The notes under the pieces were generated by a model, which worked only from the letters and a program-made list of their open reading frames with translations, made no database searches and had not been told where the DNA came from. Positions 1 through 64,000 of a DNA stretch of 64,000 nt are shown here, piece after piece (position 1 is the first letter of the stretch; the number at the start of each line of letters is the position of its first letter). Both the position numbers and the translations under genes were made by a program. The DNA comes from Lentzea guizhouensis (GTDB lineage: Bacteria > Actinomycetota > Actinomycetes > Mycobacteriales > Pseudonocardiaceae): positions 7,440,001-7,504,000 of the forward strand of contig NZ_CP016793.1 of NCBI RefSeq assembly GCF_001701025.1. Reading direction: 5' to 3'.

Positions 1-181
1 TCACCGACACGCCAGAGCCGTGTTCGCCGAGCAGGGCGAGGCCGGTGGTGGTCTTGCCGCTGCCCGAGGCGCCGACCAGGGCGAGCACCCGGCCGGCGGA
101 CAGAGCGAAGCTGACGCTGTCGAGCAGCACGTGCCCGTCCACCTCGGCACGCAGGTCCTCGACGTGCACGACCGGGCTCAC
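1..181 (-). CDS. ABC transporter ATP-binding protein, N-terminal part (DppD/OppD type)
   Basis: Only the first 60 residues are in the window; the gene continues past the left edge. It begins with GTG at 181, overlapping the stop of the permease gene by four bases (GTGA). The fragment has the usual beta-strand start of an ABC ATPase and a complete Walker A motif, GASGSGKTTT, at about residue 40. In peptide/nickel importers this subunit sits on the cytoplasmic face and drives uptake by ATP hydrolysis. Its place directly after two DppBC-like permeases and a solute-binding protein makes it the first ATPase of the same importer. A second ATPase or a fused double ATPase probably lies outside the window. 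Confidence 0.85.
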   Translation of the reverse strand, partial: MSPVVHVEDLRAEVDGHVLLDSVSFALSAGRVLALVGASGSGKTTTGLALLGEHGSGVSV

Positions 182-951
182 GTGCGCACCTTCCTCAGGG
201 CGCGGTCGAACACCAGGTTCAGCCCGACGGACAACGCGACGATCAGCAGTGCGGGCACCACCACGGTCAACGGCTGCAGGAACAACCCACCTCGATTGCG
301 GTCCACCATCACGGCCCAGTCCGCCGCGTCGGGCGGCACGCCGACACCGAGGAAGCTGGCCGATGCCACCAGGTACAGCGCCGCCGTGAGCCGGACACCC
401 ACGTCGGCGGCGAGCGTGCGCAGCATCGACCATCCTGTGTAGACGATCGAAGTCCGCCACCACGACTCGCCCTGCATGCGCATCGCCTCCAGGGCGGGTC
501 GTCCGGAGATCTCGAGTGCCGCCGCCCGCGAGAGGCGGGCCACGTCGGGGAAGTTGACGAGGGTGACCACACCGATGAGCACCGGGAGGCCTTGCCCGGC
601 GATGGCGGCCACGAGGATCAGCACCAGCAGCGACGGCACCGCGAGCAGCACGTCGAGCGGCCGCATCAGCACCTCGTCGACCAACCGCAGCCGCGCCGTG
701 GCCGCGAGCACGCCGTAGGGCACACCGGCCAGGTAGGAGAGCACGGTCGCGATCAACGCCACCAGCACGACCGTCTGGCCACCCGCGAGCACCTGGTACC
801 AGGCATCGCGGCCCACGAAGTCGGTGCCGAGCGGCCCCAGCGGAATGAAAGGCGCGCTGCGGGTCTGCTGGTCCGGCACGAACAGCGGTCCCAGCAATGC
901 CAGGGCCAACGGCACCGCGATCAGCAGCCCGCCGATGCCCGCCCGCTTCAC
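178..951 (-). CDS. ABC transporter permease, DppC/NikC family
   Basis: A 257-residue membrane protein with about five hydrophobic segments. It has the DppC-type N-terminus, in which one helix is followed by a short loop ending in PLGTDFVGRD, the conserved LGTD..GRD box. The cytoplasmic EAA loop lies around LEISGRPALEAMRMQGESWW. The GTG start at 951 overlaps the TGA of the upstream permease gene. The open frame extends further upstream, but that stretch is antisense to DppB and is not used. It pairs with the DppB-like subunit to form the channel of a peptide, nickel or metallophore importer. The substrate cannot be read from the permease itself. Confidence 0.85.
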   Translation of the reverse strand: MKRAGIGGLLIAVPLALALLGPLFVPDQQTRSAPFIPLGPLGTDFVGRDAWYQVLAGGQTVVLVALIATVLSYLAGVPYGVLAATARLRLVDEVLMRPLDVLLAVPSLLVLILVAAIAGQGLPVLIGVVTLVNFPDVARLSRAAALEISGRPALEAMRMQGESWWRTSIVYTGWSMLRTLAADVGVRLTAALYLVASASFLGVGVPPDAADWAVMVDRNRGGLFLQPLTVVVPALLIVALSVGLNLVFDRALRKVRT

Positions 952-1892
952 GCGACCACCTCCGCGCGCGGAGCGAGCCGGAACGCCACCAGGTCGGCCA
1001 GCAGGTTCACGGCCACCGTGGTGACGGCGAAGACCACGGCCAGGCCCTGCACGACCGGGAGGTCGCGGGCGGCCACGGAGTCCACCAGGACGGTGCCGAG
1101 CCCGGGGATCACGAACACCGCTTCGACGACGATCACGCCGCCCAGCAACCAGTCCGTGGTCCGCGCGACCTGCTGCACGGCCGGTGCCAGTGCGTTGGGC
1201 AGCGCGTGGGCGAACCGCACCCGCGTCTCGCCGATCCCGAGGCGGCGGGCATGGCGCACGTAGTCGGACGCCAGCGCGTCCACCATGCCCGCACGGACCA
1301 GGCGGCTGATCGAGCAGATCGGCCGGGCCAGCAGCACCACCAGCGGCAGCACCAGCACCGCAGGCTGGGCGAACAGGTCCGCGCCCACCGCCGTCGGCGG
1401 CAGCCAGGCCAGCTGCACGCCGAACACCGCGATCAGCACCACGGCGAGCGCGAACTCGGGGATCGAGTGCAGCGCCACGCTGATCGACGTCAACGCCCGG
1501 TCCAGCAGACTGCCTTCGCGCAACGCGGCCAGCACACCGACCAGCACCGAGATCGGGACCAGCAGCACCAGGGTCAGCGCCGCCAGCGCGACGGTCGGGC
1601 CGATCCCGCCGAACAGGAAGTCCGCGACCGGTCGGCCCGACACCAGCGACACGCCGAAGTCGAGCTGGGGCAGCCCGAGGAGCCACTCCGCGAACCGCTC
1701 GAACGTCGGCCGGTCCAGGCCCATGGCCGCGCGGATCTGGGCGATCCGCGCGGGGTCGGGGTTGTCCCCGGCCAAGGCCACCGCCGCGTCTCCTGGCAGG
1801 GCCTCGACCAGGAAGAACACGAGGGTGACCACGGCGAGCACCTGCACCAGCCCGAGCGCGGCCCGCCGGACCGCGTAGGACGCGAGACTCAC
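948..1892 (-). CDS. ABC transporter permease, DppB/NikB family
   Basis: A 314-residue permease. The N-terminal helix is followed by the FFLVEALPGDAA segment, corresponding to the F..v..LPGDPa signature of DppB proteins. Several membrane helices follow, and the EAA-like loop reads ASDYVRHARRLGIGETRVRF. The GTG start at 1892 overlaps the stop of the solute-binding protein gene. Together with the next gene it forms the membrane pore of the importer. Overlap on both sides implies translational coupling within the operon that begins near 9502. Nickel, peptide and opine-metallophore systems all use this family, so the context rather than the sequence suggests a metal-complex substrate. Confidence 0.85.
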   Translation of the reverse strand: MSLASYAVRRAALGLVQVLAVVTLVFFLVEALPGDAAVALAGDNPDPARIAQIRAAMGLDRPTFERFAEWLLGLPQLDFGVSLVSGRPVADFLFGGIGPTVALAALTLVLLVPISVLVGVLAALREGSLLDRALTSISVALHSIPEFALAVVLIAVFGVQLAWLPPTAVGADLFAQPAVLVLPLVVLLARPICSISRLVRAGMVDALASDYVRHARRLGIGETRVRFAHALPNALAPAVQQVARTTDWLLGGVIVVEAVFVIPGLGTVLVDSVAARDLPVVQGLAVVFAVTTVAVNLLADLVAFRLAPRAEVVA

Positions 1893-3418
1893 CCCAGCCA
1901 CACCTTGTCGAAGCGGGCCCAGTCCAGCGTGTTCGCGGGTGCGGTGGAGATGCCGCCGACGTTCGGCTTCGCGCCCACGATCCAATCGGCGAAGCCCCAC
2001 ATCAGGTAGCCGCCCTCGGCGTGCAGCACGCGCTGCATCTCGCGGTAGGCCTCGCCGCGCGCGGCCGGGTCCGAAGTGGACACCGCCTTCTCGTAGAGCG
2101 CGTCGAACTCGGGCCGCGCCCACTTGGTCACGTTGGTGCCCGAGCCGCTGAGCAGGCGCTGCGCGACGTGGGTCTCGATGGGCATGGCGCCGGAGCGGAA
2201 GCTCGACAGCGAGCCGTTCTTCAAGGTGTCAGCCCAGTAGCTGTCCTTGTTGCCCTGCACGACCTCGATCGTCAGACCGGACCCCTTGGCCTGGTCGGCG
2301 AACACGGTGGCGGCCTCGACCATGCCCGCTGCGGCCGTCGAGGTGTCGAGCTTGACCGTCAGGCCTTCGGCGCCGGCTTTGCGGATCAGGAACTTGGCCT
2401 TGTCCAGGTCACGCTCCCGCTGGGGCAGGTCGTCGGCGTAGTGCTGGTAGCCCTTGCCGAACAGGTCGTTGCCGACCTGGCCGCTGCCCGCGAGCACCGA
2501 CTCCACCAGCTGTGGCCGGTCGGTGAGCAGGAACAGCGCCTCCCGCAGGTCGCGGTTGTCGAACGGCGCCCGGTCCACCTTCATCGCGAACGCCTGCACG
2601 GCGCTGTTGGGGGAGCGGTGGATCGTCATCCGGTCGCCGGAGGCGTTGCTGCGCGCGGTGGTCGGGGTCAGGTCGTGGGCGTACTCGACCTGCCCGCCCA
2701 GCAACGCGTTGGTGCGCGCGGACTCCTCGTTGGCGATCACGAACTCCAGCTCGTCCAGCAGCGGCGCACCCTCCCAGTAGTTCGGGTTGCGCTTGAGCAG
2801 CACGGACCTGCCCGGCTCGAACGACACGAAGCTGAACGCCCCCGACCCGACCGGCTTGGCGAAGTCCTCGACGCCCTCGGGCACGATGTAGGCGCCGAAG
2901 GCGGCCAGTGCGTTGGGGAACTCACCGAAGGGCCGCTTCAGGGCGAACTCCACGGTGCGGTCGTCGACCGCGCGGCTGTTGGGCAGGTCGATCAGCGCGA
3001 GGCTCGACTTGGCGCGGAATGCGCGGTTCGGGTCGAGGATGCGCGCGTAGCTGGCGAGCACGTCCTGAGCCCGCACCGGTCTGCCGTCGTGGAACGCCGC
3101 CTGGCGCAGGCTGATCCGCCAGCGCGTCAGGTCTGCGTTCGGCTCCCACTTCTCCGCCAGCCGCGGCTGCGGTGACACGTCGTTGCCGAGGTCGGCGAGC
3201 TTGTCGAACATCGCCTTGGACCGCGCGGCTTCACCGAACAGGTTGGCCAGGTGCGGGTCGAGGACCTCCTTGGCGCCACCACCGGCGAACGCGGCGCGGA
3301 GCCTGCCGCCGGTGCGCGGCGTGGAAGAGGCCGAGGTCGCACCACTGCCGCACCCCGCGAGGGTGACGACCGCCAGACCGGAGGTGAGGCCGAGGAAACC
3401 GCGGCGGTTCAGGGACAT
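1889..3418 (-). CDS. Extracellular solute-binding lipoprotein, family 5 (peptide/nickel/metallophore type)
   Basis: A 509-residue SBP_bac_5 protein. The N-terminus MSLNRRGFLG followed by a hydrophobic stretch and LAGC (Cys23) indicates a lipoprotein signal; the double Arg suggests Tat export is possible. Family landmarks are visible: LAEKWEPNADLTRWRISLR, FHDGRPVRAQDV, YWEGAPLLDELEF and FDNRDLREALFLLTDR. The ATG at 3418 is chosen because signal and lipobox follow directly. The gene lies 11 bases after the methyltransferase gene, the only clear non-overlap in the operon. In staphylopine-like and nickel-chelate systems such proteins capture the metal-loaded chelator outside the cell. Here I infer the same role from the neighbouring biosynthetic genes. 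Confidence 0.82.
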   Translation of the reverse strand: MSLNRRGFLGLTSGLAVVTLAGCGSGATSASSTPRTGGRLRAAFAGGGAKEVLDPHLANLFGEAARSKAMFDKLADLGNDVSPQPRLAEKWEPNADLTRWRISLRQAAFHDGRPVRAQDVLASYARILDPNRAFRAKSSLALIDLPNSRAVDDRTVEFALKRPFGEFPNALAAFGAYIVPEGVEDFAKPVGSGAFSFVSFEPGRSVLLKRNPNYWEGAPLLDELEFVIANEESARTNALLGGQVEYAHDLTPTTARSNASGDRMTIHRSPNSAVQAFAMKVDRAPFDNRDLREALFLLTDRPQLVESVLAGSGQVGNDLFGKGYQHYADDLPQRERDLDKAKFLIRKAGAEGLTVKLDTSTAAAGMVEAATVFADQAKGSGLTIEVVQGNKDSYWADTLKNGSLSSFRSGAMPIETHVAQRLLSGSGTNVTKWARPEFDALYEKAVSTSDPAARGEAYREMQRVLHAEGGYLMWGFADWIVGAKPNVGGISTAPANTLDWARFDKVWLG

Positions 3419-3429
3419 GCTGGTTCCTT

Positions 3430-4215
3430 TCACTGGCACCCGTCTCGGCGGAGGCGGGCCACGACGTGGAGGCGGTCGCCGGACAGCTCGCCGCTCAGCG
3501 GGGCGTCGGCGGTCCAGGGCTGATCGGTGCGCGGGCCGGGGGAGTCGAACAGTGCGAGCACCTCGAACCCGGCGAGGTCGAGCAGGTGCCGCAGTTCCTG
3601 CGGGAACAGCAGCCGCCAGGCCGATCGCTGCACGAGCGGTTCGGTGCGCTCCGCCCACTCCCAGGTGCGCCGACGGCGCAGCAGTTGGGCGGCGTGGTCG
3701 ATCCACAGCTCGGTGTTCGAGGTGTATTCGGTGCCCCGCCACGTGACCGAACGGGTGCGCACACCATCGAGGAGTTCGGTGTTGCCCAGGAAGAACGCGC
3801 CGTTGCGCATTTCCGCCACGAACAACCCGCCGGGTAGCAGGTGCGCGCGGCACCGTTCCAGGAAGACCGTGAGGTCGGCGTTGGTGTGGCAGTACAGCAT
3901 CGCGCTGTCCAGGCAGGTCATGACGTCGAAGCGGCGATCGAGGTCGAAGGACCGCATGTCGGCCAACGCCACGTCGACGGCCGGGTGGTGCTCGCGCATG
4001 TGCGCGATCATGTTCTCCGAGCTGTCCACCCCGGCGACGCGATAACCGTTGCGGGACAACCAGCCCGCGTCACGACCGGTGCCGCAACCGATGTCGAGCA
4101 GGTCCCGTCCGCCGCCGAACCGGGTGACCACGTCGTGCACGAACCTCGCCGCCACGTGCTCGGGGTCGGGGAACTGGTGTTCGTACAGCTCAGGGTTGTC
4201 GGTGAGCAGGTTCAT
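3430..4215 (-). CDS. Class I SAM-dependent methyltransferase
   Basis: A 261-residue protein with the SAM-binding motif LLDIGCGTGRD at residues 39-49, an acidic residue ending beta-2 (AGVDSSENMI) and the motif II region ADMRSFDLDRRFDVM. It belongs to the small-molecule methyltransferase group. The ATG at 4215 overlaps the stop of the exporter gene (ATGA). Placed between the exporter and importer genes of a putative metallophore operon, it most likely N- or O-methylates the product or an intermediate. No substrate can be deduced. Methylation is not a universal step in opine-type metallophores, so this gene adds to the case for a different chemistry. Confidence 0.8.
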   Translation of the reverse strand: MNLLTDNPELYEHQFPDPEHVAARFVHDVVTRFGGGRDLLDIGCGTGRDAGWLSRNGYRVAGVDSSENMIAHMREHHPAVDVALADMRSFDLDRRFDVMTCLDSAMLYCHTNADLTVFLERCRAHLLPGGLFVAEMRNGAFFLGNTELLDGVRTRSVTWRGTEYTSNTELWIDHAAQLLRRRRTWEWAERTEPLVQRSAWRLLFPQELRHLLDLAGFEVLALFDSPGPRTDQPWTADAPLSGELSGDRLHVVARLRRDGCQ

Positions 4216-5384
4216 CTGGCTACCTCCTGCTGCCGTGGCGTGAGGGCGCCGCGCCGGTGCAACCAGGCCACACCCGCGGCGCTGATGAGTCCGATCGCGA
4301 CGCACAGCAGTGACGCGAGCCGGTCGCCGAACCCGCTCACCCATCCGATCGCGGTGTTGCCCAGCGCGGCCGCCAGCCCAGAGCCGAGGTAGAACACACC
4401 GAAGTGCGTGCCGGCGAGGCTGTCCGGGCCGAACGACGGGATCAGGTCGTAGACCAGGGGATGCGCGATCATCACGCCGACCGCCAAAGCGAGCGTGGCC
4501 ACCAGCACGGGCACGAGTCCGGACCACAGCGCGGGCGCGGCGAATCCCGCGCCCATGACGGCGAGACCCACAGCGATCACAGGACCCCGCGCACGATCGG
4601 AGACGAAGCGGGTGATGCGGACCTGGAACAGCAGCGTGACGATCGTGGACACGAGGAACAGCGCGGCGACCACGCCCGCCCAGCCGGTCGCCTTCTGCGC
4701 CTGGATCGGCAGCAGCAGGTAGAGCTGGTTCTGCAGGACGAACATTCCGCTGAGCACGCAGGTGAACGCCACGAACCGGCGGTTCGACAGGCACTCGCGC
4801 CAGTCGCCGAGGATCGACCCGCCCTTGCGCGCAGCCGCCCGCGCGGGCAGCACGACGGCCTGCGCGATGGTCAGTGCGGCGAAGATCCCGGCCGCCACCA
4901 CCGCGGAGACTCGGAAGTCCCACAGCAAGAGCACACTGCCGAGCACCGGTCCGCACAGCGCACCCGCCTGGGCGTAGACGTTGAACCGGGCGAACGCCTC
5001 GGTGCGCGCCTTTCCCGCCTCCAAAGCGATGTACGCGCGCACTGCGGGGTTGAACAGTGCCCCGGCCAGTCCGCTGAGGACAGAGGCGGCCAGCACCACG
5101 GTGAGCGAGTCACCGATCGCGAACAACCCGAACCCCACCGCGCGCAGACCGCAGCCGAGGAGGATGGCGGTGCGCGGCCCGAGCCGGTCCGACACCGTTC
5201 CTCCCACCAGGAACAGACCCTGCTGGCTCAGCGTGCGGACGCCGAGCACAACGCCGATCACCGCGGCGGACATGCCGAGGCTGCCCAGGTGTGTGGCGAG
5301 GTAGGGGATGAGCAGGTAGAAGCCGGTGTTGACGGCGAACTGGTTGACCAGCAGCAGCCGCACCGGCAGTGCGAACCGGGTCAT
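4212..5384 (-). CDS. Major facilitator superfamily transporter, probable exporter
   Basis: A 390-residue, twelve-helix MFS protein. The loop between helices 2 and 3 contains GGTVSDRLGPRTAI, matching the G..aDr.GrR signature of drug-efflux-type MFS proteins. The ATG at 5384 overlaps the epimerase-like gene's stop. Secreted small molecules such as staphylopine and staphyloferrin leave the cell through MFS exporters encoded beside their biosynthetic genes, while uptake uses a separate ABC system. This operon has both parts. I therefore infer that it exports the metal-free product. An unrelated efflux role cannot be excluded. Confidence 0.8.
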   Translation of the reverse strand: MTRFALPVRLLLVNQFAVNTGFYLLIPYLATHLGSLGMSAAVIGVVLGVRTLSQQGLFLVGGTVSDRLGPRTAILLGCGLRAVGFGLFAIGDSLTVVLAASVLSGLAGALFNPAVRAYIALEAGKARTEAFARFNVYAQAGALCGPVLGSVLLLWDFRVSAVVAAGIFAALTIAQAVVLPARAAARKGGSILGDWRECLSNRRFVAFTCVLSGMFVLQNQLYLLLPIQAQKATGWAGVVAALFLVSTIVTLLFQVRITRFVSDRARGPVIAVGLAVMGAGFAAPALWSGLVPVLVATLALAVGVMIAHPLVYDLIPSFGPDSLAGTHFGVFYLGSGLAAALGNTAIGWVSGFGDRLASLLCVAIGLISAAGVAWLHRRGALTPRQQEVAR

Positions 5385-6409
5385 GGCCGCACCACGCCCA
5401 GTCCCGGTGCCCCGGACAGCCGCAGGGTGCCGTCCTCTCCGCCGATGCCCGACCACGGGTCGTGGGCGAGCAGCAGGTGCCCGTCCAGATCGGCCCACCG
5501 GGCGTGCCCGGCGAGGTGGACAGCGGGCGCGATGCCGAGCGAACTGGCGACCAGGCAGCCGAGCATCACGTCCAGTCCGCCTTCACGGGCGGCCGAGACG
5601 ATGTCCAGCGCCGGCCGCAGACCGCCGCACTTGGCCAGCTTGATGTTGATGCCGTCCACCGCGCCCGCGAGCTTGCGGACATCGGCAACCGTGGCGGCGT
5701 CCTCGTCTGCGATCAGTGGTGCCGGGCACCGCTCGTGGACCCAGGCCAACGCGTCCGGGGTACCAGGTGGGATCGGCTGCTCCACAGCGTCGAGCACGAC
5801 ACCGGCGGCGGTGAGGCGCTCCACGACGCGCACCGTCTCGTCCGGGCTCCAGCCGCCGTTGGGGTCGAGCACCAGCCGCGCGTCCGGCGCGGCGGCCCTG
5901 ATCGCGACCGTGGTGGCCACGTCCCGCTCCGGGTCGGCTCCGACCTTGACCTTGAGCAGGGAGAACCCGCGCTCGGTCAGCGAAGCTGCCTGGGCTGCGG
6001 CATCGTCCGGCGCGGTGATGCCGATCGTGTAGGCGGTCGGGGTGTCCTGCCACTCCTTGGTGCCGAGGAGGACGTGTGCCGGCACGTTCTGACGAAGGCC
6101 CAGCAGGTCGTGCAACGCCGCGTCGACCGCGGCACGCACTCCGGCGGGGATCGTCTCGTCCGCGTGCAGGACGTCGAGGGCGGTCTCGGGGGAGTCCGCG
6201 TCGGCGAGAACCGGCCGAAGCCGGTTCAGCCGGGACGTGATCGCTTGCACGTCGAGCTGGTAGTAGGTGCTGGTCACCACTTCGCCGTGGCCGTGCTGCC
6301 CGTCGTGTTCGACGATGACGCGTACGGCGTCACGGCGTGACATCACCGACCTGGAGATGCGCAGCGGTGTGCTCAGTTCGAGGCCGTAGACCTCCCAATC
6401 GACCTTCAT
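5381..6409 (-). CDS. Enolase-superfamily enzyme, dipeptide epimerase / muconate-cycloisomerase-like
   Basis: A 342-residue enolase-superfamily protein of the muconate lactonizing subgroup. The catalytic set can be read in order: K-x-K at residues 153-155 (LLKVKVG), metal ligands Asp182 (LVLDPNGGW), Glu210 (AVEQP) and Asp235 (IADED), and the second base Lys257 (NIKLAKCGG). This arrangement matches L-Ala-D/L-Glu-type dipeptide epimerases, which invert a C-alpha centre in a dipeptide, but o-succinylbenzoate synthases and N-acyl amino acid racemases share it. The ATG at 6409 overlaps the PLP gene's stop. With an ATP-grasp amide ligase in the same operon, epimerisation of a ligated dipeptide-like intermediate is the simplest proposal. 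Confidence 0.8.
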   Translation of the reverse strand: MKVDWEVYGLELSTPLRISRSVMSRRDAVRVIVEHDGQHGHGEVVTSTYYQLDVQAITSRLNRLRPVLADADSPETALDVLHADETIPAGVRAAVDAALHDLLGLRQNVPAHVLLGTKEWQDTPTAYTIGITAPDDAAAQAASLTERGFSLLKVKVGADPERDVATTVAIRAAAPDARLVLDPNGGWSPDETVRVVERLTAAGVVLDAVEQPIPPGTPDALAWVHERCPAPLIADEDAATVADVRKLAGAVDGINIKLAKCGGLRPALDIVSAAREGGLDVMLGCLVASSLGIAPAVHLAGHARWADLDGHLLLAHDPWSGIGGEDGTLRLSGAPGLGVVRP

Positions 6410-7464
6410 GCGAGCACCACTGCCCTCGGTGCGACAACCGACCGGCACCGCGTCCAGCCCGTCGCCTCGACCCGGTGCGGATCCCCGATCTCCACCGGCC
6501 GATCGGCGGCCGCCCCGAGCAGTCCGCGAGCAGTGCAGAAGTCGTCGTCGAAGATCGTGCCGAGGTAGCGGTGCGGGCCGTCGGGGAAGATCGTCGCGAC
6601 CACCGCCCCCGGCTCGACCCTGGCGGCCCAGGCGGCGACCAGTGCGACGGCGCCGCTGCTCCAGCCACCGGTGACGAAGGCGTCACGGGCGAGTCTGCGG
6701 CAGGCGTCGACCACCTCCACCGGGCCCAGCCAGTGCACCTCGTCGAACTCGGCGTAGGCGACGTTGCGGGGGTGGATGCTGCTGCCCAGTCCGCGCATCA
6801 CCCTGGCCCGCGCGGGTTGCCCGAAGATCGTGGAGCCGACGGTGTCCACGCCGATCAGCCGCACACCGGGCCAGTACCGGCGCAGTTCCCGGGCCACGCC
6901 GGCGCTGTGCCCGCCGGTGCCCACGCTGCAGACCAGCACGTCGACCGGGTCGAGCTGCTCCACGAGCTCCCTCGCCAGGCCGACATAACCCTTCGGGTTG
7001 TCAGGGTTGTTGTACTGGTCGGGCCAGTAGGCGTCGGGGAACTCACGCAGCACGGCTTGGAGCCGGTCCAGGCGGGCCTGTTGCCAGCCGCCCACCGGGT
7101 GCGGCCGGTCCACGACCTCCAGCCGCGCCCCGTGCGCCCGCAGCAGCGCGCGCATCGACGGCTCCAGCTCGCTGTCCACCACCAGGACGACCGGGTGACC
7201 GAACACCTGGCAGGCGAACGCGAGTCCGAGACCGAGCGTGCCGCTGGTGGACTCCACGACAACGGCGCCGGGGCGCAGCTCGCCGCGATCGCGAGCGGCA
7301 CGGAGCATCGACACGGCCGGCCGGGCTTTCATCCCGCCGGCGCTCAGGCATTCGAGCTTGGCCCAGAACCCGCTGTGCCGGTGGGGCAGCGGCGTGGTGA
7401 TGCGGGTGACCGGGCTCTGGCCGAGCAGGTCGAGCAGGTGCCGGTTCTGGCGCGGGATCATCAC
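6406..7464 (-). CDS. Cysteine-synthase-like PLP-dependent enzyme (fold type II)
   Basis: A 352-residue beta-family PLP enzyme. The Schiff-base lysine is Lys46 in GGMKARPA; the substrate loop is ESTSG at 71-75; the phosphate-binding glycine loop is GTGGHSAG at 182-189. The usual SxK-type segment (SVKDR) is altered, and the asparagine of the common TSGNTG loop is replaced, giving TSGTLG. That argues against a housekeeping O-acetylserine sulfhydrylase. Relatives such as SbnA make 2,3-diaminopropionate precursors for siderophores. A GTG at 7464 is immediately followed by an ATG at 7461; either could be used. I infer that it supplies an unusual amino acid (for example a diamino acid) to the operon's product, with substrate unknown. 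Confidence 0.8.
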   Translation of the reverse strand: MMIPRQNRHLLDLLGQSPVTRITTPLPHRHSGFWAKLECLSAGGMKARPAVSMLRAARDRGELRPGAVVVESTSGTLGLGLAFACQVFGHPVVLVVDSELEPSMRALLRAHGARLEVVDRPHPVGGWQQARLDRLQAVLREFPDAYWPDQYNNPDNPKGYVGLARELVEQLDPVDVLVCSVGTGGHSAGVARELRRYWPGVRLIGVDTVGSTIFGQPARARVMRGLGSSIHPRNVAYAEFDEVHWLGPVEVVDACRRLARDAFVTGGWSSGAVALVAAWAARVEPGAVVATIFPDGPHRYLGTIFDDDFCTARGLLGAAADRPVEIGDPHRVEATGWTRCRSVVAPRAVVLA

Positions 7465-8255
7465 GACGGGCGCTCCGTGTAGTGGTGGATCGTCGTGGGA
7501 CCGCCGTCGAGCCAGAAGAACGGATACGGCTCAGCCGAGACGGCGCGCACTCCGCTGCCGATGAACCACGGCAGGACCGCGGCGGCAGTCTGCGCGAACA
7601 GGACCATCGGCGTGCCTGCTGCGACGGCGCGCGACAGCAGCGGTTCGAACGTGCCGTTGCCGACTGTCATCCCCGAGGCGAGCACGAGGTCGCAGCCGTC
7701 GAGCGCGCTCTCCGCCTCGGTGGTGATCGGCTCGTCCCACTCGGTCCGGCCGCCCTTGTGATCGCACGCCACGTAGGTCGCGCCTCGCTCGCGCAGGTGG
7801 TGCAGCAGCGAGTTGACCACGCCGACCACCAGCACCCGGTCACCCGGTGCCGGATCGAGCAGGTCGACCACGGCAGCGGCGCGGGCCATGGACTTGGTCA
7901 GGGAGCTGCCGGAGCCGATGGTGGCGGACTTGGTGGCGGACAGGTGGTGCGGCCGGACGTGCGCCAGGTAGGCGTCGAGCACGGCGGTGCGGATGGCCGG
8001 GTTCGGGTGGCCGAGCAGCTCGAGCACGGTCGAACCGACGCAGCTGTGCACGTCGTCGTCGGCGACGTCCTCCACCGCGCAGGACCCGACCGCGTCTTCC
8101 ACGCGGAGGCTGACCACGGTGTTGCGGTAGGACTGCCCGCGCGTGGCGTGCCGGGCTCCCTGCCTGGTGGTGAACCCGACGCTCACGGTGCACGACGCGG
8201 GATCAGGGCCAAGCCCGCCACTTCGGACGAGCTCGACGAGGTCGGCGAGGGTCAC
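7461..8255 (-). CDS. DUF364 family protein (Rossmann-like 'heavy-metal chelation' domain)
   Basis: A 264-residue protein resembling DUF364, often preceded by a DUF4213 region. The C-terminal half has a Rossmann-like strand VLVVGVVNSLL (141-151) and the conserved SGMTVGNGTFEP segment (194-205). A Cys-containing segment lies at residues 59-72. The Pfam description connects the domain with metal chelation, but no enzyme activity is established to my knowledge. The GTG start at 8255 overlaps the ATP-grasp gene stop. Its obligate position between amide ligase and PLP enzyme suggests that it takes part in making or metallating the product rather than in transport. This is the least understood and potentially most informative gene of the operon. 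Confidence 0.75.
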   Translation of the reverse strand: MTLADLVELVRSGGLGPDPASCTVSVGFTTRQGARHATRGQSYRNTVVSLRVEDAVGSCAVEDVADDDVHSCVGSTVLELLGHPNPAIRTAVLDAYLAHVRPHHLSATKSATIGSGSSLTKSMARAAAVVDLLDPAPGDRVLVVGVVNSLLHHLRERGATYVACDHKGGRTEWDEPITTEAESALDGCDLVLASGMTVGNGTFEPLLSRAVAAGTPMVLFAQTAAAVLPWFIGSGVRAVSAEPYPFFWLDGGPTTIHHYTERPS

Positions 8256-9502
8256 GCGGGCACCTCGGCGTAGTCGACGGACAGACCACCGACGAGCTGC
8301 TCGGCACGTGTGCGCGCGCCGAGACCGGCCGAGTCGGTCACGACGACGTGGCCGAGGTAGCTGTTGTTGCTGGTCGGGTCACCTGCGCGGTGACCGGGCC
8401 GCTTGACGGTCCAGTCCACGACATCGGGCGCGGCCTCGAGCGCCTCGGCGCCGCGGACGGCGGACACCAGGCCGGAGCGCGGTGGCAGGAGGAAGGAGAT
8501 CGCGGCGCTGCGCACACCGGTGTCCGCAGGACGTGGATCCGGCCGTTCGCCCACGGCCAGCTGGGCGTACGCGGCGGGCAGGTCGATGCCGGTGACCCGC
8601 CGCACGAGCTCCGTGATCTGGTTGCCCGCGGGGCGCGGGTTGACCTCGACGAGCTTCGGGCCGTCAGGCGTCAGCTTGACCTCGGTGTGCGCGACACCGC
8701 GGTCCAGGCCCAGAGCTTCGATGGCCGCGACGGCGACGGCCTCGGCGTCATCGGTGGGCAGATCGGCGGGGAACATGTGTCCGCTCTCCACGAACCACGG
8801 ATCGCCCGCGACGCTCTTGTCGGTGACACCGACGACGTGCGTCGTGCCGTCCACGGTGACGGTCTCCACGCTCACCTCGGGCCCGGTCAGCAGCTCCTCC
8901 ACCAGCACGGTCCGCACCCTGGGCTGGTTGCGTGCGTTGACCGGGAACGCCTCCATCGCGGCGAACGCCTCGCGCAGCTCCGACTCGTCGGTCACCTTGC
9001 GCACGTACATGCCGGCACACAGGTCGACCGGCTTGATTACCAGCGGATAACCCAGTTCGGCTGCCGCCTTGGCGAGGGCCGGCCAGTCCTCGGCCAGGGC
9101 GAAGCGCGGACCGGGTACGCCGGCCTCCCTCAGCGTGGTGCGGGTGAGGTCCTTGCGACACGCCCGTTCCACCGCGTCCGGGTCGGGACCGGGAAGGCCC
9201 AGGTGCGCGGCGACGCGCGCGGTGGCCGGGAGGTAGTAGTCGCACGAGGAGATCACGCCGTCGAAACGCAGCACAGCGTGCAGGCGCTCGACGTGGTCGA
9301 GCAGGGTGGGCACGTCGTTGGTCTCTGCGGTGAGCACGTTGTCCGCGGCCAGCAACGGGTGCGGGTGCGCGGGGGCAGCGCGCAGGTAGTGGTGCAGATC
9401 GCGGGTCATGAAGGTGAAGCGGTGCCCTGACTCGTTGATCGCCCTGGGCAACAGCGAGCTCATCGCGCCGACCCAGCTCTCGATCATCAACAGGTGAGCC
9501 AC
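8252..9502 (-). CDS. ATP-grasp family ligase
   Basis: A 416-residue ATP-grasp protein of the carboxylate-amine ligase type. Visible elements are CRKDLTR (Lys117), the ATP-binding strand GYPLVIKPVD (151-160), EELLTGPEVSVE (202-213) and the metal-binding LVEVNPRPAGNQ (284-295). Enzymes of this group form an acyl phosphate and then an amide or peptide bond. The GTG start at 9502 is preceded by a strong purine-rich ribosome site (GGAGGAGG, 4 bases away). It is the first gene of the operon, 47 bases downstream of the Fur/Zur-like box. I infer that it joins two amino-acid-like building blocks of the product. Confidence 0.82.
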   Translation of the reverse strand: MAHLLMIESWVGAMSSLLPRAINESGHRFTFMTRDLHHYLRAAPAHPHPLLAADNVLTAETNDVPTLLDHVERLHAVLRFDGVISSCDYYLPATARVAAHLGLPGPDPDAVERACRKDLTRTTLREAGVPGPRFALAEDWPALAKAAAELGYPLVIKPVDLCAGMYVRKVTDESELREAFAAMEAFPVNARNQPRVRTVLVEELLTGPEVSVETVTVDGTTHVVGVTDKSVAGDPWFVESGHMFPADLPTDDAEAVAVAAIEALGLDRGVAHTEVKLTPDGPKLVEVNPRPAGNQITELVRRVTGIDLPAAYAQLAVGERPDPRPADTGVRSAAISFLLPPRSGLVSAVRGAEALEAAPDVVDWTVKRPGHRAGDPTSNNSYLGHVVVTDSAGLGARTRAEQLVGGLSVDYAEVPA

Positions 9503-9548
9503 AAGTCCTCCTCCCCGCCGCGACCCCCGCGGCGGAACTGGGGAACAT

Positions 9549-9561
9549 GGTAATCATTATC
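9549..9561. promoter_or_regulatory. Fur/Zur-type operator candidate
   Basis: The sequence GGTAATCATTATC is an imperfect 13-base palindrome with the core TAATCATTA, very close to the Fur/Zur consensus half-sites (GATAATGAT). It sits between the divergent ATP-grasp gene (start 9502) and the His-rich gene (start 9723), and is A/T-rich in an otherwise GC-rich region. A repressor bound here would control the leftward operon and possibly the rightward gene. Whether it is Zur (zinc), Fur (iron) or Nur (nickel) cannot be decided by eye. Confidence 0.65.
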
Positions 9562-9722
9562 GATCCGTGGTCTCTACCGCCTCTCGGGGACGCGGCTGCG
9601 CCGGACGAGTGAGCGCTCGACGCGCACCATTCATGCGCGTTGACTAATATTTGTTGCGTTCAGTGACGACGCTAGAACGTCCGGGTGAAGTGAAGCCCGG
9701 CGCGACGAGAGGCAGGTTGATC

Positions 9723-10019
9723 ATGACCACGGCACACCTCGAACACGCCGACCACGGCCACGCCCACGGCGACGGGTGCGGCCATGTGGCCGTCCCGCAC
9801 GGTGATCACGTCGACTACGCGCACGACGGCCACCTCCACCGGGAGCACGACGGACATGTCGACGAGTGCGAACCCGGCGATCACCAGGCGCACTCGGACC
9901 ACGGTCACGATCACGGTGCGGGCTGCGGCCATGTGGCTGTCCCGCATGGTGATCACGTGGACTACGTGCACGACGGCCACCGCCATGCCGTCCATGACGG
10001 GCACTACGACGAACACTGA
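9723..10019 (+). CDS. Histidine-rich metal-binding protein with internal duplication
   Basis: A 98-residue protein in which roughly a quarter of residues are His, with many Asp/Glu. It consists of two near-identical copies of a unit containing CGHVAVPHGDHVDY followed by HDGH motifs. There is no signal peptide or membrane segment, so it should be cytoplasmic. The ATG at 9723 is preferred over an upstream in-frame start because the repeat unit begins right after it. Similar short His-rich proteins are often mis-annotated as 'zinc transporter permease'. Divergence from the metal-regulated operon suggests a zinc or nickel buffer, store or chaperone. Two Cys residues (one per unit, in GCGH) add possible ligands. 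Confidence 0.75.
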   Translation: MTTAHLEHADHGHAHGDGCGHVAVPHGDHVDYAHDGHLHREHDGHVDECEPGDHQAHSDHGHDHGAGCGHVAVPHGDHVDYVHDGHRHAVHDGHYDEH

Positions 10020-10082
10020 TCTGCGTCGTGGTCGCGTCTTGAGCGCTTGTGCGTGGGGCGCGGCCACGATGTTCATCGCTGG

Positions 10083-10157
10083 TCAGGGGCTGGCGACCAA
10101 GTAGTACAACGCACTCAGTGTGACCGCCGCGGCGATGACGGCCGCGGTGACTCTCAT
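10083..10157 (-). CDS. Possible 24-residue membrane peptide
   Basis: A very short frame, MRVTAAVIAAAVTLSALYYL plus four residues, is almost entirely one transmembrane helix. The frame is open further upstream, with NDQRW before this Met, so a longer peptide is possible. No convincing ribosome site was seen. It lies alone between the His-rich gene and a decayed regulator gene. I list it because small one-helix proteins are easily missed; it may equally be chance. Confidence 0.25.
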   Translation of the reverse strand: MRVTAAVIAAAVTLSALYYLVASP

Positions 10158-10310
10158 CCACCGTTGGTCATTTGAGCGCCCTCGCAGCGCCTGAGGCCAG
10201 CCGCTAGTACTCCACGCGAGCGCGAAATCCTGACCACACCAGCCATCGATCACGCGCGCTCGGGTGGTAGCTCGCAGCGGTGACTCCACACCACATCGCA
10301 CCCGCCTTGG

Positions 10311-11239
10311 TCAGCTCTTCCTGACCGAGGCGAGGATGTCGCGGACGACTTCGCGGAGTTTGACGTTCTGGTTCTGGGAACGCTGGACCAGTATCAGGAA
10401 GGCCTCGTCGGCGCTGCACCCGTGCACGGCCATCAACATGCCTTTGGCCTGGTCCATCTCCGCGCGGGAGTAGATGGCGGTTTCCACAGTTGAGCGTTGG
10501 TGACCGCGGCGGAGGCGGCAGTGGTGAACAGCCGCATGACACTCTCGTCGAACGGGTCGAAGGCGGTTGCGGTAGCGCTGTGAGGTTGAGCGATCCCAAG
10601 AGCTCGTCGCTGTCGGTGGTGGTCACCAGCATCGGCACGGCGAGGTAGGCGCAGACGTCCAGGCGGCGGGCCGCTGCGTCGAACTCCGGCCACGGATTGC
10701 GGTGCTCGCCCACCACTGCTCGGACCGCCTGGCGCGAATTGGTCGCTTTGAGGCAGGGGCCGCGCTCGGCGTCGTACTGCACCTGGTCGAGTTCGGCGAG
10801 CCGGTCTTCCGTCGCCGCTGCGGTGCGCGCCGTCCTCGGTCACGATGGTGATGGTCTGCACGGCACTGTCGGCGACCCGTTTCAGCACCTCACCGAGTGG
10901 TTCGGCCAAGGCGAACACGCCGCGCAGGGCATCCAAAGCGGTCGCGGCGTGCCGTCGCTGACGGCACGCGCCGCGACGACCGGGATGTACTCGCCGAAGG
11001 CCGGCGCCGGCGGCTTCACGGAGTTGAGCAGGTCCTCGGCGGTCACGCCATCCGGTCGAGGACCAGTCGCAGGACGGGCAGCACCAACCGGTCCAAAGCG
11101 ACGGGTGGAAGACCGTGACCGTCAGGTGGTCGAGGTGGGCGACGAGGAGGACTCTGTCGCCAGAACGCAGGTGCCCTGCTCGGCGAGCGTCGGCCGGTAG
11201 CCGGACGTAGTTGGTTGTGGCAATCGTCGGCGCCGTCAC
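10311..11239 (-). pseudogene. Broken GAF-ANTAR regulator (with AbrB-like N-terminal remnant)
   Basis: Pieces of one regulator lie in successive frames. At the 5' end is an AbrB/SpoVT-like stretch (LRSGDRVLLVAHLDHLTVTV). Next comes a GAF-like region with AVQTITIVTEDG, then ERGPCLKATNSRQAV and VCAYLAVPMLV. A good ANTAR domain follows near 10311-10490, with YSRAEMDQAKGMLM and HGCSADEAFLILV. ANTAR proteins bind nascent RNA hairpins and act as antiterminators, with GAF as the sensory domain. At least three frame changes interrupt the gene, so no full-length product can be made as sequenced. The AbrB and GAF-ANTAR parts could originally have been separate genes. Confidence 0.7.
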
Positions 11240-11326
11240 CTACCTGCTTCAGGACCGAACGAAACCCACCCTCACCGGCACTTCTCCCGGCAACGACCCC
11301 GGCTGAGCAGGCGTCGGCGCACGCAC

Positions 11327-11375
11327 TGGGTTGCCAAACCCAGAAATCTCGGATAGGAATGGGTTGACGAACCCA
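11327..11375. promoter_or_regulatory. Two TetR-type operators in tandem
   Basis: Two 16-base inverted repeats, TGGGTTGCCAAACCCA (11327-11342) and TGGGTTGACGAACCCA (11360-11375), lie 33 bases apart centre to centre, about three helical turns. The same palindrome, in a perfect version, sits directly upstream of the TetR gene at 15213. They precede the patatin-like pseudogene and the SDR gene, which should therefore belong to that regulator's targets. Confidence 0.7.
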
Positions 11376-11420
11376 AAATCTCGGCTGGGTGGCTCGGGAC
11401 GTGAGCGCGGATGGAGAGCG

Positions 11421-12116
11421 ATGACGGACAAGGACACGAAGGCCCTCGTGCTCGGTGGTGGCGGGTGTCGCGGGGATCGCCTGGGCGACCGGGATCCTCG
11501 CGGGGTTGGCTGACGCGGGTGTCGACGTGACCGACGCGGACCTGGTGGTCGGGAACGTCTGCCGGTGCGACCGTCGCGGCACAGGTGACCAGCTCGAGGC
11601 CCCTCGGTGCTCTTCACGACGACCAGGTCAACGGCACGGGAGCGCCGGAGCCGGCGATTCACGACGTCGATCCGGTCGCGCTGCTGGCCGAGGTTCGCGA
11701 GATCCTGGGCAGTGGAGACGACCCGCAGGTCATCCGCCGGCGCATCGGCGCCATGTCACTGGCGCAGGACCGCGTTCCGGTATCGGAGCGTCGTGCGCTC
11801 ATCCTGCGCGATTCCGCGGGTGTGGCCGGCGGTCCCGATCCACGGCCGCCGCCTCTTCGACGGCGGCATGCGCAGCGGCACCAACGCCGATGTCGCCAAG
11901 GACTGCGGCAGGGTGTTGGTCCTCGACGTGATCGGGTTCCCGGAGACCGGTGACGTGCAACCGGTTTCCGCGCCGCTGCTCACCATCACGCCGGACGAGG
12001 CTTCCCAGGCCGGGCTGCAGAACCTCCTCGACCCGGGCTCCCGCGCGATCTGCGCACGAGCCGGACACGACCAGGGCCAGAGGATCGCGGCAGAGGTCAA
12101 GGCCTTCTGGGCCTGA
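11421..12116 (+). pseudogene. Patatin-like phospholipase, frameshifted
   Basis: The start MTDKDTKALVLGGGG is the patatin oxyanion-hole glycine loop. The protein continues in other frames with GIAWATGILAGLADAGVDV (patatin helix), ADLVVGNV (expected GTSAG nucleophile elbow, here destroyed) and the C-terminal DGG catalytic Asp motif in RRLFDGGMRSGTNADVA. At least three frame changes and loss of the GxSxG serine motif show that the gene is inactive. Patatin-like enzymes hydrolyse acyl lipids. It is preceded by two TetR-type operators, so it was once regulated together with the downstream SDR gene. Confidence 0.7.
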
Positions 12117-12210
12117 TCGGTACTTCGGACACAAGTGCGCTCCGGCCGTCAGGCAGGCCGGACGTACGCGACGAGCCCGCCTGTTCGACCAACCACGACA
12201 AGGAAAGCTC

Positions 12211-13125
12211 ATGAAGATCTTCATGACCGGCGCCACCGGTTACATCGGCAGTGTCATCACCGAGAAGTTGCTGCAAGCCGGACACCAGGTCGTGGGACTC
12301 GCCCGTACCGACGCCTCCGCTCGAGCCCTGCAGGACCTCGGCGCCGAGCCCCTGCGCGGAAGCCTCGGTGACACCCGGCTCCTGACCGACGCGGCTCAGG
12401 CCGCCGACGGAGTGGTCCAGAACGCCTTCGACCTCGGTGCCGACTTCGCGACGGCCACTGCCGAGGAAGCGAAGGCCGTCCACGCCTTGATCACCGCACT
12501 GCAAGGCAGTGACAAACCGCTCGTCTACACCAGCGGCACAGGAGGCCTGGGGGACACCGGCTCCCTCGTCTACGACGAGGAGACCCCCATCGCCGCATCG
12601 GAATCTCCTACCGTGCGAGCGCTCCAGTTGCGCTTCGAGACCGAGAAGGCCGTGACCGGTGCGCCTGGTCTGCGTGGCATCGCGCTGCGGCCGCCGAACG
12701 TCTTCGGGCGTGGTGGCGGCCGCTCGGTCCTGTGGCTGATCGGGGTGGCGGGTCAGAAGCTGGGGGCCGTTCCCTACCCGGTGGAGGCGGCCGACAACCT
12801 GTGGTCGCTGGTCCACGTCGACGATCTGGCGGACCTCTACGTCCTGGCCGTGGAGAAAGCGCCTGGCGGCGAGTTGTTCCACGCCGCATCCCGCAGCGGG
12901 CTTCGCACCCGGGACGTCGCCGCCGCGATCAGTCGTGGCGCAGGGCTCGGAGGCAAGACCGTCGCACTGGGCAAGGACGAACTCGCCGACGCTCTCGGCG
13001 CACCGCCGCTCGCGGACTACTGGTCCATCAACAGCCAGATCTCGGGGGAGAAGGCGCGTCGCGTGCTCGGCTGGGAACCGCGACACCTCGACGTCCTCGA
13101 CGAACTGGGCCGGCCCGCGAACTGA
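12211..13125 (+). CDS. NAD(P)-dependent epimerase/reductase, extended SDR family (copy 1)
   Basis: A 304-residue atypical/extended SDR. The nucleotide-binding motif GATGYIG lies at residues 7-13. The region LVYTSGTGGLGD holds the substrate-side Ser/Thr equivalent of the SDR triad, and LRPPNVFGRGGG is the NAD-epimerase PPNVYG segment. The classical YxxxK is not obvious, as in many NmrA-like/atypical members. The ATG at 12211 is preceded by AAGGAAAG. A closely related second copy starts 0.5 kb after it ends, so this is a tandem duplication. The gene probably shared a TetR-controlled transcript with the decayed patatin gene. The physiological substrate is unknown. Confidence 0.8.
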   Translation: MKIFMTGATGYIGSVITEKLLQAGHQVVGLARTDASARALQDLGAEPLRGSLGDTRLLTDAAQAADGVVQNAFDLGADFATATAEEAKAVHALITALQGSDKPLVYTSGTGGLGDTGSLVYDEETPIAASESPTVRALQLRFETEKAVTGAPGLRGIALRPPNVFGRGGGRSVLWLIGVAGQKLGAVPYPVEAADNLWSLVHVDDLADLYVLAVEKAPGGELFHAASRSGLRTRDVAAAISRGAGLGGKTVALGKDELADALGAPPLADYWSINSQISGEKARRVLGWEPRHLDVLDELGRPAN

Positions 13126-13150
13126 ACTCGCCGAACGACGGCTACCGGTG

Positions 13151-13297
13151 TTACGGCAGGCGGCTGAAGGAACGCCGGTAGGCCGTCGGGGTCAGCCCGA
13201 CCCGCCGGACCAGGTGTTGGCGCAACGAGTCCGCGCTGCCCAGCCCGCTGCGCGCGGCGACGACGTCCACGGGCAGATCGGTGGACTCCAGCAGCTA
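13151..13297 (-). pseudogene. AraC/GlxA-type regulator, C-terminal remnant
   Basis: About 48 residues on the minus strand match the second helix-turn-helix of AraC-family activators: STDLPVDVVAARSGLGSADS, then LRQHLVRRVGLTPTAYRRSF and a stop. Everything upstream of this is replaced by plus-strand coding sequence of an oxidoreductase, so the gene has been cut. It marks a deletion junction between the two SDR copies. Confidence 0.65.
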
Positions 13298-13592
13298 CCT
13301 GCACTTGGCCGAGCGCGCCGGACGCGGCCTGAACAAGCGCTTCCGCGCGCCGTGGCCGACCACGTTCATCTTCAACCCCGACACGGGTTCCACTCCGACG
13401 GGCCCCGGCGAGCTGCGGCTCGTCGAGGACGGCAGCGCCGATCTGCTCGCCTTCGGCGCGCACTTCATCGCCAACCCCGACCTGCCGCACCGGCTCGCCA
13501 CTGGCGCGCCGTTCGCGCAGGGCGACCGCCGCACGTTCTTCAGTGGCGGCGACGGGGGCTACATCGACTACCCGCCGCTTGCGCGCAACGAC
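13296..13592 (+). pseudogene. Old Yellow Enzyme-type ene-reductase, C-terminal remnant
   Basis: About 100 residues match the C-terminal end of NemA-like FMN ene-reductases: SYLHLAERAG, then AFGAHFIANPDLPHRLATGA, FAQGDRRTFFSGGDGGYIDY and PPL near the end. The N-terminal three quarters, including most of the FMN barrel, are missing. The fragment abuts the AraC remnant on its left and the second SDR copy on its right. No function is expected. Confidence 0.65.
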
Positions 13593-13628
13593 GCACTCCG
13601 ATCACACGTATGCGAAGAGATGGTGCAA

Positions 13629-14545
13629 ATGAAGGTTTTTCTGACGGGTGCCACTGGCTACATCGGCAGTGTCATCGCCGAGAAGTTGTTGCAGCCGGGC
13701 ATGACGTCGTGGGACTCGCCCGCTCTGATGCCTCGGCTGACAAGCTCAAGCAGCAGGGCGTCGAGTCTGTCCGCGGTGAGATCAGCGACACCCAGGGGCT
13801 CACGGACGTGGTCAAGGGAGTCGACGGGGTCATCCACACCGTCTTCGATTCGAGCTCTCTCGACTGGACGGCGGCCAACGCCGGAGATGTCGCGGCCGTC
13901 AACGCCATGATCGCCGGACTGCGGGGGACCGGAAAGCCGTTCATCTACACGAGCGGCACGGGAGTTCTCGGCAACACCGGTGAGATCGTCTATGACGAGG
14001 ACACGCCGATCGTGCCCTCGGAACTTCCCGCGGTCAAAGCACTTCAGCAACGTCTCGGCACCGAGAAGGCCGTGCTCGAAGCCGCTGGTGTCAGCGGCAT
14101 CGTGCTGCGACCACCCAACGTCTACGGACGTGGTGATGGTCGCGCGGTGTTCTGGATGATCCGGGAGGCGGCGAAGAAGCTGGGGGCCGTGCCCTACGCG
14201 ATCGGATCCGAGGACAACCGCTGGGCCTACGTCCACGTCGACGACCTGGCAGACCTCTTCGTCCTCGCCCTGGACCAGGCGCCCGCCGGCGAACTGTTCC
14301 ACACCGGTGCGCAGAGCGGTCTTCGCACCCAGGACATCGCTACCGCGCTGAGCCGGGGCATGAGACTCGGCGGCAAGACGATCGCCTTGGAGATGCCAGA
14401 GCTCGAGGCGGCCATCGGCTTCCCGTTCGTGGCGGAGTACTGGGCCTCGAACAGCCAGTCGTCGAGCGAGAAGGCACGTCGCGTGCTCGGCTGGACACCG
14501 CGGCACCTCGACCTCCTCGGCGAGATCGGTCAGCCATCACGCTGA
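13629..14545 (+). pseudogene. Extended SDR family (copy 2), single-base frameshift
   Basis: This is a close paralogue of the gene at 12211. It starts MKVFLTGATGYIGSVIAEKL and then loses frame. Compared with copy 1, one G is missing between 13694 and 13695 (CAGGCC has become CAGCCG). After that the second frame continues without further damage through VVGLARSDASADKLKQQG, YTSGTGVLGN and LRPPNVYGRGDG to the stop at 14545. The single, clean loss leaves two options: a recent inactivating mutation or a sequencing error. If corrected, the protein would be about 305 residues and probably functional. Confidence 0.75.
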
Positions 14546-14616
14546 GCGTGCCGCATCCCGAGGAATCACACCCTCTGAGGGAGTGACCTGCACGTCGCCG
14601 CGAGGCGGTCGTGATG

Positions 14617-15213
14617 TCAGGTGGCGAAGGTCTGGATGTAGGCGAGGGCGGCGTTCATCGCGGCGCGCATGGGCTGGGTGGTGCGGAGGGTCTGGCTGAG
14701 CAGGGTGCCGCCCTGCAGTGCGGTGAGCAGGGCGAGGGCGAGCTCGTCGAGGTCCGCCGTCGCGTGCAGGTCGCCTCGTTCGCGCATGGCCTTGAGACCG
14801 TCGTGGAGGAGGGCCTGCCAGCGTTGGAAGGCGTTGCAGAGGTCCTCGCGGGTCTGCTCGTCGGCGGGGTTGAGCTCGCCGGCCAGGGTGGCCAGCGTGC
14901 AGTCGCCGCGGCCATTGTTGTGCTCCTGGCTTTCGATGGCGGCATCGGCCCAGGCGCGCAGGGCGTCGAAGCTGTCGAGTGCTCCCATCAACGGCTGGCC
15001 GGGAATGAGGGGTGCTTCGGCCTGGCGTGTGATGACAGCTCTGATCAGGGCTTGCTTGCTGTCGAAGTAGTGATAGAGCTGCGAACCGCTGATGCCGGCC
15101 GCTTTGCGGACGTCCTCGGTGCTGGTGCCAGCCACGCCGTTCTGGGCGATGAGCGCGGTCGCCGCTTCGAGGATGCGTTCCCTGGTCGCCTGGCCTTTGC
15201 GGGTCAACGTCAC
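14617..15213 (-). CDS. TetR family transcriptional regulator
   Basis: A 198-residue TetR protein. The N-terminal DNA-binding domain reads RERILEAATALIAQNGVAGT followed by the helix-turn-helix TEDVRKAAGISGSQLYHYFD, and the rest is the helical ligand-binding domain. The ATG at 15213 is 19 bases from a perfect 16-base palindrome at 15232, a typical autoregulatory arrangement. The same palindrome occurs twice near 11.35 kb. The regulator therefore probably represses itself, the patatin/SDR unit and, originally, a divergent aldo-keto reductase of which only a stub remains. The SDR and reductase targets suggest a role in sensing reactive or electrophilic small molecules, but the ligand is unknown. 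Confidence 0.85.
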   Translation of the reverse strand: MTLTRKGQATRERILEAATALIAQNGVAGTSTEDVRKAAGISGSQLYHYFDSKQALIRAVITRQAEAPLIPGQPLMGALDSFDALRAWADAAIESQEHNNGRGDCTLATLAGELNPADEQTREDLCNAFQRWQALLHDGLKAMRERGDLHATADLDELALALLTALQGGTLLSQTLRTTQPMRAAMNAALAYIQTFAT

Positions 15214-15231
15214 GACGCCAGCCTAGCTGTT

Positions 15232-15247
15232 TGGGTTGCGCAACCCA
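15232..15247. promoter_or_regulatory. Perfect TetR-type palindrome upstream of the tetR gene
   Basis: TGGGTTGCGCAACCCA is identical to its own reverse complement. It lies in the divergent promoter space between the TetR gene (start 15213) and an aldo-keto reductase stub on the plus strand. Two near-identical sites occur at 11327 and 11360. Confidence 0.75.
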
Positions 15248-15351
15248 CACGGCTCCGTGAAGATTGGGCGCTCAACCCAGAATGGGTGTGTCGGGCATGC
15301 GCCCCCGGATGACCGCCCCGCCAGTCAGAGCGCGATCGGGAGGCTTCGCCA

Positions 15352-15430
15352 TTTCTCCGACCATTCCGACCGTCACGCTGAACAACGGCGTGTGGATGCC
15401 GAATCTCGGCTTGGGAGTTCGCGGCTGGCT
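15352..15430 (+). pseudogene. Aldo-keto reductase, N-terminal stub
   Basis: About 25 residues, IPTVTLNNGVWMPNLGLGVR, match the conserved start of aldo/keto reductases (tv.LnnGv.mP.lGlG). The frame is then lost and no further AKR sequence is seen, so only the first strand of the barrel survives. It stands divergent to the TetR gene, across the perfect palindrome, which suggests it was the regulator's original partner. Confidence 0.5.
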
Positions 15431-15529
15431 TCAGCGACGCTGAACTGCGTGAGTGCGCACAAGAAGCTCGCCCATCGGTTGCGGGGCAAGAAGGTTCCGC
15501 CCGCACGAGGAGTTCCCGGTCGCCGGACT

Positions 15530-15905
15530 GGTTCCGGTCGACATCCTGCTCGCATTCGGCCCCGGTGGCACGGTCGTGGCGGTCGCGTTCCGTGCCGACC
15601 GGCGACTGGTTGCCACGGCGGGGTGGGACGGATCCGCGGGTCTGTGGGACACCGCCGACCCAGCTCGACCGCGTCCGCTCGGCCGTGTCAGTGGCGTTCA
15701 GCGCGGATGCCCGGACCCTGATCACCAGTGGCGACGACGACACCGCCCGGTTGTGGACCATCCCAGGCACCCCGTTGGACGGCATCGACGCCGACCGGGC
15801 GGCGGCCATGGTCTGCGAGTCAGTAGACGTCACGATCCCCGCGGCAGACTGGGATCGGCACTTCCGCGGCGTCGACCACCGGCCGCCCTGTCCCGCGCGG
15901 CGGTG
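15530..15905 (+). pseudogene. WD40-repeat protein, C-terminal remnant
   Basis: Two WD40 blades in different frames are recognisable: VVAVAFRADRRLVATAGWDG...LWD and VSVAFSADARTLITSGDDD...RLW. A tail follows with IPAADWDRHFRGVDHRPPC, resembling the C-terminal tail of actinobacterial WD40 signalling proteins, including the intact one that begins at 16403 (SEWQRHLPGVAF). One or more frame changes separate the blades. It is probably the relic of a second TIR/WD40-type gene. The following 500 bases up to 16402 contain no gene I can support, only a short open stretch (DVIDQVLGAPTAQEEIRR) of unknown origin. Confidence 0.55.
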
Positions 15906-16402
15906 ATCCTCTCGGACCGCCCATCAACCGGGAGGTCGCACCCGCACGCTTCAAGATCAACAATGAGGTGCTGTCCGGTCGGCTCTCGACGTCATCGACC
16001 AGGTGCTCGGTGCCCCGACCGCGCAAGAGGAGATTCGACGCAAGACCGGCATGGACATGCCTGGCCTGAGATTCGACTCCACGTTGTGGGCTGAACCGAA
16101 CTCGGCCGCGCCGTGACTGCGGCAGCAGGCACAGCGTCCGCATTCTGTAAGACCTCCTGAAGCCGCGACCGGTGCCACAACGCTTGGTGGACAACGAACT
16201 TCATGGTCGGGGAGAACAGCTCTTGGGCTACCGCCGGATCGAGGGTGAACTGCTCGGACCAGGTCACCGGGCAGTCGCCTCGCCTCGACTGTGGGCCGTG
16301 TGATCAAGTGCCTGCGGGTACCGACGACCGTGACCCGAATGGCACAGCGGATGACCCGAAGCCGTTCGCTACCGTGCAGGAGGGGGGAGGCTTCAGGGAG
16401 AC

Positions 16403-19400
16403 ATGGTGGACGAGTCCAAAACACTCTATGACGTGTTTCTGTCCTACAGTCACGCGGCGGATCAGTTGGTCGCACCGGTCCTGCGGCGGGGTCTGCATCA
16501 ATTGGCACGTCGTTGGAATCAGATCTGGGCTTTGCGGGTCTTCCGGGACAAGGAGAGCCTCGCGGCCAATCCGGACTTGTGGGAAACGATCGACAAGGCG
16601 CTGCGCAACTCCAGGTACTTCATCCTGCTGGCATCACCGGAAGCCGCAGCCTCACCTTGGGTAACGCGCGAGGTCGAGTACTGGCGGACGGAACGCGAGC
16701 AGGGGACGTTCCTCATCGCTCTGACCGACGGTGAGATCGTGTGGAACGACACCGCCGGGGACTTCGACTGGACGAGGACGACCGCGCTACCGCCGACGCT
16801 GCGGGGTTGGTTCTCCGCCGAACCTCTGTGGGTCGACCTGTCCTGGGCACGCGACGAGCCGGAACTGTCACTGCGCCATAGCCGCTTCCGGTTCGACATC
16901 GCGACGTTGGCGGCTGCGGTCCACGGCAAGGCCAAGGAGGAGTTGGACAGCGAGGACGTCAGGAGGTACCGGATCACGACGTGGGTACGTCGTGGAGTGG
17001 CGGTGGCACTGACGGTGCTGCTCGTCGCCGTGCTGGGGCTGGGCACGCGGACGATCCTTCAACAGCAGGAGACCATCGAGCTGGGACGGCAAGCGTTGTC
17101 ACGTGCCGTAGCGGCGAAGAGTGAACAGATCGGCGACAGCGATCCCGAACTGTCGCGGCTGCTTGCATTGGCGGCGTGGCGAGTCGGCGGGGCGGCGGAG
17201 GCCGAAGCAGCCGTGTACCAGGCTGCCGCTCGTGCAGGTGTAGGCCGGATCGCCATCGACGGCAGCGTCGAGGCCGTCGCGTTCAGCCCGGACGGCAAGA
17301 GGCTCGTGACCGGTGGTCGCGATGGCGCGCGTGTGTGGGACACGGCCACACGACGGCAGATCGGCGGGACGATCGCCGGCTCGCAAGGCGTTGTGCAGAC
17401 CGTGCAGTTCAGCCCGGAGGGCAAGACGTTGCTGACCGCAGGTCAAGCGCCGTCTTCCGGCGAAGAGCCGTTCGCGCTGTTGTGGGAGGCCGGAACCGGC
17501 GATCAGCTGGTCCGACCGGCTCCGGGAGCACAAGTTGCGTCACCGAGGTTGATCGGCAATGCCTCGATCAGCGCGGCGTTCAGCCCGGACGGCAAGAACT
17601 TGGTACTCGGCGATCCAGACCACGGCGTGACGCTTTGGGACGTCACGACCGAGAAGGTCCTCCACAGCGTCAGCACCCCTCAGGTCGACCCGTTCGATCG
17701 CAACGCTGTACGTCCGTCGGTGGCCTTTCACCCCAACGGCTCGCAGTTCGCCGCAATCGGCTCGGACGGCGCGGTCCGGTTCTGGGACACAGTCAGCGGA
17801 TCGCAGGTCGGAGATCCGCTTCCGGCCCACCCCGGCGACACCGCGAGCCTGGTCGGGCCGGTGATCGTGTTCAGCCCGGACGGCGCGGTGTTCGCCACCG
17901 GCGGTACCGACGGGACGATTCGGTTCTGGGACGCCACAACCCGCCAGCCGATCGGCGCACCGCTGACCGGCCACACCCGGCCTGATCGCACCTCCCTGGC
18001 GCAGTCGCTGGCATTCAGCTCTGACGGGCGCACGCTGGCCGCCGGCAGCGAGGACGGCACGGTGCGGCTGTGGGACGTCCGCACCCGCAACTTGGTGGGC
18101 ACACCGCTGAGCGGTCACACCCGTCCCGTCACGTCGGTCGCGTTCAGCCCCGACGGTCGGACGCTGGCCAGCGGTGCGCGCGATGGTACGGCCAGACTGT
18201 GGAACGTGGCCGGTCACCTCCAGCTCGCCCGCCCCGCGATCGAGCACTCCGGCATGCTGTACGCGCTCGCGTTCAGCCCGGACGGCAAGACGCTGGCCAC
18301 CGGAGGCGACAACGGTGAGACCGTGGGCAACCACGGCAGCATGGAAGCGTGCAGCCACAACGGTTGGGGCGTGTGCTACGTCGACGGCGGTACTGTCGCC
18401 ATGATCGGCGGCGGTCAAACGGTGCAGTTCTACCGCCCGCCCGGCACACGGCTGCCCCCTTCCGGACCGCCGCGAACCCTCGTGCTGTGGGACGTCGCGC
18501 GCCGCGAAGCGGTGACCGCCCTTCCCACAGCGGACCGCACTCCGGTGCTGACGCTGGCGTTCAGCCAGGACGGCAAGACGCTGGCCTCCGGAGGCGTGCA
18601 AACCGACGAGCGCAAAGGCACGATTGTGTGGGACCACGCCAACCGCGCTCCGCGGAACGACCCGCTGACCGACGGATTGGCGTTGACACGGGCCGTGGCG
18701 TTCAGCCCGGACGGCCAGGTCGTCGTGACCGCAGGCCTGAGACTGGACAGCAAGCCGACGGAAGTCACGTTCTGGAACAGCGGGAACCACGTGCGGCTCG
18801 GCGCCGTAGAAGCCGGCAAGAGCGTGTACACGGTGGCGTTCAGCCCCGACGGGTCGATCCTCGCCACCGGTAACGACCAAGGCGAGGTCCGGCTCTGGGA
18901 CACCGGTACGAGACAACAGATCGGTGAGGGCCTCAAAGGTCATATCGGACCGGTCGGCACGCTGACCTTCAGCCCGGACGGCAAGCAACTGGCCAGTGCC
19001 GGCGAGGACGGGGTGATCCGACTCTGGGACGTTCCCACCGCGCAGCCGGCGGGCGAACCGATGGTCGGGCACTCAGGCGCGGTGTACTCCGTCGCGTTCC
19101 ACCCGGACGGCCGAACATTGGCCAGCGGCGGCGGGGACGCCTCGGTGCGGCTGTGGAACGTCAAGGCACGCAAGCAGGTCAGCGCATCACACCTCGGCCA
19201 CCGACAACCCGTTCGCGCGGTCGCCTTCAGCCCCGACGGCAAGACCGTGGCCAGCGCCGGCGAAGACGCAGTCGTCCGCTTCTGGGAAACCAGTGCCATC
19301 GACCACGTCCCGGAAGCGCTGTGCCAGACCGCACAGCGCACCCTCACCCAGAGCGAGTGGCAACGACACCTGCCCGGAGTAGCGTTCACAGACGTGTGCC

Positions 19401-19411
19401 AGGCACGGTGA
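16403..19411 (+). CDS. TIR domain-transmembrane-WD40 repeat protein
   Basis: A 1002-residue protein in three parts. Residues 8-150 are a TIR domain (YDVFLSYSHAAD; RVFRDKESLAANPD; ASPWVTREVEYW, with Glu90 in the position typical of the NADase glutamate). Residues 198-215 form one transmembrane helix. From about 285 to 965 there are 14 WD40 repeats, with the F.PDG..LASG.DG..RLWD pattern, enough for two seven-bladed propellers. The C-terminal tail has two Cys. There is no NTPase domain. The start ATG at 16403 follows a GGGAG. TIR domains in bacteria often act in immunity or NAD cleavage, and WD40 propellers sense or bind partners. The topology would put the TIR and the propellers on opposite sides of the membrane. 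Confidence 0.85.
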   Translation: MVDESKTLYDVFLSYSHAADQLVAPVLRRGLHQLARRWNQIWALRVFRDKESLAANPDLWETIDKALRNSRYFILLASPEAAASPWVTREVEYWRTEREQGTFLIALTDGEIVWNDTAGDFDWTRTTALPPTLRGWFSAEPLWVDLSWARDEPELSLRHSRFRFDIATLAAAVHGKAKEELDSEDVRRYRITTWVRRGVAVALTVLLVAVLGLGTRTILQQQETIELGRQALSRAVAAKSEQIGDSDPELSRLLALAAWRVGGAAEAEAAVYQAAARAGVGRIAIDGSVEAVAFSPDGKRLVTGGRDGARVWDTATRRQIGGTIAGSQGVVQTVQFSPEGKTLLTAGQAPSSGEEPFALLWEAGTGDQLVRPAPGAQVASPRLIGNASISAAFSPDGKNLVLGDPDHGVTLWDVTTEKVLHSVSTPQVDPFDRNAVRPSVAFHPNGSQFAAIGSDGAVRFWDTVSGSQVGDPLPAHPGDTASLVGPVIVFSPDGAVFATGGTDGTIRFWDATTRQPIGAPLTGHTRPDRTSLAQSLAFSSDGRTLAAGSEDGTVRLWDVRTRNLVGTPLSGHTRPVTSVAFSPDGRTLASGARDGTARLWNVAGHLQLARPAIEHSGMLYALAFSPDGKTLATGGDNGETVGNHGSMEACSHNGWGVCYVDGGTVAMIGGGQTVQFYRPPGTRLPPSGPPRTLVLWDVARREAVTALPTADRTPVLTLAFSQDGKTLASGGVQTDERKGTIVWDHANRAPRNDPLTDGLALTRAVAFSPDGQVVVTAGLRLDSKPTEVTFWNSGNHVRLGAVEAGKSVYTVAFSPDGSILATGNDQGEVRLWDTGTRQQIGEGLKGHIGPVGTLTFSPDGKQLASAGEDGVIRLWDVPTAQPAGEPMVGHSGAVYSVAFHPDGRTLASGGGDASVRLWNVKARKQVSASHLGHRQPVRAVAFSPDGKTVASAGEDAVVRFWETSAIDHVPEALCQTAQRTLTQSEWQRHLPGVAFTDVCQAR

Positions 19412-19802
19412 ACCGCGCAAGGTGCATGGTGACGACCTGTGCGGCTGAGCCTACCGATAACAAGTCACAGCCCGCTTGGTGGCGGATGACACCACCGCAA
19501 CCGCGCTTGAAGTCGACTTCCTCCGGTTGGGCCTGGACGTGCGCTGTACACACGATGCTCGCCAAGCACATTCCCAACGACGAGGGCGTGCGCAGTGTGC
19601 GAGAACCAGTGGCCGTGCGGCGCCGTACAGGGGGCGGTGCGACCTCCAGGCGGGCAATCGCGGCTACTGGCGCTGGTTCGGGCACGTCTCAGACCGGCGT
19701 GCCGCAACCGTATGAAGATGCCAACCACGATCGAGATTCCTGTTGCTGTGTCATGAAACGGGCCCGGGTAACACCGACCCCGACCACACGGACTCCTTTG
19801 TC

Positions 19803-20289
19803 ATGAACACCGTATGGCCTGCCCTGATGGCCGCGGTTGCCGCCCTTGGCGGCGTCACCGTCGGTGCCCTCGTCGAACCGTTGAAGCTCGGTGCAGCAAG
19901 ACGTGCCCGAGTCCGTGAGGAGCGGGCCGCGCGGCTTATCGAGGTGTCGTGCCCGCTTGCTCGCTGTGAACCTCGCGCATCGCCGGACCGCGTGAGGAAC
20001 TGTCGTTGACGCAGCGCAGGAGGATGAGCTCGTAAACCTGTACCGACAGGCGCGCAACGATTTGCGCCAAACAGTGGCGCTGCTGCGATTGAGCGGTCCG
20101 GACGAGCTGGTAGAGGCCGCGATGAGTGTGCGGCAGGCCGAACGTGCTCTGCGCGGGACTCGATTCGTGGGCGACGACGGCGCCTACTTCGACAAGGACG
20201 CGCCGCCGAAAGCTGTATTGGCCGCCGCCCACAATCTCGAGAACGTGGTGCACGAGTTCGCCAGGACGTCTCGCAAGCTGGCCGTCTGA
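19803..20289 (+). pseudogene. Small membrane-anchored protein, copy 1 (frameshift and stop)
   Basis: Begins MNTVWPALMAAVAALGGVTV with one N-terminal transmembrane helix, then GALVEPLKLGAARRARVREE, a basic cytoplasmic helix. Frame is lost near 19950, an in-frame TGA follows, and the third part resumes with DELVNLYRQARNDLRQTVAL, then LRLSGPDELVEAAMSVRQAE to the stop at 20289. The third part aligns with the same segment of copy 2 (YYGARNEIRQVVGLLDLSGP). The function is unknown; the pattern of one helix plus coiled coil is common in phage- or stress-associated actinobacterial proteins. The preceding 19412-19802 stretch shows no gene I can support. Confidence 0.5.
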
Positions 20290-20805
20290 TGCTCACCCCG
20301 CTGATCACCGGCCTGTTCGCGCTCGGCGGTGTCACCCTGGTCGTGATGTTGGAGCCGTCAAAGCGCTGTTCGCGGCACACGCGCGGTCCAGGCAGGAGCG
20401 GGCCGAGCGGTGCGCCAAGCTCGTGGAGGCCGCGAGCACGCGCGTTCGGCGCTGATCCGACTGAACACCCGGCACCGGCGCAGGACGCTGGGCGCCGAGG
20501 TCGTGGACGCATCCGAGGAGTTCGAGATCGAGAACATCTACTACGGAGCCCGCAACGAGATCCGGCAGGTCGTCGGCCTGCTCGATCTGTCCGGGCCGGA
20601 CAAGCTGGCCGCTTGCGCCGTAACCGTGCGCGAAGCCGACCGCGAGCTGGGCAAGGTGCGGTTGGACGTTGAGGACGCGCCCCCGTTCGACCGATACACC
20701 CTGCCGCCCGCCGTGCGGAAGGCCGCAGACGCGATGGAGGCCGAGGTGAAGGCGTTCGTGGGGATGGCGCGGCGGCACGTCCGTCAACCCTGCCCGCTTC
20801 GCTAG
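20289..20805 (+). pseudogene. Small membrane-anchored protein, copy 2 (two frameshifts)
   Basis: The ATG at 20289 overlaps the TGA of copy 1 (TGATG), so the pair was one operon. It starts MLTPLITGLFALGGVTLVVM, with the same helix as copy 1. Frame shifts near 20358 to VKALFAAHARSRQERAERCA, and near 20440 to RSALIRLNTRHRRRTLGAEV, VDASEEFEIENIYYGARNEI and on to the end. If both shifts were repaired the protein would be about 170 residues. It is a tandem paralogue of copy 1, with both copies damaged. No known domain was recognised. Confidence 0.5.
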
Positions 20806-20827
20806 TCGCGCCCGGTGCGCCTCGCTC

Positions 20828-21197
20828 GTGCTGAAGCCGTCGAAACGCATCGTTGAACGCATCGACGAAGTCGACGCAACGTCATCCGCGCGGACGAGGC
20901 CTGCTTCGCACCGTGGTGAGATCGCTGGTGAGGAACGCGAATACCTGCACGCCGGGTCCGGTCTCCTCGTTCGTCGTGAATCGGGCACCGACTATGTGCT
21001 GGGCTTGATGGAGGTGCCACCAGGTGGCTGAGCCAGGAAAGGCGATGGCCAGCACCTACTCCGACGGATGCCGAACTGGAGGCGTGGGCGGGCCGGGAGT
21101 TCCAGCGCCGTGCGGTTTGCCTCCCACGACATCGTGCTCGTGCCCGGCTGACTGTGGACGCACTCGTGCGGGACGCGCTGCGCGAGCTGGGTGGCGA
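20828..21197 (+). other. Two short overlapping coding remnants, unknown
   Basis: A 67-residue open frame ends EYLHAGSGLLVRRESGTDYV...PPGG at 21031. Overlapping its stop, a GTG at 21024 opens a second frame (AEPGKAMAST). After an apparent one-base slip this continues as TPTDAELEAWAGREFQRRAV and DALVRDALRELGGDQPHM to a stop near 21195. The composition of the second piece is coding-like, with high GC at third positions. I recognise neither. They may be fragments of a toxin-antitoxin-like or phage-derived pair, but nothing proves that. Confidence 0.25.
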
Positions 21198-21521
21198 TCA
21201 GCCCCACATGTAGGCCGAGACGATTACGAGGATCACGCCGATCACGAGCCACAGCAGCAGATACGTCATGCTCGCCGCGAGAGCACGTGCCTCGCGGGCG
21301 ATGCGCTTGCCTGTGCTCCCGTGGGCGGCGTACAGCTCCCATGCTTGCTGCATGTACTTGCCGGCCTCGGTGGGGAAGTGAGCGGCCCCTTCAATGTGGT
21401 CTTGGATCTTCAAGTCGATCGCGGCATTACCGGTGCGGCGCTGCCCTCGGCGAACGCCCCGGCGGCCGAGGTCGACCCACCCGGTTCCGTGGATCGGCGG
21501 CAACGTCTCGCGGTTGCTCAT
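21198..21521 (-). CDS. Small C-terminally anchored membrane protein
   Basis: A 107-residue protein with a hydrophilic N-terminal half (NAAIDLKIQDHIEGAAHFPT) and a single C-terminal transmembrane helix (YLLLWLVIGVILVIVSAYMW), so the bulk would face the cytoplasm. The ATG at 21521 is chosen because GGAGGAGG lies just upstream; an in-frame GTG at 21527 overlaps that ribosome site. I do not recognise the family. It stands alone, convergent with the small ORFs on its left. The 21528-21991 stretch beyond it holds no gene I can support. Confidence 0.55.
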   Translation of the reverse strand: MSNRETLPPIHGTGWVDLGRRGVRRGQRRTGNAAIDLKIQDHIEGAAHFPTEAGKYMQQAWELYAAHGSTGKRIAREARALAASMTYLLLWLVIGVILVIVSAYMWG

Positions 21522-21991
21522 GTCCACCTCCTCCGCCAGTTGCCTGTGTCATCGAGTTGCCCCCGTTGGCGTTGCGACGGCGCGGCAGCCGAGAGGTCCG
21601 CGTGAGCCGGGTGTTCATCGGACGCATGCCCTACGGGCCGAAGGACACGGCCCGGCCGTTCGTGCACGTCCGGACGCGGTCGCCGACAGCGAGATCGACG
21701 GCTGAAGGTCGGCGGCGGGGGTTCGGCCACGTGCCCTCAACACGGCGGCACGTCCCACTGGCCGCCCCGTCGCGCATATGAAGATCGACAACATGTGCGT
21801 ATGCGGCGACAGCGGATTGCACGCCCCGCGAGCGCACGATGCACATCACGACGCGCCGTTGAAGGTTCGTCGTCCGGCCGGGAGGCGAGCTGTAGGGGCT
21901 CACCGCTCGCGCCATGCCGCGTCATCGAGATGACACCAACATGAAGCCGCGCCGCGCGATGCTTGCGGCGTGATCGACTCCTGGGGGCTCG

Positions 21992-23179
21992 ATGAGGAAT
22001 GACGGAGTGAGCAGGCGGACCCTGCTCAAGGGTGTGGTGGTCGCGGCCGGAACGGCGGCGGTGGGCGGACTCCTGCGGCCTGGAACGGCCCTCGCCCAGC
22101 TGTCGACAGTGCCGAGGCTGGCGACGCTGTCGCACGGCTATCCCGCGGCGATGGACACCGGACGGGCGTTGGTGGCGTTCGGCATAGGGGACGGCCGCAG
22201 GATCTGGCATCGGTGGCTTCCCTCGGGCGGGTCGTGGTCCGGCTGGGTGATGCTGCAGAACGGTCCCGAGGTCAAGGGACGGCCTGTGCCGTTGCTGAAC
22301 TCCAATGGCGCGATGTCCGTGTTCGCCACGGACAAGGACGGCAGGATCTGGACCGGGTGGCAGGCCTCCGAAGGGGGCGTGACGTGGAGCTGGCAGAACC
22401 TGGGCAGTCCGTCGTCGTCGGTCACCTTCGTCGAGGAGCCGTTCCCGGTTCTCAACGTCGACAACGCCATGTCGTTGTTCGCGAGGGCCACTGACGGCCG
22501 CACCTACCACTCCTGGCAGCGTGGTCCTGGCGGTGCCTGGGCCGGCTGGGAGGCCTTTCCCACCAACGGTGTGGGGCGGCCTTGGGCCGTCATCGGGCCC
22601 ACGGGCGGCATGGTCGTGTTCGCCCGCGGCGCCGGCGGCGGCGTGGTGCACCGGTGGCAGCGATGGGCCGGCGACACGTTCAACCCCGCGGGCAGTTGGG
22701 CGGCGATCCCCGGCAACAACGCCGTCAACGAAGACGTCACGGCGGTTGTGAACCCGACCGGTGCGATCACCGTGTTCGCCGGGTCGGTGAACGGCCTCGC
22801 GTACACCTGGCAGAAGAGCGCCGGAGGTGAGTGGCTCGGCTCGTGGAACGAGTGGACCGAGCGCAAGATCCTCGGCAGGCCGTCGGTCCTGGTCGGTCCC
22901 ACCGGCGGGATGGCCGTGTTCGCCAAACAGGCGGGTCCTACGCCCGAGAACCGCCTCATCCACCGCTCGCAGGCGGCCTGGGGCACGAACTGGTCCGGGT
23001 GGGACGAGTTGGAGGAGGTGACGACCGGGGAACCGTCGGGGGTTCTCGGCGCTGACGGCCGGTTGTCCGCGTTCGCCAGAACACCGGCGGGGGAGATGGT
23101 GCACCTCGCGCAGGGAAGCCCGGGCGGCGTGTGGCCGATTCGGTCGGTGTTCCAGAACGACAAGCTGGAGGTGGGCTGA
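21992..23179 (+). CDS. Tat-exported PLL-type beta-propeller protein
   Basis: A 395-residue secreted protein. The N-terminus has the twin-arginine motif SRRTLLKG followed by a hydrophobic segment and ALAQ, a signal-peptidase site. The rest is about seven similar blades of some 45 residues, each with a pattern like GGM.VFA...DGRI.H.WQ...GG.WSGW, as in WQRGPGGAWAGWEAF and WQASEGGVTWSWQNL. This matches the PLL/bulb-lectin-like seven-bladed propellers that bind sugars in Photorhabdus lectins. The gene ends two bases before the ceramidase-like gene, so the two are cotranscribed. I infer cell-surface or secreted carbohydrate or lipid-headgroup binding. Confidence 0.7.
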   Translation: MRNDGVSRRTLLKGVVVAAGTAAVGGLLRPGTALAQLSTVPRLATLSHGYPAAMDTGRALVAFGIGDGRRIWHRWLPSGGSWSGWVMLQNGPEVKGRPVPLLNSNGAMSVFATDKDGRIWTGWQASEGGVTWSWQNLGSPSSSVTFVEEPFPVLNVDNAMSLFARATDGRTYHSWQRGPGGAWAGWEAFPTNGVGRPWAVIGPTGGMVVFARGAGGGVVHRWQRWAGDTFNPAGSWAAIPGNNAVNEDVTAVVNPTGAITVFAGSVNGLAYTWQKSAGGEWLGSWNEWTERKILGRPSVLVGPTGGMAVFAKQAGPTPENRLIHRSQAAWGTNWSGWDELEEVTTGEPSGVLGADGRLSAFARTPAGEMVHLAQGSPGGVWPIRSVFQNDKLEVG

Positions 23180-23181
23180 CG

Positions 23182-24582
23182 ATGCCTTTGCCGACGACTT
23201 TCCGGATGGCTTTCCAGTCCGGCAAACTGCCCGTCCCCAACGGCACCACGCTGGGCGGTTACGGGTGGCAGGGTCCCCGCACCGCCAACGGATCGGTCGC
23301 CAACCCGCTCAAGGTTCGCTGCGTGATCATCGAGTCGGCCGGGGGACAGCGGGTCGTGTTCCTGCAGGCCGACGTGATCAGCATCCCCAAGCCGGTCTAC
23401 GAGCAGATCCTCGGTGAGCTGATGGACGCCGGGGTGGTCAGCGCCCCGGAGAACTTCGTGCTCGCGCAGAGCCATACCCACGCGGGACCCATGGTCGGCA
23501 CCAAGCCCGATCCGTACGTGCTGCTGGACGCCAGCACGGAGGACACCAAGCGGTACACGAACGAGACTTTCGTGCCGTTTCTGGTGAGCATCGCGGAACA
23601 GGCGCACGCCAGGGCGCTGGTCGATGTGACGCTCGGCTACGCGGAGGGGTTCGCCGAGATCGGGGTGAACCGCCGTGGTCTGGCCTGGACCCCGCGCGAG
23701 GTCCCGGTGCTGGTGGCTCGCCGCACCGACAACCGCGACCTGTTCGCGGTCCTGGTCGGACACACCTGCCACCCGGTGTGCTCGGGGTGGATGCTCCCGA
23801 CGCAGGACGCGGACTACTGCGGGTACGCGATGGACGAGGTGGAGAAGCGGCTCGGCGTTCCCGTGGTCTTCTTCCAGGGCGCCGCCGGTGACATCAACCC
23901 GGCGCCGGCTCCCGAGGGCGTGAACCAGACCGCGTTCGCCGCGGGACGGCTCGTCGCCGCCGTTGTCGCGACTGTGCGCAACGCCGCGTTCTTCCCGATC
24001 CACGGGCCGATCACGACCGACATCCGCACGGTGAACCTGAACTACGCCGTCGACCTCGACGACCCGTTCGAGCGTGCGGCACTGCTGGAGAAGTACCGGG
24101 TCCGGAAGAGGGGGCTGCAGGGGGACGAGCGGATGCTGGGGTACCGGCACGCCGTGCGCGTCCTCGAGGAGTTCGAGGCGGGTGACGTGCTCAACCACAT
24201 GCCGATGACCATCCAGAAGATCGACCTCGGCGGCCTGACCATCCTCACCATGTCCCACGAGGTGCTCAGCGGCTGGCACGTCGGCACCAAGGCCAAGTGG
24301 GCGGCTCGGAAGGCGACTCCGCTGTGGGTCATGGGGTACGTGAACCACATCGACTGCTACGTGCCCGCCTTCGACGTGCACAGCGCCGGCGATCTCGCGG
24401 GCACGGACCAGGGCGAGGCCGGGTGGCGAGCCGGGGGCGACCCCAAGGTGGTCGCCCCCGGTACCTACAGCCACTCGTACTCACTGGTCGCCCCGCTCAA
24501 CCCGGGTGACAGCCCCACGGACCCGGCCGGTGTCGAGGGCACCCTGGTACCGCACATCGACGACATGCTCGGTCTGGTCTAG
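23182..24582 (+). CDS. Neutral/alkaline ceramidase-like protein
   Basis: A 466-residue protein resembling the N-terminal catalytic domain of neutral ceramidases. Motifs include LGGYGW at the start, the metal-binding AQSHTHAGP (His pair), GHTCHPV and QGAAGDINPAP, the counterpart of the catalytic-serine region GDVSPN. Such enzymes cleave the amide bond of ceramide; bacterial members with this short form often have unknown substrates. No signal peptide is seen, which is odd because its operon partner is Tat-exported. Co-export as a complex or a cytoplasmic role are both possible. The ATG at 23182 follows the upstream stop by two bases. Confidence 0.7.
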   Translation: MPLPTTFRMAFQSGKLPVPNGTTLGGYGWQGPRTANGSVANPLKVRCVIIESAGGQRVVFLQADVISIPKPVYEQILGELMDAGVVSAPENFVLAQSHTHAGPMVGTKPDPYVLLDASTEDTKRYTNETFVPFLVSIAEQAHARALVDVTLGYAEGFAEIGVNRRGLAWTPREVPVLVARRTDNRDLFAVLVGHTCHPVCSGWMLPTQDADYCGYAMDEVEKRLGVPVVFFQGAAGDINPAPAPEGVNQTAFAAGRLVAAVVATVRNAAFFPIHGPITTDIRTVNLNYAVDLDDPFERAALLEKYRVRKRGLQGDERMLGYRHAVRVLEEFEAGDVLNHMPMTIQKIDLGGLTILTMSHEVLSGWHVGTKAKWAARKATPLWVMGYVNHIDCYVPAFDVHSAGDLAGTDQGEAGWRAGGDPKVVAPGTYSHSYSLVAPLNPGDSPTDPAGVEGTLVPHIDDMLGLV

Positions 24583-24657
24583 CGCGGACGGCACGAACCC
24601 GGTGCCCTGTTCTCCTGTCCGGCACAATGTCCCCACCGATTCGGCTGGGGGGACTGG

Positions 24658-27600
24658 ATGGGCTGCGAGTTCAGGGTGCTGGGGCCGCTCGAGGTCGTCA
24701 AGGACGGCGTGGTCGTGCCGATCGGGGCCGGCAAGCTCAGGTCGCTGCTCGCCACGCTGTTGGTCCGGTACGGCGATAACGTATCGGCCGACGAGCTGGC
24801 GCGGGTGCTGTGGCCGGAGTCCTCGCCAGCCAGCCCTCGACGGGCGGTCAACACCTACGTCACGCGGTTGCGCAAGGCGCTGACCGAGGGGCTCATCCAC
24901 ACCACTCACGACGGCTACCGGTTGGAGGTGGGGCCGGACTCGCTGGACCTGATCGCGTTCCGCCGCCTGCTCGACCAGGCACGCACCGCGCCGGATCCCG
25001 TGCGGGAGCACAGGTTGCTGAGCCAGGCGCTGGAGCTGTGGCGTGGCGCGCCGCTGTCCGACGTCGACGTCGAGCACGCGGGACTCGCGGCGCTGGTCGA
25101 GCTCCACGTCGCGGCGGTGGAACGACGCGTCGAGCTTGACCTGGAGGCCGGCCGCGCGAGTGCCGTGATCGGGAAGTTGCGCACGCTCACCGAGACCCAC
25201 CAGCTGCGGGAACGGTTGTGGGGCCTGCTGATCCGCGCCCTGCGCCAGGCGGGCCGGACCGGTGAGGCGATCGAGACGTACCACCACGTCCGGCTGCTGC
25301 TCGTCGACGAGCTCGGCATCGACCCGAGCCCCGAGCTGAACCAGAACTACCTCAGCGTGCTCGGGTCCACTCCGCCGGTCGTGTCCCAGGCGGCGCCCGC
25401 GCGGGCGTGGTACCTGCTGCCGCCCGACCTGGGCGACTTCACCGGGCGCGACGCCGTTCCGGACCAGCTCACCGCACGGCTGACCGCGCCGGGCATGCCG
25501 ATCGTCACGCTCGTAGGGCCTCCAGGAATCGGCAAAACCGCGCTTGCGGTGCACCTCGCGCACCGCCTGGAGGACGTGTACCCGGACGGGAGGCTCTTCG
25601 TCGACCTGCGCGGCTACGCGACGCGGCCACCGGTCAGCGTGGAGCAGGCGCTCAGCCTGTTCCTGCGAGCGCTGGGCGTGCCGACCGATGTGGTGCCGCT
25701 CGACCACGAGGGGAAGCTGGCGCTGTTTCGCTCGATGGTGTCCGGCAAACGAGTGCTGGTGGTGCTCGACAACGCGGCCGACAGCGATCACGTGCGCGCG
25801 CTACTGCCCTCGTCGTCCGGCTGTGCGGTGCTGGTGACCAGCCGCGACGAGCTGCGCGGCCTGGCGGTCACGCACGGGGCGCGCCGGGTCGGCCTCGACG
25901 TCCTCACGACCGCGGAGGCGCAGGCGTTGCTGGTGGAGGTGCTCGGGGAGGAGGCGGTCGACGCCGAGCCGCATGCCACCGCCGACCTGGTCGACCTGTG
26001 CGCGTCATTGCCTCTCGCGTTGCGCATCGCGGCGGCGAACATCGCCGGCGCACCTCACGGCTCGATCAGCGGTCAGGCACAGGACCTGCGCGAGCGCCGG
26101 TTGGACGCGCTTGTGGTCGACAACGACGTTGTTGCGGTCCGCAGTGCGTTCGACCTTTCCTACGCCGCGATGCACCCGTTGGCACAGCGGATCTTCGGGC
26201 TGTGCGGCCTGGTGCCCGGTTCCGACTTCACCCCGGACATGATCGCCGTGATGGCCGGCATCGACGTGCGCGAGGCGGCGGTCGCGTTGCGAACGCTCGC
26301 CACCGGTCACCTGGTGCAGCAGCGCACGCCGTTCCGCTACCAGTTGCACGACCTGCTGCGGCTCTACGCCGGGGAACGGGCCGTGGCCGAGGACGCAGTG
26401 CCGCGGTTGCTGACCTGGTACCTGTCCGTCGTGCACACTGCCGCCGACTTGCTCTACCCCGAGATGGCCCGGCTGCCTGGGCCTCGCGCCACCGTGCCGT
26501 TCTCCGACGCCCAGTCCGCACTGGCATGGCTGGACGCGGAGCGCGCGAACCTCGTGGCCGCTATCCGGCACGCTGCCGAGCACGGTCAGCCGCAGTTCGC
26601 TTGGCAGCTCGCCGACGCGCTGGGCGGGTACTTCTGGATCCGGACCGACGGCACGGAATGGCTTGCTGCGGCGACCTTTGGCCTGCGCGCCGCCGTCGAA
26701 GCCGGTGACGACCAGGCGCGAGCGGCGATGTTCCACAGCCTCGGCACCCTCTACGCCGGCCGGTGCGAGTACGAGCGCGCGATCGAGTTCTACGACCAGG
26801 CGCTGCGAATCGCACGGGAGCTCGGAGTCCGGTCGATCGAGGTGGCCACCACCAACAACCTCGCCATCGTCCTGCAGGACCAGGGCCGGCTCGACGACGC
26901 CATCCGCCTCTACGCGGACGCGCTCGACGTCGGCGACCACGCCACCGCCGTGACAGTACGGGTGAACCTCGGGTCGGCCTACTGGGAGATGGGACGGCTG
27001 GCGGAAGCTCACACCCACTTCCGCACGGCCCGGAAGTTGTTGCAGCACACGACGTCCCGGCAGGCGGAGGTGGAGGTCTTGGACGGCCTGGCCCGAGTGG
27101 CTCTGGATGAGGGCGATCACCTCTGCGCCGCCGCACACGCGCGGGAAGCACTCGAACTCGCCCGGTCAACCGGCCAGCCGCGCTTGATCGCGGAAGCACA
27201 CAACACGCTGGGTACCGCCGCCCTGCACGGCGGACAGCCGGAGGAGGCGACCATTCACCACACCAACGCGTTGAGGACAGCCCAGGAGGTGGGCTTCGGT
27301 CGCGCTCAGGTGTCCGCCCTGATCGGTCTCGCCAATGCTCGGCGCGCGTCGGGTCACCTGGACGAAGCACTGGCGCTCTGCGAACAGGCGCTGAGCCTCG
27401 TGATCGCGGCCGGTCTCACCCTGCGCCGCGGCCGTGTGCTGCATGCGTTGGCGCAGGTGCACTCCGACCTCGGCCACGACGAGAAGGCGCTCGACCTCGC
27501 GCAGCAGGCGTTGCGTGTGCATCGGGCGACAGGTCACCGGCTCGGAGAGGCGCGCTCCCTGGGGCTGCTGGCGAACGTGTTGGCACGCTTGCAAAGCGTC

Positions 27601-27708
27601 GAGTCCGCGGGATCCCACCGAGCGGAAGCTGAGGCGCTGTTCGAGGCCATCGGAGCCGCGCACACGGACGTGGACTACACCGTGAAACTGGTGAACGACC
27701 GCGTTTGA
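24658..27708 (+). CDS. AfsR/SARP-type regulator (BTAD-NB-ARC-TPR)
   Basis: A 1016-residue regulator. Residues 1-95 are an OmpR-like winged helix (FRVLGPLEVVKDGVVVPIGA; ELARVLWPESSP), and about 97-240 a bacterial transcriptional activation domain. An NB-ARC ATPase follows, with Walker A GPPGIGKTAL near 287 and Walker B-like RVLVVLDNA. The C-terminal 350 residues are TPR repeats (ALRIARELGVRSIEVATTNN and similar). AfsR-family proteins activate secondary metabolism or morphological genes, often with ATP-dependent oligomerisation. It lies 75 bases after the ceramidase-like gene in the same direction and upstream of the biosynthetic cluster, so it could control either. The ATG at 24658 is the natural start. 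Confidence 0.88.
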   Translation: MGCEFRVLGPLEVVKDGVVVPIGAGKLRSLLATLLVRYGDNVSADELARVLWPESSPASPRRAVNTYVTRLRKALTEGLIHTTHDGYRLEVGPDSLDLIAFRRLLDQARTAPDPVREHRLLSQALELWRGAPLSDVDVEHAGLAALVELHVAAVERRVELDLEAGRASAVIGKLRTLTETHQLRERLWGLLIRALRQAGRTGEAIETYHHVRLLLVDELGIDPSPELNQNYLSVLGSTPPVVSQAAPARAWYLLPPDLGDFTGRDAVPDQLTARLTAPGMPIVTLVGPPGIGKTALAVHLAHRLEDVYPDGRLFVDLRGYATRPPVSVEQALSLFLRALGVPTDVVPLDHEGKLALFRSMVSGKRVLVVLDNAADSDHVRALLPSSSGCAVLVTSRDELRGLAVTHGARRVGLDVLTTAEAQALLVEVLGEEAVDAEPHATADLVDLCASLPLALRIAAANIAGAPHGSISGQAQDLRERRLDALVVDNDVVAVRSAFDLSYAAMHPLAQRIFGLCGLVPGSDFTPDMIAVMAGIDVREAAVALRTLATGHLVQQRTPFRYQLHDLLRLYAGERAVAEDAVPRLLTWYLSVVHTAADLLYPEMARLPGPRATVPFSDAQSALAWLDAERANLVAAIRHAAEHGQPQFAWQLADALGGYFWIRTDGTEWLAAATFGLRAAVEAGDDQARAAMFHSLGTLYAGRCEYERAIEFYDQALRIARELGVRSIEVATTNNLAIVLQDQGRLDDAIRLYADALDVGDHATAVTVRVNLGSAYWEMGRLAEAHTHFRTARKLLQHTTSRQAEVEVLDGLARVALDEGDHLCAAAHAREALELARSTGQPRLIAEAHNTLGTAALHGGQPEEATIHHTNALRTAQEVGFGRAQVSALIGLANARRASGHLDEALALCEQALSLVIAAGLTLRRGRVLHALAQVHSDLGHDEKALDLAQQALRVHRATGHRLGEARSLGLLANVLARLQSVESAGSHRAEAEALFEAIGAAHTDVDYTVKLVNDRV

Positions 27709-27778
27709 TCGAAGCCTACAGCGGCGAGGTCGCCGCGGCGGATCACGAAGCAGCCATCGTAGAAGTTGCATTCCGTGA

Positions 27779-27841
27779 GAGGTGTTCGTGGCGGCCGCCA
27801 GACAAGCCGGACTGGGCAGCGTTAGTCGCCACGAACACCTC
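27779..27841. repeat. 15-base perfect inverted repeat, 33-base spacer
   Basis: The arms GAGGTGTTCGTGGCG (27779-27793) and its exact complement (27827-27841) flank a 33-base loop, 70 bases after the AfsR stop. It could be a terminator, but the long spacer and absence of a T-run are unusual. It abuts transposon debris, so it might also be an element end. Apart from this and the IS remnant, the 27709-28021 stretch shows nothing else. Confidence 0.5.
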
Positions 27842-27847
27842 ACCGTA

Positions 27848-27935
27848 GGTTGGCGGGACCGTCTCGGCGGAGTCCTCCACGAGTATCGGTATGCCGCTTG
27901 GTCTGTGCGGACGTAATTTTCGGCACGCACACGGC
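27848..27935 (+). mobile_element. 3'-end remnant of an integrase-type transposase (fragment A)
   Basis: The plus strand reads DRLGGVLHEYRYAAWSVRT before a stop, the typical C-terminus of integrase-like transposases (...GGVIHEYRHAA). A conserved stretch ending GGACGTA.TTTTCGGCACG follows, presumably the right end of the element. Two related fragments are at 28981 and 49285. Nothing of the catalytic domain remains. Confidence 0.5.
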
Positions 27936-28021
27936 TGTGCGTGCCGGTGATCCAGCGGCGAGGAGCGCTGAGACGGCGCCTCCCATGGAGTTCCCCGGCG
28001 AGGATGACGGGTTCGCCGACC

Positions 28022-28912
28022 TGTGAGGTGCCAGAACTCCGCACACACGCGCTGAGCTGCGGTGGTCGGGCACTATTGTTTGGTCGGCATGATCGTGGGC
28101 GTGGCGCTGCGACTGCTGTACTTCGTCTTTGTCCGGCAGGGTGGCTGGCTGGTTTTGCTCGGCCGGTCCTCGGCGGCCAAGGACGTCGAGTTGTTGGTGT
28201 TGCGGTGGCATCGGCGCTTGGTCGCGAAGAAGTGGACCTATCCGAACCGGAGTGGTCGGCCGCGGATCGATGAGGCCGTGGTGGCGTTGATCGAGCGGAT
28301 GGCGCGGGAGAACACGGGCTGGGGTTACCGCCGTATCCAAGGTGAGCTGCTCAAGCTCGGCCATCGGACGGCCGCGTCGACTGTTCGCCGGGTGCTCAAG
28401 CGGCTTCGGATTCCGCCTTCGCCTACTCGGAACTCCGACACGTCGTGGCGGCGGTTCCTGCGCGCTCAAGCGGGGAGCATGCTGGCGTGCGACTTCCGCT
28501 ACGTCGACTGCGCCGTTACCGTGAAGCGGGTGTGCGTATTCTTCGTGATGGAGGTCGGCACCCGCTACGTCCACATCCTCGGCACCACCACCAACCCTGA
28601 CGGGCGCTGGACCACAGAGCAGGCTCGCAACCTCCTCATGGAGTTGGACGACCGGGCCAGCGAGTTTCGTTTCCTGGTTCGTGACAGCGCAGCCCAGTTC
28701 ATAGCGTCGTTCGATTCCGTTCTCACTACAACCAGCGGCGACCACACCGAGCGCGACACCACACTCCACCACGACCCGATCACCCGACCGGAGACCCCGG
28801 CTGTAGAGCCGTACGTCGCCGGCGAGTGCTTGGCGGCTTGATCAACGAGTACGAACCTGCAGCAGCTTGATTCGCAGATCAGGCCCGTTGAGCCATGTTT
28901 TGGCATCCCACA
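28022..28912 (+). mobile_element. Insertion sequence, internally deleted copy
   Basis: The left end TGTGAGGTGCCA and the right end TGGCATCCCACA are imperfect inverted repeats matching the ends of the intact element at 56436-57621. The copy is about 890 bases against about 1186, so about 300 bases are missing. Relative to the full-length transposase two blocks are deleted, one near the N-terminus and one removing the end of the catalytic domain. No clear target duplication is visible. It should be immobile by itself but could be moved by the intact copy. Confidence 0.75.
28089..28841 (+). pseudogene. Transposase with two internal deletions
   Basis: An open frame of 250 residues starting MIVGVALRLLYFVFV. 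The helix-turn-helix region is interrupted where ELLVLR joins directly to [10 protein letters not shown], missing about 54 residues present in the intact copy. The second deletion follows SFDSVLT and removes the second half of the DDE domain, including the catalytic glutamate (AERF in the intact copy). The first Asp (ACDFRYVDC) and the RDSAAQF Asp remain. Despite its open frame the protein cannot be catalytic. Confidence 0.75.
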
Positions 28913-28980
28913 CCCTGTGCGGGGCTGGCCTCAGGCTGGCGAACCCGCTCAGATCGGACGCCTCGTCATAGACCGACATG

Positions 28981-29054
28981 ATCTTCTCGGCCGAATCATC
29001 CACGCGTATCGCCATGCGCCTTGACTTGCACGGACGTAGTTTTCGGCACGCGCA
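28981..29054 (+). mobile_element. 3'-end remnant of an integrase-type transposase (fragment B)
   Basis: The plus strand reads LLGRIIHAYRHAP and stops, followed by the same GGACGTAGTTTTCGGCACG tail as fragments A and C. It lies just beyond the right end of the deleted IS copy and 60 bases before the end of the biosynthetic cluster, marking its left border as a transposon-rich junction. Confidence 0.5.
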
Positions 29055-29114
29055 GGGGTGAAGACGCTCTGGTCGCACCTCGGCCGCCCTCACTGCACGA
29101 GCACCCGAGGACGG

Positions 29115-30887
29115 TCAGGCGCCGGACAGGGCGGTCGCGAGCGCGCGTGGTGTCGGGTTGCGCATCAGGTCCACGAGCCGCAACGCGATGCCGTCCGCGC
29201 GCATCTCGGCGATGACGTTCACCGCGTGCAGCGAGTTGCCGCCGACGACGAAGAAGTCGTCCTCCGGGCCGACGTCGGTGCCCAGCACCCTGGTCCAGAT
29301 GTGCCGGATCCGGTCGCCGAGGTCGCCGGCCACCGGCGCGGAGGGTGCGGACACCGGCTCCGGCAGCGCCGACTCGTCGAGCTTTCCGTTGACCGTCAAC
29401 GGAAGCGTGTCCAGCACGGTGATGGTGGCCGGGGTCATGTACGCGGGCAGTGACGCCCGTGCGTGCGCGGCGACGTCCTCGACGTCCACCTGATCCGACG
29501 GCGTGACGTAGGCGTCCAGCCGTGCCGTGTTGGGGTCGTCCGCGACCGCCCTGCGCACCACCACCGCCGAGGAGTGCACGCCGGGATGCGCCTGCAGCAC
29601 GGCGCGGATCTCGTCCAGTTCGATGCGGTGGCCGCGGATCTTGACCTGGCTGTCCAGCCTGCCGAGGTGCTCCAGGGTGCCGTCGGGGAGCAGCCTGCCG
29701 AGGTCGCCGCTGCGGTACATGGTCCCGCCCCGGAACGGGTCGGCCGGGAAGCGCGCCGCGGTCAGTTCGGGCCGGTTGAGGTAACCGAGCGCGACGCCGG
29801 CACCGCCGACGTGGATCTCGCCGGACGTGCCGGGCGGGACGAGCTCGCCGAGCTCGTCGAGGACGTAGACGTACCAGCCGGGCAGCGGCCTGCCCACCGA
29901 CCGGGAGCCCACCTCGGCGAGCGTCCGGGTGACCGTCTGTTCGGTGACGTGCACCGTGGTCTCGGTGATGCCGAACATGTTGACCACGCGGCAGTCCGGA
30001 TGCGCGTCGAACCAGGGCAGCAGGCTCCTGGTGTCGAGCGGTTCGCCGCCGAAGATCAGCAGCCGCACGCCGATCTCGTCGTGCGGCACCGCGAGCAGCT
30101 GCGCGAACGCCGACGGGGTCTGGTTGAGCACGGTGACGGACTCGGCGAGGAGGAGGTCGCGGAACCGCTCCGGGTTCCGCGAGTCCACATAAGACACCAC
30201 GACGAGACGGCCACCGGTCAGCAGGCAGCCCCAGATCTCCCAGACGGAGAAGTCGAACGCGCTCGAGTGGAACAGGGTCCACACGTCGCCGCCGCCGAGC
30301 CGGTACTCGTCCCGGGTGGACTCGACCAGCCAGGTCACGTTGCGGTGCGGGACGACGACGCCTTTCGGCTCCCCGGTCGAGCCCGACGTGTAGATGACGT
30401 ACGCCGGGTCACCGGGCTCGACCGCGGCGGTGCGGCCGTCGGCCGCCAGCGCGCGGACCTCATCGGGGGTGACTGTCTTCGCCGGCACGTCGAGGTCGAC
30501 GAGCTTGGTGATGACCACCTTCGCGCCGGTGTCGCGAACCGTGTGCGCTCGCCTGTTCAGCGGGTAGGACGGATCAGTGGGCGCGTACACCGCGCCCGCC
30601 TTCAGCACCCCGAGCAGCACGGCGACCAGTTCCGCGCCGCGGTCGAGGCACACGACCACGATGTCGCCCGGTGCCACGCCCAGGGCAGCCAGCCCGCGGG
30701 CCACCTCGTCGGCGTGGCGGCCGAGCTCCGCGTAGGTCAGGCTCGTGGTGCCGTCGGTGACCGCGACCGCGTCCGGCGCGGTGGCGGCGACCCGGTCGAA
30801 CGCCGAGGTGATCGTCGCGGGCTCGGCGGTCACCGACCGCGGGGACACGCCGAGCGTGATCAGGTCGGGATCGGCTGTGCGGGTCAC
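29115..30887 (-). CDS. NRPS adenylation-thiolation (A-T) protein, threonine-type code
   Basis: A 590-residue stand-alone A-T didomain. Core motifs: TYAELG, IYTSGSTGEPKG (A3), FDFSVWEIWG (A4), NMFGITETTVH (A5), YRSGDLGRL (A7), GHRIELDEI (A8), NGKLDESALP (A10), then the carrier motif FFVVGGNSLHA. My manual reading of the specificity positions gives D-F-W-N-I-G-M-V-H-K, the published signature for threonine. The GTG start at 30887 overlaps the thioesterase gene's stop. With the adjacent thioesterase and P450 it forms a three-gene set like those that hydroxylate a carrier-bound amino acid and release it (as in vancomycin-type beta-hydroxytyrosine formation). A threonine-loaded version would be unusual. 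Confidence 0.85.
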   Translation of the reverse strand: MTRTADPDLITLGVSPRSVTAEPATITSAFDRVAATAPDAVAVTDGTTSLTYAELGRHADEVARGLAALGVAPGDIVVVCLDRGAELVAVLLGVLKAGAVYAPTDPSYPLNRRAHTVRDTGAKVVITKLVDLDVPAKTVTPDEVRALAADGRTAAVEPGDPAYVIYTSGSTGEPKGVVVPHRNVTWLVESTRDEYRLGGGDVWTLFHSSAFDFSVWEIWGCLLTGGRLVVVSYVDSRNPERFRDLLLAESVTVLNQTPSAFAQLLAVPHDEIGVRLLIFGGEPLDTRSLLPWFDAHPDCRVVNMFGITETTVHVTEQTVTRTLAEVGSRSVGRPLPGWYVYVLDELGELVPPGTSGEIHVGGAGVALGYLNRPELTAARFPADPFRGGTMYRSGDLGRLLPDGTLEHLGRLDSQVKIRGHRIELDEIRAVLQAHPGVHSSAVVVRRAVADDPNTARLDAYVTPSDQVDVEDVAAHARASLPAYMTPATITVLDTLPLTVNGKLDESALPEPVSAPSAPVAGDLGDRIRHIWTRVLGTDVGPEDDFFVVGGNSLHAVNVIAEMRADGIALRLVDLMRNPTPRALATALSGA

Positions 30888-31582
30888 CGCGCTTCTCCTC
30901 CGTGGACGGACGTGTCGATGAGCGACAGCACCGGTTCGACGCTCTCGGTCAGGTACATGTGCCCGCCGGGCATCTCGGCCAGCACGAAGTCCCGGCTGGT
31001 CGAGCCGGCCCAGCCGGCGGCCTGGTCGACGGAGACCAGCGTGTCCGCCTTGCCGACGATCGCCGTGATCGGCACGGGCAGCGGTTCGGCCGTGCCGGGT
31101 TCGTAGCGCTCGAACATCTCGACGTCGGCGCGCAGGGTCGGCAGGATCAGCTCGCGCAGCTCCGGATCGGACATCGCGGCGTCGGTGACCCCGGCGAACT
31201 CCGCGACCTTGGCGAGGAACGCGTCGTCCGGCAGGCCCGTCGCGCCGAGCGAGCGGTTCTCGCCGGGCGCCGCGGCTCCGCTGACGAACAGCGCGGCCAC
31301 GGTGACGTCCGGTGCCCCGGCGAGCCGGTGCGCCAGCTCGAACGCGATCAGGGCGCCGAGGCAGTGCCCGAACAGCACCACCTCGCCCGCCCCGGCCAGC
31401 GTGGGCATCAGGTCGTCGACCACGGCGTGCACGTCGCGCAGGGGTTCCACGTCGACGCGCCGTTCCCTGCCGGGCAGCAGCGCGGGCCGGATGTCGAAGC
31501 GGTCGCCGCACAGCGGCCGCCACGCGTGGTAGTACGACGTGCCGCCGCCCGCGTAAGGCAGGCAGATCAACGGTGTCGGCAT
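30884..31582 (-). CDS. Type II thioesterase (alpha/beta hydrolase)
   Basis: A 232-residue thioesterase: LICLPYAGGG at the N-terminus, the nucleophile elbow GHCLG and a late His in MPGGHMYL. In this elbow (GHCLGA) a cysteine occupies the position that is serine in most type II thioesterases (GHSMG), as in a minority of these enzymes. Starts at 31603 (ATGA overlap with the P450 stop), 31585 and 31582 are possible; AGGAG is best placed for the last two. Lying between the P450 and the threonine-type A-T gene, it more likely releases the modified aminoacyl group from that carrier than acts as a general editor. A second, serine-type TEII is encoded at 45699. Confidence 0.8.
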   Translation of the reverse strand: MPTPLICLPYAGGGTSYYHAWRPLCGDRFDIRPALLPGRERRVDVEPLRDVHAVVDDLMPTLAGAGEVVLFGHCLGALIAFELAHRLAGAPDVTVAALFVSGAAAPGENRSLGATGLPDDAFLAKVAEFAGVTDAAMSDPELRELILPTLRADVEMFERYEPGTAEPLPVPITAIVGKADTLVSVDQAAGWAGSTSRDFVLAEMPGGHMYLTESVEPVLSLIDTSVHGGEAR

Positions 31583-31599
31583 CACGGCCCCGCTCCTGT

Positions 31600-32874
31600 T
31601 CATTCCCGCGGCAGCAGCGCGTCGTAGCGGATCGGCAGGCTGCGCAGGCCGCGGCTGGTGGAGTTGTCGAACGCCCACTCGAGCTCGGCCGGGTCGACCG
31701 CGAGCCGCAGCCCCTGCAGACGCCGCAGCAGGGTCGGGAACGCGATCGAGCCCTCGACCCGGGACAGCGGCGCGCCCGCGCAGAAGTGCGGTCCGTGCCC
31801 GAACGACAGGTGCCGGTTGGCCTGCCGGGTGATGTCCAGCTCGCCCGGGTTCTCGAACACCGCCGGGTCGTGGTTGGCGGCACCGAGCAGCACGTGCACG
31901 AAGCTCTGCTTCGGGATCTTCACCCCGGCCAGCTCCATGTCCTCGGTGCTGATCCGCAGCGTGCCGCGGAAGACCGGGGACTCGAACCGCAGGAACTCCT
32001 CGACCGCCGACTCGACCAGCGACGGGTCGTTCTTCAGCAGCTCGAACTGGTCGGGGTGCGCCAGCAGCGACGACATGCCGTTGCCGATCAGGTGCGCGGT
32101 CGTCTTGTGCCCGGCGATGATCAGCAGCACGAGGTTGGAGATCAGCTCCGCCTCGCTGTAGACGTCGTCCTCGTCCGCCGCCCTGATCAGCACGCTGGCC
32201 AGGTCGTCGCCGAGGTTCTTCCGCCGGTCGGCGAGCAGGCCGACGAGGTACTCCTCGACCTTGTCGCTGGCGCTCTTGAGCATCCGGTTGCGCTCGTCGT
32301 CCGGGTACGGCGCGTTGCTGAGCAGGACGACGTCGTGCTTGACCTGGCCGCGGTCGTCCGGCGGGATGGCGAGGAACTCGCTGATGACGTTCATCGGCAG
32401 GTCGAACGCGAACGTCATCAGGTCGAGCTCACCGGACTGCGGGAACCGGTCGATCAGGTCGTCGGTGATCCGCTGGATCTTCGGCCGCATCATCTCCATG
32501 CGCCGCGCGGTGAACGCCTTGCTGACGAGCTTGCGCAACCGGGTGTGGTCGGGCGGGTCGGCGTTGAGCATGTGGTGCACGAGGATCGGGCTCGCGTCCT
32601 TGAGCTGCTCCTGGAACCAGTCCGGTGCCGCGGAGAGCTGCTTCGACAGCCGCGGGTCGCCGAACGCGTTGAGCGCGGTCTCGTAGTCGGCGACGACGTA
32701 CGCCTCCGCGCCGGGCGGGTGGTTGATCTTGTGCACCGGGCAGTGGCTCCGGACCTCGTTGTCCCAGCCGTGCACGTCGTCGCCGGGGTTGTTGAAGAAC
32801 TCGGGTGGCAGCGTCTGGTCCGGGGTCCAGTCCTGGTGGGCGGACACGGAGCTGCCGTTGTCGACTGCGGTCAC
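31600..32874 (-). CDS. Cytochrome P450 (associated with A-T and thioesterase)
   Basis: A 424-residue bacterial P450. The I-helix oxygen-activation motif is AGHKTTAHL, in which the usual acidic residue before the threonine pair is Lys. The K-helix ExxR is EEFLRFESP, and the haem loop is FGHGPHFCAGAPLSR with the Cys thiolate. The GTG start at 32874 overlaps the exporter's stop (GTGA). It uses ferredoxin partners encoded elsewhere. By position it probably oxidises an aminoacyl group held on the carrier domain of the A-T protein (29115-30887). The Lys substitution is unusual, and NRPS-associated P450s do often depart from the AG(D/E)T consensus. Confidence 0.85.
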   Translation of the reverse strand: MTAVDNGSSVSAHQDWTPDQTLPPEFFNNPGDDVHGWDNEVRSHCPVHKINHPPGAEAYVVADYETALNAFGDPRLSKQLSAAPDWFQEQLKDASPILVHHMLNADPPDHTRLRKLVSKAFTARRMEMMRPKIQRITDDLIDRFPQSGELDLMTFAFDLPMNVISEFLAIPPDDRGQVKHDVVLLSNAPYPDDERNRMLKSASDKVEEYLVGLLADRRKNLGDDLASVLIRAADEDDVYSEAELISNLVLLIIAGHKTTAHLIGNGMSSLLAHPDQFELLKNDPSLVESAVEEFLRFESPVFRGTLRISTEDMELAGVKIPKQSFVHVLLGAANHDPAVFENPGELDITRQANRHLSFGHGPHFCAGAPLSRVEGSIAFPTLLRRLQGLRLAVDPAELEWAFDNSTSRGLRSLPIRYDALLPRE

Positions 32875-34157
32875 GGCTTGACTTCCTCCAACTGGTGCGG
32901 GCTGGGCAACGAGCGCATGGTCGGCGTGAAGCTGACCAGTGCGATGAGGGTGGCGACGGTGCAGATGGTGCCGAAGACGACCGACGGCCCGCCTGCGTCG
33001 AAGAGCTTGCCGATGGAGAACAGGCCGATCGGCTGCACGATGAGGGACAGGAAGAACACGGCGCCGAGCACCCGTCCCTGCGTCTTGTCCGGGGCGAGCA
33101 CGGCGACGTACGAGAGGGTGAGCGCGGTCATGATCGGGCCGCGCACGAACACGAGGCCGACGAGCAGGCCCATGACCCACAGGCTCGGCACGAACGAGAG
33201 CAGCAGCGCGGCGATCGGGCCGATCCAGGCGGCGTAGAAGAAGATGTAGCTCGGCTTGACCCTCTTGAGCACCGGCGCGGCGATGAACGCGCCGGTGATG
33301 CCGCCGATGCCGGCGCAGGCGACGGCCAGGCCGATCAGGGCGGTCGAGTCGCTCTCGCTGTGCCCGGTCGCGGCGATCGCCAGGAACACGCCGGTGTGGT
33401 TGAACACCATGTTCGACCCCATGGTCCACAGCAGCGTCCAGAAGAGGATCGGCTGCCGCCGGATCACCTGGAAGCCTTCCTTGGCGTGGCGCTTGCCGTC
33501 GTCGACGCCCACCTGTTCGGTCTGCAGCGGCTTCTTGATGAACAGCAGCAGCACCGACGACAGCACGAAGGCGACCGCCGCCCCGAGGTAGGGGAACGCG
33601 CGGCCGACGGCGAACAGCGCACCGCCGACCGGCGGGCCGATCAGGGTCGCGCCGAAGAACCGCACGGTGTTCTGCGACATCGCGGTCGTGACCTGCTCCG
33701 GCGGCACCAGCGCCTTGATCGCGGCGATGCCGGCGGGCTGGGACAGGCTGAGGAAGACCGCCGAGGCCATCGCGATCACCAGGATCAGCACCAGGTTGAC
33801 GATGCCGGCGGCGATCAGCAGGCACAGCAGGCCGAGCAGCACGGCGCGGACCAGATTGCAGGTCAGCAGCAGCCGCTTGCGGTCGAACCGGTCGGCGAAC
33901 TGACCGGCGGGGATGGACACCAGCCCGGCGACGACCACCTGCAGCGCGGCGATGAGACCGGCCCAGGTCGCGGACCCGGTCGTCGCGAGGATGAGCAGCG
34001 GGTAGGCGAACTCCGCCGTCTCCTTCGCGATGGCCGCGACGGCCTCACTCGACCACAGCGCCTGGAAGTTCATGTTGCGCCGCAAGGGGACGACGGCCTC
34101 GGCGGTGGCCTCGGCGCCGGGCTCCGCGGGCGCCGACGGGCTGTTGCTGGTGGACAT
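32871..34157 (-). CDS. MFS exporter (EntS/MFS_3 type)
   Basis: A 428-residue MFS protein with a hydrophilic 25-residue N-terminal extension, then twelve helices. The loop FADRFDRKRLLL follows helix 2, as in EntS/MFS_3 exporters of siderophores and macrolides. The ATG at 34157 lies 15 bases after the PKS gene. Within the biosynthetic cluster it is the obvious route of product export and self-protection. No ABC-type exporter is present in the cluster, so this is probably the sole dedicated efflux protein. Confidence 0.83.
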   Translation of the reverse strand: MSTSNSPSAPAEPGAEATAEAVVPLRRNMNFQALWSSEAVAAIAKETAEFAYPLLILATTGSATWAGLIAALQVVVAGLVSIPAGQFADRFDRKRLLLTCNLVRAVLLGLLCLLIAAGIVNLVLILVIAMASAVFLSLSQPAGIAAIKALVPPEQVTTAMSQNTVRFFGATLIGPPVGGALFAVGRAFPYLGAAVAFVLSSVLLLFIKKPLQTEQVGVDDGKRHAKEGFQVIRRQPILFWTLLWTMGSNMVFNHTGVFLAIAATGHSESDSTALIGLAVACAGIGGITGAFIAAPVLKRVKPSYIFFYAAWIGPIAALLLSFVPSLWVMGLLVGLVFVRGPIMTALTLSYVAVLAPDKTQGRVLGAVFFLSLIVQPIGLFSIGKLFDAGGPSVVFGTICTVATLIALVSFTPTMRSLPSPHQLEEVKP

Positions 34158-34172
34158 CAGGTCTATCCCCGT

Positions 34173-37100
34173 TCATCGATCGGTCAGACGTGCACGCAGC
34201 GTGGCCGCGAGGCCTGACACGTGCGGGGCGGTCAGCATCGACCAGTGGTCGCCCACCGCGCGGTGGGCGCTGACCTCACCGGAGTAGCTCCCGGCGAGCT
34301 TGTGGCGGATCCGGCCCAGCGCCGGGTCGCCGGTGTCCACGAGGAACACGGTGGCGGCACAGCGGACCGGGCGCGGGCGGTAGCGCAGCAGCGCCGTGAC
34401 GTTGGCGGTGAACCGGGTCCTCAGCACCCGGTCGCGCACCCGCGAGCCCTGCGGACCGCTGCCGAGCACGACGGTGCCGAGCACGCGCAGGCTGCCGGCC
34501 AGGTAGCCGGGGTCCGCGCCGATCGGGCGGTTCGCCGCGGGCGGGAAGCCGTCTAGCCCGATCAGGTGGTCGACGACGGCGCCCGCCGCCTCGAGTTGCC
34601 GCGCCACCTCGTGGGCGACGACGGCGCCGAACGACCAGCCGCCGAGGGTGTACGGCCCGTCCGGGTCGACGGACCGGATGGCGGCGACGTGCTCGGCGGC
34701 CAGCCGCTCGATCCGTCCCCGCGGGCCGGGTGCGGGATCGCCCGCCGCCGGGGCCACGCCGTACACGGGCCGGTCGAGGAGTGGGGCGAGCTCGCGGTAG
34801 GGGAGCACGGTGCCGAACGCGTCCGCCACCAGGAAGACCGGCCTGCCCTCCGGCGCGGGATCGTCGTGCAGCGGCACGATTCCCGCCGCCAGCCGCTGTT
34901 CCACCGCGCTGCCGGCCGCGGGACCGGCGAGGCGCACCAGCGTGCCGAACGTGGGTCCGGCGGCGAACTCGACGGGGGAGACGGCCTGCCCGGTCCGGTC
35001 GCGGACGCGGCCGAGCAGCGACACCACCATGAGCGACTCGCCGCCGAGCTCGAAGAAGTCGTCCTCCTCGTCCACAGAGGACACACCGAGGGTGGCGCAC
35101 CACAGCTCGGCCAGGAGTGCCCGGCCGGTGGCGGCGGCGCTTCGCGTGACCGGACCCGCTGTGACGGGCCGGTGCGCGGGCGTTTCGTCGTCGGGACTGG
35201 TATCGGCGAACGGGTGCGGCGGCAGCGAGCACAGGACCGGTGGCTCCGGCTCGTCGGCGGCCACCAGACCGGTCAGCGCCTCGTCGGCGCCGAGCGCCCA
35301 GAGCGCGCCGACGGCGGACAGCAGCGCCTTCTCGCCCGGTCCACCGGGCCGGTGGCGGTCGTCGTCCGTGCTGTCACCGCCGGACTTGCCGAGCAGTGCG
35401 ATCGTCGTGGGTCCCGCTGACCAGTCCGGGTGCTTGCGCAAGGTGCCGAGCATCGACGTGCCGGGTCCCAGCTCGAGGAACACGGTCAGGTCCTCGGCGA
35501 GCACGGTCGCCGCGCCACCGGTCAGGCGCACCGGGGCGAGCAGCTGGCCCGCCCAGTAGCCGGGGCCGAGGTCCTCGCCCGCCCAGGTACCGGTCTCGTT
35601 GGCGATCAGCCGGACCTTCGGCCGGGCGGCCGCGTGCCGGCGACCGCGGCGCGCAGCGATTCGGCGCCTCGCGCATGGCGGGCGAGTGGAACGCGTGCTG
35701 GACGGCAGCACGCGGACGTCGAGACCGGTGAGCGCGGTCCCGGCCAGCAGCGCCTCGACGGCCGCCGCCGGACCGGACAGCACGACCTGCCCCGGTCCGT
35801 CGATGGCGAGGGTCACGCCGTGGCCGGAGCCGATCCGGTCGAGCACTTCCGCGGCCGGGGCGGACACCGCGATCATCCGTCCCGGCGCCGACGCGGCCAT
35901 GGCGGACGCCCGCGTGTGCACCAGGCTCGCCGCGTCCGTCGGTGCCCACACCCCGGCGAGGGTGGCCGCCACGTACTCGCCGATGCTGTTGCCGAACAGG
36001 ACCGAGGGCCGGACGTTCCAGTCCCGCAGCTGCTCGCCGAGCGCCCAGCCGAGCGCGAACAGCCCGACCTGCTGGTGCACGGTGGACCGGAACCACTCGG
36101 CGGGCGGCGGTGCGGCGGCCACGAGCGGACCGAGGTCGACGTCGTGCGCCACCGACACGTGCTTGGCGATCAGGTCGAAGTGCTCGCGGAAACCGGGGAG
36201 CAGCCGGTACGCGCTCGCACCGGCGTTGTCGCGCAGCGTGCCCTGCCCCGGGAAGAGGAAGGCGACAGCGCCGGGCCGGGCGGGTGCGCCGTCGCCGGCC
36301 GAGTCGCCGAGGGCGTGCAGCGCCCGGCCCGCCTCGTCGTTCGTGCTCGCGACGACCGCGTGCCGGTACGGTGCTGCCTGCGCTTCGCCAGTGTCCAGGC
36401 GGCCGCGGCCACGTCGGTGCCGGGTTCGGTGACGCGCTCGGCGAGGTCGTGGCCGGTTCGGCGCAGCGCGGACGGGGTCGCGGCGGACACCGGGAACACC
36501 CGGTACCCGGACCGGGACCGCTCAGCGCGCCGCGGTGCCGCTTCCAGGACCGCGTGCGCGTTGGTGCCGCCGACACCGAAGGAGCTGACCGCCGCCAGCG
36601 GTGTGCCCCGGTCCGGCCACGGCTCGACCTCGGTGCACACCCGGAACGGCGTGTTCTCCAGGTCCAGCATCGGGTTGGGGCGGGTGAAGTGCGCGGTGGG
36701 CACGAACCGGCGGTGGTGCAGCGACAACGCGGTCTTGATCAGCCCCGCCACTCCGGCCGCCGCGCCGGTGTGCCCGATGTTGCTCTTGATCGCGCCGAGC
36801 CCGCACCAGCCGGCAGCACCGCTCGCCGCGCCGAACGCGTCGGTGAGCGCGGCGACCTCGATCGGGTCGCCGATCCGCGTCGCCGTGCCGTGCGCCTCCA
36901 CGTAGTCGACGTCGGCGGGATCCGTGCCGCCGACGTGGTGGGCGTAGCGGATCACCTCGCTCTGCCCCGACAGCGACGGCGCCGTGTAGCCCATCTTGTC
37001 GGAACCGTCGTTGTTGATCGCCGAGCCGCGGATCAGCGCCACGATCCGGTCGCCGTCGCGCAGCGCGTCGGACAGCCGCTTGAGCACCACGACCCCGACG

Positions 37101-37798
37101 CCCTCGCTCGGCACGGTGCCGCCGGAGTGCTCGTCGAACGGACGGCAGCGGCCGTCGGGGGAGAGGATTCCGCCCTCTTCGTACAGGTAGCCCCACTCGT
37201 CGCGGGGGATGACCGCGACGCCGCCCGCGAGCGCCACGTCGCACTCGTACCCGGCGAGGGCGCGGGCGGCCATGTGGGTGGCGGTCAGCGAGGTCGAGCA
37301 CGCGGTCTGCACGGTGACGGCGGGACCGCGCAGGCCCAGCTTGTACGCGACCCTGGTGGCCAGGAAGTCCTTCTCCCTGCCGATCACGGTCGCCAGTTCG
37401 CCCTGGCCGCTGTGCACCCGTGCGTCGACCACGTCCGCGCCCGCGTACACCCCGATCCAGCCGGGGAAGCGGGTCGGGTCGATCCCGGCGTCGTCGATCG
37501 CCGCCGACGCGCACTCGAGGAAGATCCGCTGCTGCGGGTCGATGCTCGCGGCCTCGGTGCGGGAGTAGCCGAAGTACGTCCAGTCGAAGTTCGCCGAGCC
37601 GGTGAGCACGCCTCGTGCGGCGACGAACCCGGGCAGGACCGCCTGTTCGCGGGCGGCGCCGCCGGACAGTTCCGCGGGCGTGTAGTGCCGGATGCTGTCC
37701 GACCCGGCCACCAGGTTGGCCCAGAGCGCGCGGACGTCGCCGGCACCGGGGTAGCGGGCCGCCATGCCGATGATCGCGACGGTGTTCTCGCCGTTCAT
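34173..37798 (-). pseudogene. Type I PKS module KS-AT-ACP-TE, interrupted by single-base losses
   Basis: KS: TVQTACSTSL (Cys), EAHGTATRIGDPIE (His), KSNIGHTGAA (His). AT: FPGQG near its start, nucleophile FGNSIGEY (N replaces the usual H), and HAFHSPAM, the malonyl-CoA-type motif. ACP: DDFFELGGESLM. TE: GGWSFGAVV. Four one-base losses break the frame, near 36375, 35697, 35666 and 35625; three of them fall in one 75-base stretch and restore the frame. Each looks like loss from a short G or C run. If corrected, the protein is about 1209 residues. The ATG at 37798 overlaps the P450 stop. It would add one malonate unit to an NRPS-bound chain without reduction (no KR) and release the product through its TE. 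Confidence 0.8.
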
Positions 37799-38943
37799 GC
37801 CGCGGGCTCCCCGACGGCGAGGTCCAGCGGGAGGTGGTCGAGACCGACGTAGGAGATGTTGGGACCCCACACGGCGGGGGCCGCCGCGAGCCGCGCGTCC
37901 GGGAACCGGATCGCGAGCCGCCGCAGCACGGTCGCCGCCTCCAGCCGGACCAGCGGCGCGCCGACGCAGTAGTGGGCGCCGAGCCCGAACGCGAGGTGCG
38001 GCCCGGCCTGTCCGTCGTCGGAACCGGTGACCGGGCCAGTCTCCTTGATCGGGCAGGTCTCGGCGGACTCGGTGAACACCGTGGTGCCCACCGAGAGCGG
38101 GACGAACACCAGGTCGCCCTCGGCGAGCCGGGCGCCCGCGAACGTCATGTCCTTCGTGACCACCCTGGCGACGTTGCGCAGGGGCGGCCGGGTGGCGAGC
38201 ACAGACTCCACGAACCGGGCCGTCACCGCGGTTTCGTCGTGCTCCGCCGCGTGCCTGAGCGCCTTCCACGTCGCCGCGTCGGCCAGCGCGGTGTGCACGC
38301 ACGAACCGAGCAGGGCCGCGGTCGTCTCCAGCCCGCCGAAGAGGATCATCGCCAGTGTGGCGGTGGTGGCCGCCCGGTCCTCGGCGGTGTCCGTCGGGAA
38401 TCGCGCCCACAGCGCGGAACCGGTGAGGCAGGCCGACATCTCCCGCATCACCTCGCTCGCCCGCTCGGCGTGGTCGCGCCGGTACATGGCGGCGAGGAAC
38501 GCGGACAGGTGGCGCGACCAGGTGTGCAGCACGTCCGGCCCGACGTCGATCCCGACGATGTGGGCCATGACCCTCCCGGAGACGCCTTCGGCGACCACGG
38601 GCACGAAGTCCGGGGCCTGCTGGGCCGCCAGCTCGTCGAGGCACTCGTCGACGATCGTCTCCACCTGCTGCTCGAGCGAGCGCACGGCGCCGGGGGAGAA
38701 CATGCGCTGCACCGGCTTGCGTCGCGTCGTGTGCTCGTCGCCGTCGGTGTGCACGAACCACAGCCGGACGAACTCGGTCAGCGCGTGGTAGTCGGCGCGG
38801 GACCCCTCGCTCATGTACAGCTCGCTGAGCCGGACGGAGGTCCGCGACGAGAAGTCCGGGCTGGCGAGCACCTTCCCGGCGAGTGCCCGGTCGGACACCA
38901 CCCAGCTCTCCAGCCCGTCGTCCCAGCTGAGCCCGTCAGGCAT
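37795..38943 (-). CDS. Cytochrome P450 (between NRPS and PKS genes)
   Basis: A 382-residue P450 with I-helix FGGLETTAALL (Glu-Thr pair kept), ESVLATRP at the K-helix (Glu present, Arg in ExxxxR spacing) and haem loop FGLGAHYCVGAPLVR. It starts at an ATG (38943) inside the end of the NRPS gene, overlapping by eight bases, and ends in a four-base overlap with the PKS gene. The tight sandwich means it is translated with both assembly-line proteins. It is probably a tailoring oxygenase or an oxidase acting on the chain; the substrate is not predictable. Confidence 0.85.
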   Translation of the reverse strand: MPDGLSWDDGLESWVVSDRALAGKVLASPDFSSRTSVRLSELYMSEGSRADYHALTEFVRLWFVHTDGDEHTTRRKPVQRMFSPGAVRSLEQQVETIVDECLDELAAQQAPDFVPVVAEGVSGRVMAHIVGIDVGPDVLHTWSRHLSAFLAAMYRRDHAERASEVMREMSACLTGSALWARFPTDTAEDRAATTATLAMILFGGLETTAALLGSCVHTALADAATWKALRHAAEHDETAVTARFVESVLATRPPLRNVARVVTKDMTFAGARLAEGDLVFVPLSVGTTVFTESAETCPIKETGPVTGSDDGQAGPHLAFGLGAHYCVGAPLVRLEAATVLRRLAIRFPDARLAAAPAVWGPNISYVGLDHLPLDLAVGEPAA

Positions 38944-41900
38944 CGGTACCGGCCTTCTCCACGAGTGTCACGAGCCCGCTCGGGGTCGGCGCGAGCAGGA
39001 AGTCGCGCAGGCGCACCGAGACGCCGAGCTGCTCGCGCAGGAGCCGGATCAGCCGCACGGCACCCATCGAGTTGCCTCCGCTGATGAAGAAGTCGGTGTC
39101 GGGGCCGACGTCGGTCGCCGGGCTGTCGAGCGCCAGCACGAACAGCGGGAGCACCGTGGTGAGCCCCTCCGGTTCGGCGGCGGCCGGCGCCGGTGCCGCC
39201 GGCCTGCTCGCTGCCCCGGCGGGCAGCGCGTGGGTGATGATCGCCTTGCGGTCGACCTTCCCGTTGTCAGTCACCGGGATCTGGTCGACCATTGCCCACA
39301 GGGTGGGGACCATGTAGCCGGGCAGCCGCTCGGCGAGCCGGTCCCGCAGCGCGGTCGCGGTGACCTGGTCGTCCACGGTGACGACGGCGGCCACGATGCG
39401 CTTGTCCGCGCTGTCCGCGTCGGTGACGACCACGACCGCGTCCTTGACCGCGTTGTCCTCGGTGAGCGCGTCGGCGACCGCGGACAGTTCGATCCGGTAG
39501 CCGCGCAGCTTGATCTGGTGGTCGCGCCTGCCGAGGAACTGGATCCGTCCTCGCGTGTCGAGCCGCACGAGGTCACCGGTGCGGTAGAGCCGTTCCGGTA
39601 CGTCGGGGGAGAACCGCCCGAACGCCTTCGCGGTTTCCGCCGGGTCGTCGAGGTAGCCGTCGGCGAGTCCGGCGCCCGCCGCGTAGAGCTCGCCGATCCC
39701 GCCGGGCGGGACGAGCCGGTAGCGGTCGTCCAGCACGTGCACCCTGGTGCCCGGCACCGGCGTGCCGATGGGCAGCGGGCCGTCGACCTCGTCCGCGGCG
39801 CGCACGGTGTGGGTCAGGGTGAAGGTGGTGTTCTCGGTCGGTCCGTACCCGTTGGTGATGATCAGGTCGGGATGCCTGGTGAGTGCCTTGGCCACGTGCT
39901 CGTGCGGCACGACGTCGCCGCCGGTGACCAGCTGGCGCAGGGTGGCGAACGCCTCCGGCCGGAACTCCTCGACCAGCCGGAACAGACCGGCGGTCAGCCA
40001 GGCGACGGTGATCTCGCGATCCAGCAGGAACGCGCCCAGCTCGCCCGGCGACGGGATGCCGGCCGGGTAGACCTCCAGCGTGGCGCCGTTCAGCAGCGCG
40101 CCCCAGATCTCCAGCGTCGACGCGTCGAACGCGAGCGGCGACAACCGCAGCATCCGGTCGCCGGGAGCCAGCCGGACGAAGTCGGGTTCGTGGACGAGCC
40201 GGGTCACCGCGCGGTGCGGGACGCACACGCCCTTGGGCAGTCCGGTGGAGCCGGACGTGAACGCGACGTAGGCGAGCGCGTCCTGGTTCGCTTGTGCGCC
40301 AACGGGCTCGCCGGTCCAGTCCGGCGTCCACGACGCGCAGAGCGGTACACCCCTGTCCGCGAGTCCCGCCGGGCCGGGCCCGGCGACCAGGGCCGCGCGA
40401 GGTGCCGCCTTCGCGAGGATCGCGTCGAGCTGCGCACGCGGCTGGTTGAGCTCGACGCCGACGTACGCCGCGCCGGCGAGCACGATGCCGAGCAAGCCGA
40501 CGATCTCCGCGACGGACCGCTCCAGGCCGACGAGCACCCGGTCGCCCGGCCGCACCCCCAGCTCCCGGAGCAGGGCGGCCTGGTGGCCCGCCGCGGCGGC
40601 CAGCTGCGCGTAGGTCAGTTCGTCGTCGCCGTCGCGGACCGCGACCGCGTCCGGCACCCTGGCGACCACGTCGGCGAACAGCTCACCGAGCCCCTTGGCG
40701 GGGAACTCCTCGCGGGTCCGGTTGAGCGCGTCCGCCAGCGCGAGCCGTTCAAGCGACGTGCACCGCACGTTCGCCAGCACACCGGTCGTGTCGCCGGTCA
40801 GCGCCTCGACGGCCGACCGGTAGTCGGACGCGAACGCCTCCGCCTCCGCCCGCTGCCAGACGCTCGTCGCGTACTCGAGCTGGCCGAGCAGCGTCGGCTC
40901 CGACCGGCCGAACAGCAGCGACACGTCGAACTGCGCGCCGCCGCCGTGGCCCTCCTCGACGCGCACGGTGACGCCGCCCGCGTCGATGCACTGCGGGATC
41001 AGTGTGTCGTGCAGGCCGAAACTGGCCTGCACCAGGGGATGCGCCCCGAGACCGCGCTCGACGCCGAGCAGCGTGACGACCTCCTCGAACGGCAGGTCGC
41101 CCATGTCGATGCTCTTCGCGAGCGACTCCTGCACCGACCGCAGGTACCCCGCCACCGGCAGGTCGTCGTCGATGTCCACCCGGACCGGGACGAGGTTGCC
41201 GGTCACCGCGACGAGCTCGGTCAGCTCGGGGGAGTCGCGGCCGAGCAGCGACACCCCGATCACCATGCTCCTGGCACCGGTCCACCGGCCGAGCGTGAGC
41301 GCGTAGGCCCCGAGCAGCACGGTGAACGGCGTGACGCCGGCGGCACGCGCCGCCGCCGCCACCCCGGGGCTGACCTCGGTGCCGAGGTCGACCGGGAGCC
41401 GGTCTCCCGCGGGGTCCTGGACGGCGGGGCGGGCGAGGTCGCCCGGCACCTCGAGCACCGTCGGCACACCCGCGAGGTGCTCGCGCCAGAAGTCCGCCTG
41501 CCGGTCCCACGTCCCGGCGTCGCGGTCGGCCGCCTGCTTGGCCAGCAACACCGAGATGTCGGGACCGTCTCCGGTCACCGGCGGCGCAGTGCCGTCGCGC
41601 AGCGCCGCATAGCGCCCGAAGACCTCCTTGAACACGAGTCCGATGGACCACGCGTCGAGGACGATGTGGTGGGCGAGCAGGACGACGGCCTGCCCTCCGG
41701 ACCGGTTCTGGACGAACAGGAACTGGTACGCGGGCCGGGCGGCGAGGTCGAACGGGCACCGGCCGCGCTCCGCGGCCAGGGCGCGGACGAAGGCGGGGAA
41801 CTCCTCCGCCGGGCCGTCGTGCTCGACGTCGTCGAGCCGATGCCGGTACGCGGGGTCGACCACCGGGGTGACCTCGTCACCCTGCTCGCGGTAGACCGTG

Positions 41901-42331
41901 CGCAGACCGGGGTGCCGCGCGACCGTGGCGGCGAGCGCCCGGTCGAACAGGTCCCGGTCGAGCTCGCCCTCCTCGACCACGCAGCTGAACACGAGGTTGT
42001 AGGGGGAGCCGCCGAGCACTCGCTCGGTCAGCCACATGCCCCGCTGGCTGGGGGACATCCGGTGCGGCGGGCTCGAAGGCACCGCCGTGTCCCGCGCCCC
42101 GGCCGGCGGGGTCTCCCCGCCGGAGCCGAACCGCGCCAGCACGTCGGCCAGCGGCGTGTCGGACAGCAGGTCGGCCACCGGGATCCGGAGACCTGCGTGC
42201 TGCTGTGCCAGGGCGGCCAGCCGCATGGCCCGCAGCGAGTCTCCGCCGAGGTCGACGAACGACCGGGCGGACAGCGTCGCCGGGGTGAGCTCGGTTTCCA
42301 GCACGCTGCCCGCGTGCTCGACCAATGACAC
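38936..42331 (-). CDS. NRPS, T-C-A-T (valine-like code)
   Basis: A 1131-residue NRPS that starts with a carrier domain (FVDLGGDSLRAM). It continues with a condensation domain (HHIVLDAWS, catalytic second His intact), an adenylation domain (AFTSGSTGLPKG; FDASTLEIWG; NGYGPTENTTF; YRTGDLVRL; NGKVDRKAI) and a second carrier (FFISGGNSMGA). My manual specificity reading is D-A-L-W-V-G-G-T-F-K, close to the valine code DAFWIGGTFK, so valine or a similar aliphatic amino acid is likely. The GTG at 42331 is chosen because GGAGGA lies six bases upstream. The N-terminal carrier would have to be loaded in trans, presumably via the free-standing condensation and carrier proteins encoded upstream. Confidence 0.87.
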   Translation of the reverse strand: MSLVEHAGSVLETELTPATLSARSFVDLGGDSLRAMRLAALAQQHAGLRIPVADLLSDTPLADVLARFGSGGETPPAGARDTAVPSSPPHRMSPSQRGMWLTERVLGGSPYNLVFSCVVEEGELDRDLFDRALAATVARHPGLRTVYREQGDEVTPVVDPAYRHRLDDVEHDGPAEEFPAFVRALAAERGRCPFDLAARPAYQFLFVQNRSGGQAVVLLAHHIVLDAWSIGLVFKEVFGRYAALRDGTAPPVTGDGPDISVLLAKQAADRDAGTWDRQADFWREHLAGVPTVLEVPGDLARPAVQDPAGDRLPVDLGTEVSPGVAAAARAAGVTPFTVLLGAYALTLGRWTGARSMVIGVSLLGRDSPELTELVAVTGNLVPVRVDIDDDLPVAGYLRSVQESLAKSIDMGDLPFEEVVTLLGVERGLGAHPLVQASFGLHDTLIPQCIDAGGVTVRVEEGHGGGAQFDVSLLFGRSEPTLLGQLEYATSVWQRAEAEAFASDYRSAVEALTGDTTGVLANVRCTSLERLALADALNRTREEFPAKGLGELFADVVARVPDAVAVRDGDDELTYAQLAAAAGHQAALLRELGVRPGDRVLVGLERSVAEIVGLLGIVLAGAAYVGVELNQPRAQLDAILAKAAPRAALVAGPGPAGLADRGVPLCASWTPDWTGEPVGAQANQDALAYVAFTSGSTGLPKGVCVPHRAVTRLVHEPDFVRLAPGDRMLRLSPLAFDASTLEIWGALLNGATLEVYPAGIPSPGELGAFLLDREITVAWLTAGLFRLVEEFRPEAFATLRQLVTGGDVVPHEHVAKALTRHPDLIITNGYGPTENTTFTLTHTVRAADEVDGPLPIGTPVPGTRVHVLDDRYRLVPPGGIGELYAAGAGLADGYLDDPAETAKAFGRFSPDVPERLYRTGDLVRLDTRGRIQFLGRRDHQIKLRGYRIELSAVADALTEDNAVKDAVVVVTDADSADKRIVAAVVTVDDQVTATALRDRLAERLPGYMVPTLWAMVDQIPVTDNGKVDRKAIITHALPAGAASRPAAPAPAAAEPEGLTTVLPLFVLALDSPATDVGPDTDFFISGGNSMGAVRLIRLLREQLGVSVRLRDFLLAPTPSGLVTLVEKAGTDA

Positions 42332-42418
42332 CGCTCGTCCTCCTACGGGCACACGCGTCAGCGAGGGGAAAGAAAGGGTGGGGAAGAAAACGGGAGATTG
42401 TTTCCGGGGAGTGGGACC

Positions 42419-42763
42419 CTACGGACGGGAGAACCGGGATCCCTGCCCGGAACGGGCGGCGTCGAGGAGTTGTTCCCGGCTGTACCCGCGGAAGCCCGGA
42501 GTCCGCGCGGGAGACTCGACCAGAAGTTCGGCGTGACCGCGGACGGTGCCCGCCCGGAAAAGGTCGACGGTGCGCAACGAAAGTCCGGTGCGCTGGTTCA
42601 GCTTTTCGACGAGCATGGCGAGGCGCAATGAGTCGCCACCCATGTCGAAGAAAGTGCTGTCGTCGTCGATTTCGCCTATTTGGAGTACTTCCTGCCAGAC
42701 CGAGCGTACGATGTCCCGTCTCTGGTCGGCATTGGACAGGTCGATGCCGGACAATTCGGTCAC
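42419..42763 (-). CDS. Stand-alone peptidyl carrier protein
   Basis: A 114-residue carrier protein with the phosphopantetheine motif FFDMGGDSLRLA and surrounding helices (VRSVWQEVLQIGEID). The GTG start at 42763 overlaps the stop of the condensation gene (GTGA). About 30 residues follow the carrier fold (ARTPGFRGYSREQLLD) and could be a docking tail. It lies between a free condensation domain and an NRPS that itself starts with a carrier, giving two consecutive carriers, a sign of in-trans loading or skipping. Confidence 0.82.
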   Translation of the reverse strand: MTELSGIDLSNADQRRDIVRSVWQEVLQIGEIDDDSTFFDMGGDSLRLAMLVEKLNQRTGLSLRTVDLFRAGTVRGHAELLVESPARTPGFRGYSREQLLDAARSGQGSRFSRP

Positions 42764-44121
42764 AGGGTTCCCTCCGGTGCGGTCGCGAGGTCCGCGGCGC
42801 TCTGCCGCAATTTCCCGAGAAGTTCTTCGATGGTGGCCGGATCGAACAGCTCGACCAGGAAGTCGAGCGCGAGCGTGATCCGGTCGCCCTCGGCGTCGCG
42901 GTCGACGCGGACGAACAGGTCGAGGTCGTACTTGCCGTAGACGCTCTTCAGCGGCCAGTAGTGCCCGGAGGTCCCCGGCGCCAGCTCGATGCGTTTGGGC
43001 AGGTCGTCGACGTTGACGAGGATCGGGGTGAGCGGCGGCCAGATCTGCCGGCGGCCGGGGTTCAGCGCCGCGGCGATCGCGTCGAGCGGGACGTCGGAGT
43101 CGACGAACGCGCCCATCGCGGACGCGCGCGCGATGCGCAGCAGGCCGCGCCAGGTGGTGTCCTCGTCGAACGTGATCCGCAGCATCAGCGTCGCCATGTA
43201 CATGCCGATCGCCTCGGCGGTGGCGGGGTCGTCCCGGCCGGGCCAGCCGAACGCGATCAGGAAGTCGCGCTGGCCGCTCGTGCGGGACAGGGTGCCCGCG
43301 AGCAGGGCGACCGCCGTCATGAACGGCGTACACCCCTCCTGAGCAGCGACGGCGAGCACCCGCGCGCTCAGATCGGCGTCCAGCGTGGTCGACAGGTTCG
43401 CCGCGACGATCGACTCCGGCTCCGCCACCGGCGGCCGGTCGTAGGGCAGGTGGACGGTCGTCGGAGCACCCCGCAGGCGCTCCAGCACCTCGGCGATCCG
43501 CTCGGGAGAGCGCTGCTGCCGCACGGTGCCCGGCACGTCGGCGGGATGGATGGCGGGGGTGAGCACGGGGTCTTCGCCCGCGAGCAGGGCGCGGTACACC
43601 GTGACGATCTCGGGTACCAGCAGGTTCCGCGACCAGCCGTCGAACGAGATGTGGTGCATCGTCAGCACGAGCAGCGTGCGGTCGTCGTCGACCTTGATGA
43701 CCTCGGCGCGCACCTGTGCCTCGGTCGCGAGGTCGAACGGGGTCCAGCAGAGCACCTCGACCAGGTGGTCGAGCTTCTCGCCGGTCCAGCCGTCGGCACG
43801 CGCGTCGATGAAACCGACGTGCCCGGGTTCACCGTCGGTCGAGTACTGGACCTGACCCGTCGAGGTGTCCAGCCGGAATCGCGACCGCAATGCCGGATGG
43901 CGCGACAACACGAGCCGCAAGGCGTCGACGAGAATGGTGTGGTCGACCGTTCCGGAGAAGTCCAGTACGGACGGGATCAGGTAAGTCGGCCGCAGTCGTT
44001 CGTCTGTATCGAGTACCCAGATTCCTTGCTGAACAGCAGTCGCCTCATACCAGACCCCAGTCTGCACATGGTTGTACGGCAATCGTGTTGCACCCCATTT
44101 GAAATACCAATGCTTGCGCAC
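42760..44121 (-). CDS. Stand-alone NRPS condensation domain
   Basis: A 453-residue protein containing a single condensation domain. The early motif TAVQQGIWVLD is followed by the active-site HHISFDGWS (HHxxxDG) and the DFLIAFGWPGRDDP segment. Length and motifs match a complete domain with no A or T attached. Translation as drawn begins with GTG at 44121 in an A/T-richer stretch; an internal GTG about 20 codons later is an alternative, so the start is uncertain. It is the first gene of the leftward cluster operon. It may join an acyl or aminoacyl starter to the carrier encoded next to it. Confidence 0.83.
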   Translation of the reverse strand: MRKHWYFKWGATRLPYNHVQTGVWYEATAVQQGIWVLDTDERLRPTYLIPSVLDFSGTVDHTILVDALRLVLSRHPALRSRFRLDTSTGQVQYSTDGEPGHVGFIDARADGWTGEKLDHLVEVLCWTPFDLATEAQVRAEVIKVDDDRTLLVLTMHHISFDGWSRNLLVPEIVTVYRALLAGEDPVLTPAIHPADVPGTVRQQRSPERIAEVLERLRGAPTTVHLPYDRPPVAEPESIVAANLSTTLDADLSARVLAVAAQEGCTPFMTAVALLAGTLSRTSGQRDFLIAFGWPGRDDPATAEAIGMYMATLMLRITFDEDTTWRGLLRIARASAMGAFVDSDVPLDAIAAALNPGRRQIWPPLTPILVNVDDLPKRIELAPGTSGHYWPLKSVYGKYDLDLFVRVDRDAEGDRITLALDFLVELFDPATIEELLGKLRQSAADLATAPEGTL

Positions 44122-44436
44122 CGGTATAAGCCCCAGACCCCAGTCGGATCTTCAACGGCACTGTGCCCCGTTTGCGTGCCGCCCGATCCGGTGGAGACGC
44201 TAACTCGGGCCCGGAGAAGTTGTCAACGTGTCTTGCTCGCTACTTCCTCCGCTGTTACTCTCCGGTCCTTGCGGCCCAGGGCGGGTGCCGCCATCTTGGT
44301 GAAACCGCGCAAATCGCTACGTGTGCGCCGATCACCTGTGTTACTTCTCCGTTCTGCCTCTCCCATATTTTGCCTGAACGCACACGTGCGCCACGAGTCG
44401 CGAATTCACAGACTTGGAACAGGGGATCCCGAGCCA
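44122..44436. promoter_or_regulatory. Divergent promoter region of the biosynthetic cluster
   Basis: This 315-base gap separates the leftward NRPS/PKS operon from the rightward P450-thioesterase pair and must hold both promoters. It contains A/T-rich patches (CCCATATTTTGCCTG near 44365 and GAAATACC near 44105). I see no clear palindrome, riboswitch or gene within it. Confidence 0.4.
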
Positions 44437-45702
44437 GTGACCACGCAAAACGCTGTCATTTCGTCATGTCCTGTACACCGTGCCGGCTCCGACGACCTGG
44501 TCGACCTCGTCGGCCCGACGTTGTACGCGGGCGATGACACCTACGCCGTGTGGCAACGAATGCGCGACCACGACGGCCTCCTCTGGCACCAGGTGGACGA
44601 GCGGCGGGGGTTCTGGTCCGTTGCCAGGTTCGCCGACGTCGACCTGGTGCTGAGCGACTATTCACTCTTCACATCCGAGCGCGGCACGCTGCTCAACCTG
44701 CTGGGCACGGACGACCCGGCAGGCGGCACGCAACTCGCCGTCACCGACCCGCCCCGGCACACGGAGATGCAGGGACGGCTGAAGAAGGCGCTCGCCGTCA
44801 AGGCTGTCGAGCGGCAGCGCGACATGATCCGGGGCAAGGTCCTCGGGCTGCTCGAACCGCTCGCCGACGGCGGCGTCTTCGACTTCGCGCAGGCGATGCT
44901 GATGCTGCCGATCGCGGTCATCGGCACGATGATGGACCTGCCGAAGGACGACTGGGAGTGGCTGACCAGGATGAACATCGCCTGCGTCGCCTACGACGAC
45001 CCGGACTTCCAGGACCCGGCCGACCCGTCGATGACGCTCACCCTCGCGCACCAGGAACTGCTGGGGTACTTCCAGGACCTCGTCCGCCACCGCCGGGACC
45101 ACCTCGGCGACGACCTGGTCAGCGTGCTGATCAGCACGCCGTTCGAGGGCAGGACCATGTCCCTCGGGGAGATCCTGTCGAACTGCTACAGCGTGCTGCT
45201 CGGCGCGCTCGTCACCACCCCGCACTCGCCGAACTACATGATGGCCCAGCAGATCGGCACCGGTGTGATCGAGGAGTGGGCGGCGCACCCGGAGGTCGGC
45301 CCGACCGCCGTCGAGGAGGCGCTGCGGCTGGCGTCACCGGTGCACCACTTCCTGCGCTACGCCACGAAGGACGTGGAGGTGGCCGGTACGAAGATCGCGG
45401 CGGGGGACCCGGTGGTCGCCTGGCTCGGCGCGGCGAACCGGGACGAGCGGGAGTTCCCCGACGCGTCGAAGTTCGACCTGCGCCGCAAGCCGAACCGGCA
45501 CCTCGCGTTCGGCGCGGGCCCGCACTACTGCATCGGGCACAGCGTCGCCAGGGTGACATTGCGCGTCCTGTTCGAGGAGCTGTTCCAGCGCTACGAGAAC
45601 TTCAGCCCCGCCGGCACGCCCGAACGGCTGATCTCCAACTTCGCCTGCGGCTACAAGCGGGTCCCCATCACCGCGTCCGTGCGCACCAGGCCCGGCGCGT
45701 GA
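44437..45702 (+). CDS. Cytochrome P450 with atypical I-helix
   Basis: A 421-residue P450. The N-terminus MTTQNAVISSCPVHRAG is followed by the B-C region TDPPRHTEMQGRLKKAL, the ExxR helix EEALRLASP and the haem loop FGAGPHYCIGHSVAR. The I-helix reads LLGALVTTPHSPNYM: the Thr pair is kept but the normal acid is Val. The open frame extends far upstream, but the real start is the GTG at 44437, since the preceding sequence lies in the divergent promoter and has no P450 similarity. It overlaps the thioesterase gene (GTGA). The altered proton-relay site resembles P450s that act on carrier-bound or unusual substrates. Confidence 0.85.
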   Translation: MTTQNAVISSCPVHRAGSDDLVDLVGPTLYAGDDTYAVWQRMRDHDGLLWHQVDERRGFWSVARFADVDLVLSDYSLFTSERGTLLNLLGTDDPAGGTQLAVTDPPRHTEMQGRLKKALAVKAVERQRDMIRGKVLGLLEPLADGGVFDFAQAMLMLPIAVIGTMMDLPKDDWEWLTRMNIACVAYDDPDFQDPADPSMTLTLAHQELLGYFQDLVRHRRDHLGDDLVSVLISTPFEGRTMSLGEILSNCYSVLLGALVTTPHSPNYMMAQQIGTGVIEEWAAHPEVGPTAVEEALRLASPVHHFLRYATKDVEVAGTKIAAGDPVVAWLGAANRDEREFPDASKFDLRRKPNRHLAFGAGPHYCIGHSVARVTLRVLFEELFQRYENFSPAGTPERLISNFACGYKRVPITASVRTRPGA

Positions 45703-46448
45703 CCGGCGCGAGCGTCACCAGCGGCTGGGCGCGTTCGTACGCGAACCGTCCCGACGCGACCGTCCGCCTGTTCTGCTTCCCGTACGCGGGTGGCACCGCC
45801 TCCCTGTTCCGCACGTGGCACACGGCGTTGCCCGAGACGATCGAACCGGTCGCCATCCAGCTCCCCGGTCGGGACGACCGGTTCGACGAGCCACCGCACG
45901 AGCGCATGGACCCGCTGGTCACCGACCTCGTGGAAGCGCTTACCCCGTTGCTGGACAAGCCTTATGCGTTGTACGGGTTCAGCATGGGCGCGAGAGTCGC
46001 CTTGGCGTTGGCACACGAAGTCTCCTACCGCGGCCTTCCCACGCCGAGGCGCCTGTTCGTCGCCAGCAGCGCGGCGCCGGCGTTGCGCAGGCCGGTCCGC
46101 GGCTGGGACGAACCGGAGGAGGGCCTGGTCGCGTACCTGAGAGATCTCGGTGGTACGCCGCCGGAACTGTTCGACAACCCGGACCTGCTGGAGCTGTTCC
46201 TGCCGTCCCTGCGCGCGGACCTGACCGTGGTCGGCACCTGTCCGGTCGTGCAGACGACTCCGCTCGACGTGCCGATCCGGGCGTTCGCCGGGGAGGCCGA
46301 CGCCGAGGCGCCTCCGGCGCGGATGCGCGACTGGGCGAAGGAGACCTGTGCGGGCTTCGAACTGACCACTCTGGACGGTGGGCACTTCTTCCCGGAGGAG
46401 GAAACCGCGCGGATGATGGAGATCATCGGCGCGGACCTGCGGGACTGA
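45699..46448 (+). CDS. Type II thioesterase (editing)
   Basis: A 249-residue external thioesterase: LFCFPYAGGTASLFRTW, LPGRDDRFDEPPHERM, nucleophile GFSMGARVAL and a final GGHFF catalytic His. These are the full hallmarks of the type II enzymes that clear stalled or mis-acylated carriers. The GTG start at 45699 overlaps the P450 stop, so the two are coupled. A strong hairpin follows immediately, closing the rightward arm of the cluster. Confidence 0.88.
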   Translation: MTGASVTSGWARSYANRPDATVRLFCFPYAGGTASLFRTWHTALPETIEPVAIQLPGRDDRFDEPPHERMDPLVTDLVEALTPLLDKPYALYGFSMGARVALALAHEVSYRGLPTPRRLFVASSAAPALRRPVRGWDEPEEGLVAYLRDLGGTPPELFDNPDLLELFLPSLRADLTVVGTCPVVQTTPLDVPIRAFAGEADAEAPPARMRDWAKETCAGFELTTLDGGHFFPEEETARMMEIIGADLRD

Positions 46449-46476
46449 GGCCGGGCGGCTCGCGCCGCCCGGCCTC
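46447..46476. terminator. Hairpin terminator between convergent genes
   Basis: A perfect 13-base stem, GAGGCCGGGCGGC with its complement and a four-base loop, begins at the thioesterase stop codon and ends seven bases before the stop of the convergent aldo-keto reductase gene. It lacks a T-tract, as is usual in actinomycetes, and should work in both directions. Confidence 0.7.
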
Positions 46477-46482
46477 GCCGCA

Positions 46483-47481
46483 CTACATCGCCGCGTCGAG
46501 CGTGGCTCGCTGCTCGGCGGTCAGGTCGAGGTCCACAGCCGCGAGGCTCTCGTCGAGCTGCGCGATCGACGAGGCGCCGACGAGCGGGATGATCGGCAGA
46601 TCGCCGCCCATCAGCCAGGCGAGCACCACCTGGTTGGCCGTGGCACCGGTCTCCTCGGCGACGGCGCGCACGGCGGCCAGGCGCGGCTCGGTGCCCGCGT
46701 GCTCGAAGAGCGGGCCGAGCGGCCGGTCGTCCCGGACGTACGCCCCGGACAGCAGTGGCGTGTAGGCGACGAGCGTGAGCTCGGGGTTCGCGCGCAGGTA
46801 GCTGAGCACCTCGCCGGTGGTCAGGCCCTGGTTGCCGTCGGGCGACCGGCGTCCGGGAAGATCGGTGCGGGCGCGCAGGTAGCTGTGGTGGTACTGGAGC
46901 ACCTCGTAGCCGGGCAGCCCGGCCCGCGCCGCGGCGGCACGGGCCTGCTCGACCCGCCACGTCCAGTGGTTGCTGACACCGAGCAGTCCGACCACGTCCT
47001 CGGCGACGAGGTCGGCGAAGCCCTGCACCGTTTCCTCCACCGGCACGGTCGGGTCCTCGACGTGCGCGTAGAGCAGGTCGATCTTCTCCACGCCGAGCAG
47101 TTCCCTGCTCCGCTCGGCCGACTTGCGGATCACCGCGGCGGAGAGCCCCTCGATGTTCTCCTGCTTGGCGGTCTCCGCGAAGTCGAGGCCGGCCGCGATC
47201 GGCCGTCCGCCGAGCTTCGTGGCGATCACGACCTCGTCCCCGACGCCCCGGCTCTTGCGCCACCGCCCGAGCAGTGCCTCGCTCTCCCCGCCCTGGGTCG
47301 AGTTGATCCAGAACGAGTAGTTGTTCGAGGTGTCGACGAACGTGCCGCCGGCCTCGACGTACCGATCCAGGATCGCGAACGACGTGGTTTCGTCGGTCTC
47401 CGTACCGAACCGCATGGCGCCCAGTGCCAGAGCACTGACTTCGCGCTGAGCCGCCCCGTGACCGATCGTGCGATGCCGCAT
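46483..47481 (-). CDS. Aldo/keto reductase
   Basis: A 332-residue AKR of the Aldo_ket_red barrel family. The tetrad is visible: Asp and Tyr in FVDTSNNYSF, Lys in VIATKLGG and His in LLYAHVEDP. NADPH-binding elements lie near the C-terminus (IPLVGASSIAQLDESL). It starts at 47481 and converges on the biosynthetic cluster from outside; its own promoter lies to the right. It may be the cluster's border gene or unrelated. AKRs of this type reduce aldehydes and ketones, so involvement in tailoring is possible but unproven. Confidence 0.83.
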   Translation of the reverse strand: MRHRTIGHGAAQREVSALALGAMRFGTETDETTSFAILDRYVEAGGTFVDTSNNYSFWINSTQGGESEALLGRWRKSRGVGDEVVIATKLGGRPIAAGLDFAETAKQENIEGLSAAVIRKSAERSRELLGVEKIDLLYAHVEDPTVPVEETVQGFADLVAEDVVGLLGVSNHWTWRVEQARAAAARAGLPGYEVLQYHHSYLRARTDLPGRRSPDGNQGLTTGEVLSYLRANPELTLVAYTPLLSGAYVRDDRPLGPLFEHAGTEPRLAAVRAVAEETGATANQVVLAWLMGGDLPIIPLVGASSIAQLDESLAAVDLDLTAEQRATLDAAM

Positions 47482-47790
47482 CCAGTTCCTTCCCCAGGTG
47501 TTGTTCCCTCTGGGGCGTCACGATACCCGAGTGCGTTCGCCGCTGTGATACCGCGGTGGGGCGCGGTCCGTGAAATTGCCGGTTCGATTCCGGCGCTGTT
47601 CCCACTTGTCATTCGCCGACTGTTCTGCCAGGTCAGGGCGTTGTGACGGGCGTGTTGGCCGATGTTTCGCGGCCGCCTGAATGAGGTTTGAGCGACGGCC
47701 GACGCGGCTTCATCTCGGGTCGGCGCAGTCAATTCGCGTGCTGACGTGCCGCTTTTCCCGTTCTCCGTCCGATGTGGATTTCCGCCGAGT

Positions 47791-47841
47791 CCGGAACCCG
47801 GTCTTCCCTCCGTCCACATCGGAGGGAAGACCGGGTTCCGG
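47791..47841. terminator. 22-base perfect hairpin
   Basis: Arms 47791-47812 and 47820-47841 are exact complements with a seven-base loop, by far the strongest hairpin seen in the window. It lies directly after the stop of the minus-strand protease-like fragment (47845), whose terminator it probably was. The 47482-47790 gap otherwise contains no gene I can support. Confidence 0.75.
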
Positions 47842-47844
47842 CCG

Positions 47845-48106
47845 TCAGATCACCTCGGAGTGGAGCTCCACGGTGCCGCCCTTCGTCCTGGCGGTCATGA
47901 TGCACATCAGCGCCTTGGCCGCCAGCTCCTCGCCGACCTCCAGCTCGGGGCCGGTCTCGCCCTCGATCCGGTAGAAGCCGGAGGGCTTGCCGTTCGCGTC
48001 CCAGTCGGCGGAGTACCGCCTGCGAGTTCGGCCTGCCGTTCACGGTGGCGACCAGGGGGCCGCCGCTGTCACCGAGCAGATTCCCGTGCCGGCGTCCTGC
48101 GCGCAC
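47845..48106 (-). pseudogene. Serine protease (trypsin-like) C-terminal remnant fused to unknown sequence
   Basis: The minus strand contains LLGDSGGPLVATVNGRPN, the nucleophile region of S1 trypsin-like proteases. After a frame change comes a 55-residue stretch ending MTARTKGGTVELHSEVI at 47845, which I do not recognise. No protease sequence lies upstream of the active-site Ser; a LanC fragment begins there on the other strand. The combination indicates a truncation and rearrangement. Confidence 0.5.
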
Positions 48107-48117
48107 AGCACGCTGGC

Positions 48118-48685
48118 GCCGTCGACCCGGTGGTCGAGCCGCTACACCACCACCTGGGCAGCGACGAGCTCGCCGGCGTGCTGCGTTACTTGGTCACCCT
48201 GGTGACCCGGCCGCACCACGACGGCGGCATGCTGTTGCCGGGCTGGTGGGTGATGCGCGACCCGGACACGACCATGCCGACACCGGGCGGACATGCGAAC
48301 TTCGGCATGGCCCACGGCGCGGCGGGCCTGCTGTCGCTGCTCGCCCTGGCCACCGTGTGCGGCCGGCTGGTCGACGGCCAGCACGAGGCCATCGCCACCC
48401 TCACCCACTGGTTCGACCGGTGGTGCCAGGACGGACCGGCCGGACCGTGGTGGCCGCAATGGATCACCCGCGAGGAGCTGCGCGCGGGTCGGCCCGCCTG
48501 CGCACATCCAGGCCGCGTCTCTTGGTGCTACGGCGCGGTTCGTATCGCCCGCGCTCTGCAACTGCTGCGCTCGCCACCGGCGACCCACAACGCCAGCACG
48601 CCGCCGAAGCCGCGCTGGCCGCGAACCTGACCGGCACCCACCTCGACCGGATCACCGACGCGGGTCTGACGCATGCGGTCGCGCA
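48118..48685 (+). pseudogene. LanC-like lanthipeptide cyclase, C-terminal remnant
   Basis: The C-terminal two fifths of a LanC-family cyclase: GGHANFGMAHGAAG (the HG motif), GPWWPQWITREELRAG, then SWCYGAVRIARALQ, where Cys of WCYG is a zinc ligand. After one lost G near 48564 (CTGGCT to CTGCT) the other frame continues as ALATGDPQRQHAAEAAL and DRITDAGLTHA. The expected final zinc ligands (CHG) are replaced by THA and the gene is cut at about 48685. LanC proteins close thioether rings in lantibiotics. No dehydratase or precursor peptide gene is nearby, so this is a relic. Confidence 0.72.
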
Positions 48686-49290
48686 GCGGGCCACCTTGCT
48701 TGAGGATCTCCTCCAGACTTGGCGGCGCTGGTGCTTCCGCCGACACGTCCTCCAGCGGCGGAGGAGAGGTCTCGGTCTCTGGATCGTGGAACCGCAGACG
48801 TAGATGGTGGACCGCGGCTGTGGTCGGCATGAGTTCCACGGGGATGAACGATCTGGGCTTGGCAGTCGTCATCCAATGAGCCAGCTGCTTGTTGATGTCG
48901 CGCAGCAAGGCTTCGAGTTCCCGCTCCTCGACGACGTCGTGGTTGACGATGTGATCCCGCAGGGTGGAGCTCACGCGGCTTCGCCTGGTGAGCACGTCAT
49001 CGATGCCTTTGCGGATCACCGCCACAGTGCTGAGGAAGTCACGCTGCTCCGACGCTGTGAGCACGACCGAGAACGAATGGTTCAAGATCGCCTGGAGGTC
49101 CTTCTTGAGATCGAGCAAGAGCTTGTCGTCGGGCAACAGCGTGAACGCGCCTTCGAACGCTCGTCCCTCCGGAGTTGAAGACATCAACTCGTCGGTCTTG
49201 CTCAGGTACTCGTCGAGCACCTCTCCGATCGGGCGGGCAAAGTTCTGTTGCCCGGGGTCAAGAAATTTCGCGGCGAACTGCCGGACCGCA
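48686..49290 (-). pseudogene. DUF3375 (Wadjet JetA-like) internal remnant
   Basis: About 200 residues on the minus strand correspond to the middle of DUF3375: FARPIGEVLDEYLSKTDELM, SSTPEGRAFEGAFTLLPD, TLRDHIVNHDVVEERELE and HHLRLRFHDPETETSPPPL. DUF3375 is JetA, the MksF-like subunit of the Wadjet anti-plasmid system. The N-terminal and C-terminal parts (full proteins are near 480 residues) and the partners JetB, JetC and JetD are missing. The remnant ends exactly where the LanC remnant begins on the other strand. The reading frame is intact over the whole piece, suggesting a fairly recent deletion. Confidence 0.7.
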
Positions 49291-49530
49291 CGTTGATCTG
49301 GAAATCAGACCCATCTGCGGCACGCACTGCCCGAGTACGAGCGGCACCACAACGAGCACCGCACCACCGATCACTCGCCGCCGCGGCACCCCTCCGGGGC
49401 CGGCCTCAGCCCTCCGAGCTCGATCAGAGCGAATGCCTCAGGGCCGATCGGCAAGATCGCCTCGACGGAGTCGTCCACGAGTATCGCCATGCGGCTTAAC
49501 CTGGATGGACGTAGTTCTCGGCACGCGCAA
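49285..49530 (+). mobile_element. 3' part of an integrase-type IS (fragment C)
   Basis: The plus strand has LPEYERHHNEHRTTDHSP (the Y..HYNEHRPHRSL motif of integrase transposases) and, in another frame, DRLDGVVHEYRHAA with a stop at about 49499. The GGACGTAGTTCTCGGCACG right-end tail follows. It is the longest of the three related fragments (A at 27848, B at 28981). It cuts the 5' end of the DUF3375 remnant. The following 49531-49925 stretch holds no gene I can support. Confidence 0.55.
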
Positions 49531-49925
49531 GGCCAGGGATAGTCGGGCCCGGTCGGCTCGGGCATCGCCACGCGGGCCACCTCCCCGATCATCCCCAAGA
49601 CTGGAGCCTCCAACGTTCCACCACACCACCGAACCACCGGTCGGTACTGGCGAGATTCGCCCAACCGACCGCGATGTCCCACCGGTCAGGCGCTTTGCTT
49701 CCCGATGCTGCTCGCGCTGATCGGCCCCGCGCACGAGCATCTCGTGCCGCGCGAGGGCTTTTGCCTGACTGTGTCGGAGTCGGGTGGGGGTAGGCCTGAT
49801 ACACCCATCTTTTTCGCGGCCGAAGTTGAGGGGTCGACCCTCATGCCATCGACGTCTGCGCAGATCAAGCTTCTCCCATCGAAGGGCCACGGGAGATGGC
49901 CCATTTCACAGGAGGCAGGAATCCC

Positions 49926-50864
49926 ATGTTGCGCAAGGTCGTCATCGCCACCATCGCCACCGCCGCCGTCAGCTCCGTCGCCCTGCCCGGCCTCGCCGCC
50001 GCCGACCCGATCATCGGCACGCCGCCGCCGTGCGTGAAGCTCGCCGACATCACCGGCCCCGACTTCGAGGTCAAGCAGTGCGGTGTCAGCGACGTCGACC
50101 AGTACCGCGCCGGCTTCGCGGCCAACGGCGGCACCCACTGCGGTCCGTCGTCGCTCTACAACGTGCTGCACTACTGGGGGCACGAGAAGCAGGCACCGGT
50201 CGGCTGGCTCACCACCAAGGTCCGCAACCTCGACCCCAGGAACCCGGCCGACTACGGCATTGTCACCAACTCGATCGGCCGGATCGCCACGGATTCCAAG
50301 TGGAGCGTCGAGGACGGCACCTACTCGGGCAACCTGCGCACCGCGTGGAACATCGCCACCAAGCCCGCCCGGGACGCCGGGTGGTCCACGGCGACCGGCG
50401 GGATCAGCACCACCGCAGGCCCGGACTTCGCGGGTGACCTGGCCAAGAAGCTCAGCCAGGGCCCGGTGCAGATGTGGTACGGCCGCTACGTCGCCGGTCC
50501 GCAGAACAGCCTGAAGCGCGACGGCGGGCACCTCGTCACGGTGGTGTCGGCCAAGGGTTCCTTCGGCGGTGACTTCGTGCAGCTGCGGCTGGCCGACCCG
50601 GCCGAGGCGGCCGACCACGGCAAGCCGGGCTACCTCGACACGCAGTCCGCCTACGAGACGTTGGCCGTGACGTTGACGCGCCGGTCGGTCTACGAGTACC
50701 TGCCCGTCAAGGACGATGAGGCGACGCCGGCCGACGAGAGCCTGCAGCCCGGCACATACCGCTCGGTCGAGCGCTGGGAGCTGTCCGGCACGGCGTACGC
50801 CGACCAGAACAAGCCGCTGGTCGAGGGCTTCAACTGGTTCACGATGTCCCCGCCGGTCGGCTGA
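49926..50864 (+). CDS. Secreted C39-like cysteine peptidase family protein
   Basis: A 312-residue exported protein. A Sec signal peptide (LRKVVIATIATAAVSSVALP followed by GLAAADP) is followed by a papain/C39-like fold signature: CGPSSLYNVLHYWG with the presumed catalytic Cys near 75, and GGHLVTVVSA with the His. An acidic residue in LRLADPAEA could complete the triad. The ATG at 49926 follows a good ribosome site (GGAGG). It is monocistronic and ends in a strong hairpin at 50879. The substrate is unknown; it could be a peptidase or transglutaminase-like enzyme acting on cell-wall or extracellular peptides. Confidence 0.72.
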   Translation: MLRKVVIATIATAAVSSVALPGLAAADPIIGTPPPCVKLADITGPDFEVKQCGVSDVDQYRAGFAANGGTHCGPSSLYNVLHYWGHEKQAPVGWLTTKVRNLDPRNPADYGIVTNSIGRIATDSKWSVEDGTYSGNLRTAWNIATKPARDAGWSTATGGISTTAGPDFAGDLAKKLSQGPVQMWYGRYVAGPQNSLKRDGGHLVTVVSAKGSFGGDFVQLRLADPAEAADHGKPGYLDTQSAYETLAVTLTRRSVYEYLPVKDDEATPADESLQPGTYRSVERWELSGTAYADQNKPLVEGFNWFTMSPPVG

Positions 50865-50878
50865 GCCTTCGGTTGCGC

Positions 50879-50903
50879 AGGCCCCGCTCGCCGAGCGGGG
50901 CCT
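50879..50903. terminator. Hairpin terminator
   Basis: Arms AGGCCCCGCTCG and CGAGCGGGGCCT with one base between them form a 10-12 base GC stem 14 bases after the C39-like gene's stop codon. It is a typical actinomycete terminator without a T-run. Confidence 0.75.
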
Positions 50904-50915
50904 CTCGCTGTCTCG

Positions 50916-51189
50916 GTGGGGTTGGGCCGAACAGCCAAGCCCTTGTTGCGGTGCTACCTGACCGAAGTGGAGCCGGATCTCCGCTCGACCGAGCCCTACC
51001 GGCAGGCGGAGGCGTACGCGGTGGCGAGCCGGTTGCACCACGGGCTGATCAACCACACCGACGACGCCACCTGGAAGCAAGCCGCGCAGATGCCCGCGCA
51101 GCGGTACGAGGTGGTGAGCGCCCTTTGGAGGAGCAGCCGCGCGCAAGGTGGTGGCCGTGCGGGGTGTCGGGCAGCAGGAGTCGGTGGCC
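50916..51189 (+). pseudogene. Truncated unknown gene, cut by an IS left end
   Basis: An open frame (LRCYLTEVEPDLRSTEPYRQ, AEAYAVASRLHHGLINHTDD) with coding-like composition runs into the left end of an IS at 51190. It may start at 50916 or be a C-terminal piece of something longer. No family was recognised. Confidence 0.3.
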
Positions 51190-51662
<473 letters not shown>

Positions 51663-51701
51663 ATCGGCGGCGGGAACGCGCCGGACGTCCGCAAGGACTA
51701 C

Positions 51702-51986
51702 ATGAAGGTCGGCGCGACGATGGAGGGCTTCTGGCGCGCGCCGGAAGGCACCACCCGCGAGGACGTGGACTGGTGGGATCCGGACAACCCGGAGCACTGG
51801 GACTGGGACGCCGACGCGAACCAGCGGTGGTGGATCGACCGGATCAAGGACAGGGTTGACACCTGGGAGGCGTTCAGCAACTCGCCGCCGTGGTTCCAGA
51901 CGGTCAGCGGGTACGTGTCGGGCGGGTTCGACCCCAGCGCCGACCAGATCCGCGCCGACCGGGTGGACGACTTCGCCAGACCCTGA
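51702..51986 (+). CDS. Hypothetical protein, probably a C-terminal fragment
   Basis: A 94-residue frame rich in Trp, Asp and Glu (EDVDWWDPDNPEHWDWDADA; WFQTVSGYVSGGFDPSADQI). The frame is open upstream (GGGNAPDVRKDY) until it meets the repeat at 51662, so the true gene was longer and its 5' end was lost in the rearrangement. Composition is coding-like. I do not recognise the family. Confidence 0.4.
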   Translation: MKVGATMEGFWRAPEGTTREDVDWWDPDNPEHWDWDADANQRWWIDRIKDRVDTWEAFSNSPPWFQTVSGYVSGGFDPSADQIRADRVDDFARP

Positions 51987-51995
51987 CAACCGTTC

Positions 51996-52019
51996 GGCCA
52001 CACGAACCCCCTTCTCCGC
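51996..52019. other. Convergent junction, no feature
   Basis: The short space between the hypothetical fragment and the lipase-like gene on the opposite strand contains a few weak inverted bases (CCCCCTTCTCCGCTCAGGGGG) but no clear terminator. Confidence 0.2.
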
Positions 52020-53330
52020 TCAGGGGGACGTTGCGCGGGGTCCTCCGGTTCCGACGTCGAGGTAATCCTTGAACTGCACGGTGACCGCGTGCGCGTCCGA
52101 CGGCCGGTTCGGCACCGCGATCGTGCGCGACCCGCCACCGGTGCCGCGCGCCGTCTGGGTGACCCGGATCGTGCCCTCCGGCCGCGTCGGCAGGTAGGCG
52201 TCCACGCCCGTCAGGAACGGCAGCGCGGCGAACGGCGGCAGCGCGGCACCCGGCGTCGAGGCCAGGTCGCAGTTGTCGTCGAACGCGAACGCGGCGATCA
52301 CCTGGCGCAGCCGCGGCGAGACGTCGGCGGTGAGGACGTTGACCCCGTTGAGCTCCAGCCGGTCGCTGTCGGGCTGGTCGGACCACCACTCGCGGTTGCG
52401 GATGACGGTGAGCGCGCTGTGCGTCGGACACCGGTCGATGTGGTCGGTGATGCCGCCGGGACGCGACACCTGCAACCGCACGAACCGGTCGCTGCGCTCG
52501 AACGGCTCGAAGTAGAAGTGGTGCGGCACCTGACCCTCACGCAGCACCACCAGCTCGTGGTGCGCGCGGCCGTTGACGGGCAGCGGGCCGAACGAGCCGT
52601 CCGCGCCGGTCCGGGCGCTGTGCCGCGGTTCGCCGCGCCGCGCGCCGGTGAGCGGGTCGAGCTCCCACACCTGGAGCAGTCCGGCCAGCCCCTCGTTCTG
52701 CGGGTAGTACGTCGCCCGGCCCGCGATCCGGACCAGGCCGGGCGGTTCGGGCAGCACCCGGGTCGTCAACGCGGGCCGACCGCGCAGGAACCGGTGCATG
52801 TGGGCGAAACCGTCGGCCGACGTGGTGGTCTCGGTGTGGCCCAGCGTCGTCAGGTGAACGTTGGTCGCGCCGCCGATGGACCCGTTGGGCTGCAGGCTGC
52901 CCCACAGCGCCAACGTCGGCACGCCGCCCGGCGGTGCGGCGCTGGAGCGCCCATCGACGTTGACGTACTTGCGCACCGACGCGGCCCGTTCGGGCGACGA
53001 CAGGTAGCTGTGCATGACCGTCGTGCCGCGCGAGTGCGCGATCACGTCCACCTTGGCCGCCCGCATCCGGGCGCGGACGGCGGCGATGAACGCTTCGAGG
53101 TCGGCGACGGCGCGGTCGTTGGTCGGGATGCTCGTGTCGTACTCGTAGGCGTGCAGCAGCGCGTCCGGGTAGCCGTTGCCGGAGAACCGCTTGGCGTTGG
53201 ACTGCCACTGCTGCGCCGACCCCTGCTGGCCGTGCACGAAGACGATCGGGGTGAGCGGTTCGGCGCCGGCGGGCACGGCCGCGACCGTGGACGCGAGGGC
53301 CACGACGAGCGCGAGCAACGGGACCTTCAT
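52020..53330 (-). CDS. Secreted alpha/beta hydrolase (lipase-like)
   Basis: A 436-residue exported protein: signal peptide MKVPLLALVVALASTVAAVP followed by AGAEP. Next comes IVFVHGQQGSAQQW (the HG oxyanion strand), the nucleophile elbow IAHSRGTTVM (AHSRG for GxSxG) and a late His in GFAHMHRFL. The second half (about 220-436) is a separate beta-rich region with an Ig/CNA-like feel (GRATYYPQNEGLAGLLQVWE; GADGSFGPLPV), also found in actinobacterial lipases. The ATG at 53330 overlaps the stop of the next hydrolase gene. Ester or lipid hydrolysis outside the cell is likely. Confidence 0.8.
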   Translation of the reverse strand: MKVPLLALVVALASTVAAVPAGAEPLTPIVFVHGQQGSAQQWQSNAKRFSGNGYPDALLHAYEYDTSIPTNDRAVADLEAFIAAVRARMRAAKVDVIAHSRGTTVMHSYLSSPERAASVRKYVNVDGRSSAAPPGGVPTLALWGSLQPNGSIGGATNVHLTTLGHTETTTSADGFAHMHRFLRGRPALTTRVLPEPPGLVRIAGRATYYPQNEGLAGLLQVWELDPLTGARRGEPRHSARTGADGSFGPLPVNGRAHHELVVLREGQVPHHFYFEPFERSDRFVRLQVSRPGGITDHIDRCPTHSALTVIRNREWWSDQPDSDRLELNGVNVLTADVSPRLRQVIAAFAFDDNCDLASTPGAALPPFAALPFLTGVDAYLPTRPEGTIRVTQTARGTGGGSRTIAVPNRPSDAHAVTVQFKDYLDVGTGGPRATSP

Positions 53331-54688
53331 CGCCGACCTCCAACGGCCAGGGCGTCGGCGAGGTTCTGCCGCGCGTCGGCCGGCAGCAGGTAGCCCGCGT
53401 GCACGTTGGCGACGTCGGCGGTCACCACCTGGTGCAGGTAGTCCCCGCGGTGCGGGTAGAGCCGGGCCAACGTCGCCGCGTCGAACGGCACGTGCGTGCC
53501 GAACAGGCGGCAGAACGTCTCACCGGTGTTGTCGCCGGTGTTCAGCGCCCTGGGTGCGGTCACCTGCGACAACCGGATGCCGCCCAGCGCGAGGCCCAGC
53601 GCGTCGCGCTTCTTGGTGACGCCGTCCGGCTCGAACTCCAACGGGCGCGCGGTCGGCGGCGGCGTGCCCCGCTCGACCCACCGGCGCAGGTGGTCGTAGG
53701 CCGCAGCGGTGACGTGGTGCATCGGCACCCGGCTGAACGGCGGCCGGTCGCAGTCGTACTGCGGTGCGCCGCCGAGGTCGCGTTCGGAGATCGGCACGCG
53801 GTAGGCCTGGCCCTCGTAGCCGGAGTGGGCCGCGCCAGCGACCTCCCAGCGGCGGAACCGGTCGGTGTCGGCGGGACGGGTCGCGCTGCGCACGTCGGTC
53901 TCCGACTGCACCTGGAGGACGGGTTCCGCGCCGGCCCGCGTCGGCGCCGTGCCGACGACGAAGCCGTAACCGTCGAACACCGGCTGCTGCTGCGGCAGGA
54001 CCCGGTCGTACAGCACGGTCATCCGGGCCGCCGACTGCGAGGCGCCGATGGCCAGCACGGTCCGGGGCCGCAGGCCGCCCGTGACCGCACCCGACTCGAC
54101 GGCGCGGCCGGCCTGGGTGAACACGTCGTAGGACAGCTCGTCGGCGGTGAACCGACCGCCGCCGGTCACGTCCAGCCCGCCGTAGCGCGCGGGGCTCCAC
54201 GCGCGGAGCTGGTCCACCCCGACCCGTTGCGCCGACACACCGACCCAGGCGTAGCCCGCGCGGACGACGGACTCGGCGTTCCACAACGCGTCCAGGTCGT
54301 ACCCGGCGGTGACGTTCTGCCACTCGACCAGGGCGGTTCCGTTGAAGTCGCGGGCGTGCGCGGGCCGCCGCACGACGACCCGGGTCGCGTACGGCACACC
54401 GGTGGCGACCTTCGTGCCGTTGCCGGCCCAGCCGTCGGCCGCGCCGGAGACGTGGAATTCCTGCTCGACGTAACCGGCGGCGGCGAGGTCGTCGGACGTG
54501 GAGAAGAACGGGTAGGTGTCCTCGATCCGGTCGGCCAGCCGGTCACCCGGCACGGTCCCGGGCAACGGGCCGACGACCCGCGGCGCCGGACCGGCGGGCG
54601 CGGAGGCGGAGGCGGGGGCGGACGTCGGGACCAGCAGGCCGAGCACGGCCGCGACCAGACCGAGGCGACGCCAGGGGGAAGGGGACAT
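53327..54688 (-). CDS. Secreted alpha/beta-hydrolase-domain protein
   Basis: A 453-residue protein with a signal peptide (RLGLVAAVLGLLVPTSAPAS). It matches the actinobacterial 'alpha/beta hydrolase domain' family: ALVEWQNVTAGYDLDALWNA, the nucleophile region LAIGASQSAARM (GASQS for GxSxS/G) and a late EVAGAAHSG with the probable His. The ATG at 54688 is the start that places the signal peptide correctly; the upstream open frame is antisense to the regulator. It is first in a two-gene operon with the lipase-like gene (ATGA overlap). The TetR gene next upstream reads in the same direction and is its likely regulator. Confidence 0.75.
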   Translation of the reverse strand: MSPSPWRRLGLVAAVLGLLVPTSAPASASAPAGPAPRVVGPLPGTVPGDRLADRIEDTYPFFSTSDDLAAAGYVEQEFHVSGAADGWAGNGTKVATGVPYATRVVVRRPAHARDFNGTALVEWQNVTAGYDLDALWNAESVVRAGYAWVGVSAQRVGVDQLRAWSPARYGGLDVTGGGRFTADELSYDVFTQAGRAVESGAVTGGLRPRTVLAIGASQSAARMTVLYDRVLPQQQPVFDGYGFVVGTAPTRAGAEPVLQVQSETDVRSATRPADTDRFRRWEVAGAAHSGYEGQAYRVPISERDLGGAPQYDCDRPPFSRVPMHHVTAAAYDHLRRWVERGTPPPTARPLEFEPDGVTKKRDALGLALGGIRLSQVTAPRALNTGDNTGETFCRLFGTHVPFDAATLARLYPHRGDYLHQVVTADVANVHAGYLLPADARQNLADALAVGGRR

Positions 54689-54807
54689 ACCGGCTCCCAC
54701 AGCGATGGGGGATGGGTGCGGAACCGACCGTAGCCAGGCCCGGACGACCGGCACCAGAACGCGGCGCCATCGTGAGACCGCCGTCGCAGCACGCTGCGGT
54801 GGTCGGG

Positions 54808-55377
54808 TCAGCGGTGCTGCAGCAGCACCGTGCGGGCGGCGGTTTCGGCCAGGGCCGGGTCGAGCGGCGCGCCGCTGAGCAGTTCGGCGTAGAGGGCGGA
54901 CTCCACGATCCGCACGTACAGGAATGCGACCTGGTCCAGGGCCGCCGCCGACCACGGCCCGCCGTCCACTTCGAGCAGGATCTCCTTCTGCGCCGACACC
55001 GCTCGCCGGTGCACCCCGCCGGCGGTGTTGAACAGCACCCTGGTGGCCGTGTCGGGCTCGCTGCGCAGGAACGCCCGGAACGGGCCGGCCGCGCGCAGGT
55101 CGGCCACGAACCGCCGGGTGACCTCCAGGACGCCCTCGACGCCGACGTTCGTGCGCTCCTGCCGGGCACGGGCCAGCAGCCGGTCCGCGAGCACCCACAG
55201 CACGTCGGCGAGCAGCCCGTCGCGGCTGTGCACGACCCGGTAGAGGGTCGCCCGGCTGATGGCCAGGCTCGCCGCCAGCGCGTCCATCTCGACCCGGCCG
55301 TGCCGCAGGAAGAACCGGCACGCGCCGCGCAGCACCTGGTCCTGGCTCACCACCCGCCGGGCGCCGATCGACCCCAC
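54808..55377 (-). CDS. TetR family regulator (QsdR-like)
   Basis: A 189-residue regulator. The DNA-binding segment is EMDALAASLAISRATLYRVV. The C-terminal region (VRIVESALYAELLSGAPLDP) resembles the QsdR-type TetR group. It lies 119 bases upstream of the secreted-hydrolase operon on the same strand. The ATG at 55377 lacks a strong ribosome site, and an internal alternative is not obvious. A palindrome GTTGACTAAAGTCAAC at 55657 in its upstream region is a candidate operator. Confidence 0.8.
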   Translation of the reverse strand: MGSIGARRVVSQDQVLRGACRFFLRHGRVEMDALAASLAISRATLYRVVHSRDGLLADVLWVLADRLLARARQERTNVGVEGVLEVTRRFVADLRAAGPFRAFLRSEPDTATRVLFNTAGGVHRRAVSAQKEILLEVDGGPWSAAALDQVAFLYVRIVESALYAELLSGAPLDPALAETAARTVLLQHR

Positions 55378-55656
55378 TCGCAGCCCCTCGCCTCCGCCGG
55401 CCCGCCCGTCCGGCCACCCGCATCATCGTCGCCCTGCGGGTCTGCCCGCGAGACCCGGACCGGTGCCGCCGGGGTGTGCGTCACGTCACTTCCCGAGTGC
55501 CGGGCGGGCCCAGGTGCGCGGTGGCGGCGCCGTGGCGATCGAAGGTGACCGCCGCATGCCGCTCTCGACGTTCGTCGACTCTGCTCGCGGCTGGTGTTGT
55601 GACCAACGCGTTCGCGCAGCATCCAGCGCAGGAATTGTCTACTCTGTAGTTTCAGT

Positions 55657-55672
55657 GTTGACTAAAGTCAAC
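55657..55672. promoter_or_regulatory. Candidate operator palindrome
   Basis: GTTGACTAAAGTCAAC has six-base perfect arms and a four-base centre and stands in A/T-rich sequence 280 bases upstream of the TetR gene. Part of it also resembles a -35 box (TTGACT). The rest of 55378-56149 contains no gene I can support apart from the repeat at 55996. Confidence 0.35.
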
Positions 55673-55995
55673 CACAACCGTCGCATACGGCGGTGGTCGC
55701 CGCCGAAGTTCGAAACCCGCCACGGCACTACGTCCGCTCCGTGGTGCGCGTCGACGAGCCACTCAACGACGTGAACACTGCGCGACGGCATGCGAAGCCG
55801 GTCGAGGCCGGAACCTTGGCGCCCCAGATAACAGAAGGGAGGAAATGGGTGATTCTAATGATATCGATTGACTGTGAGATTGGCGACCGAGGTTCTACGC
55901 GGCTGTACAGCTCAGTGTGTAGCTGGGGACTGTGGCTTCAGGCGGTGGTCAGCTCGAACGACTCACAAGGTACAGCGGTCGGTTGGGGTCTGCTG

Positions 55996-56085
55996 CACGA
56001 GGAGGTGACATCTGAGTTGGCTTGCCGTGACGATGAGTTGGCCTGATGTCTGGTGTGGCTTGCTCTTGGTCTGTTCGGGTGGAGA
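55996..56085 (+). repeat. About 80-base dispersed repeat, copy 2
   Basis: The counterpart of 51573-51662, reading EEVTSELACRDDELA to a TGA on the plus strand and continuing similarly for about 40 bases past it. The copy sits 65 bases upstream of the ORF at 56150. Confidence 0.5.
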
Positions 56086-56149
56086 TGGGCAGGATGTCGT
56101 CACGATGTCTTTGGCAGCTGGGTCTCGGTTTTGACTGAGGGAGCTGACC

Positions 56150-56435
56150 GTGGCCACGTTGACGAATGCCGAACTGGTTGCCGCGTTGACGGGATGTCGT
56201 CGTCCAGTGGCGCCGTCTGAGGTGCCTGGCGTGCGTTTTGCGTTCTGCGGCCGGATGTCGACGAACGCGTTCCAGGATGTGCAGACGTCGCGTGCGTGGC
56301 AGCGCGCCGTGTCGGTTGAGTTGATCGAGGGTGTCGGCTCTGTCGTCGCGGAGTTCTTCGATGTGGGTGTGTCGCGGCGGTGGTCGTGGCTGGACCGTCC
56401 GAAGCGGCGGCGTTGCTGGCCGCTGCCGCAGACCC
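56150..56435 (+). pseudogene. Small unknown gene disrupted by the intact IS
   Basis: An open frame reads TLTNAELVAALTGCRRPVAP, GVRFAFCGRMSTNAFQDVQT and so on, up to the IS left end at 56436. If the IS and a two-base CC duplication are removed, the frame continues on the right side (LSTGLLPEHASNCS) to a stop. The IS therefore may have inserted into this gene. No family was recognised. Confidence 0.35.
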
Positions 56436-57621
56436 TGTGGGGTGCCAGAATTCTGCACACACGCGTTGAGCTGCGGTGGTCGGGCACTGTCGTTCGGTCG
56501 GCATGATCGTGCGTGGCGCTGCGACTGCTGTACCTCATCCTTGTTCGGCTCGGTGGCTGGCTGGCGCTGCTCGGCCGGTCGTCGGCGGCCAAGGACGTGG
56601 AGTTGCTGGTGTTGCGGCATGAGGTCACGGTGTTGCGTCGGGGTATGCGCCGTCCGCGGTTGGATTGGGCTGATCGTGCGGTTCTGGCCGCGTTGGTGCG
56701 GCAGCTACCAGTGTGGCTGCGAGAGCACCGGTTGATGTCTCCGGGCACCGTGCTGCGGTGGCATCGGCGGTTGGTCGCGAAGAAGTGGACTTACCCGAAC
56801 CGGACTGGGCGACCGCGGATCGATGAGACCGTCGTGGCGTTGATCGAGCGGATGGCACGGGAGAACTCCGGCTGGGGTTACCGCCGGATCCAGGGCGAGC
56901 TGTTCAAGCTCGGCCATCGGACGTCCGCGTCGACTGTTCGCCGTGTGCTGAAGCGGCTTCGGATTCCCCCTTCGCCCATTCGGAACTCCGACATGTCGTG
57001 GCGGCGGTTTCTGCGTGCTCAGGCGGCGAGCATGCTGGCGTGTGACTTCTTCCATGTCGACTGCGTCGTCACGTTGAAGCGGGTGTACGTGTTCTTCGTG
57101 ATGGAGGTCGGCACCCGCTACGTCCATATCCTCGGGACCACCTCTAACCCTGACGGGCCGTGGACCACTCAGCAGGCTCGCAGCCTCCTTATGACGCTTG
57201 ACGATCGTGCGAACTTTCGATTCCTGGTTCGTGACAGGGCGGGCCAGTTCGCGGCGTCGTTCGATGCTGTTCTCGCTGACGCCGGCATCGACATCGTGAA
57301 GATTCCGCCGCGATGTCCACGGGCCAACTGCTACGCCGAGCGGTTCGTCGGCACCGTCAGGCGAGAGCTCACAGACCGGCTGCTCATCATCAACGAGCAT
57401 CACCTGACATCAGTGCTGAACCGCTACGTTTCCCACTACAACCACCGACGGCCACACAGAGCGCGGAACCATGCTCCGCCGCTACCGGATTACCCCATCG
57501 CAGGGCCAGGTTGTAGATCCGTACGTCGTCGGCGAGTGCTTGGCGGCTTGATCAACGAGTACGAACCTGCAGCTGCTTGATCCGCAGGTCAGGCACGTTA
57601 GTTCGAGTTTGGCACCCCACA
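56436..57621 (+). mobile_element. Intact insertion sequence (about 1186 bases)
   Basis: The ends TGTGGGGTGCCA (56436-56447) and TGGCACCCCACA (57610-57621) are perfect 12-base inverted repeats. They enclose a single integrase-type transposase gene on the plus strand. A two-base CC on both sides may be the target duplication. Two defective relatives lie at 28022 and 51190. TGT...ACA ends and the DDE integrase core fit the IS481/IS3-like group, but I have not assigned a family name. Confidence 0.85.
56513..57580 (+). CDS. IS transposase, DDE integrase core
   Basis: A 355-residue transposase. The N-terminal region ([20 protein letters not shown]) is followed by GWGYRRIQGELFKLGHR (HTH_21-like) and an rve integrase core. 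The core has the first Asp in ACDFFHVDC, the second in RDRAGQFAASFDAVLADAGI and Glu in RANCYAERFVGTV, ending with YVSHYNHRRPHRA. The DDE triad is complete. Start GTG 56513. The related copy at 28089 starts a few codons earlier (MIVGVALR); here a two-base loss puts that ATG out of frame, so expression may be reduced. Confidence 0.85.
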   Translation: MALRLLYLILVRLGGWLALLGRSSAAKDVELLVLRHEVTVLRRGMRRPRLDWADRAVLAALVRQLPVWLREHRLMSPGTVLRWHRRLVAKKWTYPNRTGRPRIDETVVALIERMARENSGWGYRRIQGELFKLGHRTSASTVRRVLKRLRIPPSPIRNSDMSWRRFLRAQAASMLACDFFHVDCVVTLKRVYVFFVMEVGTRYVHILGTTSNPDGPWTTQQARSLLMTLDDRANFRFLVRDRAGQFAASFDAVLADAGIDIVKIPPRCPRANCYAERFVGTVRRELTDRLLIINEHHLTSVLNRYVSHYNHRRPHRARNHAPPLPDYPIAGPGCRSVRRRRVLGGLINEYEPAAA

Positions 57622-57622
57622 C

Positions 57623-57724
57623 CTCTCGACGGGTCTCCTGCCCGAACACGCCTCGAACTGCTCGCCGTGACACCTGCTGGTCGATGATCAGGTCGCGGCG
57701 ACGGTATGCCTGCGTCTCGGTCAC
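57623..57724 (-). pseudogene. Short N-terminal fragment ended by the IS
   Basis: From a GTG at 57724 the minus strand reads TETQAYRRRDLIIDQQVSRR and AVRGVFGQETRREV, then enters the right end of the IS. It is either the start of an interrupted gene or a chance frame opposite the disrupted ORF described at 56150; only one of the two can be real. Confidence 0.2.
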
Positions 57725-57916
57725 TTTGTGCCTCTGAAGTGGGAAGAGCGGCGGATCGGGTGACCCGATCGTGCTGCGTCACGATTGATGGGGGTGTTCC
57801 GTCGGAGGGTTGCCTCGTGGTGTGCCGGGAAGCCTGGTCGGCGAGCCGAGTCGAAACACAGCCGGAGGAACCAGTGACCGTTGTTCCCGCTTTCACCTCG
57901 CGCCGGTCGGCGTCTG

Positions 57917-59209
57917 ATGTCTGAGGGCAACGCACGCCCTGTCCGGCTCCTGGATCGAGGGTCATGGCCCGAGACCCAGCGCATCGCGGAAATCCTCCGC
58001 AAGGAGACCGTGGGCGGTGTCCTGCTCCTTGCAGGTGCTGTCCTGGCACTCGTATGGGCCAATTCGCCCTGGTCCGACTCGTACGAGGCGTTGCGCGAGG
58101 TTCGGATCGGCCCGGCCGCACTACATCTGGACCTCACCCTGTCGGCCTGGGCCGCGGACGGACTGCTGGCAATCTTCTTCTTCGTCGCCGGCCTGGAGGT
58201 CAAACGCGAGTTCGTCGCGGGCGATCTACGCGACCCACGCCGTGCGGCGGTCCCGGTCGCCGCCGCCGTCGGCGGGGTCGTCGTACCGGCCTTGATCTAC
58301 ACCGCGGTCAACCTCGGCGACTCCGCCGCGTTGGGCGGATGGGCGATCCCGACCGCCACCGACATCGCGTTCGCGCTGGCGGTGCTCGCGGTCATCGGCC
58401 ACCACCTGCCCTCCGCACTGCGCACCTTCCTGCTCACCCTGGCGGTTGTGGACGACCTGCTCGCCATCGTGATCATCGCCGTTTTCTACACCCGCGACCT
58501 CTCGATCGGCCCGCTGCTGCTGGCGCTGCTGCCCCTGGCCGTGTTCACGGTGCTGGTGCAGCGCAGGGTGCGGTCGTGGTGGCTGCTGCTCCCGTTGGCG
58601 GCGACGACCTGGGCACTGGTACACGCCTCCGGGATTCACGCCACCGTCGCCGGTGTGCTGCTCGGGTTCGCCGTTCCGGTGATCCGCAAGAAAGGCAGCG
58701 GACCAGGTCTGGCTGAGCACTTCGAGCACCGATTCAGGCCGATCTCGGCCGCAGTGGTGGTTCCGGTGTTCGCGTTCTTCGCAGCCGGTGTCACAGTGGG
58801 CGGCTTCGGAGGTCTGGTCACCTCGCTCGTCGACCCTGTCGCGCTGGGCATCGTGCTGGCGCTCGTGTTCGGCAAGACCATCGGCATCACCGGCGCGACC
58901 TACCTCGTGTCCCGGTTCACCAAAGCTGAACTCGACCACGACCTCACCTGGACCGACGTCATCGGACTGGCTTTGCTGGGCGGCATCGGGTTCACGGTGT
59001 CATTGCTGATCGGTGACCTCGCCTTCGGCGCAGGCAGTGAGAGCGACGAGCACGCCAAGATCGCGATCCTGGTCGGTTCCCTGCTCGCAGGCATGATCGC
59101 CGCCGTCATCCTCCGGGCCCGCAACCGGGTCCATCGAAGGATTTGCGCGGAAGAGTCTGTCGATGCGGACCACGACGGCATCCCCGACGTGCACCAGCGC
59201 GAGGTCTGA
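57917..59209 (+). CDS. nhaA: Na+/H+ antiporter NhaA
   Basis: A 430-residue NhaA with about twelve membrane helices. Signatures: [17 protein letters not shown], the discontinuous-helix region [16 protein letters not shown] and [17 protein letters not shown] with the paired Asp ion-binding residues (Asp163/Asp164 in E. coli numbering). The C-terminus is hydrophilic ([16 protein letters not shown]), longer than in E. coli. The ATG at 57917 is preferred over an upstream in-frame GTG because NhaA proteins start shortly before the first helix. It exchanges sodium for protons at the plasma membrane, in pH and salt homeostasis. The upstream space carries IS sequence; no operon partner is obvious. Confidence 0.9.
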
Positions 59210-59430
59210 CACGCCATTGTCCTGTCCGGCCTGAGTCAGCGCAGCACGGTACCGCTGACCTATGGTCGCCAGGATCTCGGACGCCGGTCCGAGCGAGCCG
59301 TAGCAGCCGGTCACCAGGAGCTGTGGCCGATCGCGCAGTCCGCCGAGCGTGCGATACGCACGGCAAGCGTGGCCCGATCCACCGTGACCGGGAGTGCCGT
59401 CACCACCACATCCTGGAGTCCGCGGTTCTG
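59150..59430 (-). pseudogene. Unidentified frameshifted remnant
   Basis: Two overlapping minus-strand frames join into a plausible protein: DVVVTALPVTVDRATLAVRI, then after a slip near 59320 LLVTGCYGSLGPASEILATI and [20 protein letters not shown]. It has the look of a folded C-terminal domain, but I recognise no family. It overlaps the end of nhaA on the other strand. The stretch up to 59563 contains nothing else I can support. Confidence 0.25.
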
Positions 59431-59563
59431 TTGCTCGGCGCCTGCCGCGTAACGCCCGACGAGCGCGATTGGCTCCTTGCCCTCGCTGACAACATGCTGG
59501 CCGAGAGTCGGTGGCAGCGCGACCCGCGGTCCTGATCGCGTTGTTGGTGCTCGTGCCGCTGGT

Positions 59564-59851
59564 TCAGCTTCCGTCGGCGGCGACGAGAGGGATCGCGGAC
59601 ACGCACGCACCGCTGGCCAGGCCGGCCAGCAGGAGCAGGACTCGGGGACGGGCGGCGAGCTGTCCGCGGCGGCCGAGTAGCACCAGCACCGCTGACAGAG
59701 TGGCAGTGCACACGGCGGGCAGCGTGGCCAGACCCCAGCCCTGTCGCGCCGCCGCACCCACGAAGAGCAGCGAGCACGCGGCAGCGGCCAGCGCGGTGCG
59801 ATGCCAGGCCAGGTCCGTGCGTTCCGGTTGCAGACCGGCGTTGCGGTTCAC
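59564..59851 (-). CDS. DUF202 family membrane protein
   Basis: A 95-residue protein starting VNRNAGLQPERTDLAWHRTA, the DUF202 signature (LQPERT.LAW.RT), followed by three membrane helices. The GTG at 59851 overlaps the stop of the next DUF202 gene. DUF202 proteins are small inner-membrane proteins of uncertain function, often encoded in pairs. In this operon the pair follows a lipoprotein and a two-component system. Confidence 0.85.
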   Translation of the reverse strand: MNRNAGLQPERTDLAWHRTALAAAACSLLFVGAAARQGWGLATLPAVCTATLSAVLVLLGRRGQLAARPRVLLLLAGLASGACVSAIPLVAADGS

Positions 59852-60192
59852 CCGACGATCACCAGGACTGCGGCGAGCACGGCGAGCATCAACACTCCGG
59901 CTGCGAGCACCGCGACCATGGGGCTGGTCGGCAGCGGGGCCCCGGCACGCATGGCCTGCTGTGCGCGGCGCCACCGGGGGAAGCTGGTGGCCGCCACGGT
60001 CGCGGCCAAGGTGATGCAGGCCAGCGCAAGCACGGACGTGGCTCCGGTCACGGTGAACGGCGGCACGAACTGGCGTACCGCGATACCGGCGGCGAGCAGT
60101 CCCAGTGCCGTGCGGATCCAGGCCAGGAAGGTGCGTTCGTTGGCGAGCGTGAACCGGTAGTCGGGCTCGTGGTCCGGTGGTGGGGCCGTCAT
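59848..60192 (-). CDS. DUF202 family membrane protein (YidH-like)
   Basis: A 114-residue protein with YRFTLANERTFLAWIRTALG, the canonical N-terminal motif of YidH/DUF202 proteins, and three transmembrane helices. The ATG at 60192 has a well-spaced AGGAGAGG; a GTG at 60195 would overlap that site. It is coupled to the downstream DUF202 gene and to the upstream lipoprotein gene (stop and start overlap). Confidence 0.87.
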   Translation of the reverse strand: MTAPPPDHEPDYRFTLANERTFLAWIRTALGLLAAGIAVRQFVPPFTVTGATSVLALACITLAATVAATSFPRWRRAQQAMRAGAPLPTSPMVAVLAAGVLMLAVLAAVLVIVG

Positions 60193-60401
60193 CACCTCTC
60201 CTGGCTGTCGCGCGCGGCGGTGGTCGCCGGTGTCGGTGCGCTCGACGTGGTGGTGGGCGCCGTTGTGGGTTTGATCGTGATGGTAGGCGTGGGTTCAGCC
60301 GGGTTCGTGGAGGTGATGAGAACCGGCTCGTCCTGCGCTGACACGCCGCATCCCGTGGTGATGCACACGAGCAACAAGGCCGGCAGCGTGCGGATCTTCA
60401 T
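60192..60401 (-). CDS. Small Thr/Pro-rich lipoprotein
   Basis: A 69-residue protein with a lipoprotein signal (MKIRTLPALLLVCITTGC, Cys18) and a low-complexity Thr/Pro/Ser tail (TPTITIKPTTAPTTTSSAPT), which may span the cell wall or be glycosylated. The ATG at 60401 overlaps the histidine-kinase stop (ATGA). Its position right after the sensor kinase suggests it is an accessory or target of that system. Confidence 0.7.
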   Translation of the reverse strand: MKIRTLPALLLVCITTGCGVSAQDEPVLITSTNPAEPTPTITIKPTTAPTTTSSAPTPATTAARDSQER

Positions 60402-61774
60402 GTGGTGGCCTCCGGGATTTCGACGACGAACCGCGCCCCGCCACCGGGCCGGTCCTGAACCCATGCGCGACCGCCGTGTCGACGGACGTGTTCCGCGACG
60501 AGAGCAAGGCCCAGCCCGCTGCCGGAGTCGGTGCCCCTGCTGCCGGCCCGAGTGCCGCGTGCGAACCGCTCGAAGATCCGTTCACGCAGCTCGGCCGGGA
60601 CACCGGGACCGCGGTCGTCGATCTCGAGGCGGACCTTTCGGTCGTTGCGAAGGACTGCCACGCGAATCGCGCCGCCTGCGTGGCGCTCGGCGTTGTCGAG
60701 CAGGTTGTTGACCACCCGGTCGAGACGACGCCGATCGGCGATCACCAGCGGCGCGGAGGAATTCACCTCGACCTCCGGAACGATCACATCGGACCGCGTG
60801 GCGAGCACGTGGTGGACGAGTCCGCCGAGATCGACTGGCTCCAGCGCGCGCTCGTCGGTCTGCTGGTCTGATCGGGAGATCTCCAGCAGGTCGACGACCA
60901 TGCGCGCAAACCTGTCCACTTCGGACGTGAGCAGGTCGGTCGCCCGTCCCGCCGTGCCGAGAATCTCCGCACGTCGGCGGCGCAGTATCTCGGCGGCGTT
61001 CAACATCGTGGTCAGCGGAGAGCGCAGTTCATGGCTGACGTCGCTCGCGAACCTGGCGTCGCGCAGAGCCCGTTGTTCGAGCTCGTCGGCTGTGGTGTTG
61101 AACGTCCGTGCCAGCGGGGCGAGATCCGGGTCCGCGCGTTCTGGCATGCGCGACCGGAGATCACCTCCCGCGATGCGGTGGGCCACCGCGGTGAGCTCGG
61201 TCAGTGGCCGCAGCGCCCGTCTGGCGGCCCACGCTCCTAGTGCGACACCGAGCAGTCCGCTGACCACGGTGCCGGCGATGAGCACGGCGCTGAGGAACCG
61301 GAACGTGCGGTCGAGCTGCAGAGTGGGGGACAGCTCGAGGTAGTGGACGTCGGCGGTGATCGGCAGCGTGACAGCGATGACCGGGATGCCGTCGACCACA
61401 AGGCGCTGCCTCGCGGGGACACCGTTACGAGTGAGCTCGAGCAGCCGCGGCGGGAGGGTGGAAGGGTCGATCTGGCGGCCGCTGGAGCGCAGCTCGTCCG
61501 GGCGGTACAGCAAGATCGTGGAGTCCGGACCTGTCGTGAGGCCGGTGAGCAGCTTGTCCAGGCCCTCACCGCCGCGGCGCAACTCCTCGCTGATCACCTT
61601 GGCGTTGACCTCGGCCTGCCGCTCGGCGCTCTGTTCCCGTTGCCGCAGGAGATAGCCTGAGGACAGGTTCCACGTCGCCATCGCCAGCACGCTGGACAGC
61701 AGGAACGAGCCGAGACCGAACGCGGCTGCGACCCGCCAGCGCAAGGAAAGCTGCAAGCGTCCGCGGACGGTCAC
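60398..61774 (-). CDS. Sensor histidine kinase
   Basis: A 458-residue HK: transmembrane helix 1 near residues 14-36, an extracellular sensor of about 125 residues, helix 2 near 163-185 and a HAMP domain (ARRALRPLTELTAVAHRIAG). The phospho-acceptor box is FASDVSHELRSPLTTM (His in SHELRSP), and the ATPase has N box NNLLDNAERHAGG, G1 DDRGPGVP and G2 SGSGLGLALV. The GTG start at 61774 overlaps the response-regulator stop. The sensor domain resembles MtrB/CseC-type kinases that respond to cell-envelope stress, but the signal is unknown. Confidence 0.9.
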   Translation of the reverse strand: MTVRGRLQLSLRWRVAAAFGLGSFLLSSVLAMATWNLSSGYLLRQREQSAERQAEVNAKVISEELRRGGEGLDKLLTGLTTGPDSTILLYRPDELRSSGRQIDPSTLPPRLLELTRNGVPARQRLVVDGIPVIAVTLPITADVHYLELSPTLQLDRTFRFLSAVLIAGTVVSGLLGVALGAWAARRALRPLTELTAVAHRIAGGDLRSRMPERADPDLAPLARTFNTTADELEQRALRDARFASDVSHELRSPLTTMLNAAEILRRRRAEILGTAGRATDLLTSEVDRFARMVVDLLEISRSDQQTDERALEPVDLGGLVHHVLATRSDVIVPEVEVNSSAPLVIADRRRLDRVVNNLLDNAERHAGGAIRVAVLRNDRKVRLEIDDRGPGVPAELRERIFERFARGTRAGSRGTDSGSGLGLALVAEHVRRHGGRAWVQDRPGGGARFVVEIPEATT

Positions 61775-62454
61775 GGGTTGCGTTCCACCCGGTAACCGCT
61801 GCCACGAACCGTGATCACCACTTCGGGAGCGTCGGGGTCCCGCTCGACCTTGCAGCGCAGCCTGCTGATGTGGACGTCGAGCAGCCTCGTGTCACCGTAG
61901 TAGTCGTACCCCCAGACGCGGCGCAACAGCTGTTCCCTCGTCACGACCCGTCCCTCCGCGACGGCGAGCTCGGCGAACAGTCGGAACTCCGTCTTGGTGA
62001 GGCGCAGGTCGGCGCCGGCCCGTTGTGCGACGCCCTCGTCGGGTCTGATCTCGATGTCGCCGATGCGGTACACGGCGCTCTGCAGATCACTGCGGCGACG
62101 TCGCAGCAAGGCCCGGATCCGGGCTGCCAGCTCGCTCGCGACGAGTGGTTTGGTGACGTAGTCGTCGGCCCCTGCCTCCAGCCCGGCGATCACGTCAGAG
62201 GTGTCCGTGCGAGCCGTGATGATGATGATCCGCAGGTCGGCGCGGGATCGCAGCGCTTTGCAGACGACCAGGCCGTCCATGCCGGGCAACATCAAGTCCA
62301 GCAGCACGACGTCGAACACGCCGGTGTCGAGCAGGTGCAGCGCCTCCTCGCCCGAGCCCGCTTCGACGACGTCGAACCCCTCATCGCCCAACGCCAAGCC
62401 GAGCGCCTGCCGGATGCGCTCGTCGTCCTCGACGAGCAGCACGCGATAGTCCAT
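61771..62454 (-). CDS. OmpR-family response regulator
   Basis: A 227-residue regulator. The receiver domain has the acidic pair VEDDERIRQA, phospho-acceptor Asp in VVLLDLMLPGMDG, Thr in IITARTD and Lys in YVTKPLVASEL. The winged-helix DNA-binding half reads LTKTEFRLFAELAVAEGRVV, then REQLLRRVWGYDYYGDTRLL and VRGSGYRV. It is first in the operon, followed by HK, lipoprotein and two DUF202 genes. The ATG at 62454 is the natural start before MDYRVLLVEDD. The promoter lies in the gap to its right. Confidence 0.92.
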   Translation of the reverse strand: MDYRVLLVEDDERIRQALGLALGDEGFDVVEAGSGEEALHLLDTGVFDVVLLDLMLPGMDGLVVCKALRSRADLRIIIITARTDTSDVIAGLEAGADDYVTKPLVASELAARIRALLRRRRSDLQSAVYRIGDIEIRPDEGVAQRAGADLRLTKTEFRLFAELAVAEGRVVTREQLLRRVWGYDYYGDTRLLDVHISRLRCKVERDPDAPEVVITVRGSGYRVERNP

Positions 62455-62898
62455 TGCTCTGTGTCCTCGCTTCCTTGCAGGGGCAGCCTTCCACCGGCCT
62501 TCCGATGACAGGGCTTCGGGGGGACGTCCAGGCGAGCCGTCGCGAGGACTTCGCAAGGTCGAGATGCGGTGCTGATCTGAGCGGATGCGTGGGGCGTGTG
62601 AAGCCGCCCTGCGCCGCCCCACACGCCCTGTGGCCGTCCGGCAGGCTTCCCGATGGCGCGCCGAGTCGCCGGAGCGGGCAGCAACAGCGAATGCGAGCGG
62701 ACGAACCCGAACAATGTAGCGCGCCGAACCTTGCGAAATCCCAACAAAGGGTCTGGCGTGATCCGAGAAGCGAATCGCCGCCACTGGCATCCCGTGCATT
62801 CTGTTAGGACCTCGTAAGGTTCGCCAGACGGTTCGTAGGGCAAGCTGGGCGGTGCGGGCACGAGCTCGTGCAGCGGATGCCCGCACCAAACCTCACCG

Positions 62899-62936
62899 TG
62901 CCGAACGTCGGCCGAATCCCCGGCCGACGTTCGGCA
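62899..62936. terminator. 15-base perfect hairpin in intergenic space
   Basis: TGCCGAACGTCGGCC and its exact complement are separated by eight bases. It stands alone about 445 bases upstream of the response-regulator start, with no gene ending directly beside it on either strand except the small minus-strand frame at 63049, which reads towards it. The remaining 62455-63048 space contains nothing else I can support. Confidence 0.6.
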
Positions 62937-63048
62937 GGGTCGGACATACCTCTCCGCTCGAAGTCGGCGGCGGGGGCACCATCTCCCGCAGGTGGGATGA
63001 ACGCCGGACGCTGCTCAGCGCGGGAACGTCAGGACTGATCTTCCCAGT

Positions 63049-63312
63049 TCACGGCAGGTGTCGGGTCTTTGTCACCGCGACGTGCACCTCTTGCGTCGCG
63101 TCGTTGGCGGAGTCGTACGCCTGGCCGACGCTCCGAGTTCCGCAGCGGCGGACCATGCCGGACCGCACGACCGACAGCACGTGTTCGACGAGCTGCCCGG
63201 TCGCTCCTGCGGTGCGCTGCACAATCCTCGCTTCCGGCTTCAACGCTCTTTTCCGTTCTTCCACCGGTCCCGGTCTAGCCGTCGCTGAGTCGGCCTGCGG
63301 TCGGTTTATCAT
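63049..63312 (-). CDS. Hypothetical small protein
   Basis: An 87-residue frame (INRPQADSATARPGPVEERK; QLVEHVLSVVRSGMVRRCGT; SANDATQEVHVAVTKTRHLP). Third codon positions are GC-rich from about residue 30 onward, which supports real coding. The start at 63312 is uncertain because the frame is open to 63459 and no strong ribosome site was found. The family was not recognised. It would be transcribed divergently from the RsbW-like gene, and the hairpin at 62899 lies downstream of it. Confidence 0.35.
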   Translation of the reverse strand: MINRPQADSATARPGPVEERKRALKPEARIVQRTAGATGQLVEHVLSVVRSGMVRRCGTRSVGQAYDSANDATQEVHVAVTKTRHLP

Positions 63313-63469
63313 CGCGTCGTACCCACGCCTCATCACATGATCAGCTCTGTGCTGGACGTCGTGCGATGACTGATGTGCAAGTTTGGAGTGAATCCGCCGA
63401 TCCGAGAGTTCGGAACGACAGTCTGGGAGGCCTGGGGCCTCCGTCACCCGGTTCGGCAAGGGGTATTAC

Positions 63470-63949
63470 GTGAGTAGATCGGCGGAGGTTCTCGTTGAAC
63501 GCGAACTGTCCCACGGCAGTCCGTCGGTGGCCGATGACCGGTGCAGACTTCGCAACGCGCTCGGCGGGGTGGACGAGGACCGTGTCCACGACGCCGTGCT
63601 GATCATGACTGAGCTGGTGGAGAACGCATACCGCCACGCCGGCGGTCCACGTCGCTTGTGCGTGCAGCTGGTGCGGGAGTCTGGTGTGATCAGGGTCGAG
63701 GTCGAGGACCGGAGCCCGATGCGCCTCCCGGTACTGGGGCGACATGGCCACACGGATTCCGATGGTGCGGGACTGCTGATCGTCAACCGCCTGTCAACCA
63801 GGTGGGGCTTCCGGCGGCGCGATGCCGTCAAAACCGTGTGGGCGGAGGTCTCAGCGTGCCGGACCTCTGAACTCGATGCCCTGGGAGTGACCTCACCCGC
63901 CGAGCAGATCGCGGTGGGAGTCAGCCGAGAGGCGCCGTGCGTGCTGTAG
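63470..63949 (+). CDS. RsbW/SpoIIAB-like ATP-binding regulator
   Basis: A 159-residue HATPase_c protein of the anti-sigma-factor kinase type. The N box is VLIMTELVENAYRHAGGPRR, the G1-like box VEVEDRSPMRLP and the G2 region SDGAGLLIVNRLSTRWGFRR. There is no phospho-acceptor His, as expected for this family. Actinomycetes have many such proteins, most acting as serine kinases or anti-sigma regulators in stress and development. The start at 63470 is GTG. No anti-anti-sigma or sigma gene is visible inside the window. Confidence 0.85.
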   Translation: MSRSAEVLVERELSHGSPSVADDRCRLRNALGGVDEDRVHDAVLIMTELVENAYRHAGGPRRLCVQLVRESGVIRVEVEDRSPMRLPVLGRHGHTDSDGAGLLIVNRLSTRWGFRRRDAVKTVWAEVSACRTSELDALGVTSPAEQIAVGVSREAPCVL

Positions 63950-64000
63950 GTCGTGAGCGCCCGCAGAACCCTGCACTTGCGAGCGCGAGCAGCGAGCTGG

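Follow-up and report, generated by a model that had tools for sequence, protein, structure and literature searches.

A candidate zinc-regulated metallophore operon with a probable DUF364/SbnA-like core in Lentzea guizhouensis, and related operons with a cobalamin riboswitch

The 64,000-nucleotide stretch of DNA analysed here (the window) begins with an operon of the soil actinomycete Lentzea guizhouensis that, judging from its gene content and promoter sequence, is likely to encode a zinc-regulated metallophore system comprising synthesis, export and re-import. Comparison with related operons points to a DUF364 protein and an SbnA-like enzyme as the probable biosynthetic core. We see about an even chance that these two enzymes form a new core existing in zinc versions, controlled by Zur and with or without tailoring enzymes, and in a minimal, riboswitch-controlled cobalt version, with the metal readable from the regulator and the tailoring genes.

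The operon lies on the minus strand; the window edge cuts it, leaving nine complete genes and the start of a tenth, and with the flanking sequence there are 11 genes. The first gene encodes an ATP-grasp enzyme of the L-amino acid ligase kind (416 aa, 8252..9502; PF13535, 1.5e-20; LAL_C2, 8.3e-16), whose nearest solved relative is the L-amino acid ligase BL00235 (1.1e-31). The two proposed core enzymes follow, a DUF364 protein (264 aa, 7461..8255; PF04016) and an SbnA-like member of the PLP-dependent cysteine synthase family (352 aa, 6406..7464; best family TIGR03945), and after them an enolase-superfamily racemase or epimerase (342 aa, 5381..6409; PF13378, 1.2e-38). The probable exporter is an MdtH-like MFS transporter (390 aa, 4212..5384; PF07690, 6.3e-35), which scored 145.1 bits with the MdtH model, whose cut-off is 469; a SAM-dependent methyltransferase comes next (261 aa, 3430..4215; PF13649, 5.1e-17). 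The importer genes encode a family 5 substrate-binding protein of the NikA/OppA kind (509 aa, 1889..3418; PF00496, 1.2e-71; best NCBIfam model Opp5A_nikA, 132 bits against a cut-off of 600), two ABC permeases assigned by family models to the NikB/OppB kind (314 aa, 948..1892) and the NikC/OppC kind (257 aa, 178..951), and a fused double ABC ATPase that matches PF00005 in two stretches. Only its first 181 bases (1..181) are inside the window; the remainder (L003 5763-7181) and then a gene for a GNAT protein (L003 5191-5766; PF00583) lie outside. The enzymes, exporter and importer named in the original prediction are all present on the minus strand. Its description of ten co-directional genes, nearly all of them overlapping, holds: 9 of the 10 junctions have a 4-base overlap, and the methyltransferase and binding protein genes are separated by 11 bases. 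The tenth gene is the ATPase start of an 11-gene operon.

Operons with the full gene set (type I) are found in Pseudonocardiaceae, Micromonosporaceae, Streptomyces, Frankia and others. A check for co-occurrence of the core genes across actinomycetes had been suggested beforehand; the ten-gene order is kept in 74 of 80 loci, these being the best 80 of at least 240 relatives. A GNAT gene was found near only 50 of the same 80.

Where a Fur/Zur-like box had been expected, a Zur-type 7-1-7 palindrome (TGGTAATCATTATCG on the plus strand, 9548..9562) is located 46-60 bases upstream of the first codon of the ATP-grasp gene. In operon-strand orientation it fits the published S. coelicolor Zur motif, tGaNNatSatNNtCa, at 9 of the 11 specified positions (PMC5472717). 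With up to three mismatches the palindrome has two matches in the window, the second at 62217 with three mismatches, versus 0.02 expected from shuffles. The 10-Mb genome holds just two sites with at most two mismatches, namely the operon box and a site overlapping the called start of a CobW-family gene pair; with up to three mismatches there are 22 sites versus 8 for the reversed control pattern, and because the control also yields sites, single weak ones mean little. The box is conserved. Among 78 type I loci (the best 80 of at least 240 relatives minus two without a usable upstream stretch), 66 carry a site scoring at least 10 of 14, a threshold chosen after the sites had been viewed, no more than 300 bases upstream, versus 8 hits in 1560 shuffled sequences and 28 in 1586 stretches drawn at random from those loci; the other 12 loci score only 8 or 9. 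On the evidence of the box, the window operon is probably regulated by Zur, for which binding and repression are predicted. Since the box is conserved, zinc is favoured over iron or nickel as the metal of the type I operon. The proposal of a metallophore for zinc, nickel or iron is well supported as far as the metallophore operon goes, and is narrowed to zinc in the choice of metal.

A divergent gene on the plus strand (9723..10019) encodes a His-rich protein of 98 aa and is possibly a second gene sharing the box. The gene contains two 131-nt repeats that are 78% alike, and family model searches gave no match for the protein. Among the best 80 of at least 240 relatives, one of its relatives adjoins the operon only in locus L005.

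The DUF364 protein scored 43.3 bits with PF04016, above the curated cut-off of 23, and a PDB sequence search with it returned no relative, 3l5o likewise being unmatched. Cys164-Asp165 is present in all 38 aligned operon members. At this position most other aligned actinobacterial members have a hydrophobic residue and Glu; the count of Glu in 17 of 19 general DUF364 loci is approximate, as at least one (L154) was read in the wrong frame. The PLP enzyme scored 262.5 bits with the SbnA model TIGR03945, under its equivalog cut-off of 349.95, and SbnA is its nearest solved relative (1.8e-47). Its PLP lysine K46, R131 and Y151 are invariant in 19 sequences spanning all three operon types described here; R131 and Y151 align with SbnA Arg132 and Tyr152, and a Gly stands at the position of SbnA Ser185. 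The pathway to (S,S)-EDDS also includes an SbnA-like step.

In a sample of 396 Actinomycetota genomes (30 DUF364 loci analysed out of 32 matches), a PLP enzyme adjoins DUF364 in 6/6 loci of the operon kind versus 1/24 others, and there the match is weak (24% identity), which rules out a general pairing of the two in Actinomycetota. Both recur in all three operon types and are therefore the likely biosynthetic core, the rest probably being tailoring enzymes; ATP-grasp, epimerase and methyltransferase proteins of these families were found, among the three types compared, only with the Zur/NikA-type version. The original prediction had assigned all the enzymes to one pathway; the comparison separates a probable DUF364/SbnA-like core from tailoring enzymes found, among the types compared, only in type I. 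In trees, types II and III each form a clade for both proteins; two type III DUF364 sequences had over-long starts. Type I holds together as a clade for DUF364, with midpoint rooting, but not for the PLP enzyme, where two of its sequences are unplaced.

The type II operon consists of DUF364, the SbnA-like enzyme and an exporter, and lacks the ATP-grasp ligase, epimerase and methyltransferase; Saccharopolyspora erythraea is one of the species that carry it. A cobalamin riboswitch (RF00174) lies upstream of DUF364 in 24/24 loci without ATP-grasp versus 0/6 with it. These 30 loci are nearly the best matches to a minimal-type DUF364 in 297 genomes of one family and thus a non-random sample; the 24 minimal loci, viewed with 1.5 kb per side, include eight long loci and some near-identical genomes. 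An importer of the NikA type, scored in the eight long loci, is present in six and was not found in L103 and L105. One minimal locus, L115 (at the location of L107), carries a Zur-like site scoring 10 of 14 roughly 1.1 kb ahead of DUF364, and the remaining 23 score at most 9/14. Iron control through DmdR/IdeR and nickel control through Nur were rejected for the eight minimal operons: upstream of these the two motifs reached at most 11/19 and 7/12, respectively, and what turned up there was the cobalamin riboswitch. Urease accessory genes lie near one minimal operon, which makes nickel conceivable for type II.

In type III, a diverged DUF364 and a diverged PLP enzyme are combined with a FecBCD importer and Zur-like boxes. 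Six of the seven promoters have a box of at least 10/14; the L. guizhouensis genome itself contains one such locus, whose box scores 9. A search for the cobalamin riboswitch in the seven loci found none. A GHMP kinase adjoining the DUF364/PLP pair was confirmed by Pfam in only two type III loci. Taken across the related operons, the data suggest one chemistry adapted to different metals.

Dipeptide epimerases of the enolase superfamily are marked by a KxK motif, metal ligands, a second Lys and DxD. The operon epimerase carries this signature, and 97% or more of 78 sequences conserve K153, K155, D182, E210, D235, K257, D307 and D309. Its best model is DgcA (N-acetyl-Glu racemase) with 236.6 bits, below the cut-off of 400, and it scored 162 bits with the L-Ala-D/L-Glu epimerase model, whose cut-off is 343. 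Its DLDG stretch does not settle the specificity, since 4gfi, a relative named by superfamily only, has it too.

In the proposed pathway, the SbnA-like enzyme would couple the nitrogen of an amino acid to the beta-carbon of a serine in activated form. This is probably O-phosphoserine, for which no supplying enzyme is present among the 11 operon genes. The DUF364 enzyme would then complete a small aminocarboxylate chelator. In type I, the ATP-grasp ligase could link one more amino acid to it, inversion of one centre could fall to the enolase-type enzyme, and the methyltransferase could cap the chelator; an amide-linked, epimerised and methylated product would be compatible with these enzymes. 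The MFS protein would export the chelator, the ABC transporter with its NikA-type binding protein would take the metal complex up again, and Zur would repress the operon under ample zinc. The riboswitch operons, which share both core enzymes, may do likewise for cobalt.

Transporters of the NikA/Opp family also carry plain peptides. The operon could also be imagined to make a small peptide antibiotic or inhibitor under Zur control, similar to dapdiamide or bacilysin, with the MFS protein for self-protection and the ABC transporter importing peptides and not a metal complex. The ligase is indeed of the L-amino acid ligase kind and weakly resembles dapdiamide synthase (29.7 bits) and BacD, and the GNAT gene could serve self-protection. 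Yet this is unlikely: most type I loci (best 80 of at least 240 relatives) have a Zur box, type II has the cobalamin riboswitch, and the same core recurs together with an MFS protein and an importer of the NikA or FecBCD type. Rather improbable, too, is that the operon imports foreign chelators or peptides and dismantles the ligand to free the metal: importer genes lie within the operon, the epimerase and GNAT protein could act on an imported compound, and the DUF364 structure paper permits condensation or hydrolysis (PMC2954201), but an MFS transporter is common to all three operon types. Moreover, the roles known for ATP-grasp ligases and SbnA-like enzymes are biosynthetic.

Finally, the pathway could have been described under a different name, as EDDS-like or another aminopolycarboxylate. 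The EDDS genes of Amycolatopsis japonicum were discovered through their zinc regulation (PMC12161575), and antiSMASH 7 includes an aminopolycarboxylic acid metallophore class (PMC10320115). We consider this very unlikely, as the open-access literature holds, among the matches listed, no description of DUF364 in such an operon, and the public database records examined name its genes only generically.

For DUF364, a structure has been available since 2010, and fold and context predicted an enzyme of metal-chelator synthesis (PMC2954201); among the matches listed, the open-access literature has no proven DUF364 reaction. Operons in which DUF364 and one PLP enzyme are the sole enzymes, accompanied by an exporter and in most cases an importer, allow its function to be tested directly. 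Should the riboswitch version produce a cobalt chelator, this would be a secreted cobalt-scavenging molecule; no open-access paper was found that pairs two of the terms cobaltophore, cobalamin riboswitch and metallophore. If true, this would also show how bacteria readjust a chelator to a different metal.

Known opine systems are linked to zinc and have two core enzymes, an optional racemase, an MFS or other exporter and an Opp- or FecCD-type importer (PMC7438024). The operon shares a probable two-enzyme core and the exporter/importer layout with staphylopine, bacillopaline and pseudopaline (PMC7438024), including the exporter plus Opp- or FecCD-type importer by which opine clusters are recognised, but DUF364 and the SbnA-like enzyme replace the nicotianamine-synthase-like enzyme and opine dehydrogenase. 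Neither PF03059 nor PF10100 matched any of the 11 operon proteins, and an opine pathway was rejected on this ground; genome-wide, PF03059 was likewise absent, with one control genome matching, and the PF10100 search was empty in the controls as well. To staphyloferrin B synthesis the operon is tied by its PLP enzyme, closest to SbnA both by family model and in the PDB, yet the 11 proteins include no SbnB-like (PF02423) protein and no NIS synthetase; three PF02423 genes elsewhere in the genome exceed the cut-off, and the closest of them lies some 27 kb ahead of the window. With (S,S)-EDDS, the zincophore of A. japonicum, the operon would have in common that a zinc-regulated chelator is made by an actinomycete (PMC12161575). 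With Dhaf4260 (PDB 3l5o) it shares the PF04016 family and a metal-linked gene context (PMC2954201), while its DUF364 subfamily is set apart from other PF04016 relatives by the Cys-Asp pair and by its pairing with a PLP enzyme.

The genes named in the original prediction of a metallophore operon are found on the minus strand of the window at 1-9502, where nine genes are complete and a tenth is represented by its first 181 bases. Pfam and NCBIfam assign the complete genes to an ATP-grasp ligase of the L-amino acid ligase kind, a DUF364 protein, a PLP enzyme nearest to SbnA of the staphyloferrin B pathway, an enolase-superfamily epimerase, an MdtH-like MFS transporter, a methyltransferase, a family 5 binding protein and two NikB/NikC-type permeases. 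Four-base overlaps occur at nine of the ten gene junctions; the sequence past the window edge supplies the remainder of a fused double ATPase and then a GNAT gene. Beyond the other end of the operon, at 11950-14545, the ORF list contains two similar adjacent genes for NAD-dependent epimerase-like proteins.

The operon is separated from a divergent gene for a His-rich protein by a 7-1-7 palindrome (9548-9562), the published Zur motif of S. coelicolor being tGaNNatSatNNtCa (PMC5472717). The His-rich protein (98 aa, 9723-10019), which has the Zur box region in common with the operon, contains two copies of a 131-nt repeat that are 78% alike. Allowing at most two mismatches to the ideal palindrome, just two sites exist in the whole genome, the operon's own and one that overlaps the start called for the first of two adjacent CobW-family genes (L100, another place in this genome, 2914-5063; Pfam). 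Such genes commonly belong to the targets of Zur. If up to three mismatches are allowed, there are 22 genomic sites versus 8 for the reversed control pattern, and therefore weak Zur-like sites mean little. One such site, with three mismatches, lies at 4514 of the genomic stretch L101, with a family 5 binding-protein gene (Pfam) and permease-like genes directly after it.

A scan of species genomes for relatives of the window's DUF364 protein gave at least 240 matches, the best 80 of which were taken. The co-occurrence of the DUF364, ATP-grasp, PLP and enolase genes, which the original prediction proposed as a check, is seen in this set: in 74 of the 80 loci the ten genes stand in the same order on a single strand, the remaining six being incomplete or diverged. 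A GNAT relative is near 50 of the 80 (30 downstream, 20 upstream on the opposite strand). In 78 related loci the 300 bases upstream of the ATP-grasp gene were scored for their best Zur-like site. It reached at least 10 of 14 in 66 loci and at least 9 in 74; the level of 10 was attained by 8 of 1560 stretches when the upstream sequence was shuffled, and by 28 of 1586 random stretches from the same loci. Operons of this kind (type I) are also carried by plasmids, namely pRZP2 of Rhodococcus sp. ZPP and p1 of Streptomyces angustmyceticus, where the annotation is generic only and Zur-like boxes before the ATP-grasp gene score 10 and 12 of 14. Shortly past the operon, the Rhodococcus plasmid (L179) has a DUF1490 gene (20407-20685) and a Zur-like site of 11 of 14 at 19908. 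DUF364 matches at E 1e-65 or better were found in 40 of 200 sampled genomes of the family, with both operon types counted, and the class gave 10 such genomes out of 394.

A DUF364 protein about 50-57% identical to the window's is present in some genomes, by itself or as an additional copy; the nearest proteins to this minimal type (type II) carry the names Saccharopolyspora spinosa, S. erythraea, Actinopolyspora erythraea and others. All of eight minimal loci have DUF364, PLP enzyme and MFS genes, with a NikA-type importer next in six, and no relatives of the ATP-grasp ligase, epimerase or methyltransferase were found across their 19 kb. Within 350 bases ahead of DUF364 the top-scoring Zur-like site reaches 5 to 8 of 14, and the cobalamin riboswitch RF00174 is present there in all eight. 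In a draw of 30 loci, the riboswitch was found in all 24 without ATP-grasp, which take in the earlier eight, and in none of the six with ATP-grasp and epimerase. Over all type I loci compared with Rfam, RF00174 was found in 0 of 18 (L003, L015, L027, L040, L051, L005, L028, L031, L135-L140, L145, L148, L179 and L180, of which L140 and L027 appear to be one and the same place). As described in PMC2667541, riboswitch control has earlier been used to distinguish cobalt-linked members of the NikABCDE family. At the minimal locus L104, nickel is also conceivable as the metal because urease-type genes (ureF, ureG-like and ureD; 152-2359, Pfam) lie nearby. The aligned minimal-type PLP enzymes of L103-L110 have a Cys-containing C-terminal tail (CxxC), which the window's enzyme does not have.

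At 8.37 Mb in the window's genome lies a second DUF364 gene, neighboured by genes for a diverged SbnA-like enzyme, a FecBCD-type importer, an MFS protein and a TauD-family protein (type III). Six further loci of this type (L141-L144, L146 and L147) have Zur-like promoter boxes of 10-12 of 14, the genome's own one of 9, and no riboswitch was found in any of the seven. In L141 and L142 a GHMP-family kinase gene lies between the DUF364 and PLP enzyme genes, an arrangement also annotated on a Streptomyces melanogenes plasmid. The substrate of SbnA is a phospho-amino acid, and the position of the kinase gene is compatible with such a substrate for the PLP enzyme. A Tsukamurella plasmid has an arrangement similar to type III; it and the S. 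melanogenes plasmid carry Zur-like boxes (10 and 11 of 14, respectively) ahead of the importer genes and no riboswitch at these loci.

In the DUF364 tree and the PLP-enzyme tree alike, types II and III are clades. Among 30 DUF364 loci from 396 Actinomycetota genomes, the PLP enzyme adjoins DUF364 in six of six loci of the operon kind (the window genome's type III locus included) versus one of 24 others. In 19 aligned PLP enzymes of all three types, K46 (the PLP lysine), R131 and Y151 are invariant, the latter two aligning with Arg132 and Tyr152 of SbnA; a Gly is aligned with SbnA Ser185. Altered SbnA chains in the PDB suggest that Tyr152 and Ser185 are functionally important. In DUF364, Cys164-Asp165, Tyr43, Asn45, Arg51, Asp94, Asn148, Trp173, Met196 and Gln222 are found in 38 of 38 operon members. 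Of 19 further actinobacterial members, at least one of which was read in the wrong frame, 17 have Glu at the Asp165 position, mostly preceded by a hydrophobic residue. Asp165 may correspond to Glu148 of Dhaf4260, a DUF364 protein of solved structure, where this conserved acid is described as a likely nucleotide-ribose contact (PMC2954201).

A possible scheme starts from the PLP enzyme, which would perform a beta-replacement on activated serine, a reaction well established for its family. DUF364 would then complete the chelator in the minimal operon, which showed no further enzyme relative; in type I, the ligase, epimerase and methyltransferase may extend and protect it. From knowledge of the transporter families, the product would be exported by the MFS protein and taken up by the NikA-type system.

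No report of such an operon was found among the matches listed in searches of the open-access literature. The window's PLP enzyme falls below the curated SbnA cut-off. The window operon shares its overall plan with opine zincophore systems, which are described as having two core enzymes, an optional racemase, an exporter and one of two kinds of importer (PMC7438024). It lacks the enzymes that define those systems, and no enzyme of the nicotianamine-synthase kind was found in the whole genome.
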